DNA from: Rhodobacter sp.
GTDB taxonomy: Bacteria; Pseudomonadota; Alphaproteobacteria; Rhodobacterales; Rhodobacteraceae
Direction: 5' to 3'
Assembly: GCA_027487575.1 (NCBI GenBank)
Contig: JAIYDJ010000075.1
Span: 88,178-152,177 of the forward strand
Length of the DNA: 64,000 nucleotides
In this document: positions 1 to 64,000 of the stretch, in pieces
How positions within the stretch are numbered: position 1 is the first letter of the stretch
How the letters are laid out: every line of letters begins with the position of its first letter
Position numbers and translations under genes: made by a program
The notes under the pieces: model-generated
The model's database searches: none
The model's input: only the letters and a program-made list of their open reading frames with translations
What the model was told of the DNA's origin: nothing

Positions 1-357
1 TGTGCCGTGCTGCGGGACTGGATCACCTTCCACTGCGGCGCGCCGCTGGTCGGGTCCGATGCGGCAACCTTTGCGGTGGGGGACTGGTCAGCCCTGCACC
101 CCGTCGGCCGGTTTGCCATCGGGCGGGCCGACTATCCCGACCGATCAGCCACCCTGATTGTCGAACTGGACCATCTGACAGCGGCAGGCGCGCGCCTGAC
201 CGGGCCGGGGATCGCCGACGTGGCACATCTGTCGCTTCCCGACATCGCGGCCTTTCAGCACAACCGCGCGCTGTTCCCGCTGGGGTTCGATACATTCCTG
301 ACCTGCGGCGACCGGCTGGCCGGTCTGCCCCGGTCCACCCGCGTGGAGGCTGTCTGA
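1..357 (+). CDS. phnH: Phosphonate C-P lyase subunit PhnH (5'-truncated by window edge)
   Basis: Open frame from base 1; PhnH-like C-terminus (GPGI...FPLGFDTFLTC); overlaps phnI start (TGATG). Confidence 0.88.
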   Translation, partial: CAVLRDWITFHCGAPLVGSDAATFAVGDWSALHPVGRFAIGRADYPDRSATLIVELDHLTAAGARLTGPGIADVAHLSLPDIAAFQHNRALFPLGFDTFLTCGDRLAGLPRSTRVEAV

Positions 358-1433
358 TGTATGTGGCGGTAAAGGGCGGCGAGCGGGCGATCGACAATGC
401 GCATGCGTTTCTGGCCGAGGAACGGCGCGGCGATGTTTCCGTTCCGGAACTGTCAGTGGACCAGATCCGCGAACAGTTGAAGCTGGCGGTCAACCGGGTG
501 ATGGCCGAAGGGTCGCTGTTCGACCCCGATCTGGCCGCGCTGGCCATCAAGCAGGCGCGCGGCGATCTGATCGAGGCGGTGTTCCTGATCCGCGCCTACC
601 GCACCACGCTGCCGCGTCTTGGGGCATCGAAGCCGATCGACACCAGCGCCATGGCCTGCGTCCGGCGCATTTCGGCGACGTTCAAGGACGCGCCCGGCGG
701 GCAGGTTCTGGGGCCGACCTTCGACTACACGCACCGCCTGCTGGATTTCAAGCTGCTGGCCGAAGGCGAGGCTCCGCAGGCCGCCAGAGCGCCGGCGATG
801 CCTGCCGCCGTGCCGCATATCGCGGATTTCCTGAACCGCGACGGATTGATCGAACAGGACACGGCGAATGACACGACCCCGCCGGACCTGACGCGCGAGC
901 CGATGGAGCTGCCCGCAAGCCGCGCGCTTCGCCTGCAGGCGATCACCCGCGGCGATGAAGGCTTCATCCTGTCGATGGCCTATTCCACCCAGCGCGGCTA
1001 TGGGCGCACCCATGCCTTTGTCGGCGAGTTGCGCATCGGGACGGTGCCGGTGGAAATGGACATCCCCGAACTCGGCTTTGCCATCCAGATCGGCGAGATC
1101 GAGGTGACGGAATGCGAAACCGTCAACCAGTTCAAAGGGTCAAAGACCGAGCCGCCGCAGTTCACCCGCGGATACGGGCTGGTGTTCGGCCAGTCGGAAC
1201 GCAAGGCCATCGCGATGAGTCTGGTGGACCGTGCCCTGCGCTGGAAGGAATTGGGCGAGGACAATTCGGGCGCCCCGGCGCAGGACGAGGAATTCGTGCT
1301 GATGCATGCCGACAACATCCAGGCCACCGGATTTCTGGAGCATATCAAGCTGCCGCACTACGTTGATTTTCAGGCGGAACTGGAAATGGTCCGTCATCTG
1401 CGCGCCGAAGCCACGCGCGAGGCGGCGGAATGA
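357..1433 (+). CDS. phnI: Alpha-D-ribose 1-methylphosphonate 5-triphosphate synthase subunit PhnI
   Basis: 358 aa, starts MYVAVKGGERAIDNAH; position between phnH and phnJ. Confidence 0.95.
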   Translation: MYVAVKGGERAIDNAHAFLAEERRGDVSVPELSVDQIREQLKLAVNRVMAEGSLFDPDLAALAIKQARGDLIEAVFLIRAYRTTLPRLGASKPIDTSAMACVRRISATFKDAPGGQVLGPTFDYTHRLLDFKLLAEGEAPQAARAPAMPAAVPHIADFLNRDGLIEQDTANDTTPPDLTREPMELPASRALRLQAITRGDEGFILSMAYSTQRGYGRTHAFVGELRIGTVPVEMDIPELGFAIQIGEIEVTECETVNQFKGSKTEPPQFTRGYGLVFGQSERKAIAMSLVDRALRWKELGEDNSGAPAQDEEFVLMHADNIQATGFLEHIKLPHYVDFQAELEMVRHLRAEATREAAE

Positions 1434-1438
1434 CTGCG

Positions 1439-1597
1439 TCAGGGCCAGCGCTTCGTGCCGTCGATCTTGTCGCGCAGGGCGATCATCGAACGCCAGACCG
1501 CCTTGACCTGCCGCTTCAGCAGATAGCCGTAAAGCGCCGCGCTGCCCGCAAAGATGAGCCCCAGAAGAGCCATGTAGAACAGGGTCTCGCCCGACAA
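1439..1597 (-). CDS. Small single-TM hypothetical protein (about 52 aa, TTG start; alternative ATG at 1573)
   Basis: Manual translation: (M)SGETLFYMALLGLIFAGSAALYGYLLKRQVKAVWRSMIALRDKIDGTKRWP*; GGAGAGG a few nt upstream of TTG; not in ORF track. Confidence 0.45.
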   Translation of the reverse strand: MSGETLFYMALLGLIFAGSAALYGYLLKRQVKAVWRSMIALRDKIDGTKRWP

Positions 1598-1631
1598 TTG
1601 ACCTCTCCCCGACTCGGATGGGATGCCTAGG

Positions 1632-2489
1632 ATGGAAGACTACAACTTTGCCTATCTGGATGAACAGACCAAGCGGATGATCCGCCGCGCGATCCTGAAA
1701 GGGGTCGCGGTGCCGGGATATCAGGTGCCGTTCGCCAGCCGCGAGATGCCGATGCCTTATGGCTGGGGTACGGGGGGCGTGCAGGTGACCGCAGCCTGCC
1801 TTGTGCCCGAGGACGTCTTGAAGGTCATCGATCAGGGCGCGGACGACACCACCAACGCCGTGTCGATCCGCAAGTTCTTTTCGCGCACCGCAGGCGTGGC
1901 GGTGACCGAGGCGACGACGGATGCGACGGTGATCCAGACCCGCCACCGCATCCCCGAAACGCCGCTGCAAGAAGGCCAGATCCTTGTCTATCAGGTGCCG
2001 ATCCCCGAACCGCTGCGGTTTCTGGAGCCTCGCGAGACCGAAACCCGCAAGATGCACGAGCTTGAGGAATATGGCCTGATGCATGTCAAGCTCTATGAGG
2101 ACATCGCGCGGCACGGGCAGATCGCGACCAGCTACGCCTATCCGGTCAAGGTGGAGGGGCGCTATGTGATGGACCCTTCGCCGATCCCGAAATTCGACAA
2201 CCCCAAACTGTCGGGGTCCGCCGCGCTGCAGTTGTTCGGGGCAGGGCGTGAGCAGCGCATTTATGCCGTGCCGCCTTACACGCAGGTCGTCAGTCTGGAT
2301 TTCGACGACCATCCCTTTGTCGCCAGCAAGGCCGATCATGATTGCGACCTCTGCGGGGCAGGGGCCAGCTATCTGGACGAGGTGATCATCGACGATGCGG
2401 GCGGGCGGATGTTCGTCTGTTCCGACACAGACTTCTGTGCCGGTCGGCGTGCGGCGGGCCATGTCGGGCGATTGGGGGAGGCTGCGTGA
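1632..2489 (+). CDS. phnJ: Alpha-D-ribose 1-methylphosphonate 5-phosphate C-P lyase PhnJ (start could be 1623)
   Basis: C-X2-C-X21-C-X5-C motif (CDLC...CSDTDFC) as in PhnJ radical SAM C-P lyases. Confidence 0.95.
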   Translation: MEDYNFAYLDEQTKRMIRRAILKGVAVPGYQVPFASREMPMPYGWGTGGVQVTAACLVPEDVLKVIDQGADDTTNAVSIRKFFSRTAGVAVTEATTDATVIQTRHRIPETPLQEGQILVYQVPIPEPLRFLEPRETETRKMHELEEYGLMHVKLYEDIARHGQIATSYAYPVKVEGRYVMDPSPIPKFDNPKLSGSAALQLFGAGREQRIYAVPPYTQVVSLDFDDHPFVASKADHDCDLCGAGASYLDEVIIDDAGGRMFVCSDTDFCAGRRAAGHVGRLGEAA

Positions 2490-3271
2490 TGGATGGATCG
2501 TTCGACCTGCCGCTTCTGGCGGTGCGCGGGGGGTCGAAATCCTATGGCGGGCGGATCGGCTGCGCCGATGTCTCGTTCGACCTTTACCCGGGTGAAGTGC
2601 TGGGCATCGTCGGCGAAAGCGGCTCGGGCAAGTCCACGCTGCTGTCCTGCCTAGCCGGACATCTCGCCCCCGACACGGGTGAAATCATCTTCCAGACGGC
2701 GCAGGGGCCGAGGGACACCCGGACGATGTCCGAACCCGAACGCCGCAGGCTGGCGCGGACCGACTGGGCCTTCGTGCACCAGAACCCGCGAGACGGGTTG
2801 CGGATGGGCGTCTCCGCAGGCGGCAATGTGGGCGAGCGGCTGATGGCGGTCGGTGCGCGGCACTATGGCGACATCCGCGCCAAGGCGATCGACTGGCTGG
2901 GCCGGGTCGAGATCGACGCGGACCGGATCGACGACCGCCCATCGGCGTTCTCGGGCGGCATGCAGCAGCGTCTGCAGATCGCGCGCAATCTGGTGACGGG
3001 CCCGCGTCTGGTGTTCATGGACGAACCGACCGGCGGCCTTGATGTTTCGGTGCAGGCCCGGTTGCTGGACCTTTTGCGCGGACTGGTGCGCGAGATGGGC
3101 CTTTCGGCGATCATCGTCACGCATGATCTGGCGGTGGTGCGGTTGCTGGCGGACCGTCTGATGGTGATGAAATCGGGGCATGTGGTGGAACAGGGCCTGA
3201 CCGATCAGGTGTTGGATGACCCGCAGCATGGGTATACGCAGTTGCTGGTATCCTCTGTTCTGCAGGTGTGA
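2489..3271 (+). CDS. phnK: Phosphonate C-P lyase system protein PhnK (ABC-type ATPase)
   Basis: Walker A GESGSGKST, signature FSGGMQQR, Walker B LVFMDEPTGGLD; start overlaps phnJ stop (TGATG), so the ORF-track start at 2342 is upstream extension. Confidence 0.93.
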   Translation: MDGSFDLPLLAVRGGSKSYGGRIGCADVSFDLYPGEVLGIVGESGSGKSTLLSCLAGHLAPDTGEIIFQTAQGPRDTRTMSEPERRRLARTDWAFVHQNPRDGLRMGVSAGGNVGERLMAVGARHYGDIRAKAIDWLGRVEIDADRIDDRPSAFSGGMQQRLQIARNLVTGPRLVFMDEPTGGLDVSVQARLLDLLRGLVREMGLSAIIVTHDLAVVRLLADRLMVMKSGHVVEQGLTDQVLDDPQHGYTQLLVSSVLQV

Positions 3272-3274
3272 AGG

Positions 3275-4237
3275 ATGATTGCAGCCTATCGGTTTGAGAA
3301 CGGCAGGATGGTGCCTTTGGCGCAGGGCGCGCCCATCGACGCGGCCTTGTGGGTGGATCTGTACAAGCCCTTGCCGGGGCAGGAAGATCTGACCAATTCG
3401 CTGGGGGTCGAGGTGCCTTCGCTGGCCGATATGGAAGAGATCGAGATTTCCAACCGGCTCTACCGCGAAAACGGCATCGACTACATGACGGTGGTTCTGC
3501 CGGGCATGTCGGAAACCCGGCAGCCGATGTCGGGACCCGTGACGTTCATCCTGACCCCTGCACGGCTGGTGTCGGTGCGCCACCACGTGCCGCGGCCGTT
3601 CGAGACCTATCCCGACCGCGCCGACAAGGTGGGTCCCGGCTGCGACTGCGCCGAAAAGGTTTTTCTGGGCCTGATCGAGGAAATCATCGGTCGCCTTGCC
3701 GACCTTCTGGAAGGCTCGGGCCGCGCCCTGGAAGACGTGTCGCGCGCGGTCTTCGCCAGCGACCAGCGGCAGAAAACGGCCGCAGGATTGCAGGACGCGC
3801 TGGAACGTGTGGGCCGCGAAAGCGATCTGGTGGCCCGCATCCGGCTGTCGCTGCTGACGCTGGAACGGGCGGTGAGTTTTTTCGGCCAGACGCTGGGCGA
3901 CCGCCCGGTGGGCGAGGCGCTGCGCCCCGTCGTCAAGGGCATGATGCGCGACTTGCAGGCGCTGGAGGTGCATGGCGACTATCTGTCGACCCGGGTGGCG
4001 CAGGCGACGGATGCGACGCTGGGCATGATCAACCTGCTGCAGAACACCGCCGTGCGCATCGTGTCGGTGGTGGCGGTGCTGTTCCTGCCGCCCACCCTGA
4101 TCGCAAGCATCTACGGGATGAACTTCCGCTTCATGCCCGAACTCGACAAGGCATGGGGATACCCCATGGCGCTTGGGCTGATGGTGGCCTCGGCTGCGGC
4201 CACCTATACGTTTTTCAAATGGAAGAACTGGTTATGA
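3275..4237 (+). CDS. CorA-like divalent cation transporter
   Basis: 320 aa with CorA GMN signature (SIYGMNFRFMPEL) followed by second C-terminal TM helix. Confidence 0.9.
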   Translation: MIAAYRFENGRMVPLAQGAPIDAALWVDLYKPLPGQEDLTNSLGVEVPSLADMEEIEISNRLYRENGIDYMTVVLPGMSETRQPMSGPVTFILTPARLVSVRHHVPRPFETYPDRADKVGPGCDCAEKVFLGLIEEIIGRLADLLEGSGRALEDVSRAVFASDQRQKTAAGLQDALERVGRESDLVARIRLSLLTLERAVSFFGQTLGDRPVGEALRPVVKGMMRDLQALEVHGDYLSTRVAQATDATLGMINLLQNTAVRIVSVVAVLFLPPTLIASIYGMNFRFMPELDKAWGYPMALGLMVASAAATYTFFKWKNWL

Positions 4238-4929
4238 CAACGTTTTCCGGCATTCAGGTCGCGGGTCTGGGCAAAAGCTTCACGCTGCACAATCAGGGCG
4301 GAACGGTCATCCCGGTGATGGTGGATGGCGCGCTGTCGGTCGGTCCGGGCGAATGCGTGGGTCTGGTGGGCGCATCGGGGGCGGGCAAGTCGACGCTGAT
4401 GCGGATGATCTGGGGCAATTATCTGGCGCAGGCGGGGTCGATCCTGGTGGACGGCGTCGACGTGGCGCAGGCGGCCCCGCGCCAGATCATCGCGCTGCGG
4501 CGTCTGACCCTGGGCTATGTCAGCCAGTTCCTGCGTGTCGTGCCGCGTGTGCCGACGCTCGACGTGGTGGCCGAACCGCTGCGCGTGCTGGGGGTGCCCG
4601 AAGATCAGGCGCGGGCGCGTGCGGCAACCCTGTTGGCGCGGCTGAACATCCCCGAACGGCTGTGGTCGCTGTCACCCACCACCTTTTCGGGGGGCGAACA
4701 GCAGCGCGTCAACATCGCGCGCGGCTTTGCCCATGCCTATCCGGCGCTGTTGCTGGATGAACCGACCGCCAGCCTTGATGCGGCCAACCGCGAGGTCGTG
4801 CTGTCCCTGATCGAAGAGGCGAAGGCGCGCGGCGCGGCCATCCTTGGAATTTTCCACGACGAAGGCGCGCGGAACCGGGTGTGCGACCGGGTCGTGGATG
4901 TGACCGCCTTCACCCCGAAAGCCGCCTGA
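4234..4929 (+). CDS. phnL: Phosphonate C-P lyase system protein PhnL (ABC-type ATPase)
   Basis: Walker A GASGAGKST, signature FSGGEQQRVNIARG, Walker B LLLDEPTASLD; ATGA overlap with corA-like stop. Confidence 0.93.
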   Translation: MTTFSGIQVAGLGKSFTLHNQGGTVIPVMVDGALSVGPGECVGLVGASGAGKSTLMRMIWGNYLAQAGSILVDGVDVAQAAPRQIIALRRLTLGYVSQFLRVVPRVPTLDVVAEPLRVLGVPEDQARARAATLLARLNIPERLWSLSPTTFSGGEQQRVNIARGFAHAYPALLLDEPTASLDAANREVVLSLIEEAKARGAAILGIFHDEGARNRVCDRVVDVTAFTPKAA

Positions 4930-5460
4930 ATGCCGGGACTGTTCGCCATTGTCGGGCCATCCGGGGCGGGCAAGGATACGCTTCTGGCAGGGGCGCTGGC
5001 GGCGCGGCCCGATCTGGTGCTGGTGCGCCGGGTGATCACCCGGCCGACCGAGGCGGGCGGCGAGGAGTTCGACGGCGTCACCGAAGCCGAGTTTGCCCGG
5101 CGCATGGCGGCGGGGGCGTTTGCGTTGCACTGGCAGGCGCACGGTCTGTCCTACGGCATCCCGGCGGCGCAGATCGACCCGGGCCGGACGGTGTTGTTCA
5201 ACGGGTCGCGCGCGGCGCTGCCCGCGGCACAGGCGCGATTCCCGGCCCTCGTCGTGGTGCTGGTGACCGCGCCGGTGGCCGTGCTGGCCGCCCGTCTGGC
5301 CGCGCGCGGCCGCGAGACGGCGGCGGACATCGCCGCACGGCTGGAACGGGCGGGGTTCGACCTGCCCGCCGGTCTGGACGTGCGGCAGGTGATCAATGAC
5401 GGCACGCCGGCAGAAGGTGTCGCGCGGCTTCTGGCCGCGCTTCAGCCCAGCAGGGGATAG
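4930..5460 (+). CDS. phnN: Ribose 1,5-bisphosphate phosphokinase PhnN
   Basis: P-loop IVGPSGAGKDTL, guanylate-kinase-like, follows phnL directly. Confidence 0.92.
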   Translation: MPGLFAIVGPSGAGKDTLLAGALAARPDLVLVRRVITRPTEAGGEEFDGVTEAEFARRMAAGAFALHWQAHGLSYGIPAAQIDPGRTVLFNGSRAALPAAQARFPALVVVLVTAPVAVLAARLAARGRETAADIAARLERAGFDLPAGLDVRQVINDGTPAEGVARLLAALQPSRG

Positions 5461-6122
5461 CGGTGCAGGATCCGGAACATTCCGTCGTCGGCCTGCCCGA
5501 ACAACGCCAGGTCCGACAGAACGAAAGGCTGCGGCACCAGCGGTTGCAGATGCGGCCGCAGGGCCTGCAGTGTTGCGGCACTGTCGGCATCCGACAGCGC
5601 GCCCGTCAGCGTCAGGTGGAACTGGAACTGGTCCATCACGTAAGGATAGCCCCATTCGGCCAGCAGGTCGCGCTGGCGCGCCGTCAACTGGTCCGGCTTG
5701 CGGCGGGCGAACTCTTGCGGCGTGGGCGGGGCCCGGAAACCGTCCAGCGCCATGACGACCTCGGCGGCCAATGCGGCCAGGGCCGTGGTGTCGCCCTGCG
5801 GGATCAGGGCGACAAAGCCGTGCAGGTCCACCAGTTGCAACCCCGGCAACGTGACCGGAGCCAGCCGTGCAGCCAGCGCCTTGACCGCACCTTGCAACCC
5901 GGCCGCATCGGTGCCGACGGCCAGATGGAACGGCGGCTTGATCGTGCCGTGAAAGCCGTATTTGCGTGGCGTTGCCGTCAGATCGGAAACAGGCCGGGGC
6001 AACCCCGCGACCACAGGATGGGCCACCGTGGCCCCGGCTTCGGCATCCCACCCCAGCCAATGGGCAGTGAAATCGGCGAAAGCCCCCGCAGGGGGCGCAT
6101 AATAGATCGCGTAGCGTTGCAT
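5442..6122 (-). CDS. DUF1045 family protein (phosphonate metabolism-associated)
   Basis: MQRYAIYYAPPAGAFADFTAHWLGWDAE..., 2H-phosphoesterase-like HxT motifs (HGTIKPPF, HLTLTG); phn context. Confidence 0.85.
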   Translation of the reverse strand: MQRYAIYYAPPAGAFADFTAHWLGWDAEAGATVAHPVVAGLPRPVSDLTATPRKYGFHGTIKPPFHLAVGTDAAGLQGAVKALAARLAPVTLPGLQLVDLHGFVALIPQGDTTALAALAAEVVMALDGFRAPPTPQEFARRKPDQLTARQRDLLAEWGYPYVMDQFQFHLTLTGALSDADSAATLQALRPHLQPLVPQPFVLSDLALFGQADDGMFRILHRYPLLG

Positions 6123-6166
6123 GCCGTCTCCATCCGCGTCATTTCCGGGGCAGCTACAGGCACCGC

Positions 6167-6184
6167 GTCACAGGGCTGTGACAG
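6167..6184 (-). promoter_or_regulatory. Candidate PHO box: CTGTCAC-AGCC-CTGTGAC on minus strand
   Basis: Direct heptamers with 4-nt spacer (11-nt period) as in the PhoB consensus CTGTCAT-N4-CTGTCAT; located between divergent DUF1045 and phnM. Confidence 0.6.
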
Positions 6185-6241
6185 TCCCGGTGCACCACAT
6201 CCCATCGCCCGTGCGGCGTCAAGTTCAGGACCGACCCCCCG

Positions 6242-7396
6242 ATGACCGATAGCATGACCGACACCATCCTTGCCAACGCCACGCTCGTCCTGCCGACCGA
6301 GGTGATCCGGGGCAGCCTGCATCTGTCGGGAAGCCGGATCGCGGGCATCGACCATGGCACGGGCGTGCCGCCGGGGGCCATCGACTGCGGTGGCGATCTG
6401 GTGCTGCCCGGCCTGATCGAATTGCACACCGACAATCTGGAACGCCACATCCAGCCGCGCCCCAAGGTCGACTGGCCCCATGCCGCCGCCATCATCGCGC
6501 ATGACGCGGAACTTGCCAGCGTGGGCATCACCACGGTGTTCGATGCGCTGCGGGTCGGCTCGGTGCTGTCGAACACCACCACCGGCTACGGAGAGTACGC
6601 CCGTCAACTTGCCGACGAAATCCTGACGTTGCGCGCCGCCGATGCGCTGCGCATCAGCCATTTCCTGCACCTGCGCGCCGAGATCTGTTCCGAAACCCTG
6701 ATCGAGGAGATGGCCAAGTTCGGCCCCGCCGACCGGATCGGCATCGTCAGCCTGATGGACCATACCCCCGGAGAGCGGCAGTTCCGCGACATCAACCAGT
6801 TGCGCAAATACGTCACCGGCAAGCACGGTGCGACCGAGGCGGATTTCCAGGATCATATCGCGGGTCTGGTGGCGATCTCGGATAGGCTGGGCACGGTCCA
6901 TGAACAGACGGCGGTGGCCGAGGCGCGGCGCTATGGGGCGGTGCTGGCAAGCCACGACGACACGACCGAGGTGCATGTGCGGACCTCGGCCGGGTATGGC
7001 GCGCATTTCGCCGAGTTTCCTGTCACCTTCGAGGCGGCTCAGGCCTGCCGCACCCACGGGATCAAGGTGATGATGGGGGCGCCGAACCTGATCCGGGGCG
7101 GCTCCCATTCGGGCAATGTCGCGGCGCAGGCGCTCGCCGAGGCGGACCTTCTGGACATCGTGTCATCCGATTATGTGCCCTCGGCCCTGCTGTCGGCGTC
7201 GCTGATGCTGGGCGATCTGTGGGGCGACATGGCGCGCGGGGTGGCAACCGTGACGCAGGCCCCGGCGGCGGCGGCGGGGCTGACCGACCGGGGGCATCTG
7301 GACATCGGGGCGCGGGCGGATGTCATCCGCGTCACGCGGATCGGGGCGACGGGTGCGCTGCGGGGGACCTGGGTGCAGGGCCGTCGGGTCGCCTAG
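6242..7396 (+). CDS. phnM: Alpha-D-ribose 1-methylphosphonate 5-triphosphate diphosphatase PhnM
   Basis: Amidohydrolase: LPGLIELHTDNLERH, DHTPGERQ, SHDDTTEVH. Confidence 0.94.
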   Translation: MTDSMTDTILANATLVLPTEVIRGSLHLSGSRIAGIDHGTGVPPGAIDCGGDLVLPGLIELHTDNLERHIQPRPKVDWPHAAAIIAHDAELASVGITTVFDALRVGSVLSNTTTGYGEYARQLADEILTLRAADALRISHFLHLRAEICSETLIEEMAKFGPADRIGIVSLMDHTPGERQFRDINQLRKYVTGKHGATEADFQDHIAGLVAISDRLGTVHEQTAVAEARRYGAVLASHDDTTEVHVRTSAGYGAHFAEFPVTFEAAQACRTHGIKVMMGAPNLIRGGSHSGNVAAQALAEADLLDIVSSDYVPSALLSASLMLGDLWGDMARGVATVTQAPAAAAGLTDRGHLDIGARADVIRVTRIGATGALRGTWVQGRRVA

Positions 7397-8211
7397 GCCC
7401 AGAACGGCCCGGCCTTCTGCAGGGACCTCCAGGCCTTTCCTGCCGCCGTCAGCACGGCGGTTTCCGCGTCCGAGGTGACCGGCTCGCGGGTCAGGGCACG
7501 GGCCAGCGCCAGATCGTTCAGCATTCCCAGACTGTCCTGCAGGTTGCGCAGATGGGTCAGGAACCGCTCGCGCCTGTCCCCCGGCCAGAAGGGGGAAAAG
7601 TACTCGGACAGATAGCGCAGCGTCTTGAGGTCCTTGCGCAGCTCGTGGCGCGGTTCGTCCGCCAGCGTCGCCAGATCGGTGCCGTGATCGATGCAAGCCT
7701 CCAGCGCCCGGTCCAGCGCGCGTCGCCCCAGCCGTGTCAGACCCCGGCGGTTCCACTGCTTGCCCCGCCTGCCGCCCCGCTGCCAGCCGGTGCCGTTCAA
7801 CCTCGCGCGCAAGCCCGCCGCAAAGCCGTCTGCCTTGAGGGCGACGAGTTCCGCCCGGACTTCGCCACGGATGCGGTCGGCATCTGCGGCAAGACCGGCT
7901 ACCGCCTCGGGGTCGAGGCAGCCTGCCAGAAGCACGTCGGCATCGCGGAGCCGCCCAAGACAGCGGAACAGTCCGCGCGCCTCGCCTGCCATTTCGCGCC
8001 GGGCATCCGGGTCGATCACCGGCGAAAATCCCGTCAGTGCCGACCGGAACCGGCGCAGCGCAACCCTTGCCTTGTGCGGCCCCTCGGGGTTGTCATCGGT
8101 CATCACCTGCGACAACTGGGTGGCAAAGGTGTCTCCACACTGGCAGGCGATCCGGCGAAACCCGTTTTCAGGGGTCATCGTCGGTTTCAGGAAGGCATCG
8201 GTATCGGCCAC
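7393..8211 (-). CDS. CHAD domain-containing protein
   Basis: HKARVALRRFRSALTGF and HELRKDLKTLRYLSEYF His-rich helical motifs of CHAD. Confidence 0.85.
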   Translation of the reverse strand: MADTDAFLKPTMTPENGFRRIACQCGDTFATQLSQVMTDDNPEGPHKARVALRRFRSALTGFSPVIDPDARREMAGEARGLFRCLGRLRDADVLLAGCLDPEAVAGLAADADRIRGEVRAELVALKADGFAAGLRARLNGTGWQRGGRRGKQWNRRGLTRLGRRALDRALEACIDHGTDLATLADEPRHELRKDLKTLRYLSEYFSPFWPGDRRERFLTHLRNLQDSLGMLNDLALARALTREPVTSDAETAVLTAAGKAWRSLQKAGPFWA

Positions 8212-8371
8212 GGTTCGGCTCCCATTCGGATCGGTTCACTTTATCCCAAAGGCGCGCCGCGTCGAGCCTTTGTGCCGACAGGTCGCATTTGCCCGATCTT
8301 CTGGCGAAACTGCGCCTGACTTCGCGCCGCGTCTGCGGCACCCTGCGGCCCAAGCCGACCCGGGAGCGCGC

Positions 8372-9475
8372 ATGAAGATCGTCAAGCTGGAAACCTTTGC
8401 CACGCCCTTCGTCGGCTTTGTGCGGGCGACATCGGAAACCGGGGCCACCGGATGGGGGCAGGTTTCGACCTACAACGCCGACATCACCTGCACCGTGTTC
8501 CACCGCCAGATTGCGCCGCATGCTCTGGGCACCGATGCGCTCGATTTTGCAGATACGCTGAACCTGATCCAGGAACGCGAACACAAGTTTCCGGGCAGCT
8601 ATCTGCGCCGGGCGATGACGGGCCTTGATACCGCGCTGTGGGACCTGCGCGGGCGGCTGGAGGGCAAACCGGTCGCCACGCTGCTGGGCGGATCGCCCGG
8701 TCCGGTGCGGGCCTATGCCAGTTCGATGAAGCGCGACATCACCCCCGAGGACGAGGCCGCCCGTTTTGTCCGGCTGCGCGACGAAAAGGGGTTCACCGCC
8801 TTCAAGTGGCGGGTGGGGGCGGAATGTGGCCGCGATCAGGACGAATGGCCCGGCCGGACCGAGGAAGTGGTGCCGGTGGTGGCCAAGGCGCTGGGCGACG
8901 GCATCGAAAAACTGGTGGATGGCAATTCGTGCTATTCACCCCGCCGGGCGGTTGAGGTGGGCTGGATGCTGGAAGACAACGGCATCGGCCATTTCGAGGA
9001 ACCCTGCCCCTACTGGGAATTCGACCAGACCCGCATCGTGCGCGAGACACTGAACCTTGATGTGGCCGGGGGCGAGCAGGACTGCGAATTCACCGCCTTC
9101 CGCAGCATGATCAACGAACATGTCGTCGACATCGTTCAGCCTGATGTGATGTATCTGGGCGGGATGCACCGCACCCTGCAGGTCTGCAAGATGGCTGCCG
9201 CCAAGGGGCTGCCCGTGACCCCCCACGCTGCCAATCTGGGGCTGGTGACCATGTGCACGATGCACCTGCTGCGCGCGATCCCCAACGCGGGCAAGTATCT
9301 GGAGTTTTCCATCGAGGGTCCGGACTATTACCCGTGGCAGGAGGGGCTGTTTCTGGGCGACCCCTATGCCATCACCGACGGCCATGCCACGGTGACCGAC
9401 GCGCCGGGCTGGGGCATCGACATCGACCCCGCATGGCTTGACCGTGCGGCCTATCAGGTATCGGAGACGGCATGA
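8372..9475 (+). CDS. Mandelate racemase/muconate lactonizing enzyme family protein (enolase superfamily)
   Basis: 367 aa; FKWRVGAE, LVDGNSCY, FEEPCPYWE, GGEQD, PHAANLG motifs; ATG at 8372. Confidence 0.9.
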   Translation: MKIVKLETFATPFVGFVRATSETGATGWGQVSTYNADITCTVFHRQIAPHALGTDALDFADTLNLIQEREHKFPGSYLRRAMTGLDTALWDLRGRLEGKPVATLLGGSPGPVRAYASSMKRDITPEDEAARFVRLRDEKGFTAFKWRVGAECGRDQDEWPGRTEEVVPVVAKALGDGIEKLVDGNSCYSPRRAVEVGWMLEDNGIGHFEEPCPYWEFDQTRIVRETLNLDVAGGEQDCEFTAFRSMINEHVVDIVQPDVMYLGGMHRTLQVCKMAAAKGLPVTPHAANLGLVTMCTMHLLRAIPNAGKYLEFSIEGPDYYPWQEGLFLGDPYAITDGHATVTDAPGWGIDIDPAWLDRAAYQVSETA

Positions 9476-10206
9476 CCAACATCCTCATCACCGGCGCAGG
9501 GTCCGGCATCGGCCGTGTCACGGCGCGGGCGTTTCTGGCGGCGGGCTGGCAGGTCGGGCTGATCGGACGGCGGCAAGCCGCGCTGGAGGAAACGGCCGGG
9601 GGCAATGCCGCGGCGCTGGTCCTGCCTTGCGACGTGACCGACCCCGCCGCCGTCGATGCTGCCTTCAAGGCGGCTTTTGACCGGTGGGGGCGGCTGGACG
9701 TGCTGTTCAACAACGCAGGCCAGTCTGCCCCGGCAGCACCCATCGACGAGATTGCTGTGGATACCTGGCTTCAGGTCAACGCGGTGAACATCACCGGCAT
9801 GTTCCTGTGCGCGCGCGCGGCCTTTGGCCAGATGCGCCGCCAGTCGCCGCAGGGGGGGCGCATCATCAACAACGGCTCGATCTCGGCTCATGTGCCGCGA
9901 CCGGGGTCGGTCCCCTATACCATGTCGAAACACGCGGTCACCGGTCTGACCCGGACGTTGGGACTGGATGGCCGGGCGTTCAACATCGCCTGCGGCCAGA
10001 TCGACATCGGCAACGCCCTGACAGAGATGGCCGCCCGGTTTCCCGCAGGCGTGCCGCAGGCCGACGGCGCGATCAGGACTGAACCGGTGATGGACGCAGC
10101 GCACGTGGCCGATGCCGTCATGCACATGGCGACGCTGCCGCTGTCGGTGAACATTCCCTTTGTCACGATCATGGCGCGCGACATGCCCTATATCGGGCGG
10201 GGATGA
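9472..10206 (+). CDS. SDR family NAD(P)-dependent oxidoreductase
   Basis: TGAGSGIGR, NNAGQ, YTMSKHA motifs; ATGA overlap with upstream gene. Confidence 0.93.
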   Translation: MTNILITGAGSGIGRVTARAFLAAGWQVGLIGRRQAALEETAGGNAAALVLPCDVTDPAAVDAAFKAAFDRWGRLDVLFNNAGQSAPAAPIDEIAVDTWLQVNAVNITGMFLCARAAFGQMRRQSPQGGRIINNGSISAHVPRPGSVPYTMSKHAVTGLTRTLGLDGRAFNIACGQIDIGNALTEMAARFPAGVPQADGAIRTEPVMDAAHVADAVMHMATLPLSVNIPFVTIMARDMPYIGRG

Positions 10207-10332
10207 TCAGTGACGGTTCGTGATGCGGATCGACGTGCGGCGCAGCACATCCACCAAGGCGCGCATCAGGATCAGCGCCGACGCCAGCCCGGCAAAGGCC
10301 AAGGGAATCGCAAGGTTCAGGGACTCTGTCAT
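10207..10332 (-). CDS. Small membrane protein (about 41 aa)
   Basis: Manual translation MTESLNLAIPLAFAGLASALILMRALVDVLRRTSIRITNRH*; one predicted TM segment and basic C-terminus; below ORF-track length cutoff. Confidence 0.5.
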   Translation of the reverse strand: MTESLNLAIPLAFAGLASALILMRALVDVLRRTSIRITNRH

Positions 10333-10470
10333 ATCGCTCCTCCGCAGATCGCCATGAATGTTTTATGACACCATGTCTTTACGACATAATAAGGGCATCT
10401 TGCCGCAAGAGGTTCCCGACATGCCTGAAAATTCACCCTTTCTTGAACGGCCTCCCACAAGGATTGATCC

Positions 10471-11394
10471 ATGACCCGACTTCATGCCTTTTCTGCCCCC
10501 GGCCGATTCTGGCGCGGCAATCTGCACACCCATTCCACCCGGTCGGACGGTGTGCTGTCGCCCGAGGAAGTCTGCCGTCGCTACATGGCCGAAGGCTATG
10601 ACTTCCTTGCGCTGACCGATCACTTCGTCGGGCTCTGGGGCTATCCGATCGTCGATACCGTGCCGATGCGCACCAACCGGTTCACGACGATCCTTGGCGC
10701 GGAACTGCATTCCGGCGCGATGGCGAACGGCGAGTTGTGGCACATTCTGGCGGTCGGCCTGCCCGCCGATTTCGCCCCGTCGAACACCCCGCATTTCGAT
10801 CCGGTCGCGGATCAGGAGACGGGGGCCGAAATCGCGGCCCGCGCCGTGGCCGCCGGGGCCTTCGTTGCCATCGCGCATCCGCAGTGGTCGGGGCTGACGC
10901 TGGCCGATGCGCGGTCGATCACGGCCGCCCACGCGGTCGAAGTCTACAACCACGGCTGCGCCGTGGGCTGCGACCGGCCAGACGGTTTTGCCATCGCAGA
11001 CCTTCTGCTGACGGAAGGCCGCGATCTGACGATGATCGCAACCGACGATGCCCATTTCTCGGAGCCTGACCATTTCGGCGGCTGGGTGATGGTCAAAGCC
11101 GAGGAAAACACGCCCGAGGCGCTGCTGGCCAGCCTGAAGGCGGGCACCTTCTATTCCTCGCAGGGGCCCGCGCTGCACGACGTGCGCATCGAAGGCAAGC
11201 ATGTGGTGGTCGAAAGTTCGGCGGTTGCGGCGGTCATCCTGCAGGGTGCCGGCACCGGGGCCAGGGCGGTGCACGGCCACTCGATGACCCGGACCGAAGT
11301 GCCGGTGGACCGCTTGAACACCAGTCCCTGGCTGCGTGTCACGGTGGTGGATGCGGCAGGTCGCAAAGCTTGGTCGAACCCGGTCCGCCGCTAG
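10471..11394 (+). CDS. CehA/McbA family PHP-type metallohydrolase
   Basis: FWRGNLHTHSTRSDG...ALTDH...GAELHS...IAHPQWSG: PHP metal-binding motifs. Confidence 0.87.
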   Translation: MTRLHAFSAPGRFWRGNLHTHSTRSDGVLSPEEVCRRYMAEGYDFLALTDHFVGLWGYPIVDTVPMRTNRFTTILGAELHSGAMANGELWHILAVGLPADFAPSNTPHFDPVADQETGAEIAARAVAAGAFVAIAHPQWSGLTLADARSITAAHAVEVYNHGCAVGCDRPDGFAIADLLLTEGRDLTMIATDDAHFSEPDHFGGWVMVKAEENTPEALLASLKAGTFYSSQGPALHDVRIEGKHVVVESSAVAAVILQGAGTGARAVHGHSMTRTEVPVDRLNTSPWLRVTVVDAAGRKAWSNPVRR

Positions 11395-11403
11395 CGGCGC
11401 GCC

Positions 11404-12276
11404 TCAGTCCCTGTCGTCGCGGGGGCTGAGGGCCGAGAAATGCTTGTGCGCGATCCGGTACATCCGCCGATAGATCTTGGCCGTCCGGTTGCGAAGGTTC
11501 ATCGCCGCGTAGATCGGCTGCGTGACCTCGGCCACATCCGCGACATAGCCGAACTGGCCGGTTTCGACCATGCGTTCCGCCGTTTCCGCCAGAACGAAGC
11601 CCGCCCCGCCTATGGTCGACAGCAGCGATGCGATGATCCCGCTTTGCCCGGCGGCCAGCGGCACGCCCAGAAGTTCGGGCAGCATCTGGCGGTGAGCTTC
11701 TTCGAAAGCAGGCGAAAAGGCCCCGCGGATGTAGGTGGCAGGGTCGATTTCGGCCCGGCTGCGCGCGGTGTCCGCGATCAGGCGATAGGTCATCTCCCCC
11801 ACGCTGGCGAAATGCAGGTCGGGGTGGGGTTTCGGGGAATAGAGGATGGCGAAGTCCAGCGCACCGCGCGTCAGGTCGGCACACATCTGCGCCGAATAGT
11901 CGGGCTCGATGTACAGGGCCACCTGCGTCAGGTTGCGCTTTACCCCAGCAACCAGTTTGCCGATGTGGCCGGGGGCCAGGTCGTTCTGGATGCCCAGCCG
12001 CAGCGTGACCGCCGAACTGCCTGCAGGTTCGACCGCGCGCAGCGCCTCGTTCCAGTCGGCGCGCAGCATCCGCGCGTGCGGTTCGAACCGCAGCCCTTCG
12101 GTCGACAGTTCGGTGCCCGCGCGCGACCGCACGAACAGCCGCGCCCCCACCGCCGTCTCCAGCGCAACCACCCGGGCCGACACGGTGGACTGGGTGACCG
12201 ACAACCGTTCGGCCGTGCGGTTGAAACTGCGCGTCTCGACCAGGTCGAGAAAGGTTTCCAGAAGGTCGATCTGCAC
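11404..12276 (-). CDS. LysR family transcriptional regulator
   Basis: N-terminal HTH LLETFLDLVETRSFNRTAERLSVTQSTVSARVVALE. Confidence 0.95.
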   Translation of the reverse strand: MQIDLLETFLDLVETRSFNRTAERLSVTQSTVSARVVALETAVGARLFVRSRAGTELSTEGLRFEPHARMLRADWNEALRAVEPAGSSAVTLRLGIQNDLAPGHIGKLVAGVKRNLTQVALYIEPDYSAQMCADLTRGALDFAILYSPKPHPDLHFASVGEMTYRLIADTARSRAEIDPATYIRGAFSPAFEEAHRQMLPELLGVPLAAGQSGIIASLLSTIGGAGFVLAETAERMVETGQFGYVADVAEVTQPIYAAMNLRNRTAKIYRRMYRIAHKHFSALSPRDDRD

Positions 12277-12289
12277 GATTCCCGCTCCC

Positions 12290-12308
12290 TGATCGGTATT
12301 TCAGATCA
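12290..12308. promoter_or_regulatory. Candidate LysR operator TGATC-N9-GATCA
   Basis: Sequence TGATCGGTATTTCAGATCA; ATC-N9-GAT (T-N11-A) arrangement, 14 bp upstream of lysR and ~75 bp upstream of divergent gene. Confidence 0.6.
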
Positions 12309-12382
12309 ATAGACCGGGAACGTGACAATTGAAACACCCCCGCTGTCGCGGGATAGTCCGCTGGGACAGAACGGAGGGCAGC

Positions 12383-14812
12383 ATGGCCGATTTGCCGACA
12401 CAGGCGCGGGTGGTGATCATCGGGGGCGGGGCCGTCGGGGCTTCGGCGCTGTATCATCTGTGCAAGGCGGGCTGGACGGACTGCGTTCTGCTGGAAAAGA
12501 ACGAGCTGACCGCCGGGTCGACCTGGCATGCGGCGGGAAATGTGCCGACCTTCAGCGCGTCATGGTCGATCATGAACATGCAGCGCTATTCGGCGCAACT
12601 GTATCGCGGGCTGGGGGCGGCGGTCGACTATCCGATGAACTATCACGTCACCGGGTCGGTGCGGCTGGGCCACAGCAAGGAGCGCCTGCAGGAGTTTCGC
12701 CGGGTGGTCGGGATGGGCCGGTATCAGGGGATGGATCTTGATATCCTTGGTCCTGACGACATTCGGGGGCGCTATCCCTTTCTTGAAACCCACGGTCTGA
12801 CCGGCGCGCTGTATGATCCCTATGACGGCGACATCGACCCGGCGCAGTTGACGCAGGCGCTGGCCAAGGGCGCGCGGATGATGGGCGCGCATGTGGAACG
12901 GTTCTGCCCGGTCACGGCCGTGCGGCGCGATGGCGGCGAATGGGTCCTCACCACGCCCAAGGGCGAAATCCGTTGCGAAAAGGTTGTCAATGCCGCGGGA
13001 TACTATGCCCGCGAGGTCGGAAAGATGTTCGGGCGCGATCTGCCGATGATGGTGATGAGCCACCAGTACCTGCTGTTCGACACGATCCCCGAACTCGCCG
13101 CATGGAGCGCCGAGGTCGGCCACAAGCTGCCGCTGCTCCGCGATGTGGACAGCAGCTATTACCTGCGGCAGGAAAAGAACGGCTTCAACCTTGGCCCCTA
13201 CGAGGCGAATTGCCGGGCGCACTGGACGACGCCGGATGACCCCTTCCCGCAGGATTTCAGTTTTCAACTGTTCCCCGACGATCTGGAACGGCTGGAATGG
13301 CACATCGCCGATGCGATGGCCCGCGTGCCGCTGCTGGAAAAGGCCGCGCTGACCAAGGTCATCAACGGCCCGATCCCCTACACGCCCGATGGCAACCCCC
13401 TGATCGGCCCGATGCCGGGGGTGCGGAACGCGTACGAGGCTTGCGTCTTCACCTTCGGCATCTGTCAGGCGGGCGGCGCGGGCAAGGTGCTGGCCGAATG
13501 GGTGACCGAAGGGGCGACCGAATGGGATATGTGGTCCTGCGACCCGCGCCGGTTCACCGGCTACGAGGATGAGGCCTATTGCGTCGCCAAGGGGATGGAG
13601 GTCTACGGCCACGAATATGGCATGCATTTCCCGATGGCGCGCTGGCCTGCGGCGCCGGACAGGAAGCTGTCGCCGGTGCATGACCGCATCAAGGCGCTGG
13701 GTGGGGTCACGGCCCCCTACAACGGGTGGGAGCGGGCCGAATGGTTCGCCCGTCCCGGCGATGACACCTCGTGGGAAGCGGCCCAGACATGGGACCGCGC
13801 CGGCCCGTGGGAGGCGCGGATCGCGGCGGAATGCGCGGCTGTCCGCGACGGGGTGGGGGTTCTGGACCTGCCCGGGTTCACCCGGCTTCGGCTGCAGGGC
13901 CCCGGCGCGCGGGCGCATCTGGACCGGCTGACGGCAAGTAGGCTGCCGGAACCGGGCAAGATCGGTCTGGCCTATTTCGCCGATGCACGGGGCCGGATCG
14001 TGACGGAAATGACCGTCCTGCCCGTCAGCGACGAGGATATCGGCGTGATCACCGCTTCGGTCGCCCAACGTCACGACGCTGACCTGCTGCGGGCCGGACT
14101 GCCCGATGGCGTGGTGATCGAGGATTGGACCGACCGCATCCATTGTTTCATCGTCACCGGTCCCAAAGCCCGCGATCTGCTGGCTGGCGTCTGCGAGGCC
14201 GACCTGACCCTGCCGTGGCTGTCGGTGCAGTACTTTGCCAAGCTGGCGGGCCGCGACGTCGCCCTGATCCGTGTCAGCTTTGCGGGTGAGTTGGGCTGGG
14301 AGGTCCACTGCGACCGCGCCGATGCCCTGCCGATTTACGAGGCGCTGCTGGCCGGGGGCGCCGTGCCGTTCGGGATGCGGGCGCTGAACAGTCTGCGGAT
14401 CGAAAAGGGCTATCGCGCGTGGAAGGGCGATCTGTCGACCGACTATTCGCTGCTGGAAGGCGGGCTGGAGCGGTTCATCGACTGGACGAAGGACTTTCCG
14501 GGCAAGGCCCCGCTCGCCGCGCAGAAGCAGGCCGGAGTGGCGAAGCGGTTTGTCAGCCTGAAGGTCGCAACCGGCCCCTGCGATCCGCCTTACATGGCCA
14601 ACCTGTGGTCGGACGGGCAGATCGTGGGCGAAGTCACCTCGGCCGCCTTCGGGCACCGGGTGGGCCATGTGGTGGCGCTGGCGATGCTGCGCGCCGATCT
14701 GGCCGCGCCGGGGATGACGCTGCAAGTCGAGGCGTTCGGCGAGCGGCTGGGGGCCGAAGTGATGGGCTACGGGGCGCAATGGGACCCGAAGAACGAGCGC
14801 ATCCGCGCGTGA
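12383..14812 (+). CDS. FAD-dependent oxidoreductase with C-terminal GcvT (aminomethyltransferase) domain, dimethylglycine dehydrogenase-like
   Basis: RVVIIGGGAVGASALYHL FAD motif, STWHAAG, C-terminal GcvT fold (GELGWEVH, LRIEKGYRAWKGDL). Confidence 0.9.
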   Translation: MADLPTQARVVIIGGGAVGASALYHLCKAGWTDCVLLEKNELTAGSTWHAAGNVPTFSASWSIMNMQRYSAQLYRGLGAAVDYPMNYHVTGSVRLGHSKERLQEFRRVVGMGRYQGMDLDILGPDDIRGRYPFLETHGLTGALYDPYDGDIDPAQLTQALAKGARMMGAHVERFCPVTAVRRDGGEWVLTTPKGEIRCEKVVNAAGYYAREVGKMFGRDLPMMVMSHQYLLFDTIPELAAWSAEVGHKLPLLRDVDSSYYLRQEKNGFNLGPYEANCRAHWTTPDDPFPQDFSFQLFPDDLERLEWHIADAMARVPLLEKAALTKVINGPIPYTPDGNPLIGPMPGVRNAYEACVFTFGICQAGGAGKVLAEWVTEGATEWDMWSCDPRRFTGYEDEAYCVAKGMEVYGHEYGMHFPMARWPAAPDRKLSPVHDRIKALGGVTAPYNGWERAEWFARPGDDTSWEAAQTWDRAGPWEARIAAECAAVRDGVGVLDLPGFTRLRLQGPGARAHLDRLTASRLPEPGKIGLAYFADARGRIVTEMTVLPVSDEDIGVITASVAQRHDADLLRAGLPDGVVIEDWTDRIHCFIVTGPKARDLLAGVCEADLTLPWLSVQYFAKLAGRDVALIRVSFAGELGWEVHCDRADALPIYEALLAGGAVPFGMRALNSLRIEKGYRAWKGDLSTDYSLLEGGLERFIDWTKDFPGKAPLAAQKQAGVAKRFVSLKVATGPCDPPYMANLWSDGQIVGEVTSAAFGHRVGHVVALAMLRADLAAPGMTLQVEAFGERLGAEVMGYGAQWDPKNERIRA

Positions 14813-14823
14813 CGGGCGGCGGA

Positions 14824-14869
14824 CCGGGGGCCAGCCCCCGGACCCCCGGGATATTTGGAGACAGAAAAT
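14824..14869 (+). repeat. Dispersed intergenic repeat copy A (hairpin CCGGGGG-ccag-CCCCCGG + GGGATATTTGGAGACAGAAAATG)
   Basis: Perfect 7-bp stem followed by GGATATT...CAGAAAATG box shared with other copies. Confidence 0.7.
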
Positions 14870-14879
14870 GGGCAGGGCG

Positions 14880-17315
14880 ATGGTCGAAGTTCCAAAACAC
14901 GCGCGGGCGGTGATCATCGGGGGCGGCGTGTCGGGCTGTTCGGTGGCCTATCATCTGGCCAAGGCCGGGTGGACAGACATTGTGTTGCTGGAGCGGCAGA
15001 AGCTGACATCGGGGACGACCTGGCATGCGGCGGGGCTGATCGGGCAGTTGCGCGGGTCGGCCAACATGACGCGGCTGGCGAAGTATTCCGCCGATCTTTA
15101 CGTGAAGCTGGAGGCAGAGACCGGGGTGGCGACGGGGATGCGGCAGGTCGGGTCGATCTCGGTCGCCTTGACCGCCGAGCGTCACGAGGAATTGCTGCGG
15201 CAGGCGACGGTGGCGCGGATCTTCGGGGTCGATGTTGCCGAGATATCGCCGACCGAGGCCAAGGCGATGTATCCGCATCTGGAGATCGGGGATGTGGTGG
15301 GGGCGGTGCATCTGCCGCTGGACGGACAGTGCGACCCGGCCAACATCGCGATGGCGCTGGCACGGGGTGCGCGGATGCGGGGGGCGCAGATCTTCGAGGG
15401 GGTGAAGGTCGTTGCGGTGACCAAGAGCCAAGGCCGCGTCACCGGAGTCGAGTACGAGGTGGCGGGCGAGCGGGGGGCGATTGCCTGCGATGTCGTGGTG
15501 AACTGCGGCGGGATGTGGGGGCGTGACCTGGCCGGGGCGTCGGGCGTGACGCTGCCGCTGCACGCCTGCGAGCATTTCTATCTGATCACCGAGCCGATCG
15601 ACGGTCTGGGCCATCTGCCGGTGCTGCGGGTGCCGGATGAGTGCGCCTATTACAAGAGTGATGCGGGCAAGATGATGGTCGGGGCGTTCGAGCCGAAAGC
15701 CAAGCCGTGGGGCATGGAGGGCATCCGCGAGGATTTCTGCTTTGACACGCTGCCCGAGGATTGGGACCATTTCCAGCCGATCCTGGAACACGCCATGAAC
15801 CGTCTGCCGCTGTTCCAGACGGCGGGCATTCATACCTTCTTCAACGGGCCGGAATCCTTTACCCCCGACGACCGCTACTATCTGGGCGAGGCGCCGGAAC
15901 TGGGCGGCTATTGGATTGCGGCGGGATACAACTCGGTCGGGATCGCCGGGTCGGGCGGGGCGGGGATGGCGCTGGCGCACTGGATGACCGAAGGCGAGGC
16001 GCCTTTCGATCTGTGGGAGGTCGACATCCGCCGGGCGCAACCGTTCCAGCGGAACCGGCGCTATCTGAAAGAGCGGGTGAGCGAGACGCTGGGCCTGCTT
16101 TATGCTGACCACTTCCCCTATCGGCAGATGGCGACCTCGCGCGGGGTGCGGCGCAGCCCGCTGCATGAACATCTGAAGGCGCTGGGCGCGGTGTTCGGCG
16201 AAGTGGCGGGGTGGGAGCGGGCGAACTGGTACGCCAGACCGGGGCAGGCGGCGGAGTACCGCTATTCGTGGAAGCGGCAGAACTGGTTCGACAATGCCCG
16301 TGCCGAGCACATGGCGGTGCGCACCGGCTGCGGGCTGTTCGACATGACCAGTTTCGGCAAGATCCGGGTCGAGGGGCGCGATGCCTGCGCATTCCTCAAC
16401 CGGGTCTGCGCGAACGAGATCGACGTGGCTGAGGGCCGGATCGTCTACACGCAGATGTTGAACGCGCGGGGCGGGATCGAGAGCGATCTGACCGTGACGC
16501 GGCTGAGCGAGACGGCCTTCCTGCTGGTGGTGCCGGGGGCAACGCTGCAGCGCGATCTGGCGTGGCTCCGGCGGCATCTGGGCGATGCGTTTGCCGTCAT
16601 CACCGATGTCACGGCGGGCGAGGCGGTGGTGTGCGTGATGGGGCCGCAGGCGCGGGACGTGCTGGCGCGGGTGTCGCCTGCCGATCTGAGCAACCCGGGC
16701 CATCCGTTTGGCACGGCAAGGGAAATCGAGATTGGCATGGGTTTGGCCCGGGCGCACCGGGTGACCTATGTGGGCGAGTTGGGGTGGGAGCTTTACGTCT
16801 CGACCGATCAGGCCGCGCATGTGTTCGAGGCGCTGATGGAGGCGGGCGGGGTGACGCTGGCAGGGCTGCATACGCTGGATTCGTGCCGGATCGAAAAGGC
16901 CTACCGGCATTTCGGCCATGACATCACCGACGAGGATCACGTGCTGGAGGCGGGGCTAGGCTTTGCGGTGCGGACGCAGAAGCCCGACTTCATCGGGCGC
17001 GATGCGGTGTTGCGGAAGCGCGAGGCGGGGCTGTCGCGGCGGTTGGTGCAATTCCGGTTGACCGATCCGGAACCGCTGCTGTTCCACAACGAAGGGATCG
17101 TGCGGGACGGGCGGATCGTCGGGCCGGTGACGTCCGGGGCTTACGGCCATTTCCTCGGCGGGGCGGTGGGCCTCGGCTATGTGCCCTGCGCGGGCGAGAG
17201 CGAGGCGGATGTGTTGGGGTCGACGTATCAGATCGAGGTGGCGGGGGTGCGGCACGCGGCGGTGGCATCGCTGGTGCCTTTGTACGATCCGAAATCGGAG
17301 CGGGTGCGGATGTGA
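14880..17315 (+). CDS. FAD-dependent oxidoreductase with C-terminal GcvT domain (second, paralogous copy; ORF-track start 14868 also possible)
   Basis: AVIIGGGVSGCSVAYHL, TTWHAAGL, GELGWELYVS, SCRIEKAYRHFGHD; GGGCAGG precedes the 14880 ATG. Confidence 0.9.
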   Translation: MVEVPKHARAVIIGGGVSGCSVAYHLAKAGWTDIVLLERQKLTSGTTWHAAGLIGQLRGSANMTRLAKYSADLYVKLEAETGVATGMRQVGSISVALTAERHEELLRQATVARIFGVDVAEISPTEAKAMYPHLEIGDVVGAVHLPLDGQCDPANIAMALARGARMRGAQIFEGVKVVAVTKSQGRVTGVEYEVAGERGAIACDVVVNCGGMWGRDLAGASGVTLPLHACEHFYLITEPIDGLGHLPVLRVPDECAYYKSDAGKMMVGAFEPKAKPWGMEGIREDFCFDTLPEDWDHFQPILEHAMNRLPLFQTAGIHTFFNGPESFTPDDRYYLGEAPELGGYWIAAGYNSVGIAGSGGAGMALAHWMTEGEAPFDLWEVDIRRAQPFQRNRRYLKERVSETLGLLYADHFPYRQMATSRGVRRSPLHEHLKALGAVFGEVAGWERANWYARPGQAAEYRYSWKRQNWFDNARAEHMAVRTGCGLFDMTSFGKIRVEGRDACAFLNRVCANEIDVAEGRIVYTQMLNARGGIESDLTVTRLSETAFLLVVPGATLQRDLAWLRRHLGDAFAVITDVTAGEAVVCVMGPQARDVLARVSPADLSNPGHPFGTAREIEIGMGLARAHRVTYVGELGWELYVSTDQAAHVFEALMEAGGVTLAGLHTLDSCRIEKAYRHFGHDITDEDHVLEAGLGFAVRTQKPDFIGRDAVLRKREAGLSRRLVQFRLTDPEPLLFHNEGIVRDGRIVGPVTSGAYGHFLGGAVGLGYVPCAGESEADVLGSTYQIEVAGVRHAAVASLVPLYDPKSERVRM

Positions 17316-17327
17316 GTTCGGCAGAGG

Positions 17328-17388
17328 CGGGGGGTTTCACACCCCGCGCACCCCCCGTGGGATATTCATTGACAGAAAATGAGGGCAG
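17328..17388 (+). repeat. Dispersed intergenic repeat copy B (GCGGGG...CCCCGC hairpin + GTGGGATATTCATTGACAGAAAATGA)
   Basis: Shares TTTCACACCCC..CACCCCCCGTGGGATATT..CAGAAAATGA with copies D and E. Confidence 0.75.
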
Positions 17389-17389
17389 G

Positions 17390-18958
17390 ATGAGCGATAT
17401 CGTGGAGATCGGAGAGGCCTGCGAGCCCACGCGGGCGCGGGCGGGGCGGTCGGGCGGGCGGTCGGCGCGGGTGGCGCTGCGGGCGGCTCCGCTGGCCGAT
17501 GACGTGCGTCCGGTACGGGGCGGGATGCCAGGGGGGCTTTACAAGCCGCTGAGCGAGGAGGGGGTGCAACAGATCCACCAGTCGGCGCTGGAGGCGCTGG
17601 AGGTGATCGGGCTGTCGCAGGCGCCGCCCTCCGGCGTGGCGATCATGACGGCGGCGGGGGCCGTTCTGGGCGACGACGGGCGGCTTCGGTTTCCGCGCGC
17701 GCTGGTCGAGGACATGCTGGCGGTGGCGGCGCGCAACATCACGCTGCATGCCCGCGATCCGAAGCAGGACCTGCATCTGTCCGGCACAAACGTGCATTAC
17801 GGCACGGCGGGAGCGGCGGTGCATATCGTCGATCCGGTCACGCTGGAGTACCGCGAGAGCACGGCGCAGGACCTGTACGATGCGGCGCGGCTGGTCGACA
17901 ATCTGGACAACATCCATTTCTACCAGCGCACGATGGTCTGCCGCGACGTGATGGACAACCGCGAGATGGACCTGAACACGCTTTATGGCTGTCTGGCGGG
18001 AACGACGAAGCATGTCGGCACCAGCTTCAGCGACCCTGCCCATGTCGCCGACTGTTTCGACATGCTCTACACCGTGGCAGGCGGCGAGGAGAAATGGCTG
18101 GAACGCCCGTTTGTCAGCAATTCCAACTGCTTCGTTGTGCCGCCGATGAAGTTCGCGGAAGAAAGCTGCATCACGATGGAGGATTGCATCCGGCGCGGCA
18201 TGCCGATGCTGTTGCTGAGCGCGGGGCAGGCCGGGGCGACAGCGCCTGCGCCGATCGCGCTGACGATCGTTCAGGCGGTGGCGGAGTGTCTCGCGGGGGT
18301 CGTCTATGCCAATGCCATCAAACCCGGCGCGCCTTGCATCTTCGGCACCTGGCCGTTCGTGTCGGACCTGCGGACGGGTGCGATGTCGGGGGGCAGCGCG
18401 GAACAGGCGCTGCTGACCGCCGGTTGCGCACAGATGCACCGGTTCTACGATCTGCCCGGCGGGGCGGCGTCGGGGATATCCGACAGCAAGCTGCCCGACA
18501 TGCAGGCCGGGTGGGAACAGGGGATCACCAATTCGCTGGCGGGTCTTGCCGGTCTGAACATGTGCTACGAGGCGGTGGGGATGCATGCCAGCCTGCTGGG
18601 CTTCTGTCTGGAAAGTCTTGTCCTCGGCGACGATCTTCTGGGGCAGGCGATGCGGTTGGTGCGCGGCATCGACGTGACCCCGGATTCCACCAGCATCGAG
18701 GCGATGAAAGAGGTGTGTCTGGGCGGGCCGGGGCACTATCTGGGCAGCGACCAGACGCTGAAGCTGATGCAGACCGAGTATATCTATCCCGCGGTCGGCA
18801 ACCGGATGAGCCCGAAGGAATGGAACGAGGCGGGCAAGCCGCTGCTGCTTGACGCGGCGATTGCGCGCAAGAATAGTATCCTGGCAAAGGCCAGATGCGT
18901 GATCGACCCTGACATCGATGCTGCGATCCGGGCCAAGTACAACATCTACTTCCAGTGA
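17390..18958 (+). CDS. Trimethylamine methyltransferase (MttB) family protein, non-pyrrolysine type
   Basis: MttB-like: YKPLSEEGVQQIHQSALEALEVIGL, NVHYGTAGAAVHIVD, KLPDMQAGWEQGITNSLAGLAG; full-length ORF without in-frame TAG. Confidence 0.87.
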   Translation: MSDIVEIGEACEPTRARAGRSGGRSARVALRAAPLADDVRPVRGGMPGGLYKPLSEEGVQQIHQSALEALEVIGLSQAPPSGVAIMTAAGAVLGDDGRLRFPRALVEDMLAVAARNITLHARDPKQDLHLSGTNVHYGTAGAAVHIVDPVTLEYRESTAQDLYDAARLVDNLDNIHFYQRTMVCRDVMDNREMDLNTLYGCLAGTTKHVGTSFSDPAHVADCFDMLYTVAGGEEKWLERPFVSNSNCFVVPPMKFAEESCITMEDCIRRGMPMLLLSAGQAGATAPAPIALTIVQAVAECLAGVVYANAIKPGAPCIFGTWPFVSDLRTGAMSGGSAEQALLTAGCAQMHRFYDLPGGAASGISDSKLPDMQAGWEQGITNSLAGLAGLNMCYEAVGMHASLLGFCLESLVLGDDLLGQAMRLVRGIDVTPDSTSIEAMKEVCLGGPGHYLGSDQTLKLMQTEYIYPAVGNRMSPKEWNEAGKPLLLDAAIARKNSILAKARCVIDPDIDAAIRAKYNIYFQ

Positions 18959-18965
18959 GGGCGAC

Positions 18966-20396
18966 ATGATCTCTGCCAACATGACAAAGTTCTACATCAA
19001 CGGTGCCTGGGTCGCGCCGTTGTCGGACGCCCGTCTCGGGGTGGAAAACCCCGCGACCGAGGAAATCGTGGCCCAGGTCGCGCTGGGCAATGACGCCGAC
19101 GCGGATGCCGCGATCATGGCCGCCCGCGCCGCCTTCGATGGCTGGACCGTCACCCCGGTTGCCGAGCGCATCGCGCTGGTCCGCCGTATCCTCGAGGTTT
19201 ACAACGCCCGCTATGAGGATTTCGCGCAAGCCATGTCGACCGAGATGGGCGCTCCGATCGAATGGGCGCGCGGGGCGCAGGCCTGGGCGGGCCAGGTGCA
19301 TATCGAGGCCACGATCAAGGCGGCGGAAGAGATGCATTGGGAATACATGCGCGGCACCACGCGCATCGTCTACGAAGGCATCGGGGTCTGCGCGCTGATC
19401 ACGCCGTGGAACTGGCCGATGAACCAGATCGCCTGCAAGGTGGCACCCGCCCTGATCGCAGGCTGCACGATGGTGCTGAAACCATCCGAAATCGCCCCGC
19501 TGTCGGGCGTGCTGTTCGCCGAAGTGTGCCACGAGGCAGGCGTGCCGCCCGGCGTGTTCAATCTGGTCAACGGCGACGGGCCGGGGGTCGGCACCCGCAT
19601 CACCTCGCACCCCGAGGTCGATATGGTGTCCTTCACAGGATCGACCCGTGCGGGGATCCTGATCGCCACGGCGGCGGCCAAGACGGTCAAGCGTGTGGCG
19701 CAGGAAATGGGCGGCAAATCGGCCAACATCATCCTGCCGTCGGCCGATCTGCAGGCGGCGGTCACCGCGGGTGTCAACGCGATCATGTCGAACACCGGGC
19801 AGTCCTGCGACGCGCCGACCCGGATGTTCGTCCACCGCAGCCAGCAGGCCGAAGCGCTGGCCATCGCCAGGGAAACCGCCGAGGCCATCGTCCCCGGCGA
19901 CCCGCTGGCCGACGGCACCACGATGGGGCCGCTGATTTCGAAGGTGCAGTTCGACAAGGTGCAGCGGCTGATCCAGAGCGGCATCGACGAAGGCGCAACG
20001 CTGGTGACCGGGGGTGTTGGCCGCCCGGCCGGGCTGAACCGGGGATGGTTCTGCAAGCCGACGATCTTTGGCGATGTGCAGAACGAAATGACCATCTCGA
20101 AGGAAGAAATCTTCGGCCCGGTGCTGTCGGTTCTGCCCTATGACTCGGTCGATGATGCCGTGCGGATGGCCAATGACTCCGTCTACGGTCTTGCCGCCTA
20201 CATCGCCGGCCCGCTGGAAGAGGCGCGTCCTGTCGCCCATCGCCTGCGGGCGGGGACCGTCAACCTGAACTATCCCGACTGGGATACCTCTGCGCCGTTC
20301 GGCGGTTACAAGCAGTCTGGCAACGGGCGCGAGTATGCCGACTGGGGCATCCACGACTTCTGCGAGGTCAAGGGCATCGTCGGCTACGGGGCGTGA
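18966..20396 (+). CDS. Aldehyde dehydrogenase family protein
   Basis: VTPWNWP-like LITPWNWPMNQ, FTGSTRAG, EMGGKSANI, catalytic Cys NTGQSCDAPTR. Confidence 0.95.
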   Translation: MISANMTKFYINGAWVAPLSDARLGVENPATEEIVAQVALGNDADADAAIMAARAAFDGWTVTPVAERIALVRRILEVYNARYEDFAQAMSTEMGAPIEWARGAQAWAGQVHIEATIKAAEEMHWEYMRGTTRIVYEGIGVCALITPWNWPMNQIACKVAPALIAGCTMVLKPSEIAPLSGVLFAEVCHEAGVPPGVFNLVNGDGPGVGTRITSHPEVDMVSFTGSTRAGILIATAAAKTVKRVAQEMGGKSANIILPSADLQAAVTAGVNAIMSNTGQSCDAPTRMFVHRSQQAEALAIARETAEAIVPGDPLADGTTMGPLISKVQFDKVQRLIQSGIDEGATLVTGGVGRPAGLNRGWFCKPTIFGDVQNEMTISKEEIFGPVLSVLPYDSVDDAVRMANDSVYGLAAYIAGPLEEARPVAHRLRAGTVNLNYPDWDTSAPFGGYKQSGNGREYADWGIHDFCEVKGIVGYGA

Positions 20397-20458
20397 CCCG
20401 GCACCTGGCCTGAACCATCCGGGGCGGCATCGGGCCGCCCCCACCCAGCGGGGACATC

Positions 20459-21358
20459 ATGCATTACGGATACATCGGCCTCGGCAATCTGGGGGCCGCC
20501 TGCGCGGGCTGTCTGGTGAAGGACGGTTTTCGGGTCACGGTCTATGACCTGAACCCCGCCCTTGCCGCCCCTTTGGTGGCGCAGGGGGCGATCCTGGCCG
20601 ACAGTGCCGAGACGCTGGCGGCGTCTGTCGATCACGTGATCACCTGCCTGCCGTCCCCTGCGGTGTCCGAACGGGTGCTGCGCAACATCCTGCCGCACAC
20701 GGCGCAGGGCGCGTCCTGGGTCGAGATGTCGACGCTGGGCCGCGACGAGGTTCTGAAACTGGCCGCCGTCGCCGCCGGGGCAGGGGTGCGGATGATGGAA
20801 CTGCCGGTGACCGGCGGGGTGCATCTGGCGCATCAGGGCAGGATTACCATGCTGGCTGGCGGCGAGCGTGACCTGTTCGACCTGCACCACAAGGCGATGC
20901 AGGCAATGGGCGACCGGATCTTTCACATGGGTCCGCTGGGATCGGCGTCGATCATCAAGGTCATCACCAACATGCTGGCCTTCATCCACCTGAAAGCCAC
21001 CTCCGAGGCGCTGATGCTGGCCAGGCGGGGCGGGCTTGACCTTGCGCAGTCCTGGCATGCGATTGCGGCGTCGTCGGGCAACTCCTTCGTGCATGAAACC
21101 GAAGGTGCACTGATCCTGAACGGCTCTTATGACGTCGCATTCAACATCGATCTGGCGCTGAAGGACCTTGGCTTTGCTCTGGGCTTCGGGCGCGAGTTCG
21201 GTGTGCCGCTGGATCTGGCCTCGATGACAAACCAGACCTATGTCGCCGCCAAGGCGGCCTATGGCGGCGAGGCGCAATCGCCGATGATCGCCAAGCTGCT
21301 GGAAGACCTGCTGGGCACCGACTTGCGGGCCGAAGGCTTTCCGGCACGGCTGGAATAG
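20459..21358 (+). CDS. NAD(P)-dependent oxidoreductase, 3-hydroxyisobutyrate dehydrogenase-like
   Basis: GYIGLGNLGAACAGCLVKDGF, ELPVTGGVHLA, KVITNML. Confidence 0.9.
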   Translation: MHYGYIGLGNLGAACAGCLVKDGFRVTVYDLNPALAAPLVAQGAILADSAETLAASVDHVITCLPSPAVSERVLRNILPHTAQGASWVEMSTLGRDEVLKLAAVAAGAGVRMMELPVTGGVHLAHQGRITMLAGGERDLFDLHHKAMQAMGDRIFHMGPLGSASIIKVITNMLAFIHLKATSEALMLARRGGLDLAQSWHAIAASSGNSFVHETEGALILNGSYDVAFNIDLALKDLGFALGFGREFGVPLDLASMTNQTYVAAKAAYGGEAQSPMIAKLLEDLLGTDLRAEGFPARLE

Positions 21359-21418
21359 CGACTTGTCAACGCCTTGTCGTCAATGTTTCATGTGGCGCAT
21401 GAAGATGGGAGCCACAGT

Positions 21419-22525
21419 ATGGACGATGTGACCAAGGCGCGGGTGGCGTCGATGCTGCACCACCGCAGCAAAACGCTGCAACCGGGCGATCCGCTGGTGG
21501 CGGGCATCATCTCGTCCGCCACCTATCACACGCCCGATGTCGCGAACCTGAGCCATGTCTACGGCCGCTCCGGCATGCCGACGTGGGAGGCGCTGGAGGC
21601 CCAGCTTGGCATTCTGGAAGACGCCGAATGCGTGACCTTCCCCAGTGGAATGGGCGCGATTTCGGCGGCGCTGTTCGCGGGCCTTGGCGCGGGCAAGCGG
21701 GTGTTGATCCCGTCAGACGGCTACTATGTGACGCGCCTTCTGTCGGCGCAGGTTCTGGCGACCTACGGGGTCGAGGTGGTCGAGGTGGCAACCCGCGACA
21801 TCGCCACCGCCGACATGACCGGGGCGGCGGTGGTCTACATCGAGACGCCGTCCAATCCGGGGCTTGAGGTGTGCGACATCGCCGCCGTCAGCTCCCGTGC
21901 CCATGCGGCGGGGGCGATCGTGATGGTGGACAACACCACGATGACGCCCCTGTTGCAGCGCCCGCTGGACCTTGGCGCGGATGTTGTGGTCGCGGCGGAT
22001 ACCAAGGCCCCGGCAGGCCATTCGGATGTGCTGTTCGGCCATGTCGCGTCACGCGATCCGGCGTTCATCCAGCGCGTCTGCGACTGGCGGCGGCTGTCGG
22101 GCGGGGTGCCCGGCGCGTTCGAGGCGTGGCTGGTGCATCGCGGGATCGAGACGCTGGAGGTGCGGCTGGAACGGATGTGCGCCTCGGCCGGTATGGTGGC
22201 GCGGCGGCTGGCGGAACATCCGGCGGTGACCAATGTGCGCTATCCCGGTCTCAGTCAGGACCCGTCGCATGCGGTGGCAAAACGGCAGATGTCGGGGTTC
22301 GGGTTTCTGATCGGGTTCGAACTGGCCGATGCGGCGCGGGCCGAACGGTTTCTGACCGAATGCCCGCTGATCGCGCAGGCGACCAGTTTTGGCAGCACGC
22401 ATTCGTCGGGGGAACGCCGGGTGCGCTGGGGCGATGCGGTGCCGCAAGGCTTCATCCGGCTGTCGGTCGGGCTGGAGCCGGTCGAGGCGCTGTGGGCGGC
22501 GATGGCGGCGGCGCTGGAGCAATAG
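21419..22525 (+). CDS. PLP-dependent trans-sulfuration family enzyme (cystathionine gamma-lyase/synthase-like)
   Basis: FPSGMGAISAAL, YIETPSNPGLEVCDI, VDNTTMTPLLQRPLDLGADVVVAADTKAPAGHSD (PLP Lys region). Confidence 0.9.
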   Translation: MDDVTKARVASMLHHRSKTLQPGDPLVAGIISSATYHTPDVANLSHVYGRSGMPTWEALEAQLGILEDAECVTFPSGMGAISAALFAGLGAGKRVLIPSDGYYVTRLLSAQVLATYGVEVVEVATRDIATADMTGAAVVYIETPSNPGLEVCDIAAVSSRAHAAGAIVMVDNTTMTPLLQRPLDLGADVVVAADTKAPAGHSDVLFGHVASRDPAFIQRVCDWRRLSGGVPGAFEAWLVHRGIETLEVRLERMCASAGMVARRLAEHPAVTNVRYPGLSQDPSHAVAKRQMSGFGFLIGFELADAARAERFLTECPLIAQATSFGSTHSSGERRVRWGDAVPQGFIRLSVGLEPVEALWAAMAAALEQ

Positions 22526-22569
22526 TTCTGCGGCCCGGCGGGAACAGGGACGTCAGGCAAGGACCGCGG

Positions 22570-23238
22570 CTAAAGCAGCGCGAGCAGGCGGGCAGCCTCC
22601 TGCCGCGGATCGGTCAGTTTGCTGCGATCTTCGCCGGGAAAGAACCGCGCCCGTGTGGCGGTGGGCATCGGGGCGGGTGTGGCGATGATCACCCGCGGGC
22701 CGATGCGGGCGTTTTCGGCCGCCCAACTGCGCGCCAGCGCGATCTGCGCGGCCTTTGTGGCCCCGTAGGCCCCGAAGAATTGCTCGCCCGCGCGGGGGTC
22801 TTCCAGAAACATCGCCGCGCCGTGATGCGCCCGCAGCAGGGGTTCGATCATCGGAATCAGCAGGCCGGTGGCGCGAACATTGGTGGCAATGGACTTTTCC
22901 CAGTCCTTGCCGTCCAGCGACCCGGCCGGCGACAGGGGTGCGGCGTGGACTGCCGCATGGACCCACAGGCCAAGCCCGCCCCAGCGGTCGAAAACCGAAC
23001 GGCACAGATGGCGCATCGCGTCTTCGTTGTTCACGTCCATCGGCGCGAGGGTCAGCGCCCCGGCGCCCGGCAACCCGGCCGCGCGGACGCGGTCATCGAC
23101 CTCTTCCAGACCGCCGACCGTCCGGGCGACCGCGACGACCTGCCAGCCCCGCAGCGCCAGTTGTTCGGCCAGTGCGGCCCCGAGGCCACGGGAGGCCCCG
23201 GTTACAAGGGCGATGCGGGGGGGAATGCTGGTGTTCAT
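22570..23238 (-). CDS. SDR family NAD(P)-dependent oxidoreductase
   Basis: IALVTGASRGLGAALAEQLA, YGATKAAQ; start placed at internal ATG. Confidence 0.87.
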   Translation of the reverse strand: MNTSIPPRIALVTGASRGLGAALAEQLALRGWQVVAVARTVGGLEEVDDRVRAAGLPGAGALTLAPMDVNNEDAMRHLCRSVFDRWGGLGLWVHAAVHAAPLSPAGSLDGKDWEKSIATNVRATGLLIPMIEPLLRAHHGAAMFLEDPRAGEQFFGAYGATKAAQIALARSWAAENARIGPRVIIATPAPMPTATRARFFPGEDRSKLTDPRQEAARLLALL

Positions 23239-23286
23239 GGCCGCGGATATCGCATTGTGCCGCGAAGTGGGCAAGGGGGGCTGCGG

Positions 23287-24321
23287 GTGAAGAGTTTGGC
23301 AGAGCGGCAGGTCCTGCCGCGCGTCCCCGATCTGGTGGCGCGGCTGGGGGCGGGGCACCGGGTTGCCGCAGGCTGGACGGAAATCGAGCCTTCGGCGCGG
23401 CGGATGGGCCATCCGGTCGGGGATGTGTTGCTGTGCCAGATGCGCGATGTCGTGTGGTCTCCGAGGACGGGGCTGATGATCGGGCCGGACGGGGCGGCGG
23501 TCCAGTCGTCTGTGCTGGCGGCGGGGGGGCGGTCGCTGTCGGTGCCGCGTGGTGCGGAACGTTTTGTCGAGCGGGCGGCGCTGTTTGCGGGTTTCGGGGC
23601 GCAGCGCAACTATGGGCATTTCATCTATGACGGAATGGCCGGACTTGGTGCGATGGCGGACCTTGGTTTGCTGGACCGCTATCCGGCCATGGCGGGGCCG
23701 CTGCACGTCTGGCAGAAGCAGGCGCTGCACCTTGCGGCGCTGCCGGTGGCCGAAGTTGCGGCCCGGCGGGTACGGATCGGCGAGGTGATCTTTGTCACCG
23801 CGATGAACCATTACCTGCACCGCTGCGACGGTCTGCTGCGGGCGCTTGTCGCGCGGATGGGCGGGCAGGGTCTGGAAGGGCGCGATCTGGTCTATCTGTC
23901 CCGCCGCCGCCGGACCGCGCGCGTTCTGGTGGGCGAATCCGCGCTGGAGGCTGCGCTTGCGACGCGTGGAGCCCGCATCCTGCGTCCCGAAGCGATGCCT
24001 GTCGCAGATCAGCTTGCCGCCATGCGCGGGGCGCGAGTCGTGGTGGCGGCATCAGGTGCGGCGCTTGCGAATGCGGTCTTTGCGCCGCCGGGGGCAGCCG
24101 TGCTGGAAATCCGCCCCGAACCGGTGTGCGAACCCTGGGTCGATCTGAGCTGCGATGTCATGGGGTTGCGCCATGTGGTCCTGCCTTCGCCGCTGGTGCC
24201 GGCGTCGCAGGTGCCTTTGGGGGCGCGTCTGCAACAGTTGCCGCGCAAGATCCTGCGGCGCTACCACTATGCCACGCGGATCGATCCGGATGTGGTGCTA
24301 GCGGCGCTTGACCGGCTGTGA
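23287..24321 (+). CDS. Glycosyltransferase family 61 protein
   Basis: NYGHFIYDGMAGLG, YLSRRRRTARVLVGE, VVAASGAALANAVFAPPGAAVLEI; GTG start. Confidence 0.8.
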   Translation: MKSLAERQVLPRVPDLVARLGAGHRVAAGWTEIEPSARRMGHPVGDVLLCQMRDVVWSPRTGLMIGPDGAAVQSSVLAAGGRSLSVPRGAERFVERAALFAGFGAQRNYGHFIYDGMAGLGAMADLGLLDRYPAMAGPLHVWQKQALHLAALPVAEVAARRVRIGEVIFVTAMNHYLHRCDGLLRALVARMGGQGLEGRDLVYLSRRRRTARVLVGESALEAALATRGARILRPEAMPVADQLAAMRGARVVVAASGAALANAVFAPPGAAVLEIRPEPVCEPWVDLSCDVMGLRHVVLPSPLVPASQVPLGARLQQLPRKILRRYHYATRIDPDVVLAALDRL

Positions 24322-24660
24322 GGCGATCTCGGCAAGCCGGGCGTCGATGATCTGGCGTACCAGCGCATCGGGCAGGGTCTGGGCCGGTGTGAACAGCACC
24401 CCGGATTTCGAAGTCTTGAATGGGCCGCAATCCATGCCGGGCACGACATTGCCCGAATGCGGGTAGAGCCCCAGATGGTGCCGGAACGCGGCATACCCCG
24501 CCGCCATCCGGCCGTTCGGCATCCGGAACCCCGGCATGGCATAGGACATGCATTCGTCGGCCTCTGGCAGCAGGGCGCGCAGGGTGGCCCGCAGGGCATG
24601 CAGCGCGGCGGCCTGATCCCGCGGAAGTGCCGCCAGATAGGCCTCCACCTCTGCCGTCAC
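24298..24660 (-). CDS. DUF1801 domain-containing protein
   Basis: ECMSYAMPGFRMPNGRMAAGYAAFRHHLGLYPHSG; GTG start. Confidence 0.8.
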   Translation of the reverse strand: MTAEVEAYLAALPRDQAAALHALRATLRALLPEADECMSYAMPGFRMPNGRMAAGYAAFRHHLGLYPHSGNVVPGMDCGPFKTSKSGVLFTPAQTLPDALVRQIIDARLAEIASQPVKRR

Positions 24661-26141
24661 TCTGCCGCCTTCATCTCGAACCCTTCGTCGATCTTGTCCG
24701 AAGGCGCGACAGGGTAATCCCCGCTGAAACACGCATCACAGAACCTTGGCGCGGCATTGTCGCGACCGCCAGCCTCGCCCGCCGCGCGGTAAAGACCGTC
24801 GAGCGTGATGAACTTCAGGCTGTCCACCCCGATCCACTGCCGCATTTCCTCTTCGCTCATCGTGGCGGCCAGAAGCTTCGACCGCTCGGGCGTGTCGACG
24901 CCGTAAAAGCAGGGCCATGCCGTGGGGGGCGATGCGATGCGGAAGTGCACTTCGGCTGCGCCCGCCTCAAGGATCATGTCCTTGATCTTGCGGCTGGTGG
25001 TGCCGCGCACGACCGAATCGTCCACCAGAATCACCCGCTTGCCCTTGATCAGGGCGCGGTTGACGTTGAGTTTCAGGCGAACACCCATGTTGCGGATGGA
25101 TTCCGTCGGCTCGATGAAGGTGCGGCCCATGTACTGATTGCGGATGATCCCCATCGCATACGGTATGCCGGATTGCTGGCTGTAACCGATCGCGGCGGGG
25201 GTGCCGGAGTCGGGCACCGGGCAGACCAGATCGGCATCGACCGGGGCCTCGATCGCCAGTTCGACACCGATCTGGCGGCGGGTTTCATACACCGACCGGC
25301 CACCCAGAATGGAATCGGGGCGGCTGAAGTAGACCTGTTCAAAGATGCAGAACCGGGATTTCGCCGGGTGGAAGGGGCGGGTGGATTCCACCTTGTTGCC
25401 TTCGATCACCACCATTTCGCCCGGCTCGATTTCGCGGATGAATTCGGCCCCGATGATGTCGAGCGCGCAGGTTTCCGACGCCAGCGCCCAGCCGTGGTCG
25501 CTGATCCGGCCCAGCACCAGCGGACGCACACCCAGCGGGTCGCGCACGCCGATCAGCTTGGTCCGCGTCATCGCCACGACCGAAAACGCCCCTTCGACGC
25601 GGCGCAGGGCGTCCTTCATCCGCTCGGCGATGGTTTTCTGGATCGACCGGGCCATCAGATGGATGATGCATTCCGAATCGCTGGAGCTTTGAAAGATGCT
25701 GCCGCGTTCGATCAGTTCGCGGCGCAGTTGCGCGGCATTGGTCAGGTTGCCGTTGTGCGCGATGGCGGCCCCGCCCATCGAAAACTCGCCGAAGAACGGC
25801 TGCACGTCGCGGATGGCCGTGGCCCCCTTGGACCCGGCGGTGGAATAGCGCACGTGCCCGATGGCCAGCGCGCCGGGCAGGGTGCGCATCACCTCGGGGC
25901 TGGTGAAGTTGTCGCGGACATAGCCGAACCGCCGGGCCGAGTTGAACCCCTCGACGGGGTCATAGCTGACGATCCCGCCGGCTTCCTGTCCGCGGTGTTG
26001 CAGGGCGTGCAGGCCAAGCGCCACGAAGTTCGCGGCGTCGGCGGCCCCGATCACGCCGAACACGCCGCATTCCTCTTTCAACTTGTCGTCGTCGAAGGGA
26101 TGCGACCGGAAGGCGGGATCAGACGGCATGTGCTTGGGCAA
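24657..26141 (-). CDS. purF: Amidophosphoribosyltransferase
   Basis: EECGVFGVIG, HRGQEAGGIVSYD, DSVVRGTTSRKI PRPP motif. Confidence 0.97.
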   Translation of the reverse strand: MPKHMPSDPAFRSHPFDDDKLKEECGVFGVIGAADAANFVALGLHALQHRGQEAGGIVSYDPVEGFNSARRFGYVRDNFTSPEVMRTLPGALAIGHVRYSTAGSKGATAIRDVQPFFGEFSMGGAAIAHNGNLTNAAQLRRELIERGSIFQSSSDSECIIHLMARSIQKTIAERMKDALRRVEGAFSVVAMTRTKLIGVRDPLGVRPLVLGRISDHGWALASETCALDIIGAEFIREIEPGEMVVIEGNKVESTRPFHPAKSRFCIFEQVYFSRPDSILGGRSVYETRRQIGVELAIEAPVDADLVCPVPDSGTPAAIGYSQQSGIPYAMGIIRNQYMGRTFIEPTESIRNMGVRLKLNVNRALIKGKRVILVDDSVVRGTTSRKIKDMILEAGAAEVHFRIASPPTAWPCFYGVDTPERSKLLAATMSEEEMRQWIGVDSLKFITLDGLYRAAGEAGGRDNAAPRFCDACFSGDYPVAPSDKIDEGFEMKAAE

Positions 26142-26239
26142 TGGCGCGCTCCGAATCCATGAATGGTGTCCCGACTAGATAGTCCTAACCGGACGGAGTG
26201 TCATCAGCCGATCCGCCGGCACCTGTGCACAACGCGGTG

Positions 26240-26851
26240 TCAGCCGCCTGTGGCGGGGGCGGCCGCCTCGGGCGTCGTCGGCGCCACGGGCGTGGCGGGG
26301 GCAGCGCAGGCGGCTGTCAGATCGGTATAGCGGTCGACGATCCACGTCGGCGCATCTTCCGGCACAGCCGCGTCGATCGAGGTCTGGAAACTGGCAAACA
26401 CCCGCGCCGACCGGCTTTCGTCGATCATCGGCATGGCGTTGGACGACAGCGCCCGGTCATAGACTAGGAAGGCCACGCCCACCAGCACGACGCCCCGCGC
26501 GACGCCGAACACGAATCCCAGCGCCTGATCGATGCCGCCCAGAGCCGAGCGTTGCACCACCGACGAAAACAGCGGCGTGAACAGCGACGCCAGCACAAGC
26601 CCGATGGCGAAGACCGCGGCAAAGGCCCCGATCATCGACAATTCGCAACTGTCGGACAGAAATTCGCCGACGAAAGGCACTTCCTTGATCAGCGGCTGTG
26701 CCGAGGGGGCAAAGACAAAGGCCAGCACCGCCGCCCCGACCCAGCCCGCAATCGCCATGGCCTCGCGCACAAAGCCGCGCGAATAGGCCAGGATCGCCGA
26801 CAGGATGATCAGACCCGCCACGACGGCATCGACCACGGTAAAGCCTTCCAT
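26240..26851 (-). CDS. cvpA: CvpA family protein
   Basis: VDAVVAGLIILSAILAYSRGFVREAMAIAGWVGAA; purF-adjacent. Confidence 0.9.
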   Translation of the reverse strand: MEGFTVVDAVVAGLIILSAILAYSRGFVREAMAIAGWVGAAVLAFVFAPSAQPLIKEVPFVGEFLSDSCELSMIGAFAAVFAIGLVLASLFTPLFSSVVQRSALGGIDQALGFVFGVARGVVLVGVAFLVYDRALSSNAMPMIDESRSARVFASFQTSIDAAVPEDAPTWIVDRYTDLTAACAAPATPVAPTTPEAAAPATGG

Positions 26852-26870
26852 CCGTCACTCCCCGGGCGCG

Positions 26871-28226
26871 CTAGCCCGCGCCGAACATGTCCCCAACGAA
26901 CGCCACCAGATCGGGCATCTCGCGTACCCGCATTCCGGTTGCCTGACCCATCTTGGACCGGGCGGGCGCAATGGCCTGTGTGAAACCAAGTTTCGACGCT
27001 TCTTTCAACCGGTTTTCGGTCTGGGTGACCGGACGCAACGCGCCCGACAGCGAGATTTCCCCGAAAAGCACCATGTCTGGCGGAATTGCCACATCCTCGC
27101 GCGCCGAGAGGATCGCCCCGGCCACGGCAAGATCGGCGGCGGGTTCCGAAACGCGCATCCCCCCGGCCACGTTCACAAAGACGTCGAGCCCGGCAAAGGA
27201 TATGCCGCAGCGCGCCTCCAGCACGGCAAGGATGGTGGACAGCCGCCCGCCGTCCAGCCCCACCACCGTCCGCCGTGGCGTGCCAAGCGGCGAGGGCGCG
27301 ACCAGCGCCTGTATTTCGGTCAGGACCGGCCTTGTGCCTTCGATCCCGGCGAACACCGCCGATCCGGGCGTGGCGCTGCCCCGGTCGGAAAGGAACAGCG
27401 CCGAAGGGTTGGCGACCTGCTGCAGCCCGTCGCCCGTCATCTCGAACACCCCGATCTCGTCCGCCGGGCCGAAGCGGTTCTTGACCGCGCGCAGGATGCG
27501 GAACTGGTGGCCGCGTTCGCCTTCGAAATAGAGCACCGTATCGACCATGTGTTCGACAACGCGCGGCCCGGCGATCTGGCCATCCTTGGTGACGTGACCC
27601 ACCAAAATGACCGACACGCCCCGCTTCTTGGCGAAGGTCACAAGTTCGTGCGCGGCGGCGCGGACCTGACTGACCGACCCCGGAGCCGCCTCGATGGTGT
27701 CGAGCCACATTGTCTGGATCGAATCTATCACGCACAGGTCGGGGCGGTGGGTGTCGAGCGTGGTCAGGATGTCGCGCAGGTTGGTTTCCGCCCCCAGCGC
27801 CACCTTGGCATCGGTCAGGCCAAGCCGCTGCGCCCGCATCCTGACCTGCGCCGCCGCTTCCTCGCCCGAGATGTACATGACAGACGTGCCGCGCCGCGCA
27901 AAGGACGCGGCGGCCTGCAGCAGCAGCGTCGACTTGCCGATGCCGGGATCGCCGCCCACCAGAATCGCCGAGGCAGGCACCAGACCGCCGCCCAGCACGC
28001 GGTCCAGCTCGTCGATCCCAGACGAGGCGCGCGGGGTGGGGGCCTCGGTCGTCGCAAGGTCGGTCAGCGGGATGGATTTGCCCTTGCCGCCCAACGATTT
28101 CGGCCCGGTAGACAGCGGGGCTTCCTCGACGATGGTGTTCCAGCCGCCGCAGGCCTCGCATTTGCCGATCCACTTGCGGTGGCTGGCGCCGCAGGCGGTG
28201 CAGACGAAGGCGGGGGCCTTGCTCAT
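26871..28226 (-). CDS. radA: DNA repair protein RadA
   Basis: CTACGASHRKWIGKCEACGGWNT zinc finger, GDPGIGKST Walker A; ATG at 28226. Confidence 0.96.
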   Translation of the reverse strand: MSKAPAFVCTACGASHRKWIGKCEACGGWNTIVEEAPLSTGPKSLGGKGKSIPLTDLATTEAPTPRASSGIDELDRVLGGGLVPASAILVGGDPGIGKSTLLLQAAASFARRGTSVMYISGEEAAAQVRMRAQRLGLTDAKVALGAETNLRDILTTLDTHRPDLCVIDSIQTMWLDTIEAAPGSVSQVRAAAHELVTFAKKRGVSVILVGHVTKDGQIAGPRVVEHMVDTVLYFEGERGHQFRILRAVKNRFGPADEIGVFEMTGDGLQQVANPSALFLSDRGSATPGSAVFAGIEGTRPVLTEIQALVAPSPLGTPRRTVVGLDGGRLSTILAVLEARCGISFAGLDVFVNVAGGMRVSEPAADLAVAGAILSAREDVAIPPDMVLFGEISLSGALRPVTQTENRLKEASKLGFTQAIAPARSKMGQATGMRVREMPDLVAFVGDMFGAG

Positions 28227-28654
28227 GGTTTCAGGTCCCGCGCCGTCAGGATCGAGATGGCCAGCGAGGCCAGGATGCAGGCGGTGAACAGGTACATTCC
28301 CCAGGCGACCTCGACCGTCGCCATCCCGATGCCCTTGACCAGCACGATGTAAAGCGCGACCAGAAACACGTCGGCCATCGCAAGCTTGCCAAGGATATGC
28401 AGGGCGGGCAGCACCTTGGGCGACAGTAGCCCGAAGTGCAGCAGGGCCAGTCCGATGGTCTTCAGCCACGGCGCGAAGATGGCGAACACGGTAACCACCA
28501 GTGCCAGCACGACATCGCTTTGCCACAGCGCTTGCAGCCCCGAAACCACCGAAATCTCGTCCATGCCGAACACCGGCAACAGAGCCGCGCGCATCAGCGG
28601 GGCGAACCACGCTATTGGAAACAGGATCAGCAGGGCGAGGTTGGCGTATTTCAT
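28223..28654 (-). CDS. Paraquat-inducible protein A family membrane protein
   Basis: Multiple TMs, PqiA-like segment; ATGA overlap with radA. Confidence 0.75.
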   Translation of the reverse strand: MKYANLALLILFPIAWFAPLMRAALLPVFGMDEISVVSGLQALWQSDVVLALVVTVFAIFAPWLKTIGLALLHFGLLSPKVLPALHILGKLAMADVFLVALYIVLVKGIGMATVEVAWGMYLFTACILASLAISILTARDLKP

Positions 28655-28658
28655 GTCC

Positions 28659-29405
28659 CTACCGGACCGAGGCGATGGGGCCTTCGGCGCGGCCATGGAT
28701 GAACTGCTGCAGGTAAGGGTCTGACGCCGTGTCCATTTCGGTCACCGGGCCGGTCCACTGGATCACCCCGGCATGCAGCATGGCAACCCGGTCGGCAATC
28801 GCACGGACCGAACTCATGTCATGGGTGATGGTCATCGCGGTGGCGCCCATTTCCACGACGATCTCGCGGATCAGGTCGTTGATCACGCCCGACATGATCG
28901 GGTCCAGCCCGGTGGTGGGCTCGTCAAAGAAGATGATCTCGGGCTCTGCTGCGATGGCGCGGGCGAGGCCGACGCGCTTTTGCATCCCGCCCGACAGTTC
29001 CGCCGGGAACTGGTCGGCCACGGCAGGGGTCAGCCCGACCCGACGCAGTTTTTCCAGCGCGATGGCGCGGGCCTGATCCTTTGGCAAGGCGGAAGCCCCC
29101 CGCATCAGACGGAAGGCCACATTCTCCCAAACCTTTAGCGAGTCAAACAGCGCGCCGCCCTGAAACAGCATTCCGAACCGGGCAAGGAACGCGTCGCGTT
29201 CGGCCTTGGCCACGTCCTGACCGTCCAGCGTGATCGTGCCCGCATCGGGGCGCACGAGGCCGAGGATACACTTCAACAGAACCGACTTGCCGGTGCCCGA
29301 CCCGCCGATCACCACCATCGACTGGCCCTTTGGCAGCGTCAGGTCGATTCCCCGCAGCACGCGGTTGGACCCGAAGGTTTTCTGGACGGACCGCAGTTCG
29401 ATCAT
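28659..29405 (-). CDS. ABC transporter ATP-binding protein (MlaF-like)
   Basis: GGSGTGKSVLLKCILGL, LSGGMQKRVGLARAIA, IIFFDEPTTGLDPI. Confidence 0.92.
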   Translation of the reverse strand: MIELRSVQKTFGSNRVLRGIDLTLPKGQSMVVIGGSGTGKSVLLKCILGLVRPDAGTITLDGQDVAKAERDAFLARFGMLFQGGALFDSLKVWENVAFRLMRGASALPKDQARAIALEKLRRVGLTPAVADQFPAELSGGMQKRVGLARAIAAEPEIIFFDEPTTGLDPIMSGVINDLIREIVVEMGATAMTITHDMSSVRAIADRVAMLHAGVIQWTGPVTEMDTASDPYLQQFIHGRAEGPIASVR

Positions 29406-30184
29406 GAGGTAAAGAACACCTCCGTCAGGACGTAGTTGGCGGCGAGGATGATGACCGACGCCGCAACCACGGCCGATTTGGTCGCCGCACCCACACCCTG
29501 CGCCCCGCGCCCCGACGTCATGCCGAAATAGCACCCCATCAGCGCCACGATGAAGCCGAAGGCCGCACCCTTGACCATGCCCGACAGCACATCCCAGGTT
29601 TCCAGAAAATCCACGGTGGTTTTCAGATAGGCCGCCGAGTTGAAGTCCAGCCGGGTGATGCCCACCAGCCAGCCGCCCATGATGCCGATGGAATCACCGA
29701 CCGCCACCAGAACCGGAACCGCCAGCGTGGCCGCAAGCACGCGGGGCACGGCCAGATACTTTATCGGATTGGTCGAAAGCGTCACCAGCGCGTCGATCTG
29801 TTCAGTCACCTTCATCGTGCCGATCTCGGCGGCGATGGAGCTTGCCACCCGTGCCGCCACCATCAGCCCACCCAGAACCGGCCCCAGCTCCCGCGCCATG
29901 CCGATGGCAACGATCGAGGGAACCACCGATTCGGCGTTGAACCGCGCCCCGCCTGAATAGATCTGCAGCGCCAGCGCGCCGCCGGTGAACAGCGCGGTCA
30001 ACCCCACGACGGGAATTGAAAACCAGCCGATCTGCATCAGCGCGTGGCCGAATTCGCGGGCATAGAACGGCGGGCGGACCAGATGCGACAGGACGGACCC
30101 GGCAAACAGGCTGACGCGGCCCACCCCGGCGAGCGCCGCCAGAACAGGGCGGCCGATGGCGGCAAGAAAGCCCGTCAGCGTCAC
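29402..30184 (-). CDS. ABC transporter permease (MlaE family)
   Basis: MlaE signature [40 protein letters not shown] start overlapping alr stop. Confidence 0.92.
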
Positions 30185-31230
30185 GTGACCGGCTCGACAT
30201 AACGGCGTGTGTACCGCGCGCCAAGGCTGGTCAGCACCTCGTATCCGATGGTCCCCGCGGCGTCGGCCAGATCGTCGACCGTCTGGTAGGGGCCAAGGAT
30301 ATCGAGGCTGCGCGGCAGATCGGCGAGGTGGCTGACATCGACGGTGATCATGTCCATCGACACCCGGCCCACCAGCGGGCAGGGCACATCGCCATCCCAC
30401 AGCACGGCCTTGTTCGACAGCCCGCGCATCAGGCCGTCGGCATAGCCCGCGGCCACGGTGGCGATCAGGCTGGGCTGCTCTGCCTCCCATGTCGCCGAAT
30501 ATCCCACGATCTCTCCGGCCTCGACCTGCCGGGTCTGGATGACCGGCAGCGACAGGGTGACGACAGTCGCAGCCCCCTCATAGGGCCGCCCGCCATAAAG
30601 GCCGATACCGGGGCGGGTCAGATCGAAGTGATAGCGCGGGCCCAGCAGGATGCCGCCCGTCGCGGCAAACGAACGCGGCACGCCGGTGCCGTCGGTCATC
30701 GCGTGAAACTGGGCAAGCTGGTGTTCGTTCATCGGATGGTCAGGGTCGTCGGCGCAGGCGAGATGCGACATCAGAAGTTCCGGACCCGCCTCCAGCAGAT
30801 AGGGGGCCAGCGCCTCCCATTCCGCAGGCTCCATGCCCAGACGGTTCATCCCGGTATCAAGTTGCACGCCGAAGGCATGGCCGGGCAGCGCCTCGAGATG
30901 GCGGGTGACCTGATCGAGCGCGTTCAGCATCGGGGTCAGGTCCAGATCGCCGATCATCTCGGTGTCGCCCGCCATGTGGCCCGACAGCACGCAGATCTGC
31001 GGGCCGGGGCCAAGCGCCTGCCGCACGGCCGCGCCCTCTTCGGCCATCGCCACGAAGAACCGCCGGGCCCCGGCGCGGGCCAGCGTCTGCACCACGCGGG
31101 TGATGCCAAGGCCATAAGCGTCGGCCTTGACGACGGCGGCGGTCTGCACGCCGGACGCGGTGGCACGGTCAAGCGCCCGCCAGTTGGCGGTCAGCGCGTC
31201 GAGGTCGATGGTGAGGGTACCGGATGCCAT
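30181..31230 (-). CDS. alr: Alanine racemase
   Basis: [15 protein letters not shown] motif; [13 protein letters not shown]. Confidence 0.95.
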
Positions 31231-31324
31231 GGGGGGGTTTTGACAGGCGCGCGGGCGGGGTCAAGGGATATCTGGAACAGGGGTGCCGCCGAGGGGGGCA
31301 TCGAGCCCCCCGCGGCGGCGCTGG

Positions 31325-31400
31325 CGCGGAATGGCGCCGAAGGGCGGCGCCCTTTGCGAGGCAGGGCCTTCGGCGAGGATATTTTTGCAGAGAAAAAGTC
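31325..31400 (+). repeat. Degenerate copy C of dispersed repeat (GGCGCC hairpin + GGATATTTTTGCAGAGAAAAAG)
   Basis: Same GGATATTT..CAGA.AAA architecture in alr-dnaB intergenic region. Confidence 0.45.
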
Positions 31401-31472
31401 GGACGCACCCCGTGGATATTCTGTGAAACCGTTGCATCGCGCACCAGCGGGATGGTCCGACGGCGGGGCGGA

Positions 31473-32978
31473 TCAGAAGCCCACGTCGTCGCGTCCCTTC
31501 TGCCAGCTTTGCGCCAGATTGGAGAACCGGGTGAACCGCCCTTCGAAGGCCAGTTCCACGGTGCCGATCGGGCCGTGGCGCTGCTTGCCGATGATGACTT
31601 CGGCCTTTCCATGCACCGATTCCATGATGACCTGCCACTGCGCCATCTTTTCCAGTTCGTGATCGCCGGGCTTCTCGCGCTCGCGGTAGTATTCGTCGCG
31701 GTAGACGAACATCACCACGTCGGCGTCCTGCTCGATCGACCCGGATTCGCGCAGGTCGCTGAGTTGCGGGCGCTTGTCCTCGCGGCTTTCGACCTGACGG
31801 GAAAGCTGCGACAGCGCGATGACGGGGATGTTCAGTTCCTTGGCGATGGCCTTCAGACCTTGCGTGATCTCGGACACCTCCTGCACCCGGTTTTCCTTGG
31901 AAGATCCCTTCAGGAGTTGCAGGTAGTCGATGATCAGCACATCCAGCCCCTGCGTCCGCTTCAGCCGCCGCGCACGGGCGGCGACCTGCGAAATCGGCAG
32001 GGCGGGGGTGTCGTCGATGTAAAGGGGGCAGGATTCCAGCGCCTTGGCCGCCTCGACGAAGCGGCGGAATTCGCCTTCCGTCATGTCGCCGCGCCGGATC
32101 TGTTCGGACGGAACCTCGGAGGCTTCGGACAGAATCCGCGCCGCCAACTGTTCGGCGCTCATTTCAAGGCTGAAGAACCCGACCACCCCGCCTTCGACCG
32201 AACCTTCGCCGCCATCGGGCAGGCGGCCGCGCTTGTGCGCCTTGGCGATGTTGAAGGCGATGTTGGTGGCCAGCGACGTCTTGCCCATCGAAGGCCGCCC
32301 CGCGAGGATCAGGAGGTCGGATGGGTGCAACCCGCCCAGCTTCTTGTCCAGATCGACCAGCCCGGTGGAAATGCCCGCCAGCCCACCGTCGCGCTGATAG
32401 GCGGCGTTGGCGTGGTTCACCGCGTCAGTCACGGCCTTGAGGAACGACTGGAACCCGCGTTCGGCCACGCCCTGTTCGCCCAGCTTGTAAAGCCGCTGTT
32501 CGGCCTCGATGATCTGTTCCTTCGGTTCGTTGTCGATCTCGACCTTGGCCGCCGCCGCCGCAATGTCGCGCCCGAGGCTGATCAATTCGCGCCGCACGGC
32601 GAGGTCGTAGATCATCTGCGCATAATCGCGCGCGGCATAGGCCGAGATCGCGGCACCCGCGAGGCGGACGAGATAGGCGGGGCCGCCGAGTTCCTTCAAC
32701 CCGGCGTCCTCCTCGAAGAACGGCTTCAGCGTGACCGGGGAAGCGAGGGCGTTCTTGAGGATGCGGGCGGCGGCGCGTTCGAAGATGCGCTGATGGACCG
32801 GATCGAAGAAATGCGCGGGTTTCACCACAGAGGCGATGCGGTCATAGACGTCGTTGTTGGTCAGGATCGCGCCCAGCAACTGCTGTTCCGCCTCGATGTT
32901 GTGCGGCAGGCTGTCGGTGTCGGGCAGGGGTGCCGGCAGGCCGGGAATGATGGTCCTGATCGTGGCAATCTCGTTCAT
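31473..32978 (-). CDS. dnaB: Replicative DNA helicase
   Basis: NIEAEQQLLGAIL, ILAGRPSMGKTSLATN, DVLIIDYLQLL; ATG at 32978. Confidence 0.97.
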   Translation of the reverse strand: MNEIATIRTIIPGLPAPLPDTDSLPHNIEAEQQLLGAILTNNDVYDRIASVVKPAHFFDPVHQRIFERAAARILKNALASPVTLKPFFEEDAGLKELGGPAYLVRLAGAAISAYAARDYAQMIYDLAVRRELISLGRDIAAAAAKVEIDNEPKEQIIEAEQRLYKLGEQGVAERGFQSFLKAVTDAVNHANAAYQRDGGLAGISTGLVDLDKKLGGLHPSDLLILAGRPSMGKTSLATNIAFNIAKAHKRGRLPDGGEGSVEGGVVGFFSLEMSAEQLAARILSEASEVPSEQIRRGDMTEGEFRRFVEAAKALESCPLYIDDTPALPISQVAARARRLKRTQGLDVLIIDYLQLLKGSSKENRVQEVSEITQGLKAIAKELNIPVIALSQLSRQVESREDKRPQLSDLRESGSIEQDADVVMFVYRDEYYREREKPGDHELEKMAQWQVIMESVHGKAEVIIGKQRHGPIGTVELAFEGRFTRFSNLAQSWQKGRDDVGF

Positions 32979-33240
32979 CCTGCGCGTCCTTATGCGGGTC
33001 CGGCTTCGGCGTCCGGTGCGAAGTCTCTGGTCGATGCCCGATCCGGCGTGCGCCCGCAAGCCATGGGCAAGTCTGGGGATAAGGCTTGGGGCGAGTCGGG
33101 TTTGCCCGGTGGGCCGGGCTGTCAGACTACCACATCTTGTGAAAGGGGGGCGGGATTTACCGCGCCGGATGATTCGATGCGGGCTTTTCCCCATGCGTCC
33201 ACAGGGTGGTTGACTTGCGGAAAGTCGAAGTGACGCAAGG

Positions 33241-33921
33241 TCAGGCGGAAGTTCGCGCTGCCTGCCAGGCGCGGGGGTCGTCGAGAAAAGTTTCAACCTC
33301 GGCCAGGGTGGCCGCGTCGAAGGCCCCCTGCGCCCGTGCCTCGGCCAGCACGTCCCGCCAGGTGCACAGGTGATGCAGGGCAATGCCGTGGTCTGCAAGC
33401 CGGGCTTCGGTTTCGGGGAAGATGCCGTAATAGAAGATCACCGCCGTATGCCCGCAGGTGGCCCCGGTTTCACGGATCGCATCGACGAAGGACAGCTTGC
33501 TGCCGCCGTCGGTGGTCAGGTCTTCGACCAGCAGCACCCGCTGGCCCGGTGTCATCGCGCCTTCGATCCGGGCGTTGCGGCCGTACCCTTTCGGCTTCTT
33601 GCGCACATAGGTCATCGGCAGGGCCATCCGTTCGGCCACCAGCGCGGCGAAGGGGATGCCGGCCGTCTCGCCACCCGCGATGTTGTCGAACGCCTCGAAG
33701 CCTGCGTTGCGCATCACCGTCACGGTCAGGAAATCCATCAGCGCCGAGCGGATGCGAGGATAGGAGATCAGCTTGCGACAGTCGATGTAGGTCGGGCTGG
33801 GCAGGCCGCTGGCCAGAATGAACGGCGTTTCGGCGTTGAAATGCACGGCCTTGATCTCCAGCAGGGCGCGGGCTGTCAGGCGGGCGATTTCGGCGGCGGG
33901 CGGGAAGCTGGCTGGGATCAC
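33241..33921 (-). CDS. pyrE: Orotate phosphoribosyltransferase
   Basis: [33 protein letters not shown] motif; GTG start. Confidence 0.95.
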
Positions 33922-34016
33922 GGGTCGGTCCTTTGCAGGGCTGCGGGGCGTCCGGCTTGTGCACCCTCGGACGGCCATCCCGCCCCGCTGCGCACGGCCT
34001 TCGGGTCAGGCAGACG

Positions 34017-35060
34017 TCAGGGCTCCACCTGCCAATGCACGGGGAAACCGGGGTTGAAGACGGTGACGGGCCCCGCCTCGGTGAAAATCTGGTCGGGCTG
34101 GGCCAATGGAGTGTCGTGCCGGACCAGCGTGATGCGGGCTTCATTCGGGGCAAGGCGGTAGTAGTTTGCGCCCTGAAGGCTGGTGAACGCCTCCAGCCGG
34201 TCCAGCCGGCCCTGATTTTCGAACACATGGGCCAGCAGCGCCATTGTGTTTGGGGCGGTGAAACACCCCGCACAGCCGCAGGCGTTCTCTTTCAGGGCGT
34301 CCACATGCGGTGCGGAATCGGTGCCAAGGAAGAAGCACGCCTCGCCACTGGTGGCGGCGGCGACAAGGGCCGCGCGGTGTTCCTCGCGCTTGGCGACGGG
34401 AAGGCAATAGTAATGCGGCCGGATGCCGCCGACCAGCAGGTGGTTGCGGTTCAGGATCAGGTGATGCGTGGTGATCGTGGCGGCAACCTGCGGCCCCTGC
34501 GCGCGCACCCAGGCCACCGCCTGCGATGTAGTGATATGCTCCATCACGATGCGCAGGGCGGGGTGGCTGCGGCGCAGCGGATCAAGGACGGTGTCGAGGA
34601 ACACGGCTTCGCGGTCGAAGATGTCGACCTCGGGCGTCGTCACCTCGCCGTGCAGGCACAGCGGCAGGTCGATCTCAGCCATCCGGTCCAGCACGGCGGA
34701 GACTCGGGCCATGTCGCGCACACCGCCATGCGAATTGGTGGTGGCCCCGGCGGGATACAGCTTTACCGCCGTGACCAGACCGGATGCGGCGGCGGCGGCC
34801 ACGTCGTCGGGATCGGTGTCCTCGGTCAGGTAAAGCGTCATCAGCGGCCGGAATGCTGCACCCTCGGGCAGGGCTGCCATGATGCGCGCAAGGTAGGCGG
34901 TGGCCTGTGCCGCCGTGACCACGGGTGGTACCAGATTGGGCATCACCAGCGCGCGGGCAAAATGGCGGGCGGATTCGGGAAGCACGCCTTGCAGCATCGC
35001 CCCGTCGCGCAGGTGCAGATGCATGTCGTCGGGGCGGCGCAGGATCAATCGCAGGGTCAT
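34017..35060 (-). CDS. pyrC: Dihydroorotase
   Basis: [34 protein letters not shown]. Confidence 0.96.
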
Positions 35061-35170
35061 GATCCGGGCCTAACGCATCGGCAAACGGTTTTCCAGCCGG
35101 TAAACCGACAAGGGTCCTGTCCAGCTCGCAGGAACCACGCTACGCTTTTGCGCGTTGCGGCCAGACAGGC

Positions 35171-35503
35171 ATGACAGGACATCCGATGACACCCCTATTC
35201 AATCCGTTCGACTTTCTGCGACCGACGATCGAGATGTCGCGCATGATGGTCGAGGCGCAGGAGGTCATCCTGTTGCGCATGACCGGCCTTGCCGGGGTCT
35301 GGCAGATGGGTCCGGCCGAGAACCAGCGCATGATGGATGAAAAGGTCGAGGCGATGACCGAATCGGCGCAGGCCGTCTATGCCTCGGGGATGGCGGGAAA
35401 TACGGCGGGGGAAATGGCGCTGGCGGGAATCGCCCCGCTGCGCGACCGGACGCGGGCCAATGCCAAGCGGTTGACCATCAAGGCTGCCGGCGGTGCAGCA
35501 TGA
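35171..35503 (+). CDS. Hypothetical protein (110 aa, phasin-like helical)
   Basis: FNPFDFLRPTIEMSRMMVEAQEVI...; overlaps next CDS by 4 nt. Confidence 0.6.
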   Translation: MTGHPMTPLFNPFDFLRPTIEMSRMMVEAQEVILLRMTGLAGVWQMGPAENQRMMDEKVEAMTESAQAVYASGMAGNTAGEMALAGIAPLRDRTRANAKRLTIKAAGGAA

Positions 35504-35889
35504 AGGTGCTTTGGCTGGTTCTGCTGTTTCCGGGTGCAGCACTGGCGCAGGACGTGGATTGTGCCGCGGCCCAGACGCAGATCGACATGACCTTTTGCGC
35601 CGCCGAAGCGTTCCGGGAGGCTGACGCCGACCTCAACCTGGCCTATGGCGAGGCGCGCGCGCTGATGCGCCGGATCGACGCCGACCTGCGACCGGCGGAC
35701 CGTGGCGCAGAACTGGCCTTGCGCGACGGGCAGCGGGCCTGGATCACCTATCGCGATCAGGCCTGCAAGGCCGAAGCCTATCTCTGGTGGGGCGGGTCAG
35801 GGCAGACGATGATCCACGAAGCCTGCCGGGCGCGGGTCACTCAGGCGCGGGCGGACGATCTGTGGGAAGTGGTGGCCAGCGGTTCGTGA
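35500..35889 (+). CDS. Lysozyme inhibitor LprI family protein (DUF1311)
   Basis: Signal peptide; DCAAAQTQIDMTFCAAEAFREADADLNLAYGEA. Confidence 0.8.
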   Translation: MKVLWLVLLFPGAALAQDVDCAAAQTQIDMTFCAAEAFREADADLNLAYGEARALMRRIDADLRPADRGAELALRDGQRAWITYRDQACKAEAYLWWGGSGQTMIHEACRARVTQARADDLWEVVASGS

Positions 35890-35896
35890 CGGCCGG

Positions 35897-36805
35897 TCAG
35901 CCCGCCTGAAGCTCGGCAAGGCGCTTGCGGAACCGCGGGGCGTTCAGGCGCCGGTTCACCGACCGGCAGATCATCGCCTCGTGTCCGGTTCTGCCCGCCT
36001 TTGCGGCCTGCTGCAGGATGGCCCGCAGATAGGGGCCGAAGTCGCGCCGGCGCCGCCAGACCGATGCCCAAAGCGCGGGTGTCAGCCGGTCTTCCACCGC
36101 AGCCTCGATCAATCCGTCGAGCAGTCCCATGTGGCCAAGCGCCCAGTCGAGCCGGTCGCCAAGCAGCGGTGCCTTCATCCGGGTGACGTAAGGCGCGTGG
36201 AACAGCGCGGCATGCATCGCGTCTTCGTTCCGGGTCGGATCGAACAGCACGGCCACCTTTCCCGCGCCTTCCGTCATGTCGGGGGCATAGCCATAGCGCG
36301 ACGTGAAGTTCAGTCTGCGCGCGGCCAGATCGCGGCGGTCCCAGCGCGCGACCCCCGGGTCGAGCGTGGCGCGGGGATTGACCAGCAGCACGTTGGCCCC
36401 CGGCGCCGTGACCGAAAAGGCCGCTGCCGCATACCCGCCCATCCCGGCCCCGAAGAACAGGACCCGGTCAAAATCCTCGAAGAACGCGTCATCGACCAGC
36501 CGGTCGAAATAGCCGTAAACCGCAGGGTCGCGGTACCAGGTCGCCCCGTCGGCGATCAGGCACAGGTGCGACCAGCCATGTTTTGCCGCGATTGCATGGG
36601 CGACCGGCAATTGTGCCGGGCGGGCGCACATCTGGTCCACCGTCTCGAAACTGACCACAAGCGTCGGGGCTTCGTCGATGAACAACGCCCAATGGCGCGG
36701 CCCGAGCGTCTGGAAATAGCCATGCTCCTCGCCCAGGGCATCAAGCCGGGCGATCCAGTCATGACCGGAGGCCGCGTTGGTGTCAGGCATCATGGCATCG
36801 GACAT
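35897..36805 (-). CDS. Hypothetical protein, alpha/beta-hydrolase-like nucleophile elbow
   Basis: 302 aa; RVLFFGAGMGGYAAAAFSVTAPGANVLLVNP. Confidence 0.65.
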   Translation of the reverse strand: MSDAMMPDTNAASGHDWIARLDALGEEHGYFQTLGPRHWALFIDEAPTLVVSFETVDQMCARPAQLPVAHAIAAKHGWSHLCLIADGATWYRDPAVYGYFDRLVDDAFFEDFDRVLFFGAGMGGYAAAAFSVTAPGANVLLVNPRATLDPGVARWDRRDLAARRLNFTSRYGYAPDMTEGAGKVAVLFDPTRNEDAMHAALFHAPYVTRMKAPLLGDRLDWALGHMGLLDGLIEAAVEDRLTPALWASVWRRRRDFGPYLRAILQQAAKAGRTGHEAMICRSVNRRLNAPRFRKRLAELQAG

Positions 36806-36950
36806 CACACACACTCGAAGTTGCCGAACGCCATTGGCGCCGGTGCATGGTCCCACCCATGCGGCACAATCGGGTGATTTGCCGATTCATGCAAGAAGAT
36901 ACGACCCTGCATTGGCGGGCCGGGCGGGATAGTGCCGGTGGATTGTTTCG

Positions 36951-37982
36951 TCAGGCGTCGCTGCGGGGCGTCACATGGCGCAACAGCGGTGCTGCGGTCT
37001 GCGGTGTCAGCGCCTGTGACGGCGGACACATCAACAACCGTCCGAACAACGCGCGCCATGGCTCTTGTGTCATCAGTTCGGCAAATCTGGCATGTCGCCA
37101 CGCGACCGCCTTTGCGTGCAGGTCCGCCAGAACCGGATCGGCCCGCAGCGCGGCCCTTGCCTCGCTGCAGTCCAGCGACAGCACCGTCTTGTCCTCGATG
37201 GCCGCAAAGTTGCGGTCCACCCAGTACCCCATGTCGAAGGCGGCCGCGTCCCGGTTGGCCCGTCCCCGGTCGCATTTCAGCAGATAGTCCGCCATCGACC
37301 CGAGCGCATAGTGGTTCATCTGCACCAGACCGCAGGTGTCATGCCGGTAGTCCGCGATGATGCCGTTGGTGTGCATCCGCTGTGGCAGGACGCGCCCGGA
37401 CCCGTCGCACCAGACCTGCACGCCAAGCCGGGCTGGGTCGGGGCTGCGGGGCCGGTGAACGCCCAGTTTGGCGTAGGTGCCGTCGTTGCGGAACAGCGTC
37501 TTGATCAGGCAGGCGCGCCAGGGCCAGGCCAGCGTTGGCGGCGCGGCGCGGGTGAACTGTTCGGTCACTGGACGATCAATATGGTCGATAACGCCGCCAT
37601 TGCCGAACATCCGCCAGGTCAGGGCGATCGCCGTCGCTTGCGGCAGCGCGGCCAGCAGGGCGGACAGCGTGCGGTTTCCCGCATGGATGTTCACGTATTC
37701 GTCGATGTCGCACACCAGCACCCAGTCGGCGGCGCGGGTCAGCGGGTGTCGGTCGGCGGCCTTCAGCGCCGCCCATTGCGGCCCTTGCGGGGTTTCGATG
37801 TCGTTGCGGACATGCGTCAGCCAGCCCATGGCCATCAACCGATCGAGCATCGTATCGGTGCCGTCGGTGCAATCGTTGGAGAACACCAAGAAATCGGTGA
37901 ACCCGCAGGTCCGGTGATGGGCCAGCCAGTCCAGCAGGAAGGCCGCCTCGTTCTTGACGGTCAGGATCGCAAGTGCGCGCAT
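36951..37982 (-). CDS. Glycosyltransferase family 2-like protein
   Basis: LAILTVKNEAAFLLDWLAHHRTCGFTDFLVFSNDCTDGTD; WVLVCDIDEYVNIH DxD-type motif. Confidence 0.85.
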   Translation of the reverse strand: MRALAILTVKNEAAFLLDWLAHHRTCGFTDFLVFSNDCTDGTDTMLDRLMAMGWLTHVRNDIETPQGPQWAALKAADRHPLTRAADWVLVCDIDEYVNIHAGNRTLSALLAALPQATAIALTWRMFGNGGVIDHIDRPVTEQFTRAAPPTLAWPWRACLIKTLFRNDGTYAKLGVHRPRSPDPARLGVQVWCDGSGRVLPQRMHTNGIIADYRHDTCGLVQMNHYALGSMADYLLKCDRGRANRDAAAFDMGYWVDRNFAAIEDKTVLSLDCSEARAALRADPVLADLHAKAVAWRHARFAELMTQEPWRALFGRLLMCPPSQALTPQTAAPLLRHVTPRSDA

Positions 37983-38216
37983 GGTGTCCCCCTGTCCAAG
38001 CGGTAGCGGCGTGTCGCGGCGCTGTCCACCATGACCCGTCCGCACCAAGGTTGCCGCCGCTAGGCGATATCCCGCCAGAACGCGCGGAACGTATCGGTTA
38101 TCATCGCGGTTGATATCGCATAGCGACACGGCTGCGGTCTATTTCCCCTCATCGGACCCTGCAGACCCAGCGCTGCGATTCGCGTCCCGACCTGACTGTC
38201 TTGAAAGGATGTTTCC

Positions 38217-40316
38217 ATGAAACGACTTCTGACCTCGACCACGGCCCTGTCCGTGGCGCTGGCCTTCTCGCCGCCGATGCCCCTTTTGGCGCAAACCCTG
38301 ACCGAAGACGGCCGAGTCGTTGCAACCGACGGGACCGTTCTTTGCGACCCCGCCACGGGCGTCGTCTGCGACCTGAAGACCATCATCGAAGAAACGCGCG
38401 CCAAGGCCGACGCAGATGCCGCCGCCGCCGCGATTGCAGCACAGGCAGAGGCCGCCGCCGCTGCGGCGCAGGCCGAAGCCGACGCCGCCGCCGCAGCAGC
38501 CGCTGCACAGGCCGAAGCTGACGCCGCCGCCGCCGGACAAGCCGCTGCTGCCGCCGCCGCACAGGCAGAGGCCGATGCCGCCGCCGCCGCACAGGCCGAA
38601 GCTGACGCCGCTGCCGCCGCTCAGGCGGATGCAGACGCCGCTGCCGCCGCACAGGCCGAGGCTGATGCCGCCGCCGCCGCACAGGCGGATGCAGACGCCG
38701 CTGCTGCCGCCATCGCCGCGCAAGAGGCCGATGCCGCCGCCGCCGCGCAGGCGGATGCGGATGCCGCCGCTGCCGAACAGGCGCAAGCCGAAGCTGACGC
38801 CGAAGCCGCGAAACTGGCCGAAGAAGAGGCCGCCGCCGCTGCTGCCGCCGCCATTGCAGCGGGCGATGCCGAAGCCGCAGCCACCGCGCAGGCCGAAGCC
38901 GAGGCTGCCGCCGCCGAGAAAGCTGCGGCAGACGCAGCCGTGATCCAGGCCGAAACCGAGGCTGCCGCCGCTGCGGCCGCGCAGGCCGAGGCGGACGCAG
39001 CCGCAGACACCGCCGGCAAGGTCGCGGCCGATGCGGTGGAAGCCGCACCCGACGCGGCCGTCGCCGAAGATGCCGACGCCGCTGCGCCGCTGACCACGCA
39101 GGACGTCGCCGTCGAAACCCCGGTTGAAGCCCCGGTGCCGACCGAAACCGCCGTCGAAGGTCTGACTGCCGCGCTTGTGGCGCCGACCGTTGCCGAAGTG
39201 GTCGAAGGGACAGAGGCGGTCGCTGCCCCTGTGGCCGAAGCCGCAAAGGTCAGCGCCGCACCGCTGCCCCCCGGTCGTCAGCCGTCGGACGTGGCGGCAC
39301 CCAACGTCTCGGTCGTCGTCAACCAGACGGTGACCGAAGCCGACACCCGATCATCGTCCGAGGAATTCACCGCCGCTCCGGTCGAGGTCAGCGACGGCCG
39401 CAAGTCCGGGCTGTCCAATCTGGAAAAGGTCGGTCTGGTGGCCCTTGGCGCGCTGGTGGTGGGTGCCATCATCAACGAGAACAACAAGGACAACCGTCAG
39501 GAAGTGATTTCCAACACGGGTGACCGGGTGGTGGTGCAGCGTCCCGACGGGACCTATCAGGTCTACAAGGATGACGACGCCATCCTGCGCCGTCCCGGTT
39601 CGGACGTTCGGACCGAAACCTACGGCGACGGATCGACCCGCACGATCGTCGAGCGTGGCGACGGAACCCAGGTTGTGACGGTGCGTGATGCGTCGGGCCG
39701 GGTGCTGCGCCGTGCCACCTACGATGACCGGGGCCGCGAACTGGTGCTGTTCGACGATCTGCAGCCGGAACGCCCGATCATCATCACCGACCTGCCGCGT
39801 CCGCGCGAAGACCGGGTGATCATCTCGACCTCGGACGGCAACGCGGCCCTCAAGGCCCGTCTGGCCGCCCGCGAGGCCGAATCCATCGGTCGCAGCTTCA
39901 GCCTGCGCCAGATCCGCGAAGTGGCGCAGGTCCGCAACCTGGCCGCGACGATCAATGTCGACACCATCACCTTCGACAGCGGGTCGTCGGCGATCAAGGC
40001 GACCGAAGCCGAAAAGCTGGCCGACCTTGGCGGGCTGATCACCGACCTGATCGAAGCCAACCCCGGCGAGGTGTTCCTGATCGAAGGGCACACCGATGCG
40101 GTGGGCAGCGGGGCATCGAACCTTGCGCTGTCGGACCGCCGGGCCGAATCGGTGGCGCTGGCGCTGACCGAATACTTCGATGTGCCCCCGGAAAACCTGG
40201 TGGTGCAGGGTTATGGTGAAAAGGAATTGCGGATCGACACCGAAGGCGACGAACGGGCCAACCGCCGCGTCGCGGTGCGCATCATCACGCCGCTGATGGA
40301 AGTCGCGTCCAACTGA
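38217..40316 (+). CDS. OmpA family protein with long Ala-rich N-terminal repeat region
   Basis: Signal peptide, decapeptide Ala/Gln/Asp/Glu repeats, C-terminal OmpA domain (EGHTDAVGSGASNLALSDRRAESV). Confidence 0.88.
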   Translation: MKRLLTSTTALSVALAFSPPMPLLAQTLTEDGRVVATDGTVLCDPATGVVCDLKTIIEETRAKADADAAAAAIAAQAEAAAAAAQAEADAAAAAAAAQAEADAAAAGQAAAAAAAQAEADAAAAAQAEADAAAAAQADADAAAAAQAEADAAAAAQADADAAAAAIAAQEADAAAAAQADADAAAAEQAQAEADAEAAKLAEEEAAAAAAAAIAAGDAEAAATAQAEAEAAAAEKAAADAAVIQAETEAAAAAAAQAEADAAADTAGKVAADAVEAAPDAAVAEDADAAAPLTTQDVAVETPVEAPVPTETAVEGLTAALVAPTVAEVVEGTEAVAAPVAEAAKVSAAPLPPGRQPSDVAAPNVSVVVNQTVTEADTRSSSEEFTAAPVEVSDGRKSGLSNLEKVGLVALGALVVGAIINENNKDNRQEVISNTGDRVVVQRPDGTYQVYKDDDAILRRPGSDVRTETYGDGSTRTIVERGDGTQVVTVRDASGRVLRRATYDDRGRELVLFDDLQPERPIIITDLPRPREDRVIISTSDGNAALKARLAAREAESIGRSFSLRQIREVAQVRNLAATINVDTITFDSGSSAIKATEAEKLADLGGLITDLIEANPGEVFLIEGHTDAVGSGASNLALSDRRAESVALALTEYFDVPPENLVVQGYGEKELRIDTEGDERANRRVAVRIITPLMEVASN
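38430..38790 (+). repeat. Imperfect 30-nt tandem repeat encoding AAAAQA[DE]ADA-like decapeptides
   Basis: gccgctgccgccgcacaggcggatgcagac-type units visible in sequence. Confidence 0.8.
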
Positions 40317-40375
40317 TATGGCAGCGCCCGCTGCGTTCGGGCGATGCCATCCGTGATCCCTGACAGGATCACCCC

Positions 40376-40406
40376 GGGTCAGGTCCGAAAGGGCCTGACC
40401 CATTTT
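40376..40406 (+). terminator. Rho-independent terminator-like hairpin GGGTCAGGTCC-GAAA-GGGCCTGACCC-ATTTTC
   Basis: 11-bp stem (one G:U), GAAA tetraloop, short T-rich tail, downstream of the OmpA-family gene. Confidence 0.75.
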
Positions 40407-40449
40407 CATGCGCACTGGATTTGGTGCGCGCGCCGCGTCATGATGCGGC

Positions 40450-41415
40450 ATGACCCACGCCGCCGAGGATATTTCTGCAACCGCGCTTGACTGGCATCTG
40501 GCCGGGCGCGGGGCCGTGCTGGCCACGGTGGTCGAAACCTGGGGTTCCGCGCCGCGCCCGGCGGGCAGCCTGCTGGTCGTGGCCGGGGACGGTCAGATGA
40601 TGGGGTCTGTGTCGGGCGGTTGCGTCGAGGGTGCGGTGGTGTCCGAGGCGGCGGATGCGCTGGCCGACGGCAAGGCCCGGCTTCTGACCTTCGGGGTCAG
40701 CGACGAGACGGCCTTTGCCGTGGGTCTGGCGTGCGGCGGCACGATCCGGGTGCTGGTGGAACCGGTGGGGGCGGTGCTGCCGGTCGATGTGCTGCGGGCG
40801 CTGGTCAAGGCGCGGGCGGCCAAGCGGGCGGTGGCGCTGTTGACCGACCTTGGCACCTTCGCGCATCACCTGTCCGATGGCTCCGAAGTGGCGGACCGTC
40901 TGCGGTCCGACAAGTCCGGCGTGGACGAGGGCAGGATGATCGCGGTGCACAACCCGCCGCTGCGGCTGATCGTGGTGGGGGCGGTGCATATCGCGCAGGC
41001 CTTGCTGCCGATGGCACGCGCCTGCGGCTATGACCCGGTGCTGATCGACCCGCGCGGAGCCTTCGGGTCGGCGGCCCGGTTTCCCGATGCGGTGATCGCC
41101 GAGGACTGGCCGGACGAGGCCTTGGCCGCGCTGGCCCCCGACGCGCGCACCGCGATCGTCACGCTGACCCATGACCCCAAGCTGGACGACCCCGCGATTC
41201 GCGTCGCCTTGCGGTCGTCGGCTTTCTATGTCGGCTGTCTGGGATCGAAACGCACCCATGCCAAACGCGTCGAACGGCTGTTGTCCGAGGGGTTTTCCGA
41301 AACCGAGATCGCCCGCATCCACGCGCCCGTCGGGCTGGACATCGGGGCGAAATCCCCGGCGGAAATCGCCGTGTCGATCCTGGCGCAGATCACCCGGGTG
41401 CTGAGGCTGGAATGA
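40450..41415 (+). CDS. XdhC family protein
   Basis: VETWGSAPRPAGSLLVV, GSVSGGCVEGAV, FYVGCLGSKRTHAKR. Confidence 0.9.
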   Translation: MTHAAEDISATALDWHLAGRGAVLATVVETWGSAPRPAGSLLVVAGDGQMMGSVSGGCVEGAVVSEAADALADGKARLLTFGVSDETAFAVGLACGGTIRVLVEPVGAVLPVDVLRALVKARAAKRAVALLTDLGTFAHHLSDGSEVADRLRSDKSGVDEGRMIAVHNPPLRLIVVGAVHIAQALLPMARACGYDPVLIDPRGAFGSAARFPDAVIAEDWPDEALAALAPDARTAIVTLTHDPKLDDPAIRVALRSSAFYVGCLGSKRTHAKRVERLLSEGFSETEIARIHAPVGLDIGAKSPAEIAVSILAQITRVLRLE

Positions 41416-42413
41416 AGTTCGGCCCCGTGCCCTTGTCCGAGGCTGAAGGGGCGGTGCTGGCCCATTCCGTCGGTTTGGGTACCGGCCGGTTGCGCAAGGG
41501 GGCCGTCCTGGGCCGTGCCGATCTGGCCGTTCTGGCGGAATGCGGGCTGCGCTACGTCACCGTGGCACGGCTGGAGCCGGGCGACGTGGCCGAAGACGCC
41601 GCCGCAAGCGCACTGGCTGACGCACTGGTGCCCGATCCGGCGGGGCAGGGGCTGTCCCTGACCGAAGCATTCACCGGGCGCGTCAACCTCAAGGCCATCG
41701 GACCGGGCATCGTGCAGATCGATCAGGATGCGGTGCGGGCGATGAACCTGGTAGACCCGGCCATCACGCTGGCCACCTTGCCGCCCTGGCAGCGGGTGAC
41801 GGCGGGCATGCTGGTCGGGACAGTGAAGATCATCACCTATGCCGTTGAACAGACGGCGCTTTCGCGGGCCTGCGAAGGGGTTCGGGGGGCTGTGCGCATT
41901 CTGCCGGTGCTACGCCGGACAGCGGGGTTGATCCTGACTGAGGTGCCCGGTCAGGATGCGAAGCTGACCGCCAAAGGGCGGCGCGCGATCGAGGGGCGGC
42001 TGCGGGCGCTGGGGGTGCGGCTTTCGACGTCCGAGGTCGTGGCCCATGATCCGGGCGCAATTGCCGGGGCGCTGGCGCGGTCCGGTGCCGATCTTCTGCT
42101 GATCTTGACAGGATCGGCCACATCGGACCTTTACGACACCGCGCCGCAGGGGGTGCGACTGGCAGGGGGCACGGTGGCGCGCTTCGGGATGCCGGTCGAT
42201 CCGGGAAATCTGCTGTTTCTGGGGGCGCTGGGGGCATGTCCGGTGATCGGCCTGCCCGGTTGCGCCCGGTCGCCTGCGCTGAACGGGGCCGACTGGGTGC
42301 TGGAACGGCTGGCCTGCGGGGTGGAGGTGACCGACGCCGACATTGCCGGAATGGGGGTGGGGGGCTTGCTGAAAGAGATCAGGGCCCGCCCACATCTGCG
42401 CGAGCCGGAGTGA
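41412..42413 (+). CDS. Molybdopterin-binding protein (MoeA/CinA-like)
   Basis: TGSATSDLYDTAPQGVRLAGGTVARFGMPVDPGNLLFLGALGACPVIGLPGCARSP; coupled to xdhC. Confidence 0.85.
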   Translation: MKFGPVPLSEAEGAVLAHSVGLGTGRLRKGAVLGRADLAVLAECGLRYVTVARLEPGDVAEDAAASALADALVPDPAGQGLSLTEAFTGRVNLKAIGPGIVQIDQDAVRAMNLVDPAITLATLPPWQRVTAGMLVGTVKIITYAVEQTALSRACEGVRGAVRILPVLRRTAGLILTEVPGQDAKLTAKGRRAIEGRLRALGVRLSTSEVVAHDPGAIAGALARSGADLLLILTGSATSDLYDTAPQGVRLAGGTVARFGMPVDPGNLLFLGALGACPVIGLPGCARSPALNGADWVLERLACGVEVTDADIAGMGVGGLLKEIRARPHLREPE

Positions 42414-42452
42414 CAGGGGCTTGCCCGCCTCTCCCATCCGGGTGACGATGCG

Positions 42453-43316
42453 ATGATGCGTACCCTGATCCTCATGCTGTCGGTTGTCTGGCTGGCCCTG
42501 CCGGTCTTGGCAGAGATTGCCGGACAGAACGACCCCGAACTGCAGGCGGCGGTTGGAGACTGGCTTGCCGGAAACGAGGCGGATGCGCTGCCCGTCCTTT
42601 CGGCACAGGCGGCATCCGGCAATGTGGCGGCGCGGCTTCTGCTGGGGCAGATCGACGCTTTTCCGGCGCTTCAGGGCGACTGGCTGTCCGGACTGCCCCG
42701 CGCCGAGCGGATTGCCCTGTTGCGCGCGCCCGGCGGGCTGTCGGGAAAACGGTGGAGCACGGGACTTGACGATCCGGTTGCACAAGCCTGGGGGCGGCTG
42801 TGGGATACGGCCGCGACGCCCGAGGTCATCCTTGATTTCGCCCGTCTGGAGGAACCCCGCGCCGCCCGGTTCGCAGCCCTGACACTGGCGCGACGGCAGC
42901 GGCAGGGTTTTGCGGCGGTGGCCGCCGATCCGGCCTATCCGTCAAGTCTGCAAGCCTACGCGCTGCGCGAAACGAAAGCCGGGGCGGAGGCGCTGCATCC
43001 CGCCGACCCGCAGCGGGCGGTGCTGGGTGCGGAACCGGACCTGTCGGGGTTCGCGGCGTGGTCCGAAACGGCGGAAGAAGCTGACGCGGTGGTGGCCCTG
43101 TGCGAAACGCTGTGCCGGGCCGAAGACCCGGCGATCTGCCGCCCGGCCGCACTGCAGGCTTTGGGCGGTTATTGGGGGTTGATGCCGCTGGGGTCGCCGG
43201 TCGAGGCCCTGATTTCGTCCGACATCTTCAACCGCAGTACGCGCGGGATTGCCGCCACGCTGCGCCACATGCGCGGACCGGTAGCAAGCGCCTGTCTGAC
43301 CGACGCCCTGAAATGA
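42453..43316 (+). CDS. Hypothetical secreted protein
   Basis: 287 aa ORF with N-terminal signal peptide (TLILMLSVVWLALPVLAEIAG). Confidence 0.6.
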   Translation: MMRTLILMLSVVWLALPVLAEIAGQNDPELQAAVGDWLAGNEADALPVLSAQAASGNVAARLLLGQIDAFPALQGDWLSGLPRAERIALLRAPGGLSGKRWSTGLDDPVAQAWGRLWDTAATPEVILDFARLEEPRAARFAALTLARRQRQGFAAVAADPAYPSSLQAYALRETKAGAEALHPADPQRAVLGAEPDLSGFAAWSETAEEADAVVALCETLCRAEDPAICRPAALQALGGYWGLMPLGSPVEALISSDIFNRSTRGIAATLRHMRGPVASACLTDALK

Positions 43317-43340
43317 AAAACCCCCGGTCGTGCCGGGGGT
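43316..43340 (-). terminator. Rho-independent terminator for infC: CCCCCGG-cacga-CCGGGGG followed by TTTTT
   Basis: On minus strand: 7-bp GC stem then T5, between infC stop and convergent ORF. Confidence 0.85.
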
Positions 43341-43361
43341 CCGTGTCCGACGTCCGAAGCC

Positions 43362-43901
43362 TTACTTCGGCCCGATCATCATCACCATCTGGCGGCCTTC
43401 CAGCCGGGGCATCGATTCAATCTTGCCCGCATCCCCCACATCTGCCGAGACACGGTTCAGCAATTCCAGCCCAAGCTGCTGGTGCGCCATCTCGCGCCCG
43501 CGAAACCGCAGCGTGACCTTGACCTTGTCGCCTTCCTCCAGGAACTTCATCACGGACCGCATCTTGACGTCATAGTCATGCGTGTCGGTGCCCGGACGGA
43601 ACTTGATTTCCTTGATCTCGATGATGTGCTGCTTCTTGCGGGCTTCCGCCTCGCGTTTCTGGTTCTCATACTTGAACTTGCCGAAATCCATGATCTTGCA
43701 CACGGGCGGCTCGGCGTTCGGAGAGATTTCCACCAGATCAAGCCCGGCCTCTTCGGCCAGAAACAGCGCGCGCGCCGGAGTGACGACGCCGATATTCTCG
43801 CCTTCCGCCCCGATCAGGCGAATTTCGGGCGACCGGATGCGATCGTTGATGCGCGGGCCGGTTTCGCGTTGTGGCGGGGCATTGTGCGGTCTGCGGGCTA
43901 T
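43362..43901 (-). CDS. infC: Translation initiation factor IF-3 (ATA start)
   Basis: (M)[39 protein letters not shown]...; AAGGA 8 nt upstream of ATA codon; no ATG/GTG/TTG near expected N-terminus. Confidence 0.93.
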
Positions 43902-44075
43902 GGTCTGCGTCCTTCGGTGGTTGTTGTCTGCGAGCGCAAGATAACGATGCGGCCCTGCGTCTTCAACCGCTAATGCAGCCATCGCGCGAACTGCGCAAGG
44001 GGCGGCCCTTTTCTTTGCGGCGTTTCCATGCCAATGGACGCCCACCGGGAGCCTTTCGGTAATGGAGATTTCAAG

Positions 44076-44582
44076 ATGAACAGAAACGTGATTATCGGCC
44101 TGGTGGTCGTACTTCTGGCGGCTGGCGGTTACTACCAGTTCAGCTACAAGCCAGCGCAGGAGGCTGCCGCCGTTGCCGCAGCCGCAGCAGCCGAGGCTGA
44201 AGCCGCCGCTGCGAAAGCCGCCGCAGATGCCGCCGCCGCCGCTGCCGAGGCGGAAGCCGCCGCAGCCAAGGCCGCCGCAGATGCCGCCGCCGTCGCCGCC
44301 GAGGCAGAAGCCGCTGCCGCACAGGCCGCCACCGACGCCGCCGCCGCCACGACAGAGGCCGCCACGGCCGCAACCGATGCCGCCACCGATCTGGCCGCCC
44401 AGGCCGCAACCGTGCTGGACCCGGCAAACTTCGATGCAGCCGCAGTTTCGGCCTTTGTCGATGGAACGACGCTGTCCGCCGAAGTCAAGGCAACGCTGAA
44501 AGTCGCGGTGAACGCCGCGGCATCGAATGCCGCCTTGGTGGAACCGGCGCTGGCACAGATCCGCACCGCCTTGGGCCTGTGA
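44076..44582 (+). CDS. Hypothetical Ala-rich membrane-anchored protein
   Basis: N-terminal TM ([19 protein letters not shown]), three 18-aa [18 protein letters not shown] repeats. Confidence 0.7.
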
Positions 44583-44633
44583 TCGCCTGACCCGACAGTT
44601 TGGCCGCGCGGGACATCCCGCGCGGCGACCGGC

Positions 44634-45449
44634 TCAGATACCGTCGCCCACGAAGGCCTTTTCGACCACATATTCCAGCGGTTCCGAATTGGCGCCCTCG
44701 CGCAGGCCGAAGCCTTCCAGCACCGCCTTAACATCGACGTTGAACGCCAGGCTGCCGCAGACCATCGCGCGATCAAAGGCCGGGTCCATCGTGGGCAGGC
44801 CCAGATCGGCGAACACCTTGCCCGAGGTCAGGTTGTCGGTGATCCGCCCCATCAGCGGCGAGGCTTCCCGCGTTGTCGTGGGATAGTAGATCAGCTTTCC
44901 CGCCGCCATCTGTCCGATCAGCGGGTCGTCGGTCAGCGCGTCCACCAGTTGACGGCCATATTCCAGTTCCGCCACCTCGCGGCAGGTGTGCATCATGATC
45001 ACCTGATCGTATTTCTCGTAGGTGTCGGGTTCCCGCATCAGGCTGGCAAAGGGCGCAATCCCGGTCCCCGTCGCCAGAAACCACAACCGCTTGCCCGGCA
45101 AAAGCGCGTCATGCACCAGCGTGCCCACCGGTTTCGGGCGCAGGATGATCTCGTCGCCCACGCCGATGTGTTGCAGACGGCTGGTCAGGGGGCCGTCGGG
45201 CACCTTGATCGAATAGAACTCCAGCTCGTCATCCCAGGACGGCGAGGCGATGGAATAGGCGCGCAAAAGCGGGCGGTCATTTTCACCCATCAGCCCGATC
45301 ATCACGAATTCGCCCGACCGGAACCGCAACGTCCGGGGCCGCGTCACGCGGAACGAGAACAGCTTGTCGGTCCAGTGCGTGACCGATGTGACGGTCTGTG
45401 CATCGGGCAGGTGCGGTTTTGCGGCGGTCATCACAGACGCTTCGATCAT
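44634..45449 (-). CDS. fpr: Ferredoxin--NADP reductase
   Basis: FRSGEFVMIGL, LLRAYSIASP, FLATGTGIAPFASL. Confidence 0.93.
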   Translation of the reverse strand: MIEASVMTAAKPHLPDAQTVTSVTHWTDKLFSFRVTRPRTLRFRSGEFVMIGLMGENDRPLLRAYSIASPSWDDELEFYSIKVPDGPLTSRLQHIGVGDEIILRPKPVGTLVHDALLPGKRLWFLATGTGIAPFASLMREPDTYEKYDQVIMMHTCREVAELEYGRQLVDALTDDPLIGQMAAGKLIYYPTTTREASPLMGRITDNLTSGKVFADLGLPTMDPAFDRAMVCGSLAFNVDVKAVLEGFGLREGANSEPLEYVVEKAFVGDGI

Positions 45450-45498
45450 TTCGGTTGGCCTTCGATACGGGGTTCGCGCGGTTCGGGAAAGGCTGAAC

Positions 45499-45903
45499 TC
45501 AGGCCTTCAGCCGCGACTGATAGTCATGGGCCTGCCAGTCGGCACGGAAGGCCCACTGCGCGGCGGGCTGGCGCTGCGCCAGTTCATCGGGAATTTCCAC
45601 CTGATCGAACCCGACCCGCCGCAGCATGGCATACTGATCGGCGATCACCGGGCCAAGGGCGCGCAGCGTGCCGGTGTAGCCCATCATCCGCAGCCGCCGC
45701 GCGATCGTGAAGGCGCGCCCGTCGTTGAACGCCGGAAAGGCGATGCGGATCAGGTTCAGGTCGGGCAGGGCCGCCTGAAGCGCCTTAAGATCGTCGGTAT
45801 GGACCAGATCGACCGCGCCCTGATGGCGCGCAAGATCGGCCAGCGGCACGAAGCCGGCCTCGGTTGCAGGGGCAAATCCGGTGTCGGTGACGATCACGCT
45901 CAT
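45499..45903 (-). CDS. DUF934 domain-containing protein
   Basis: IRIAFPAFNDGRAFTIARRLRMMGYTGTLRALGPVIADQY. Confidence 0.87.
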   Translation of the reverse strand: MSVIVTDTGFAPATEAGFVPLADLARHQGAVDLVHTDDLKALQAALPDLNLIRIAFPAFNDGRAFTIARRLRMMGYTGTLRALGPVIADQYAMLRRVGFDQVEIPDELAQRQPAAQWAFRADWQAHDYQSRLKA

Positions 45904-46649
45904 GCGGCGGACTCCTGCGGGGTGCGAACGGCGCGGCCGTCGATGAAGTGGATGCCGCATTCGGTTTTTTCCGTGTTACGCCAGCGGCCTGCGCGCGGGT
46001 CTTCGCCCGGTTTCACAGCCGTGGTGCAGGGGGCGCAGCCGATGGACGGATAGCCCTTGGCGACCAGAGGATGCCGGGGAAGCCGGTTTTCCACGATGTA
46101 CTCTTCCAGATCCTCGCGGCCCCAATGGGCCAGAGGGTTGACCTTGATGCGCCGGTCGCCTTCGGATTCAAAAAAGTCCACCGCCTGCCGGGTGCTGCCC
46201 TGATAGCGTTTGCGCCCGGTGATCCAGCCGTCGAACGTGCGCAGGGCGTGTTCCAGAGGATCGACCTTGCGCACGGCACAGCAGGCATCGGTGTTGAACT
46301 GGTGCAGCGTGCCGTCGGGGTCTTCGAAACTGACCTTGGGCATCGGCGCGCGGATCGTGCGGATGTCGCACAGCGGCAGGCTGTCGGCCAGTTGCCGCTG
46401 GTATTCCAGCGTTTCGGCAAACAGCATCCGCGTGTCGATGAACAGCACCGGCGTTTCCGGCGCGATCACGCTGACCAGATGCAAGAGCACGACCGATTCC
46501 GCCCCGAACGAGCTGACCAGCGCCACCCGGCCCAGATCGGCATCCTTCAGCGCGTGTTCCAGAACGGCCGTCGCGCCGTGATGCTTGTAGCGCGCGTTCA
46601 GCGCGGCGACCCGCGCCGCGACCTCGCCGGTGTGCAGGTCAAGCGGCAT
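45900..46649 (-). CDS. cysH: Phosphoadenylyl-/adenylyl-sulfate reductase (4Fe-4S APS reductase type)
   Basis: CC (DACCAVRKV) plus CxxC (IGCAPCTTAV) characteristic of APS-reducing Fe-S enzymes; SSFGAES. Confidence 0.93.
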   Translation of the reverse strand: MPLDLHTGEVAARVAALNARYKHHGATAVLEHALKDADLGRVALVSSFGAESVVLLHLVSVIAPETPVLFIDTRMLFAETLEYQRQLADSLPLCDIRTIRAPMPKVSFEDPDGTLHQFNTDACCAVRKVDPLEHALRTFDGWITGRKRYQGSTRQAVDFFESEGDRRIKVNPLAHWGREDLEEYIVENRLPRHPLVAKGYPSIGCAPCTTAVKPGEDPRAGRWRNTEKTECGIHFIDGRAVRTPQESAA

Positions 46650-48309
46650 CCTGACCCGCCTCCGTGCCGTAAAGCGCCGCCTTGAACGGGCCGAGCCCGA
46701 CGCGCCGGTAGGCCTGCAGGAACGTCTCGGAGGGTTCGGTCCGCAGACCCAGATAGGCCCGCAGGATCCGCTCGATCGCCGGGGTGATCTCGTCATAGGC
46801 AAAGCCGGGACCGGTCTTGTCGCCGATCACCGCCGTCTCTGTGCCGTCGCCGCCCAGCGTGATCTGGTAGTTTTCCACGCCCGCCCGATCCAGTCCGAGA
46901 ATCCCGATGTGCCCGACGTGGTGATGGCCGCAGGCGTTGATGCAGCCCGAAATCTTGATCTTCAGCGGGCCGATGTCATGTTCCAGCTTCAGCGCATCGA
47001 AATGCATCGCCAACTCCTGCGCGACCGGGATCGACCGCGCGGTGGCCAGCGCGCAGTAATCCATGCCGGGGCAGGCGATGATGTCGGACAGCAGGCCGAC
47101 ATTGGCGGTGGCAAGGCCCGCCTGCGACAGCGCCGCATGCAGCGCGGGCAGGTGGGATTTGTGGACATGCGGCAGGATCACGTTCTGCTCGTGGCTGATG
47201 CGCAGATCCGAGTGGCCATGGCGTTCCGCCAGATCGGCCAGCAGGCGCATCTGGGCTGAGGTCGCATCGCCGGGGGTCTCGCCATGTGCCTTCAGGCTGA
47301 CGGTGACGATGGCGTACTGCGGGTTGCGGTGTTCGGCAAGGTTCGTGTCGGCCCAGGCGCGGAACACCGGGTCGTTGGCATGAAAGGCGTCATAGCCATC
47401 CGTCGCGGCATCGCGCCAGACCGGCGGTGCGAAGGCCTGCCGGATGTCGTCCAGCATCGCCTGATCGTTGCCGCCGAAGAAGGGCCTCAGTTCCGCGAAA
47501 CGCTCTTCGATCATCCGGGTAAACTCGGCGGGGCCGGTTTCATGGACCGTGATCTTGACGCGTGCCTTGTACTTGTTGTCGCGCCGTCCCAGCGTATTGT
47601 AGACCGACAGCACCGCCTCGACATACGGCAACAGGTCGGCCACCGGCAGGAAGTCCCGCACGGTATGCCCGATCATCGGGGTGCGGCCAAGACCGCCACC
47701 CACCATCACCTCGAACCCCGGCTCGCCTTCGGCATTGCGGTGCATCCGCAGGCCGATGTCATGGGCGCGGGTCACCGCCCGGTCGTTCGGGCTGCCGGTG
47801 ATCGCGATCTTGAACTTGCGCGGCAGGAACTGAAACTCCGGATGGTCGGTGGACCACTGGCGCAGCAATTCGGCATAGGGGCGGGGGTCCTCGATCTCGT
47901 CCGCTGCAGCGCCGGCGAAATGGTCGGCCGTCACGTTGCGCACACAGTTTCCGCTCGTCTGAATGGCGTGCATCTCGACATCCGCCAGCGCCGACAGGAT
48001 TGCGGGCACATCGCCCAGCACCGGCCAGTTGAACTGGATGTTCTGCCGGGTGGTGAAGTGCCCGTATCCCTTGTCCCAGGTGTCGGCGATCAGCGCGAGT
48101 TGCCGCATCTGGCGCGGGCTGATCGTGCCATAGGGAATGGCGATCCGCAGCATGTAGGCGTGCAGTTGCAGGTAAAGCCCGTTCATCAGCCGCAGCGGGC
48201 GGAATTCCTCTTCCGTCAGCGATCCGTCAAGACGGCGTTCCACCTGCTGGCTGAACTGCGCGACGCGCGAGCGGACAAAAGCTTCGTCGAAATCGGAATA
48301 GCTATACAT
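46639..48309 (-). CDS. Nitrite/sulfite reductase (siroheme hemoprotein)
   Basis: NIQFNWPVLGDVPAIL, SGNCVRNVTADHFAG, KIKISGCINACGHHHVGHIGILG. Confidence 0.93.
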   Translation of the reverse strand: MYSYSDFDEAFVRSRVAQFSQQVERRLDGSLTEEEFRPLRLMNGLYLQLHAYMLRIAIPYGTISPRQMRQLALIADTWDKGYGHFTTRQNIQFNWPVLGDVPAILSALADVEMHAIQTSGNCVRNVTADHFAGAAADEIEDPRPYAELLRQWSTDHPEFQFLPRKFKIAITGSPNDRAVTRAHDIGLRMHRNAEGEPGFEVMVGGGLGRTPMIGHTVRDFLPVADLLPYVEAVLSVYNTLGRRDNKYKARVKITVHETGPAEFTRMIEERFAELRPFFGGNDQAMLDDIRQAFAPPVWRDAATDGYDAFHANDPVFRAWADTNLAEHRNPQYAIVTVSLKAHGETPGDATSAQMRLLADLAERHGHSDLRISHEQNVILPHVHKSHLPALHAALSQAGLATANVGLLSDIIACPGMDYCALATARSIPVAQELAMHFDALKLEHDIGPLKIKISGCINACGHHHVGHIGILGLDRAGVENYQITLGGDGTETAVIGDKTGPGFAYDEITPAIERILRAYLGLRTEPSETFLQAYRRVGLGPFKAALYGTEAGQDAA

Positions 48310-48604
48310 GATCGACCTGCTTGCCATGGGCATAGTTGGAAGGACCGCGCGTCCGGAACGCCTCGCGGAAGTGGATCGGTTCGGGGCCGTTCGGGCCGGG
48401 CCTTGCATCGGCGAGGTAGGCTCCGACGATGACCAGTTTCTGCGCCGCGCCGAACAAGAGGCGCAGCTGGGCATGCGCCTCATCCTCGATCAGTTCGGCC
48501 TCGTGGTGGTGGCGGGACCAGCGGTCATCCGCGGTCAGATAGACCACGTCGCCCAGACGCAGGTCGTTCGCGGTGACGACCTGGGGGGTAAATCGGCGGC
48601 TCAT
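48302..48604 (-). CDS. DUF2849 domain-containing protein
   Basis: FTPQVVTANDLRLGDVVYLTADDRWSR; between cobA and nirA-like gene. Confidence 0.85.
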   Translation of the reverse strand: MSRRFTPQVVTANDLRLGDVVYLTADDRWSRHHHEAELIEDEAHAQLRLLFGAAQKLVIVGAYLADARPGPNGPEPIHFREAFRTRGPSNYAHGKQVDHV

Positions 48605-49371
48605 GCGCGGACCTCGTTCAACTCGACAAGTGTGGCGGCCTGGCGCGGGGCCAGACCGTAAAGGATGATCGCGGGGCCGGTCAGCCGGGAAGCCACCTCG
48701 GGCAGGGTCGCCAGCGTGGCGGACAGGATGCGCTGGTCGGGACGCGAGACGTTCTCGCACAGGCTGACCGGGGTTGCGGGTGAGGCACCGTGCATCATCA
48801 GCCGCCCCTGGATGAACCGCGCTGATTTCTTGCCCATGTAGATCGCCGCCACCTCGCCCGGCCGGGCCAGCCCGCGCCAGTCCTGTTCGGCAAAGCCCTC
48901 CATGTCATGCCCGGTGACGATGCGCAGACTGGCGTTGCGGCCGCGGCGGGTCAGGGACTGGCCGATGGTCGCCGCCGCGACCGAAGCCGTGGTCAGCCCC
49001 GGCAGGATGGAAAAGCTGATCCCTGCCGCCTCCAAGGCTTCCATCTCTTCGTCGAGCCGACCAAAGATGCCGCAATCGCCGCCCTTCAGCCGGACGATCC
49101 GCGCGCCCGTCGCGGCCTCGGCCACCAGAACAGCGTTGATGTCGGACTGCGCCGTGGCCGGGCCGAACCCCTCCTTGCCGACGTCGATGCGGCGCGTCCG
49201 GGCCGGGATCAGCGCCAGCACCTCTGCCCCGACCAGCCGGTCATGGATCACCACCGCCGCCTCCTGCAGCGCCCGGTATGCGCCCAGCGTCAGATGTTGC
49301 GCCGACCCCGGCCCGGCCCCCACGAAGGTGACGGCGGCGGCGCTGGGGGCAAAGATGGGCAGATCGGTCAT
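48601..49371 (-). CDS. cobA: Uroporphyrinogen-III C-methyltransferase
   Basis: VGAGPGSAQHLTLGAYRALQEAAVVIHDRLV, RLKGGDCGIFGR. Confidence 0.94.
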   Translation of the reverse strand: MTDLPIFAPSAAAVTFVGAGPGSAQHLTLGAYRALQEAAVVIHDRLVGAEVLALIPARTRRIDVGKEGFGPATAQSDINAVLVAEAATGARIVRLKGGDCGIFGRLDEEMEALEAAGISFSILPGLTTASVAAATIGQSLTRRGRNASLRIVTGHDMEGFAEQDWRGLARPGEVAAIYMGKKSARFIQGRLMMHGASPATPVSLCENVSRPDQRILSATLATLPEVASRLTGPAIILYGLAPRQAATLVELNEVRA

Positions 49372-49441
49372 GGCGCTATCCTGAATGCTGCCCTCTATAT
49401 AGAAGATTATCCTGTTTCACGGCCAGATGCCCTTGCAGATA

Positions 49442-49455
49442 AGAACGATGGTTCT
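49442..49455. promoter_or_regulatory. Candidate operator AGAAC-GATG-GTTCT in cobA/lrp divergent promoter
   Basis: Perfect 5-bp inverted repeat ~50 bp upstream of Lrp-family start. Confidence 0.4.
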
Positions 49456-49505
49456 GATACTGCGGCGCAACAGAACGGCATTCCGCCGAATGGGGGCAAC
49501 AGCGA

Positions 49506-49985
49506 ATGGCTGTCCGGCTGGACGAGATCGACCGGAAAATCCTGACCGAACTGCAGCTCGATGCCAGCCAGTCGCTGGACGAGATTGCCCGCAAGGTCGG
49601 CTCTTCCAAGACGCCCGTTTGGAATCGCATCCGGCGGATGCGCGAGGCGGGCGTGATCGTGCAACAGACCACCGTCCTCGACCCCGAGGCTCTGGGGCTG
49701 GAGGCCTGCTTTTTCGTGCTGATCCGCACCAGCGAGCACGAGGCCGAATGGCAGCGCAAGTTCCTCAAGGCCCTGCTCGACCGCCCCGAGGTGATGGAGG
49801 CGCACCGGCTGGCGGGGGACATCGACTATATTCTCAAGGTCCGCGTCCGCAACGCCCGCGCCTATGACACCTTCTATCAGGCGCTGATCGCCGAAGTGCG
49901 GATCTATAACGTCACGGCACTCCTCAGCATGGAAGAGATCAAGTCGACCACCCTTTTGCCTCTGCTGCCCGCCGCCGTTCCCTGA
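49506..49985 (+). CDS. Lrp/AsnC family transcriptional regulator
   Basis: LDEIDRKILTELQLDASQSLDEIARKVGSSKTPVWNRIRRM HTH and RAM domain. Confidence 0.94.
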   Translation: MAVRLDEIDRKILTELQLDASQSLDEIARKVGSSKTPVWNRIRRMREAGVIVQQTTVLDPEALGLEACFFVLIRTSEHEAEWQRKFLKALLDRPEVMEAHRLAGDIDYILKVRVRNARAYDTFYQALIAEVRIYNVTALLSMEEIKSTTLLPLLPAAVP

Positions 49986-50077
49986 CGTTTGCGCGGGTGC
50001 AGGCCGGATGTGCGCGCCTGCCCCTGTTCAGCCGGGCCCGGTCGCGCCACATTTGTCGTCTGAAGAAGGAGACTGCG

Positions 50078-51016
50078 ATGAGCTGGAACCCCGCCCTCGA
50101 TCCCGACATCCCGTTCGGCGACGCCGTCGACGCGATCGAGACCGTCATCATCCCGCGCGCCCGCGATCTGGGCGGGTTCGAAGTGCGCCGCGCCCTGCCA
50201 TCGGCGCGGCGCCAGATGGTCGGGCCCTTCATCTTCTTCGACCAGATGGGCCCGGCCGAATTCCTGACCGGATCCGGCATCGACGTGCGTCCGCACCCCC
50301 ATATCGGGCTCGCCACCGTGACCTATCTGCTGAGGGGCCGCATCCACCACCGCGATTCGCTGGGCACCGATGCCTGGATCGCACCGGGAGAGGTCAACCT
50401 GATGGTGGCGGGGCAGGGGATCACCCATTCCGAACGGATGGATGGCCCGGCCCGCACCGCGCCGCAAAGCCTGTTCGGTTTGCAGACCTGGCTCGCCCTG
50501 CCCAGGGATCAGGAAGACGCCCCGGCCCGCTTTGTCAACGCCCCGGCCGCGGCACTGCCGCTGATCGAAGGCGAAGGCAAATCCGTGCGGCTGATCCTCG
50601 GCCATGCCTGGGGCGAACGCGCTCCGGTCGCGACACCGTCCGAAACGCTTTACGCCGATGCCACGCTGGCCCCCCACGCCCGCCTGCCGCTGCCCGACGA
50701 CCACGAGGATCGTGGAGCCTACATCCTGTCCGGCGAGGTCACTGTCGCAGGCCAGACTTTCGCGCCCGGCCGGATGCTTGTGTTTAGACCCGGCGATTCC
50801 CTTGGCCTGACGGCCGGTCCGCAGGGCGCGCGGCTGATGCTCCTGGGCGGCGCGACGATGGACGGGCCCCGCCACATCTGGTGGAACTTCGTCGCCTCCA
50901 GCAAGGACCGGATCGACGCAGCAAAAGAAGCCTGGCGCGCCGGAGACTGGGCATATGGCCGGTTCAGCCTGCCCCCCGGCGACAGTCAGGACTTCATCCC
51001 GGCCCCCGACACGTGA
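50078..51016 (+). CDS. Pirin family protein
   Basis: RRALPSARRQMVGPFIFFDQMGP, DVRPHPHIGLATVTYLLRGRIHHRDSLG, QGITHSE. Confidence 0.93.
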   Translation: MSWNPALDPDIPFGDAVDAIETVIIPRARDLGGFEVRRALPSARRQMVGPFIFFDQMGPAEFLTGSGIDVRPHPHIGLATVTYLLRGRIHHRDSLGTDAWIAPGEVNLMVAGQGITHSERMDGPARTAPQSLFGLQTWLALPRDQEDAPARFVNAPAAALPLIEGEGKSVRLILGHAWGERAPVATPSETLYADATLAPHARLPLPDDHEDRGAYILSGEVTVAGQTFAPGRMLVFRPGDSLGLTAGPQGARLMLLGGATMDGPRHIWWNFVASSKDRIDAAKEAWRAGDWAYGRFSLPPGDSQDFIPAPDT

Positions 51017-51025
51017 CCCAACCCC

Positions 51026-51079
51026 TTCATTTTCTGCTTGAAAATATCCCACGGGGGTGCGGGGGTGTGAAACCCCCGC
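51026..51079 (-). repeat. Dispersed repeat copy D (reverse orientation): CGGGGGTTTCACACCCCCGCACCCCCGTGGGATATTTTCAAGCAGAAAATGAA
   Basis: Directly readable; near-identical core to copies B and E. Confidence 0.8.
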
Positions 51080-51215
51080 GTCGCCCGAAGCCGCAGAACC
51101 GCCGCGTGCAAGAAAACGCGCGTGCCGTCAGAAACCCGGCAAAACCCGCTTGACGCGCCCCCACCCCCCGCATAATACACCCCAACGTTCGGGTCTCGAT
51201 CCAGCGCGGTAACGC

Positions 51216-51292
51216 GGGGTTGTAGCTCAGTTGGTTAGAGTATCGGCCTGTCACGCCGGGGGTCGCGGGTTCGAGCCCCGTCAACCTCGCCA
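51216..51292 (+). tRNA. tRNA-Asp (anticodon GTC), CCA encoded
   Basis: Acceptor GGGGTTG/CAACCTC, D-arm TAGCTCAGTTGGTTAGA, anticodon loop CTGTCAC, T-arm GGGTTCGAGCCCC, terminal GCCA. Confidence 0.96.
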
Positions 51293-51359
51293 AACCGCCG
51301 GATCGGCCCGAACGTAAAATCCAGTCCTTACCATTTCCAGGCCGCCGGGTTGCTATCCA

Positions 51360-51385
51360 TAGGATGGGCAATATTGCCCATCCTA
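51360..51385. repeat. Perfect 26-bp palindrome TAGGATGGGCAAT|ATTGCCCATCCTA
   Basis: Exact self-reverse-complement; overlaps the stop codon of the GNAT gene. Confidence 0.9.
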
Positions 51386-51817
51386 CAGGCCGATCCGATA
51401 CCGCACATGGCCGTCACTCGGGACGAAGCTGTCATAGAGCTTGCGTGCCCGCGCATTGTCCTGATCGGTGTGCCAGTACAGCCGCTGCCACCCCCGCGCC
51501 GCTGCAATCTGCCGCAGATCCTCGATCAACGCCCGCCCGATGCCCGTTCCCCGCGCGCCCGGCGCGACGAACAGGTCTTCCAGATAGCAGTCGTCGCCCA
51601 TGACCCAGGTCGACGGGTGGTGCTGGTGGATGGCAAAGCCCGCCACTTCCCCAGCAACTGCCAGTCGGGCCTTCAGCGGTGACTGCGGGTCCATCAGCCG
51701 GGCCCAGGTGAAATCGGTGATCTCGGGGTCAAGATCGACCCGGTAGAACGCCAGATACTGCGCCCAAAGGGCCCGCCATGCGGCCTCATCCGCCGGTTCT
51801 GCGTCGCGCAGGATCAT
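51383..51817 (-). CDS. GNAT family N-acetyltransferase
   Basis: LEDLFVAPGARGTGIGRALIEDL acetyl-CoA motif. Confidence 0.93.
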   Translation of the reverse strand: MILRDAEPADEAAWRALWAQYLAFYRVDLDPEITDFTWARLMDPQSPLKARLAVAGEVAGFAIHQHHPSTWVMGDDCYLEDLFVAPGARGTGIGRALIEDLRQIAAARGWQRLYWHTDQDNARARKLYDSFVPSDGHVRYRIGL

Positions 51818-53196
51818 GCGAGTTTCGCCAGCACACGCGCCCAGGACCGGATGCCGCGATGAAAGCTTTCCAGATCATACTTTTCATTCGGCGAATGGAT
51901 CTGGTCATCGTCGCGGCCAAAGCCCAGCAGCATCGCATCCATCCCCAGATGGGTCTTGAAATACCCCGCCACCGGAATCGATCCGCCCGCGCCGACGAAG
52001 GCCGCAGGCCGTCCCCATTCCTCGGTCAGCGCCGCCCGCGCCGCCGCGAAGGCCGGATTGTCCACTGACATGACGCTGGCGGGCGAATTGCCGTGGCCCT
52101 TGAATTCGACCGTCACATCGCCCGGCAGTTGTGCCTGCACCCAAGCCCGAAACGCCTCGCGGATCGCAAAGGGGTCCTGCGCGCCGACCAGACGGAAGCT
52201 GACCTTGGCATGGGCCTCACCGGGCAGCACGGTCTTGAACCCGTCGCCCGTGTAGCCGCCCCAGATGCCGTTCACCTCCGCCGTGGGCCTCGACCAGATC
52301 ATCTCGAGCGGGGTGCGGTCCACCTCGCCGGCAGGAACCGACAGCCCGATGTCGCCCAGAAACCGCGCGTGATCGAAGGACAGCGCCTGCCACTGCTGGC
52401 GGATGGCATCGGGCAGTTCCGTGACACCGTCATAGAACCCCGGCACCTGCACCCGGCCGGCATCGTCGTGCAGCCCGGCCAGAATCCGGCTCAGAACCCG
52501 GATCGGATTGGCCGCCAACCCGCCGTACATGCCGGAATGCAGGTCGCGGCTGGCCGCGCGGATCGTCAGTTCCTCGCCCAGCAATCCGCGCAGCATCGTG
52601 ACGATCGCGGGATCGGTCCCCTGAAACAGCCCGGTGTCACAGATCAGCGCGATGTCCGCGGTCAGTTCTGCCTTGTTGTCCTGCAGGAACCCGACCATCG
52701 ACGGCGATCCCGATTCCTCTTCCCCCTCCAGAAACACCGTCAACCGGCAGGGCAGGGCGCCGTGCACCTCCACCCAGGCCCGGCACGCCTCCAGGAACGT
52801 CATCAACTGCCCCTTGTCATCGGACGCCCCGCGCGCCCGGATGACCTTGCCCTTAGGGCCGTCCTGCAATTCGGGGTCGAACGGATCGCGGTCCCACAGC
52901 GACAGCGGATCAACGGGTTGCACGTCATAATGGCCGTAGAACAGCAGATGTGGCCCGCCCGCTCCGCCATGCCCTACCACCATCGGATGCCCCGGCGTCG
53001 GCCGGGCGGCCGCGACAAAGCCCAGCGACTGCAGGTCCGCCACCAGCCAGTCCGCCGCCCGCGCGCAATCGGGCGCGTAGGCGGGATCGGTCGAAATCGA
53101 CGGGATGCGCAGCAGGTCCATCAGCCGGTCCAGCGCCTCGGGCAGGGTGGCGTCGATCCGGGCCAGAACAGGGTCTAGAACGTGGGGGGCGGTCAT
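51814..53196 (-). CDS. M20/M25/M40 family metallopeptidase (dipeptidase)
   Basis: LLFYGHYDVQPVDP, GASDDKGQL, EGEEESGSP; ATG at 53196. Confidence 0.93.
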   Translation of the reverse strand: MTAPHVLDPVLARIDATLPEALDRLMDLLRIPSISTDPAYAPDCARAADWLVADLQSLGFVAAARPTPGHPMVVGHGGAGGPHLLFYGHYDVQPVDPLSLWDRDPFDPELQDGPKGKVIRARGASDDKGQLMTFLEACRAWVEVHGALPCRLTVFLEGEEESGSPSMVGFLQDNKAELTADIALICDTGLFQGTDPAIVTMLRGLLGEELTIRAASRDLHSGMYGGLAANPIRVLSRILAGLHDDAGRVQVPGFYDGVTELPDAIRQQWQALSFDHARFLGDIGLSVPAGEVDRTPLEMIWSRPTAEVNGIWGGYTGDGFKTVLPGEAHAKVSFRLVGAQDPFAIREAFRAWVQAQLPGDVTVEFKGHGNSPASVMSVDNPAFAAARAALTEEWGRPAAFVGAGGSIPVAGYFKTHLGMDAMLLGFGRDDDQIHSPNEKYDLESFHRGIRSWARVLAKLA

Positions 53197-53307
53197 CGGC
53201 GTCTCCAATTCGTGATCAGGCGTGCAGCCTAGCAGCGCCATCCCCCCTGTCCACCCCGGGCGGCATCGGTTACACCCGTGCGGATTTTTGCAGCCAAAGG
53301 AGTTGCG

Positions 53308-53865
53308 ATGAAAACCGCCCTGGTCCTGACCCTGATTGCCGCGACCGCCGCCATGGCGCAGGCCGACCCGCTGACCGGGCGCGAGGCGCGCAAGGTGCTG
53401 TTTGCCCCCAAGGGGGCTTCGGTCGAGATGAAGCCCGACTCGGGCCTGTCCGAACAGGACCAGACGGTGCTGGCCTCGGTTGCAGGCACGCAGCCCTACT
53501 ACGGGGCCATCGCGATCAGCCCGGACGAGGGTCTTATGTCCGAAGCGACCGTCGCCGCCGCGAGCCACCATGACACCGCCGCAGCCGAAGCCGCCGCACT
53601 GGCCGATTGCGATGCCAAGAAAACCGGGCGCAAGCCCTGTGTGATCGCCGCCCTGATCCGCCCGGAAGGGTACGAGCCGCGCCCCTTGCAACTGTCGGTC
53701 GAGGCGACGGCGGCCCTGCGCGCCGACTACCCCGGCAAGGGCGGCGCGCTGGCGGTTTCCGACACGACCGGGGCCTGGGGCATCGGCGAGGGGGCCGAGG
53801 CCGCCGTGTCCGCCTGTGCATCGAAGGGCGGGGCGACCGACTGTGTCGTCGTCATTCAGGACTGA
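53308..53865 (+). CDS. Hypothetical secreted protein upstream of hemA
   Basis: Signal peptide MKTALVLTLIAATAAMAQA; 185 aa. Confidence 0.7.
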   Translation: MKTALVLTLIAATAAMAQADPLTGREARKVLFAPKGASVEMKPDSGLSEQDQTVLASVAGTQPYYGAIAISPDEGLMSEATVAAASHHDTAAAEAAALADCDAKKTGRKPCVIAALIRPEGYEPRPLQLSVEATAALRADYPGKGGALAVSDTTGAWGIGEGAEAAVSACASKGGATDCVVVIQD

Positions 53866-53925
53866 CGCGAAGCAAAACGGGTTGCCGCCCCCAGCGGCAA
53901 TATGCCATGTGCCTCTCGCCCGCAT

Positions 53926-53939
53926 TTGATGCAAATCAA
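53926..53939. promoter_or_regulatory. FNR/FnrL box TTGAT-GCAA-ATCAA
   Basis: Exact consensus TTGATN4ATCAA 98 bp upstream of hemA start. Confidence 0.85.
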
Positions 53940-54037
53940 AGTCCAAGGCCGTCTGATCGTGCAAACCGCCCGTCAGGGAAACGACCCGACTGCCCGCCCA
54001 GCCCGCGCCGGTTTGCCGGATGCGCCAGGAGAACCGG

Positions 54038-55261
54038 ATGACCTACGACCACGCGCTTGACGCCGCCCTGAACCGCCTGCACGACGAAGGCCGCTACCGG
54101 ACCTTCATCGACATCGAGCGTCGGCGTGGTCACTACCCGCATGCCGTCTGGACGCGGCCCGATGGCTCCGAGAAAGAGATCACCGTCTGGTGCGGCAACG
54201 ACTATCTTGGCATGGGACAGCATCCGCAGGTCCTTGCCGCGATGCACGAAGCCCTGGAGGCGACAGGCGCAGGTTCGGGCGGAACGCGCAACATCTCGGG
54301 CACCACCGTTTATCACAAGCGGCTGGAGGCTGAACTGGCCGACCTGCACCGCAAGGAAGCCGCGCTGATCTTCACGTCGGCCTATGTCGCCAACGATGCC
54401 ACGCTGTCGACCCTGCCCAGAATTTTCCCCGGCCTGATCATCTATTCCGACGCGCTGAACCATGCTTCGATGATCGAGGGCATCCGGCGCAACGGCGGCG
54501 CGCGGCGCATCTTCCGCCACAACGATCTGGCCCATCTGCGCGAGTTGCTGGCCGCCGATGATCCCGCAGCGCCCAAGATGATCGCCTTCGAGTCGATCTA
54601 TTCGATGGACGGCGATTTCGGCCCGATCAAGGCGATCTGCGATCTGGCCGACGAGTTCAACGCGCTGACCTACATCGACGAGGTGCACGCCGTCGGCATG
54701 TACGGACCGCGGGGCGCGGGCGTGGCCGAACGGGACGGCCAGATGGCGCGGATCGACATCGTCAACGGCACTTTGGCCAAGGCCTACGGGGTGTTCGGCG
54801 GGTACATTGCTGCAAGTGCGAAGATGGTCGATGCGGTGCGCAGCTATGCGCCGGGCTTCATCTTCACCACCTCCTTGCCCCCCGCGATTGCGGCCGGTGC
54901 GGCGGTGTCGGTGAACGTGCTGAAGACCGCGCAGCACCTGCGCGACGCCCAGCAGACCAATGCCCGCATCCTCAAGATGCGGCTCAAGGGTCTGGGCATG
55001 CCGATCATCGACAATGGCACGCATATTGTGCCGGTGCATGTCGGCGACCCCATCCATTGCAAGATGCTGTCGGACATGCTGCTGGAAACCTATGGCATCT
55101 ACGTGCAGCCGATCAACTTTCCGACCGTTCCGCGCGGCACTGAACGGCTTCGGTTCACTCCCTCTCCGGTGCACGATTCACGGCAGATCGACCACCTTGT
55201 GCGGGCGATGGATGCACTCTGGGGGCACTGCGCGCTGAATCGCGCCGAACTCAGCGCGTGA
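54038..55261 (+). CDS. hemA: 5-aminolevulinate synthase
   Basis: [43 protein letters not shown] motif. Confidence 0.97.
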
Positions 55262-55374
55262 CCCATCTCGCATGTGCAAAATCACTTGCCCTGTGCTAGC
55301 GTTTCCTCAATACGACAGAAAATGAGTCGATAGGCGGCGAGTCGTCGGATCGAGGCGGGGATGGGGCAAGGCGC

Positions 55375-56550
55375 ATGATCGGTTGGAGGTCTAAGACCCC
55401 GACGCTGGAAGCGGACAAGCCGAAAGGCTTTGATGATTTCGAACTGCGTCTTGGCGATCTCATGCGCGGTGAACGGGCGACCATGGGCAAGTCCCTGCTG
55501 GACGTTCAGCGCGAATTGAAGATCAAGGCGACCTACATTGCCGCCATCGAGAACGCCGATGTGTCGGCCTTCGAGACGCAGGGGTTCGTCGCGGGCTACG
55601 TTCGGTCCTACGCCCGCTATCTCGGTATGAACCCGGACGATGCCTTTGCGAAATTCTGCAAGGAAGCGAAGTTCCAGGTCGCGCACGGCATGTCCGCAGC
55701 CGCCTCTACCGCCTCGGTCAGCGGCGCGCGCAGCAGGGCGGCGGCGGCCGAATACCATGAACCCCTTGCCAATCCGAATGCCAGTTTCGTGCCGCGCGCC
55801 GAATCCGCCTTCGCGCGGATCGAACCGGGTGCGGTGGGATCGGTGGCGGTTCTGATCGCCCTGATCTGCGCGCTTGGCTATGGGGGCTGGTCCGTCCTGC
55901 AGGAAGTGCAGCGCGTGCAACTGGCCCCTGTCGACGAAGCCCCCAGCGTGGTGGCCGAGATTGACCCGCTGGGCAACGTCAAGGGCGACGCCCCATTGGT
56001 CCGGTCGGCCCCGGGAGCCGAACAGACGGCGGAAAACGCCGAGATCGTGGACAGGCTTTATCGCCCCGAGGCGCTGGATGTGCCGGTGCTGACGTCGCGC
56101 GATGGACCGATCGCCGCGATCAATCCGCGCGGAACCGGCGTTCTGGCCACGGTCGAACCGGCCGAGGCGCTGGTCGAAGAACCGCTGCAGGTGGTGGCCG
56201 AAGCCAATCCGGGGGTCGAGGTTCTGGCGGTCCGGCCTTCGTGGGTTCGGGTGTCTTCGGCGGACGGGACTGTCCTGTTCGAAAAGATTCTCGACGCCGG
56301 TGAACGCTATGTCGTGCCCGCGCTGGAAGAGGCGCCGCTGTTGCGGTCGGGCAATTCGGGATCGATCTACTTTTCGGTGAACGGCAAGACCTATGGCCCG
56401 GCCGCCCCCGGTGCGCAGGTGATCAAGAACATCGCGCTGACCCCCGATGCGCTGACAGCGACCTATGCCGAGGCGGTCCTGACCGACGACGCAGACCTTG
56501 CGCAGTTCGTCACGGTCGAGGCGGCGCTGCCTGCGGTGCCGACCGAATAG
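55375..56550 (+). CDS. RodZ-like protein (HTH + TM + DUF4115)
   Basis: HTH ALDVQRELKIKATYIAAIE, YVRSYARYLGMNPD, single TM, C-terminal DUF4115-like SWVRVSSADGTVLFEKIL. Confidence 0.87.
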   Translation: MIGWRSKTPTLEADKPKGFDDFELRLGDLMRGERATMGKSLLDVQRELKIKATYIAAIENADVSAFETQGFVAGYVRSYARYLGMNPDDAFAKFCKEAKFQVAHGMSAAASTASVSGARSRAAAAEYHEPLANPNASFVPRAESAFARIEPGAVGSVAVLIALICALGYGGWSVLQEVQRVQLAPVDEAPSVVAEIDPLGNVKGDAPLVRSAPGAEQTAENAEIVDRLYRPEALDVPVLTSRDGPIAAINPRGTGVLATVEPAEALVEEPLQVVAEANPGVEVLAVRPSWVRVSSADGTVLFEKILDAGERYVVPALEEAPLLRSGNSGSIYFSVNGKTYGPAAPGAQVIKNIALTPDALTATYAEAVLTDDADLAQFVTVEAALPAVPTE

Positions 56551-56619
56551 CATCGGCGGCGGTTGCCGAACGCGCGGCATCACCCTATCCTGACGGCAAA
56601 CGCAGTGCAGGAGCGCGCC

Positions 56620-57744
56620 TTGACCCACAATCCGATCCGCCCATGGCGCAACATCGACCGCCGACCGTCGCGGCAGATCCGGGTCGGCAAGGTTCTGGTC
56701 GGCGGTGACGCGCCGATCTCGGTCCAGACGATGACCAACACGCTGACCACCGACATTGCCGGAACGCTGGAGCAGATCCAGCGGTGCGCCATCGCCGGGG
56801 CCGATATCGTCCGCGTGTCCACCCCGGACGAGGAAAGCACGGCGGCGCTGAAACACATCATCGCCGAAAGCCCGGTTCCGATCGTGGCCGATATCCATTT
56901 CCATTACAAACGCGCCATCGAAGCGGCCGAGGCCGGGGCAGCTTGCCTGCGGATCAACCCCGGCAACATCGGCGATGCGCGGCGGGTCGCCGAAGTGGTG
57001 AAGGCCGCAAAGGACCACGGCTGTTCGATCCGCATCGGCGTCAACGCGGGCAGTCTGGAAAAGCACCTGCTGGACAAATATGGCGAGCCTTGCCCCGATG
57101 CGATGGTCGAATCTGGGCTGGACCATATCAAGCTGTTGCAGGACAACGATTTTCACGAATTCAAGATCAGCGTGAAGGCGTCTGACGTTTTCATGGCCGC
57201 CGCCGCCTATCAGCAGCTTGCCGGCGTAACCGATGCCCCGATCCACCTTGGGATCACCGAGGCGGGTGGACTGCAGTCGGGCACCGTCAAATCCGCCATC
57301 GGGCTTGGGTCCCTCCTGTGGTTCGGCATCGGCGACACGATCCGGGTGTCATTGTCCGCCGACCCGGTCGAAGAGGTGAAGGTCGGCTTCGAAATCCTGA
57401 AATCCCTTGGCCTACGGCATCGCGGCGTCACCATCATTTCCTGCCCGTCCTGCGCGCGGCAGGGGTTTGACGTGATCAAGACCGTGACCGCGCTGGAAAA
57501 CCGGCTTGCGCACATCACGACGTCCCTGTCGCTCAGCATCATCGGCTGCGTGGTCAACGGGCCCGGAGAGGCGCTGATGACCGACATCGGCTTTACCGGC
57601 GGCGGGGCGGGGTCGGGCATGGTCTATCTTGCGGGAAAGCAGCACCACAAACTGGGCAACGACCGGATGATCGACCACATCGTCGAACTGGTCGAGGCGA
57701 AAGCAGCCGAGATCGAGGCGCGGGCCGCCGAAGCCGCAGAATAG
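56620..57744 (+). CDS. ispG: 4-hydroxy-3-methylbut-2-en-1-yl diphosphate synthase
   Basis: [44 protein letters not shown] start preceded by CAGGAG. Confidence 0.95.
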
Positions 57745-57756
57745 CGGTCCCCGGCT

Positions 57757-57807
57757 TCTTCTCTGCACAAGTATCCCACGGGGGTGCGGGGGTGTGAAAC
57801 CCCCGCC
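57757..57807 (-). repeat. Dispersed repeat copy E (reverse orientation): CGGGGGTTTCACACCCCCGCACCCCCGTGGGATACTTGTGCAGAGAAGAA
   Basis: Core identical to copy D over ~35 nt. Confidence 0.8.
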
Positions 57808-57844
57808 CTTTTGCCGACCCGCAGCCCGATTCCGCAGCCCGGCC

Positions 57845-58579
57845 CTACCCGCGCTCGCCCGCCACGATCTGGCGCATCCCGTCCAGCGGCACATAGCCAC
57901 GCACCATCGTGCCGTTGATCACGAAGGTCGGGGTTCCGCTGATCTCCATGATGTCGGCCAGCGAATGGTTGTCCCTGATCACCTTGGTCACCTCGTCGGC
58001 CGCCATCCGTGCCAGAATGGCCGGTGCATCCAGCCCCAGATCCTGTGCCAGCCGGGTCAGGGTCTCCTCCTCCGGCTCGCCGCGCAGCGCGATCAGTTCG
58101 TCATGCACGGTCTTGTACGCCTCTGGTCCATGCAGTTGCAGCACTGCCACCGCGAACCTTGAAGAGCTCAGGGATGCCTCGCCCAGAATTGGAAACTCTT
58201 TCAGGATCAGACGGATGTTGCCGTCCGACTTGACCAGTTCCGTCACCTCGTCATGCGCCTTGCGGCAGTACCCACACCGATAGTCGACAAACTCGACGAT
58301 CGTCACGTCGCCATCGGGATTGCCGCCCACCCAGGACGCCGGATCGTCAAAGATCGCCCCTTGCTGATCGGCCAGCATCTGACGGTCCTTCGCCGCCGCA
58401 TCAGCCTGTTCACGGCCCTGCAGAACGTCCATCGCCTCGACGATGATTTCGGGGTTTTCCAGCAGATAGGCCCGCACCTCGTCGCGGAACGCGCTGCGTT
58501 CGGCCTCTGTCATCTCTGCCCGCGCCGGGGCGGACAGAAGGGTGGCCGAAGCCAGAAGGGCTGCAAGGGTCAGGCGCAT
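57845..58579 (-). CDS. DsbA family thiol:disulfide interchange protein
   Basis: Signal peptide; VEFVDYRCGYCRKAH CxxC; GTPTFVINGTMVRGY. Confidence 0.93.
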   Translation of the reverse strand: MRLTLAALLASATLLSAPARAEMTEAERSAFRDEVRAYLLENPEIIVEAMDVLQGREQADAAAKDRQMLADQQGAIFDDPASWVGGNPDGDVTIVEFVDYRCGYCRKAHDEVTELVKSDGNIRLILKEFPILGEASLSSSRFAVAVLQLHGPEAYKTVHDELIALRGEPEEETLTRLAQDLGLDAPAILARMAADEVTKVIRDNHSLADIMEISGTPTFVINGTMVRGYVPLDGMRQIVAGERG

Positions 58580-58659
58580 GTGAACTCCGGGGGACAGGAC
58601 GGTGCTTGACCTGTCCGGCGCGGGGCCGGACAGTGCCCGAAAACCTTAAGGGGCGGCAG

Positions 58660-59898
58660 ATGGGAAGATCAAGTCGACGGCACGCCGATCCCCGCTTTGT
58701 GATGGGGGTGTTGCTGGCCGGACTGCTGATCTGGCTTGCCACCCTGGCCACCGCGCAGCAACTCTCCGGGCTGGCCCGTCTGGACGCGGCGCAGTCGTCG
58801 ATCACCGACCGGGGGCAGGGGGTGGACCTGACGCTGGCCCTTTCGCAGGCCGTGCCGTGGCGGGTGCGGGTGCTGGATGCGCCACCCCGGCTGGTGCTGG
58901 ACATGCGCGAGGTTGACTGGAGCACGCTCGACCAGGTGCCGCGGTCCGGCGAGCGGCTGTTGGGACTGCGCGCCGGGGTGTTCCGCCCCGGCTGGTCGCG
59001 GCTGGTGGTGGAACTGGCCGAACCCTTGCTGGTGACCCGCGCGGAAATGGTGACGAGCCCCGACGTCCGGGTGCATCTGCGGCTGGACCCGGCCACACCG
59101 GCCGATTTCGCGGTGCAGGCGGCCCTGCCCGAACCCGCCGACTGGTCGCTGCCCGAACGCGCAGTGCTGCCGTCCCGTGCACGCAAGGCGGACGGGCCGC
59201 TGGTCGTGGTGCTTGACCCGGGACACGGCGGGCTTGATCCGGGGGCGGAACGCGACGGCCAGACGGAGGCCGATCTGATGCTGGGCTTTGCCCGCGAGTT
59301 GAAAGAGCACCTGTTGCGCGACGGCGGCTTCGACGTGGTGATGACCCGCGAGGAAGACATCTTCGTTCCGCTGGAATCGCGCATCTCGATTGCCCGCGCG
59401 GCGGCGGCGGATGTGTTCATCAGCCTGCACGCCGATGCGATTGCCGAAGGCGAGGCGGTCGGCGCGACGATCTACACGCTGGATGCCGAGGCAAGTGACG
59501 AAGCTTCGGCGGCACTGGCCGAACGGCATGACCGCGATGACCTTCTTGCCGGAGTCGATCTGACCGAACAGGACGATCTGGTGGCCGAGGTTCTGATGGA
59601 CATGGCCCGCACCGCCACGGCCCCCCGCATCGCGCGGCTGGCCGATGCACTGCAGGCGGCGATTCAAGGGGCCGAGATCAAGATGCACCGCCACCCGCAG
59701 CAGCGGGCCGGGTTTTCGGTGCTGAAGTCGCCCGACATTCCCTCGGTTCTGCTGGAACTCGGGTTCCTGTCTTCGGCCCGCGATCTGGCGCGCTTGAACG
59801 ATCCCGCGTGGCGCGCCCGGATGGCCGAGGCGCTGCGCGTGGGACTTCTGGACTGGGCAGCCGAGGATGCGATGCTTCAGGGGTTGAAGGGCCCGTAA
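58660..59898 (+). CDS. N-acetylmuramoyl-L-alanine amidase (AMIN + amidase_3)
   Basis: VVLDPGHGGLDPGAERDG, FISLHADAI, VLLELGFLSS. Confidence 0.93.
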   Translation: MGRSSRRHADPRFVMGVLLAGLLIWLATLATAQQLSGLARLDAAQSSITDRGQGVDLTLALSQAVPWRVRVLDAPPRLVLDMREVDWSTLDQVPRSGERLLGLRAGVFRPGWSRLVVELAEPLLVTRAEMVTSPDVRVHLRLDPATPADFAVQAALPEPADWSLPERAVLPSRARKADGPLVVVLDPGHGGLDPGAERDGQTEADLMLGFARELKEHLLRDGGFDVVMTREEDIFVPLESRISIARAAAADVFISLHADAIAEGEAVGATIYTLDAEASDEASAALAERHDRDDLLAGVDLTEQDDLVAEVLMDMARTATAPRIARLADALQAAIQGAEIKMHRHPQQRAGFSVLKSPDIPSVLLELGFLSSARDLARLNDPAWRARMAEALRVGLLDWAAEDAMLQGLKGP

Positions 59899-59949
59899 TC
59901 GCCACAATCAAAATTTCTCATAACATTCAGTTATCTTTGGAGCCGCAAA

Positions 59950-60288
59950 ATGGAATTTCCCACCACCCTCTACCGAGAATGTCTTATTGCTCACATGAAT
60001 GCTGCCGGAATTTCGGTGGCCGAACTCGCGCGACGTACTGGCGTGTCAGAAACGAAAATCTACAAGCTGCACCAGCGCAAAACAATAGATACCACCGTGA
60101 CCGACGCGGTGAAGATGGCGCGCTTCTTCGGCAAGAACATGGAAGAGTTCATGGGTTTAGCGGCCAGCAACTACAGCGTTAGCGAACTTATGTTGCTAAT
60201 CGGTCGGTTGACACCTGAGCAGATTGTGATGCTTGAAGCACAGATCAATGGCATTCTGCTATGGAACGAAAGGGCTGACAAGGCCTAG
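59950..60288 (+). CDS. XRE-type helix-turn-helix protein
   Basis: ISVAELARRTGVSETKIYKLHQRK HTH; lower GC than surroundings. Confidence 0.8.
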   Translation: MEFPTTLYRECLIAHMNAAGISVAELARRTGVSETKIYKLHQRKTIDTTVTDAVKMARFFGKNMEEFMGLAASNYSVSELMLLIGRLTPEQIVMLEAQINGILLWNERADKA

Positions 60289-60415
60289 TGGATTCTCTGC
60301 CTACGCGGTTGCACATCCACAAATTTGCGCGACCCGGCGCCACCGGACCGGCATCGTTTTGACCTTTGCCCGTCAGTCCGTGTATAGTCACCATCACTGA
60401 ACAAAGGGCGGGCGC

Positions 60416-62974
60416 GTGCTGCGGTTTATCGGATCCTTCTTTGGGGCCATCTTCACGATGGTGACCCTTGGACTGCTGTTTGCTGCCCTGACCGTGGGCG
60501 GCATTTTCTATATGTTTTCGGCGGACTTGCCCTCGACGGAAAGCCTTGCGAAATACACCCCTCCGACCATCAGCCGGATTTATTCCGGCGAGGGCCGCAT
60601 CGTGGACGAATTCGCGCAGGAACGCCGCCTGTTCGTTCCGGCGGAAGAGATTCCCGAACTGGTCAAGCATGCCTTCGTCGCCGCCGAGGATCAGCGGTTC
60701 TATGTGCATCAGGGCTATGACGCGACCGGCATGATTGCCGCCTTCCGCGATGCCGTGATTTCGCGGGGGCAAAACCTGCGCGGTGCGTCGACCATCACGC
60801 AGCAGGTCATGAAGAACTTCCTGTTGTCGGGCGATCGGACCGGAGAGCGCAAGATCAAGGAAATTATTCTGGCGGTCCGCTTGGAAGAGACGCTTTCCAA
60901 GGAAAAAATTCTGGAGCTGTATCTGAACGAGATCTTTCTCGGGCAGAACTCCTATGGTGTCGCCGCCGCGGCGCAGACCTATTTCAACAAGCCGCTGTCC
61001 GACCTGTCGCCCGGCGAGGCGGCCTACCTTGCGACCTTGCCCAAGGCCCCGTCCGACCTGCATCCGGTGCGCAACAAGGATCGTGCGCTGGAACGGCGGG
61101 CCTATGTTCTGAACCGGATGGCCGAAGACGGCTACATCTCGCGCGAGACGGCCGACGCAGAGGCGGCCAAGCCGTTGCTGACCGTGCAGAACGGTGACTT
61201 CCCGGCTTTCCGCGAGTCCCTGCCGCCCCGAGACTATTTCACCGACGAAATACGCCGGCAGTTGTCGGGGACGTTCGGCGAGGAAGAATTCTTCGGGGGC
61301 GGCCTGTCGATCCGGGCCACGATGGACCCGGAACTGCAGGCCATTGCGGCAAAGGCGCTGCGCACGGGCCTTGAAAAGTTCGACAGGGGTCAGGGGGTCT
61401 GGCGCGGCACCGGGCGTGCGTTGCCGGTCGATGTGCTGTCCGACGAAACCGCATGGCGCGCGGCGTTGGTGGAACAGCAGAACCTGCCGCGCGACGTTGA
61501 AGGCTGGCATGCGGCGGTGGTCCTCGAACTGACCGAGGATGCGGCGCGCGTCGGGATCGAAGGGGTCGAGACGGCCGAGGGCGGCAACTGGATACCGGCA
61601 GAGGACGTGACCTGGGCCCGCAAGCGCAACGCGGACGGGACGCTGGGCCGCAAGGCAAAGGTGCCGGGTGATCTGGTCGCCGTTGGTGACATCGTGATGG
61701 TGCGTGCGGTCACCAAGGATGACGACGGCAGTTTCGTGCGCTGGTCCCTGCGGCAGGTGCCGGAAGTGCAGGGCGGCTTCATGGCGATGGACGTCGAAAA
61801 CGGCCGCGTCATGGCGATGCAGGGCGGGTTCAGCTATCAGGACTCGGTCTTCAACCGCGCCACGCAAGCCACGCGCCAGCCGGGATCGTCCTTCAAGCCG
61901 TTTGTCTATGCGGCGGCGCTGGACAGCGGCTTTACCCCCGCCACGATCATCATCGACGCGCCGATCGAAGTGGAAACCCCGCAGGGCCTGTGGACGCCGA
62001 AGAATTCGTCGAACAAGTTCTACGGCCCGACCCCTCTGCGCACCGGGATCGAGCAAAGCCGGAACCTGATGACGATCCGGATCGCGCAGGAAATCGGAAT
62101 GGACGTGGTCGCGGGCTATGCCGAACGCTTTGGCGTCTATGACCGGCTGTCGCCGTTCCTGGCCAATGCCCTGGGTGCGCAGGAAAGCACGCTGTTCAAG
62201 ATGGTGGCCGCCTACGCGATGTTTGCCAATGGCGGCGAACGGGTGGAGCCGACGCTGGTCGACCGGGTGCAGGACCGGTTCGGCCGCACCGTTTACCGGC
62301 ACGACCAGCGGATCTGCGAGGATTGCCAGCTTGCCAGCCTGAACGCCGGTGCGGCGCTGACCATCTCGTCGGACCGCGAACGGGTGATGGACGCGATCAC
62401 CGCCTATCAGTTGACGTCGATGCTGGAAGGTGCCGTGCTGCGCGGGTCGGGTTCGGGCGTCGATCTGCCGGTTCCGGTGGCCGGAAAGACCGGGACGACC
62501 AACGACGCCAAGGATGTGTGGTTCATCGGCTACACCAGCAACATCGTGGCGGGCTGCTATCTGGGGTATGACCAGCCGCGCACGCTGGGCGAAGGCGCCT
62601 ATGGCGGCACCCTGTGCGTGCCGATCTTCAACGAGTTCATGAAGGAAGCCGTCAAGAAATTCGGCGGGGGCAAGTTCAGTGTCCCGCCTGGCGGCTACTT
62701 CATCAACATCGACCGGTTCACCGGCGCGCGTTTGCCTGATGGGGCATCCGGAGCGAATGTGGTGGCAGAGTATTTCCGCGAAGGCGAAGACCCGATCTTC
62801 GGCCTTGGCGCGATGGTGGACGGGGGTTTTGCCATGGGATCCAACCTGCCGCTGTTCGCCTATGGCGAAACCGACGGTGGCGGCGATGCGACGGTGACAA
62901 CCTCGACCGGCAAGACGAAGGTCATTCCCAAGAAGGCCGATTTCGGAACGCTCAGTTCCGGCGGGCTTTACTGA
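60416..62974 (+). CDS. mrcA: Penicillin-binding protein 1A
   Basis: EDQRFYVHQGYD, RGASTITQQVMKN, SSFKPFVYAAAL, KTGTTNDAKD; GTG start. Confidence 0.96.
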   Translation: MLRFIGSFFGAIFTMVTLGLLFAALTVGGIFYMFSADLPSTESLAKYTPPTISRIYSGEGRIVDEFAQERRLFVPAEEIPELVKHAFVAAEDQRFYVHQGYDATGMIAAFRDAVISRGQNLRGASTITQQVMKNFLLSGDRTGERKIKEIILAVRLEETLSKEKILELYLNEIFLGQNSYGVAAAAQTYFNKPLSDLSPGEAAYLATLPKAPSDLHPVRNKDRALERRAYVLNRMAEDGYISRETADAEAAKPLLTVQNGDFPAFRESLPPRDYFTDEIRRQLSGTFGEEEFFGGGLSIRATMDPELQAIAAKALRTGLEKFDRGQGVWRGTGRALPVDVLSDETAWRAALVEQQNLPRDVEGWHAAVVLELTEDAARVGIEGVETAEGGNWIPAEDVTWARKRNADGTLGRKAKVPGDLVAVGDIVMVRAVTKDDDGSFVRWSLRQVPEVQGGFMAMDVENGRVMAMQGGFSYQDSVFNRATQATRQPGSSFKPFVYAAALDSGFTPATIIIDAPIEVETPQGLWTPKNSSNKFYGPTPLRTGIEQSRNLMTIRIAQEIGMDVVAGYAERFGVYDRLSPFLANALGAQESTLFKMVAAYAMFANGGERVEPTLVDRVQDRFGRTVYRHDQRICEDCQLASLNAGAALTISSDRERVMDAITAYQLTSMLEGAVLRGSGSGVDLPVPVAGKTGTTNDAKDVWFIGYTSNIVAGCYLGYDQPRTLGEGAYGGTLCVPIFNEFMKEAVKKFGGGKFSVPPGGYFINIDRFTGARLPDGASGANVVAEYFREGEDPIFGLGAMVDGGFAMGSNLPLFAYGETDGGGDATVTTSTGKTKVIPKKADFGTLSSGGLY

Positions 62975-63038
62975 CCGCCTTGCCTGACCCCGCCCCCCGC
63001 GTTATCACCCCGGCCTGACCAATTCCCAAGGAAGATCC

Positions 63039-64000
63039 ATGCGCACGGAAATCCAGTACCATGCCGATGCGATTGCAAAATCGCTGAACCTGCTTGCGCA
63101 ACGCATGGACATGGAAACCGCGCCGCACCGGCTTGAGGAATTCAACGCGCTGATCGAAGACCCGAACCTGTGGAACGATCCGGCCAAGGCGCAAAAGCTG
63201 ATGCGCGAACGCCAGCAACTGCTGGACGCGCTGTCGACCTACAAGCTGATCGACAGCGGGCTGCGCGACAATGTCGAACTGATCGAACTGGGCGAGGCCG
63301 AGGGCGACGCCGAGGTCGTGGCCGAAGCGGAAGAGGCATTGCGCGCGCTTGTCGACCTCGCGGCGGGCAAGGAGCTTGAGGCGCTGCTGGACGGCGAGGC
63401 GGACGCCAACGACACCTTCCTTGAAATCAACGCAGGGGCCGGCGGGACGGAAAGCTGCGACTGGGCCAATATGCTGGCGCGGATGTACATCCGCTGGGCC
63501 GAGGGCAAGGGTTACAAGGTCGAGTTGCAGGCCGAAACTCCCGGCGAAGAAACCGGCATCAAATCGGCGGCCTACAAGATATCCGGCCTGAACGCCTATG
63601 GTTGGCTGAAATCCGAAAGCGGGGTGCACCGTCTGGTGCGGATCAGCCCGTTCGGATCGGCGGACAAGCGGCAAACGTCTTTCGCCTCGATCTGGGTCTA
63701 CCCGGTGGTCGATGACAACATCGAGATCGAGGTGCATGACAAGGACATCCGCATCGACACCTACCGATCGTCCGGGGCAGGGGGCCAGCACGTCAACAAG
63801 ACCGACTCGGCCGTGCGGATCACCCACTTTCCCAGCGGGATCGTGGTGACGAGTTCGGAAAAGTCACAGCACCAGAACCGCGACATCGCGATGAAGGCGC
63901 TGAAGTCGCGCCTTTACCAGATGGAACTCGACAAGCGGAACGCCTCGATCAACGAGGCGCACGAGGCCAAGGGCGACGCAGGCTGGGGCAACCAGATCCG
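63039..64000 (+). CDS. prfB: Peptide chain release factor 2 (3'-truncated by window edge)
   Basis: Manual translation MRTEIQYHADAIAKSLNLLAQRMD...; GAGGTES, GGQHVNKTDSAVRI; uninterrupted frame to window end. Confidence 0.95.
   Translation, partial: MRTEIQYHADAIAKSLNLLAQRMDMETAPHRLEEFNALIEDPNLWNDPAKAQKLMRERQQLLDALSTYKLIDSGLRDNVELIELGEAEGDAEVVAEAEEALRALVDLAAGKELEALLDGEADANDTFLEINAGAGGTESCDWANMLARMYIRWAEGKGYKVELQAETPGEETGIKSAAYKISGLNAYGWLKSESGVHRLVRISPFGSADKRQTSFASIWVYPVVDDNIEIEVHDKDIRIDTYRSSGAGGQHVNKTDSAVRITHFPSGIVVTSSEKSQHQNRDIAMKALKSRLYQMELDKRNASINEAHEAKGDAGWGNQI

Follow-up and report, generated by a model that had tools for sequence, protein, structure and literature searches.

A conserved LysR-linked operon of Rhodobacteraceae with a candidate role in demethylating a trimethylammonium compound

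Up to seven MttB paralogues occur per genome, mostly without known substrates (PMC12478193). One such paralogue lies in the 64-kb stretch of Rhodobacter sp. DNA analyzed here (the window), downstream of two genes for FAD-GcvT oxidoreductases and upstream of three further enzyme genes, raising the question of which compound this set of genes could serve to break down.

Layout and conservation of the operon

The LysR gene and the adjacent six-gene stretch constitute a genuine operon, conserved among bacteria that live aerobically in water and soil. Its features are listed below; retention counts refer to named loci with full flanks (n=58).

11404..12276, minus strand: divergent LysR-type regulator, PF00126/PF03466 (HTH_1/LysR_substrate); 56/58 loci
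12290..12308, no strand: predicted LysR box TGAT-N11-ATCA, TGATCGGTATTTCAGATCA, in the LysR-FG1 divergent gap
12329..12357, plus strand: probable operon promoter of the sigma-70 type, TTGAAA at 12329 and GATAGT at 12352
12383..14812, plus strand: FG1, FAD-GcvT oxidoreductase, DAO+FAO_M+GCV_T+GCV_T_C (Pfam); 51/58 loci
about 14880..17315, plus strand: FG2, second FAD-GcvT oxidoreductase, DAO+FAO_M+GCV_T+GCV_T_C (Pfam); 51/58 loci
17390..18958, plus strand: MttB, non-pyrrolysine MttB-superfamily methyltransferase, PF06253 (E=5e-110)
18966..20396, plus strand: ALDH, aldehyde dehydrogenase, PF00171 (Aldedh); 38/58 loci
20459..21358, plus strand: HAD, HIBADH-family dehydrogenase, PF03446/PF14833 (NAD_binding_2/11); 55/58 loci
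21383..22525, plus strand: CGL, cystathionine gamma-lyase-type PLP enzyme, Cys_Met_Meta_PP, NF005758; last operon gene; 24/58 loci

The initial annotation had described six co-directional genes behind a divergent LysR gene, and both its coordinates and its family calls hold, each of the latter being backed by Pfam. The six plus-strand genes are separated by 7 to about 75 bases, and FG2 has a possible alternative in-frame start at 14868. HAD is the steadiest partner of MttB, retained even in reduced LysR-MttB-HAD units, and the conserved neighborhood extends to Shinella and S. meliloti Ak57. Rhodobacter sp. SW2 and Pseudorhodobacter antarcticus are among its cultured carriers. The annotation's own caveat, that orthologous genes might prove not to be conserved together, is not borne out.

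The regulatory region is conserved as well. The TGAT-N11-ATCA motif matches only once in the entire window, in the LysR-FG1 gap; among orthologous LysR gaps, 57 of 74 contain the exact motif and 71 of 74 contain ATCG-N7-CGAT, and near variants of the box lie upstream of MttB in the minimal LysR-MttB-HAD units. Because the gene order recurs in dozens of genera and the LysR box has a single match in the window, the cluster is far beyond chance. The sequence ATTGAAAG is found in 60/74 orthologous gaps, with GATA-T-like hexamers ~17 bases downstream in the sequences printed, and the TTGAAA/GATAGT pair probably acts as the operon's sigma-70 promoter.

In the 298 Rhodobacteraceae genera surveyed, this MttB type and FG1 are both present in 161, each occurs alone in 9 and 19, respectively, and both are missing from 109, giving an odds ratio of 103 that includes unlinked genes and derives from counts that ignore shared ancestry. 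This association bears on whether MttB works with its neighbors at all. MttB could be a bystander, with some ordinary amine, secondary or tertiary, as the substrate of FG1, FG2 and the dehydrogenases, and the cluster indeed encodes no corrinoid partner, the single PF02607 protein of the genome being on another contig. We consider this reading very improbable, however, given the strength of the association with FG1 and the single LysR box and single gene order found across genera.

A proposed route for removal of three N-methyl groups

The window MttB has a full-length MTTB domain (PF06253/COG5598; 368 bits versus a cut-off of 25, residues 20–515). Its frame contains no stop, with Ile aligned with Pyl334 of Methanosarcina MttB, and both the lack of an in-frame amber and a TIGR02369 score of 330/525 bits set it apart from the Pyl-type trimethylamine methyltransferases, as the initial annotation had recognized in calling it non-pyrrolysine. 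FG1 and FG2 each have the DMGDH-type domains DAO, FAO_M, GCV_T and GCV_T_C in order, the same full arrangement as in rat/human DMGDH and Arthrobacter DMGO, and score 538 and 439 bits, respectively, against DMGDH chains. This likeness cannot fix the substrate, because three other FAD-GcvT paralogues in the genome score about equally or higher (521–572 bits against solved DMG dehydrogenases).

The genome also holds MtgC, MtgD, RamA and DUF1638, the components of an MtgBCD-type hub. At C59, the corrinoid protein (MtgC) has MtgE-like and DUF1638-like neighbors; at C97, a RamA C-terminal domain adjoins an MtgD-like protein, called from its N-terminal sequence only. Matches to Ruegeria pomeroyi reach 76% for MtgC and 70% for DUF1638.

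One MttB and two FAD-GcvT enzymes amount to three steps, so the set fits a three-step conversion of NMe3 to NH2. We propose, with confidence that is evenly balanced, that the operon is catabolic, under LysR control, and strips a trimethylammonium compound of all three of its N-methyl groups, with each reaction and the order of steps inferred. First, MttB would take one methyl group off the quaternary nitrogen and place it on the cobalamin carried by the shared MtgC, a cofactor that RamA/DUF1638 would hold in a reduced state, and MtgD would pass this group from the MtgC cobalamin to tetrahydrofolate. Next, FG1 and FG2 would oxidize the two remaining methyl groups, tetrahydrofolate again being the acceptor, to yield the primary amine. 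Finally, HAD, together with ALDH and CGL where these are present, could handle the carbon skeleton. The initial annotation had likewise suggested quaternary N-methyl demethylation by a non-Pyl MttB and two THF-linked flavoenzymes, which fits the anatomy of the locus, its neighborhood, the co-occurrence and the MtgC/MtgD/RamA hub; its option of a sulfur-containing substrate finds no support, with CGL in just 24/58 loci.

The carbon-skeleton enzymes offer limited guidance about the substrate. ALDH scores under every NCBIfam equivalog cut-off shown (best, BADH at 402/669 bits), and a choline dehydrogenase–BADH pair making glycine betaine was rejected, since neither the window ALDH nor the relatives' GMC enzyme reaches its cut-off. 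CGL scores 515 bits for NF005758 (PRK07582), above the curated equivalog cut-off of 440, and its reaction is putatively assigned by family. One reading of these enzymes is a betaine substrate whose carboxylate skeleton bears a hydroxy or hydroxymethyl group (a carnitine-type compound, homoserine betaine or the head group of a betaine lipid). HAD would then oxidize the alcohol and ALDH the aldehyde, and after release of the amine CGL would eliminate a substituent at the beta or gamma position. The constancy of HAD beside MttB, including in the minimal units, and its best PDB match, 2-hydroxymethylglutarate dehydrogenase (3cky), are consistent with this idea, as is the requirement of CGL-type PLP enzymes of this kind for a free alpha-amino group; on a Leisingera plasmid, moreover, a CGL assigned to this NCBIfam equivalog (NF005758) lies near a 41%-identical MttB. 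Nevertheless, the argument is one of superfamily likeness, ALDH and CGL are frequently missing from loci, there is no linked transporter, lipase or hydrolase, and the cluster is tied to none of the three types of compound, making this more specific identity improbable.

Glycine betaine as a rival substrate

Glycine betaine is the foremost single rival substrate. Its label on these genes is unproven, and part of the evidence contradicts it. In R. pomeroyi, the orthologues, assigned by position, are SPO2134 (MtgB2) for the window MttB (66% to 2267973-2269481), SPO3400, annotated as dimethylglycine dehydrogenase, for FG1 (65% to 3603680-3606124) and SPO3396, annotated as sarcosine dehydrogenase, for FG2 (70%). 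These names had already been given (PMC12478193, PMC4744692), which weakens the earlier description of the pathway as undescribed for its core genes.

Taken at face value, the names describe a second glycine betaine operon in which MttB (MtgB2) converts betaine to dimethylglycine, FG1 is a DMG dehydrogenase, FG2 is a sarcosine dehydrogenase, and the other enzymes belong to C1, serine or sulfur amino acid metabolism. The number of steps matches, and many relatives encode a homocysteine methyltransferase between FG1 and FG2. (BHMT is not a good name for the latter, which scores 69/338 bits for PRK07534 and is nearer PRK09485, yet under its cut-off.) Furthermore, glycine betaine, choline and carnitine each raise SPO2134 (PMC12478193), which a role in the glycine-betaine trunk would predict, and this response counts against our proposal of a different main substrate.

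Several observations nonetheless point away from glycine betaine. First, the window MttB falls in its own clade, apart from the D. hafniense/S. meliloti MtgB-type clade (support 100/99 for each), and shares 26–28% identity with MtgB1/DhMtgB. Second, the glycine-betaine contacts Y94, N199, R309 and H345, which are docking predictions (PMC6855144), are all absent, being G, F, G and E in both the window MttB and SPO2134, whereas all four are present in 4YYC, SPO2108 and the C5 paralogue. Third, MtgB1 and SoxA are near-universal (271/298 and 285/298 Rhodobacteraceae genera, respectively), and FG1 tracks this MttB instead, occurring in 156 of 163 MtgB1-positive genomes that have it but in only 18 of the 108 that lack it. 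Finally, reaching glycine needs no HAD, ALDH or CGL. The names SPO3400 and SPO3396 carry appear to be sequence-derived, Mausz et al. 2025 (PMC12478193) tested mutants of mtgC and mtgD, and we found no characterized or assayed enzyme of the window-MttB clade in the literature. On balance, we regard a second glycine betaine operon as possible, at well below even chances.

The separate clade, the loss of the four predicted contacts and the near-universal MtgB1 and SoxA cast doubt on glycine betaine as the main substrate, and weakly suggest a trimethylammonium compound of another kind. That the MtgB2-type clade forms a separate substrate class is plausible, if somewhat short of an even bet. Two other candidates were set aside: homarine, a possible match, was dropped when no paper was found linking it to the cluster genes, and histidine betaine was prompted by neighboring hutF/hutC genes, which are lineage-bound, accompany 18/58 loci and lie beyond LysR.

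Relation to known demethylation systems

More broadly, R. pomeroyi is a model for marine turnover of methylated nitrogen compounds, and one MttB paralogue, present in 170/298 Rhodobacteraceae genera, is now linked with two flavoenzymes that already have names and, within a subset of the family, with a single LysR box. The glycine-betaine labels of the MttB, FG1 and FG2 orthologues are, for all three, open to doubt. The MtgBCD(E) system of glycine betaine demethylation/split methionine synthase in R. pomeroyi DSS-3 (PMC12478193) likewise operates in an aerobic member of the Rhodobacteraceae with a PF06253 methyltransferase and a shared MtgC/MtgD and RamA/DUF1638 hub remote from the MttB genes; by contrast, the window MttB is operonic with FG1, FG2, HAD, ALDH and CGL under LysR. 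MtgB, MtpB, MtcB and MtyB of anaerobes are also non-Pyl PF06253 proteins, and these demethylases use a corrinoid protein; MtgB is the one compared here, and the window MttB stands outside its clade, with none of the predicted Y/N/R/H contacts.

A further parallel is the R. pomeroyi megaplasmid LysR-MttB-aminotransferase-FAD-FAD-TPP locus (SPO_RS21405 to SPO_RS21380), which also combines a LysR gene and two FAD-GcvT enzymes with an MttB from the same broad clade (45%). There, ALDH, HAD and CGL give way to an aminotransferase of class III and a TPP enzyme resembling Xsc, suggesting a different substrate. Taurine betaine was not accepted for this locus, with its TPP enzyme nearest Xsc yet under the cut-off at 401/620 and its aminotransferase HemL-like, and is kept as a lead.

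Conservation of the gene cluster

The divergent LysR gene and six co-directional genes noted in the initial annotation are present as described, by gene calls and family profiles, in a source genome of 3.9 Mb (122 contigs, 89% complete). The six genes encode two FAD-GcvT oxidoreductases (FG1 and FG2), a non-pyrrolysine MttB-superfamily methyltransferase (P0003), an aldehyde dehydrogenase (ALDH), a HIBADH-family dehydrogenase (HAD) and a cystathionine gamma-lyase-type PLP enzyme (CGL), with intergenic gaps of 7 to ~75 bases and alternative starts for FG2 (14868 or 14880) and CGL (21383 or 21419). The operon ends at 22525, followed by an opposite-strand SDR gene and then purF, cvpA and radA. Upstream lie genes for an enolase-superfamily protein, an SDR and a PHP protein in series (8369-11394), and a C-P lyase (phn) phosphonate operon (357-7396) that includes phnI and an ABC ATPase gene and encloses a gene for a CorA-type transporter (3275-4237). 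In several relatives (for example, loci L113, L114, L127 and L143), the upstream SDR and PHP genes likewise flank the unit.

Homologues of the window MttB occur in 170 of 298 Rhodobacteraceae genera, and those with at least ~73% identity mostly retain LysR-FG1-FG2-MttB and often HAD. A scan of named genomes returned 557 relatives; the best 80 are from Cypionkella, Tabrizicola, Pseudorhodobacter, Gemmobacter, Defluviimonas, Rhodobacter sp. SW2, Yoonia, Loktanella and others, all Rhodobacteraceae or assigned to a higher rank. Across 58 named loci with full flanks, MttB is accompanied by LysR (56), HAD (55), FG1 (51), FG2 (51), ALDH (38) and CGL (24). LysR-FG1-FG2-MttB-ALDH-HAD-CGL is one unit. 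At the corresponding place, Yoonia and Loktanella have a minimal LysR-MttB-HAD unit; other relatives carry inserted genes for a PEP-mutase-like protein, a zinc-type oxidoreductase, a homocysteine methyltransferase or a GMC oxidoreductase. The LysR-FG1-FG2-MttB arrangement also occurs in Shinella and S. meliloti Ak57, where FG1, FG2 and MttB are 70-81% identical to those of the window. FG2 is intact in Shinella and comprises two overlapping, unannotated frames in Ak57 (L209:17394-19722). Next to LysR, ~7-9 kb 5' of MttB, 18 of the 58 loci (L108, L112, L163 and others) have hutF and hutC-like genes.

Coupling, regulation and a proposed demethylation route

In many relatives, MttB is solitary near cysS, and FG1 and FG2 form a separate operon after an XRE-cupin gene, a homocysteine methyltransferase gene often separating the two. 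With unlinked genes included, 161 of 298 genera have both MttB and FG1, 9 MttB only, 19 FG1 only and 109 neither (Fisher p = 1.6e-49, odds ratio 103, genera being counted without ancestry correction). A HAD orthologue (at least 60% identity) is found in 37 genera, 32 of which also have window-type MttB.

The LysR-FG1 gap contains a candidate regulatory site:

12290-12308: candidate LysR box, TGAT-N11-ATCA, sole match within the 64-kb window

The exact motif recurs in 57 of 74 orthologous gaps and ATCG-N7-CGAT in 71, with a conserved TTGAAA and then a GATA-T hexamer (the latter from the sequences printed) 3' of the box. Close variants precede MttB in the minimal units.

Gene content, conservation and MttB-FG1 coupling support well the proposal that this cluster demethylates its substrate. 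From what is known of the enzyme families, the reactions would probably run as follows. MttB would move a single methyl group off a quaternary nitrogen and onto the corrinoid protein MtgC, FG1 and FG2 would pass the remaining two to tetrahydrofolate, and HAD, ALDH and CGL would afterwards act on the carbon skeleton. CGL would come last, because CGL-type enzymes require a free amine. A single PF02607 corrinoid protein is encoded in the genome, next to MtgE-like and DUF1638-like proteins, and the RamA of this genome adjoins an MtgD-like protein.

Ruegeria orthologues and glycine betaine

We take the two-contig Ruegeria genome compared here to be R. pomeroyi DSS-3, as its megaplasmid MttB lies at the position in NC_006569; SPO numbers of the window orthologues are positional rather than taken from annotation. 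Between SPO2108 (MtgB1, the canonical glycine betaine methyltransferase) and MtgC/SPO2160, both located by orthology and spacing, there is a single further PF06253 gene, at 2267973 and 66% identical to the window MttB, which by position must be SPO2134, the MtgB2 of PMC12478193. The FG1 and FG2 orthologues (65% and 70% identity; ~3.60 Mb, two genes seen in between) are in keeping with SPO3400 and SPO3396, listed as DMG dehydrogenase and sarcosine dehydrogenase in PMC4744692. Given these names, the initial description of the pathway as undescribed holds only in part.

PMC12478193, in which the genetics concern mtgC and mtgD, reports that SPO2134 is raised on glycine betaine, choline and carnitine. 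All three feed into glycine betaine, and this pattern of induction favours it as substrate of the window MttB route; redundant routes may also coexist in one genome. Four tests go against glycine betaine as the whole story, each short of proof. First, in a tree with long branches for Pyl-type MttB and a Leisingera sequence, the window MttB, SPO2134 and an S. meliloti copy form their own group (support 100/99), and another clade holds D. hafniense MtgB, S. meliloti 4YYC, SPO2108 and the five other paralogues of the source genome. Second, the four glycine betaine-holding residues predicted by docking for DhMtgB (PMC6855144) align with Tyr, Asn, Arg and His in 4YYC, SPO2108 and the contig C5 paralogue and with Gly, Phe, Gly and Glu in the window MttB and SPO2134, sites being matched by residue as the printed chain numbering is off by one. 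Third, MtgB1 is found in 271 of 298 genera, and among these FG1 accompanies window-type MttB in 156 of 163, versus 18 of 108 without it. Finally, SoxA, a subunit of heterotetrameric sarcosine oxidase, occurs in 285 of 298 genera irrespective of window-type MttB. FG1 and FG2 are no nearer the solved DMG dehydrogenases than are other FAD-GcvT paralogues.

Related loci

The R. pomeroyi megaplasmid carries LysR-MttB-class III aminotransferase-FAD-GcvT-FAD-GcvT-TPP enzyme (SPO_RS21405 to SPO_RS21380; L210:13953-24249), which appears to be a sister route that demethylates a different compound; Xsc is nearest to its TPP enzyme, yet under the cut-off. On a Leisingera caerulea plasmid (L212:6553-18402), the genes grouped with an MttB (41%) encode a CGL belonging to the NCBIfam equivalog of the window CGL, a TPP enzyme, a GMC oxidoreductase, an OYE-type flavoprotein, an enolase-superfamily protein and a GbcA-like Rieske oxygenase. 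Another MttB of the source genome (contig C40, L041:5620-13560) adjoins a probable OYE-type demethylase, a dipeptidase-like protein and a GbcA-like Rieske oxygenase, identified from N-terminal sequence alone, and this may possibly be a proline-betaine locus. On contig C76 of the source genome (L104:7657-10987), a FAD-GcvT enzyme 47% identical to FG2 follows a choline-kinase-like gene, with a glutamine-synthetase-like gene nearby, and is perhaps part of a methylamine (N-methylglutamate) route.
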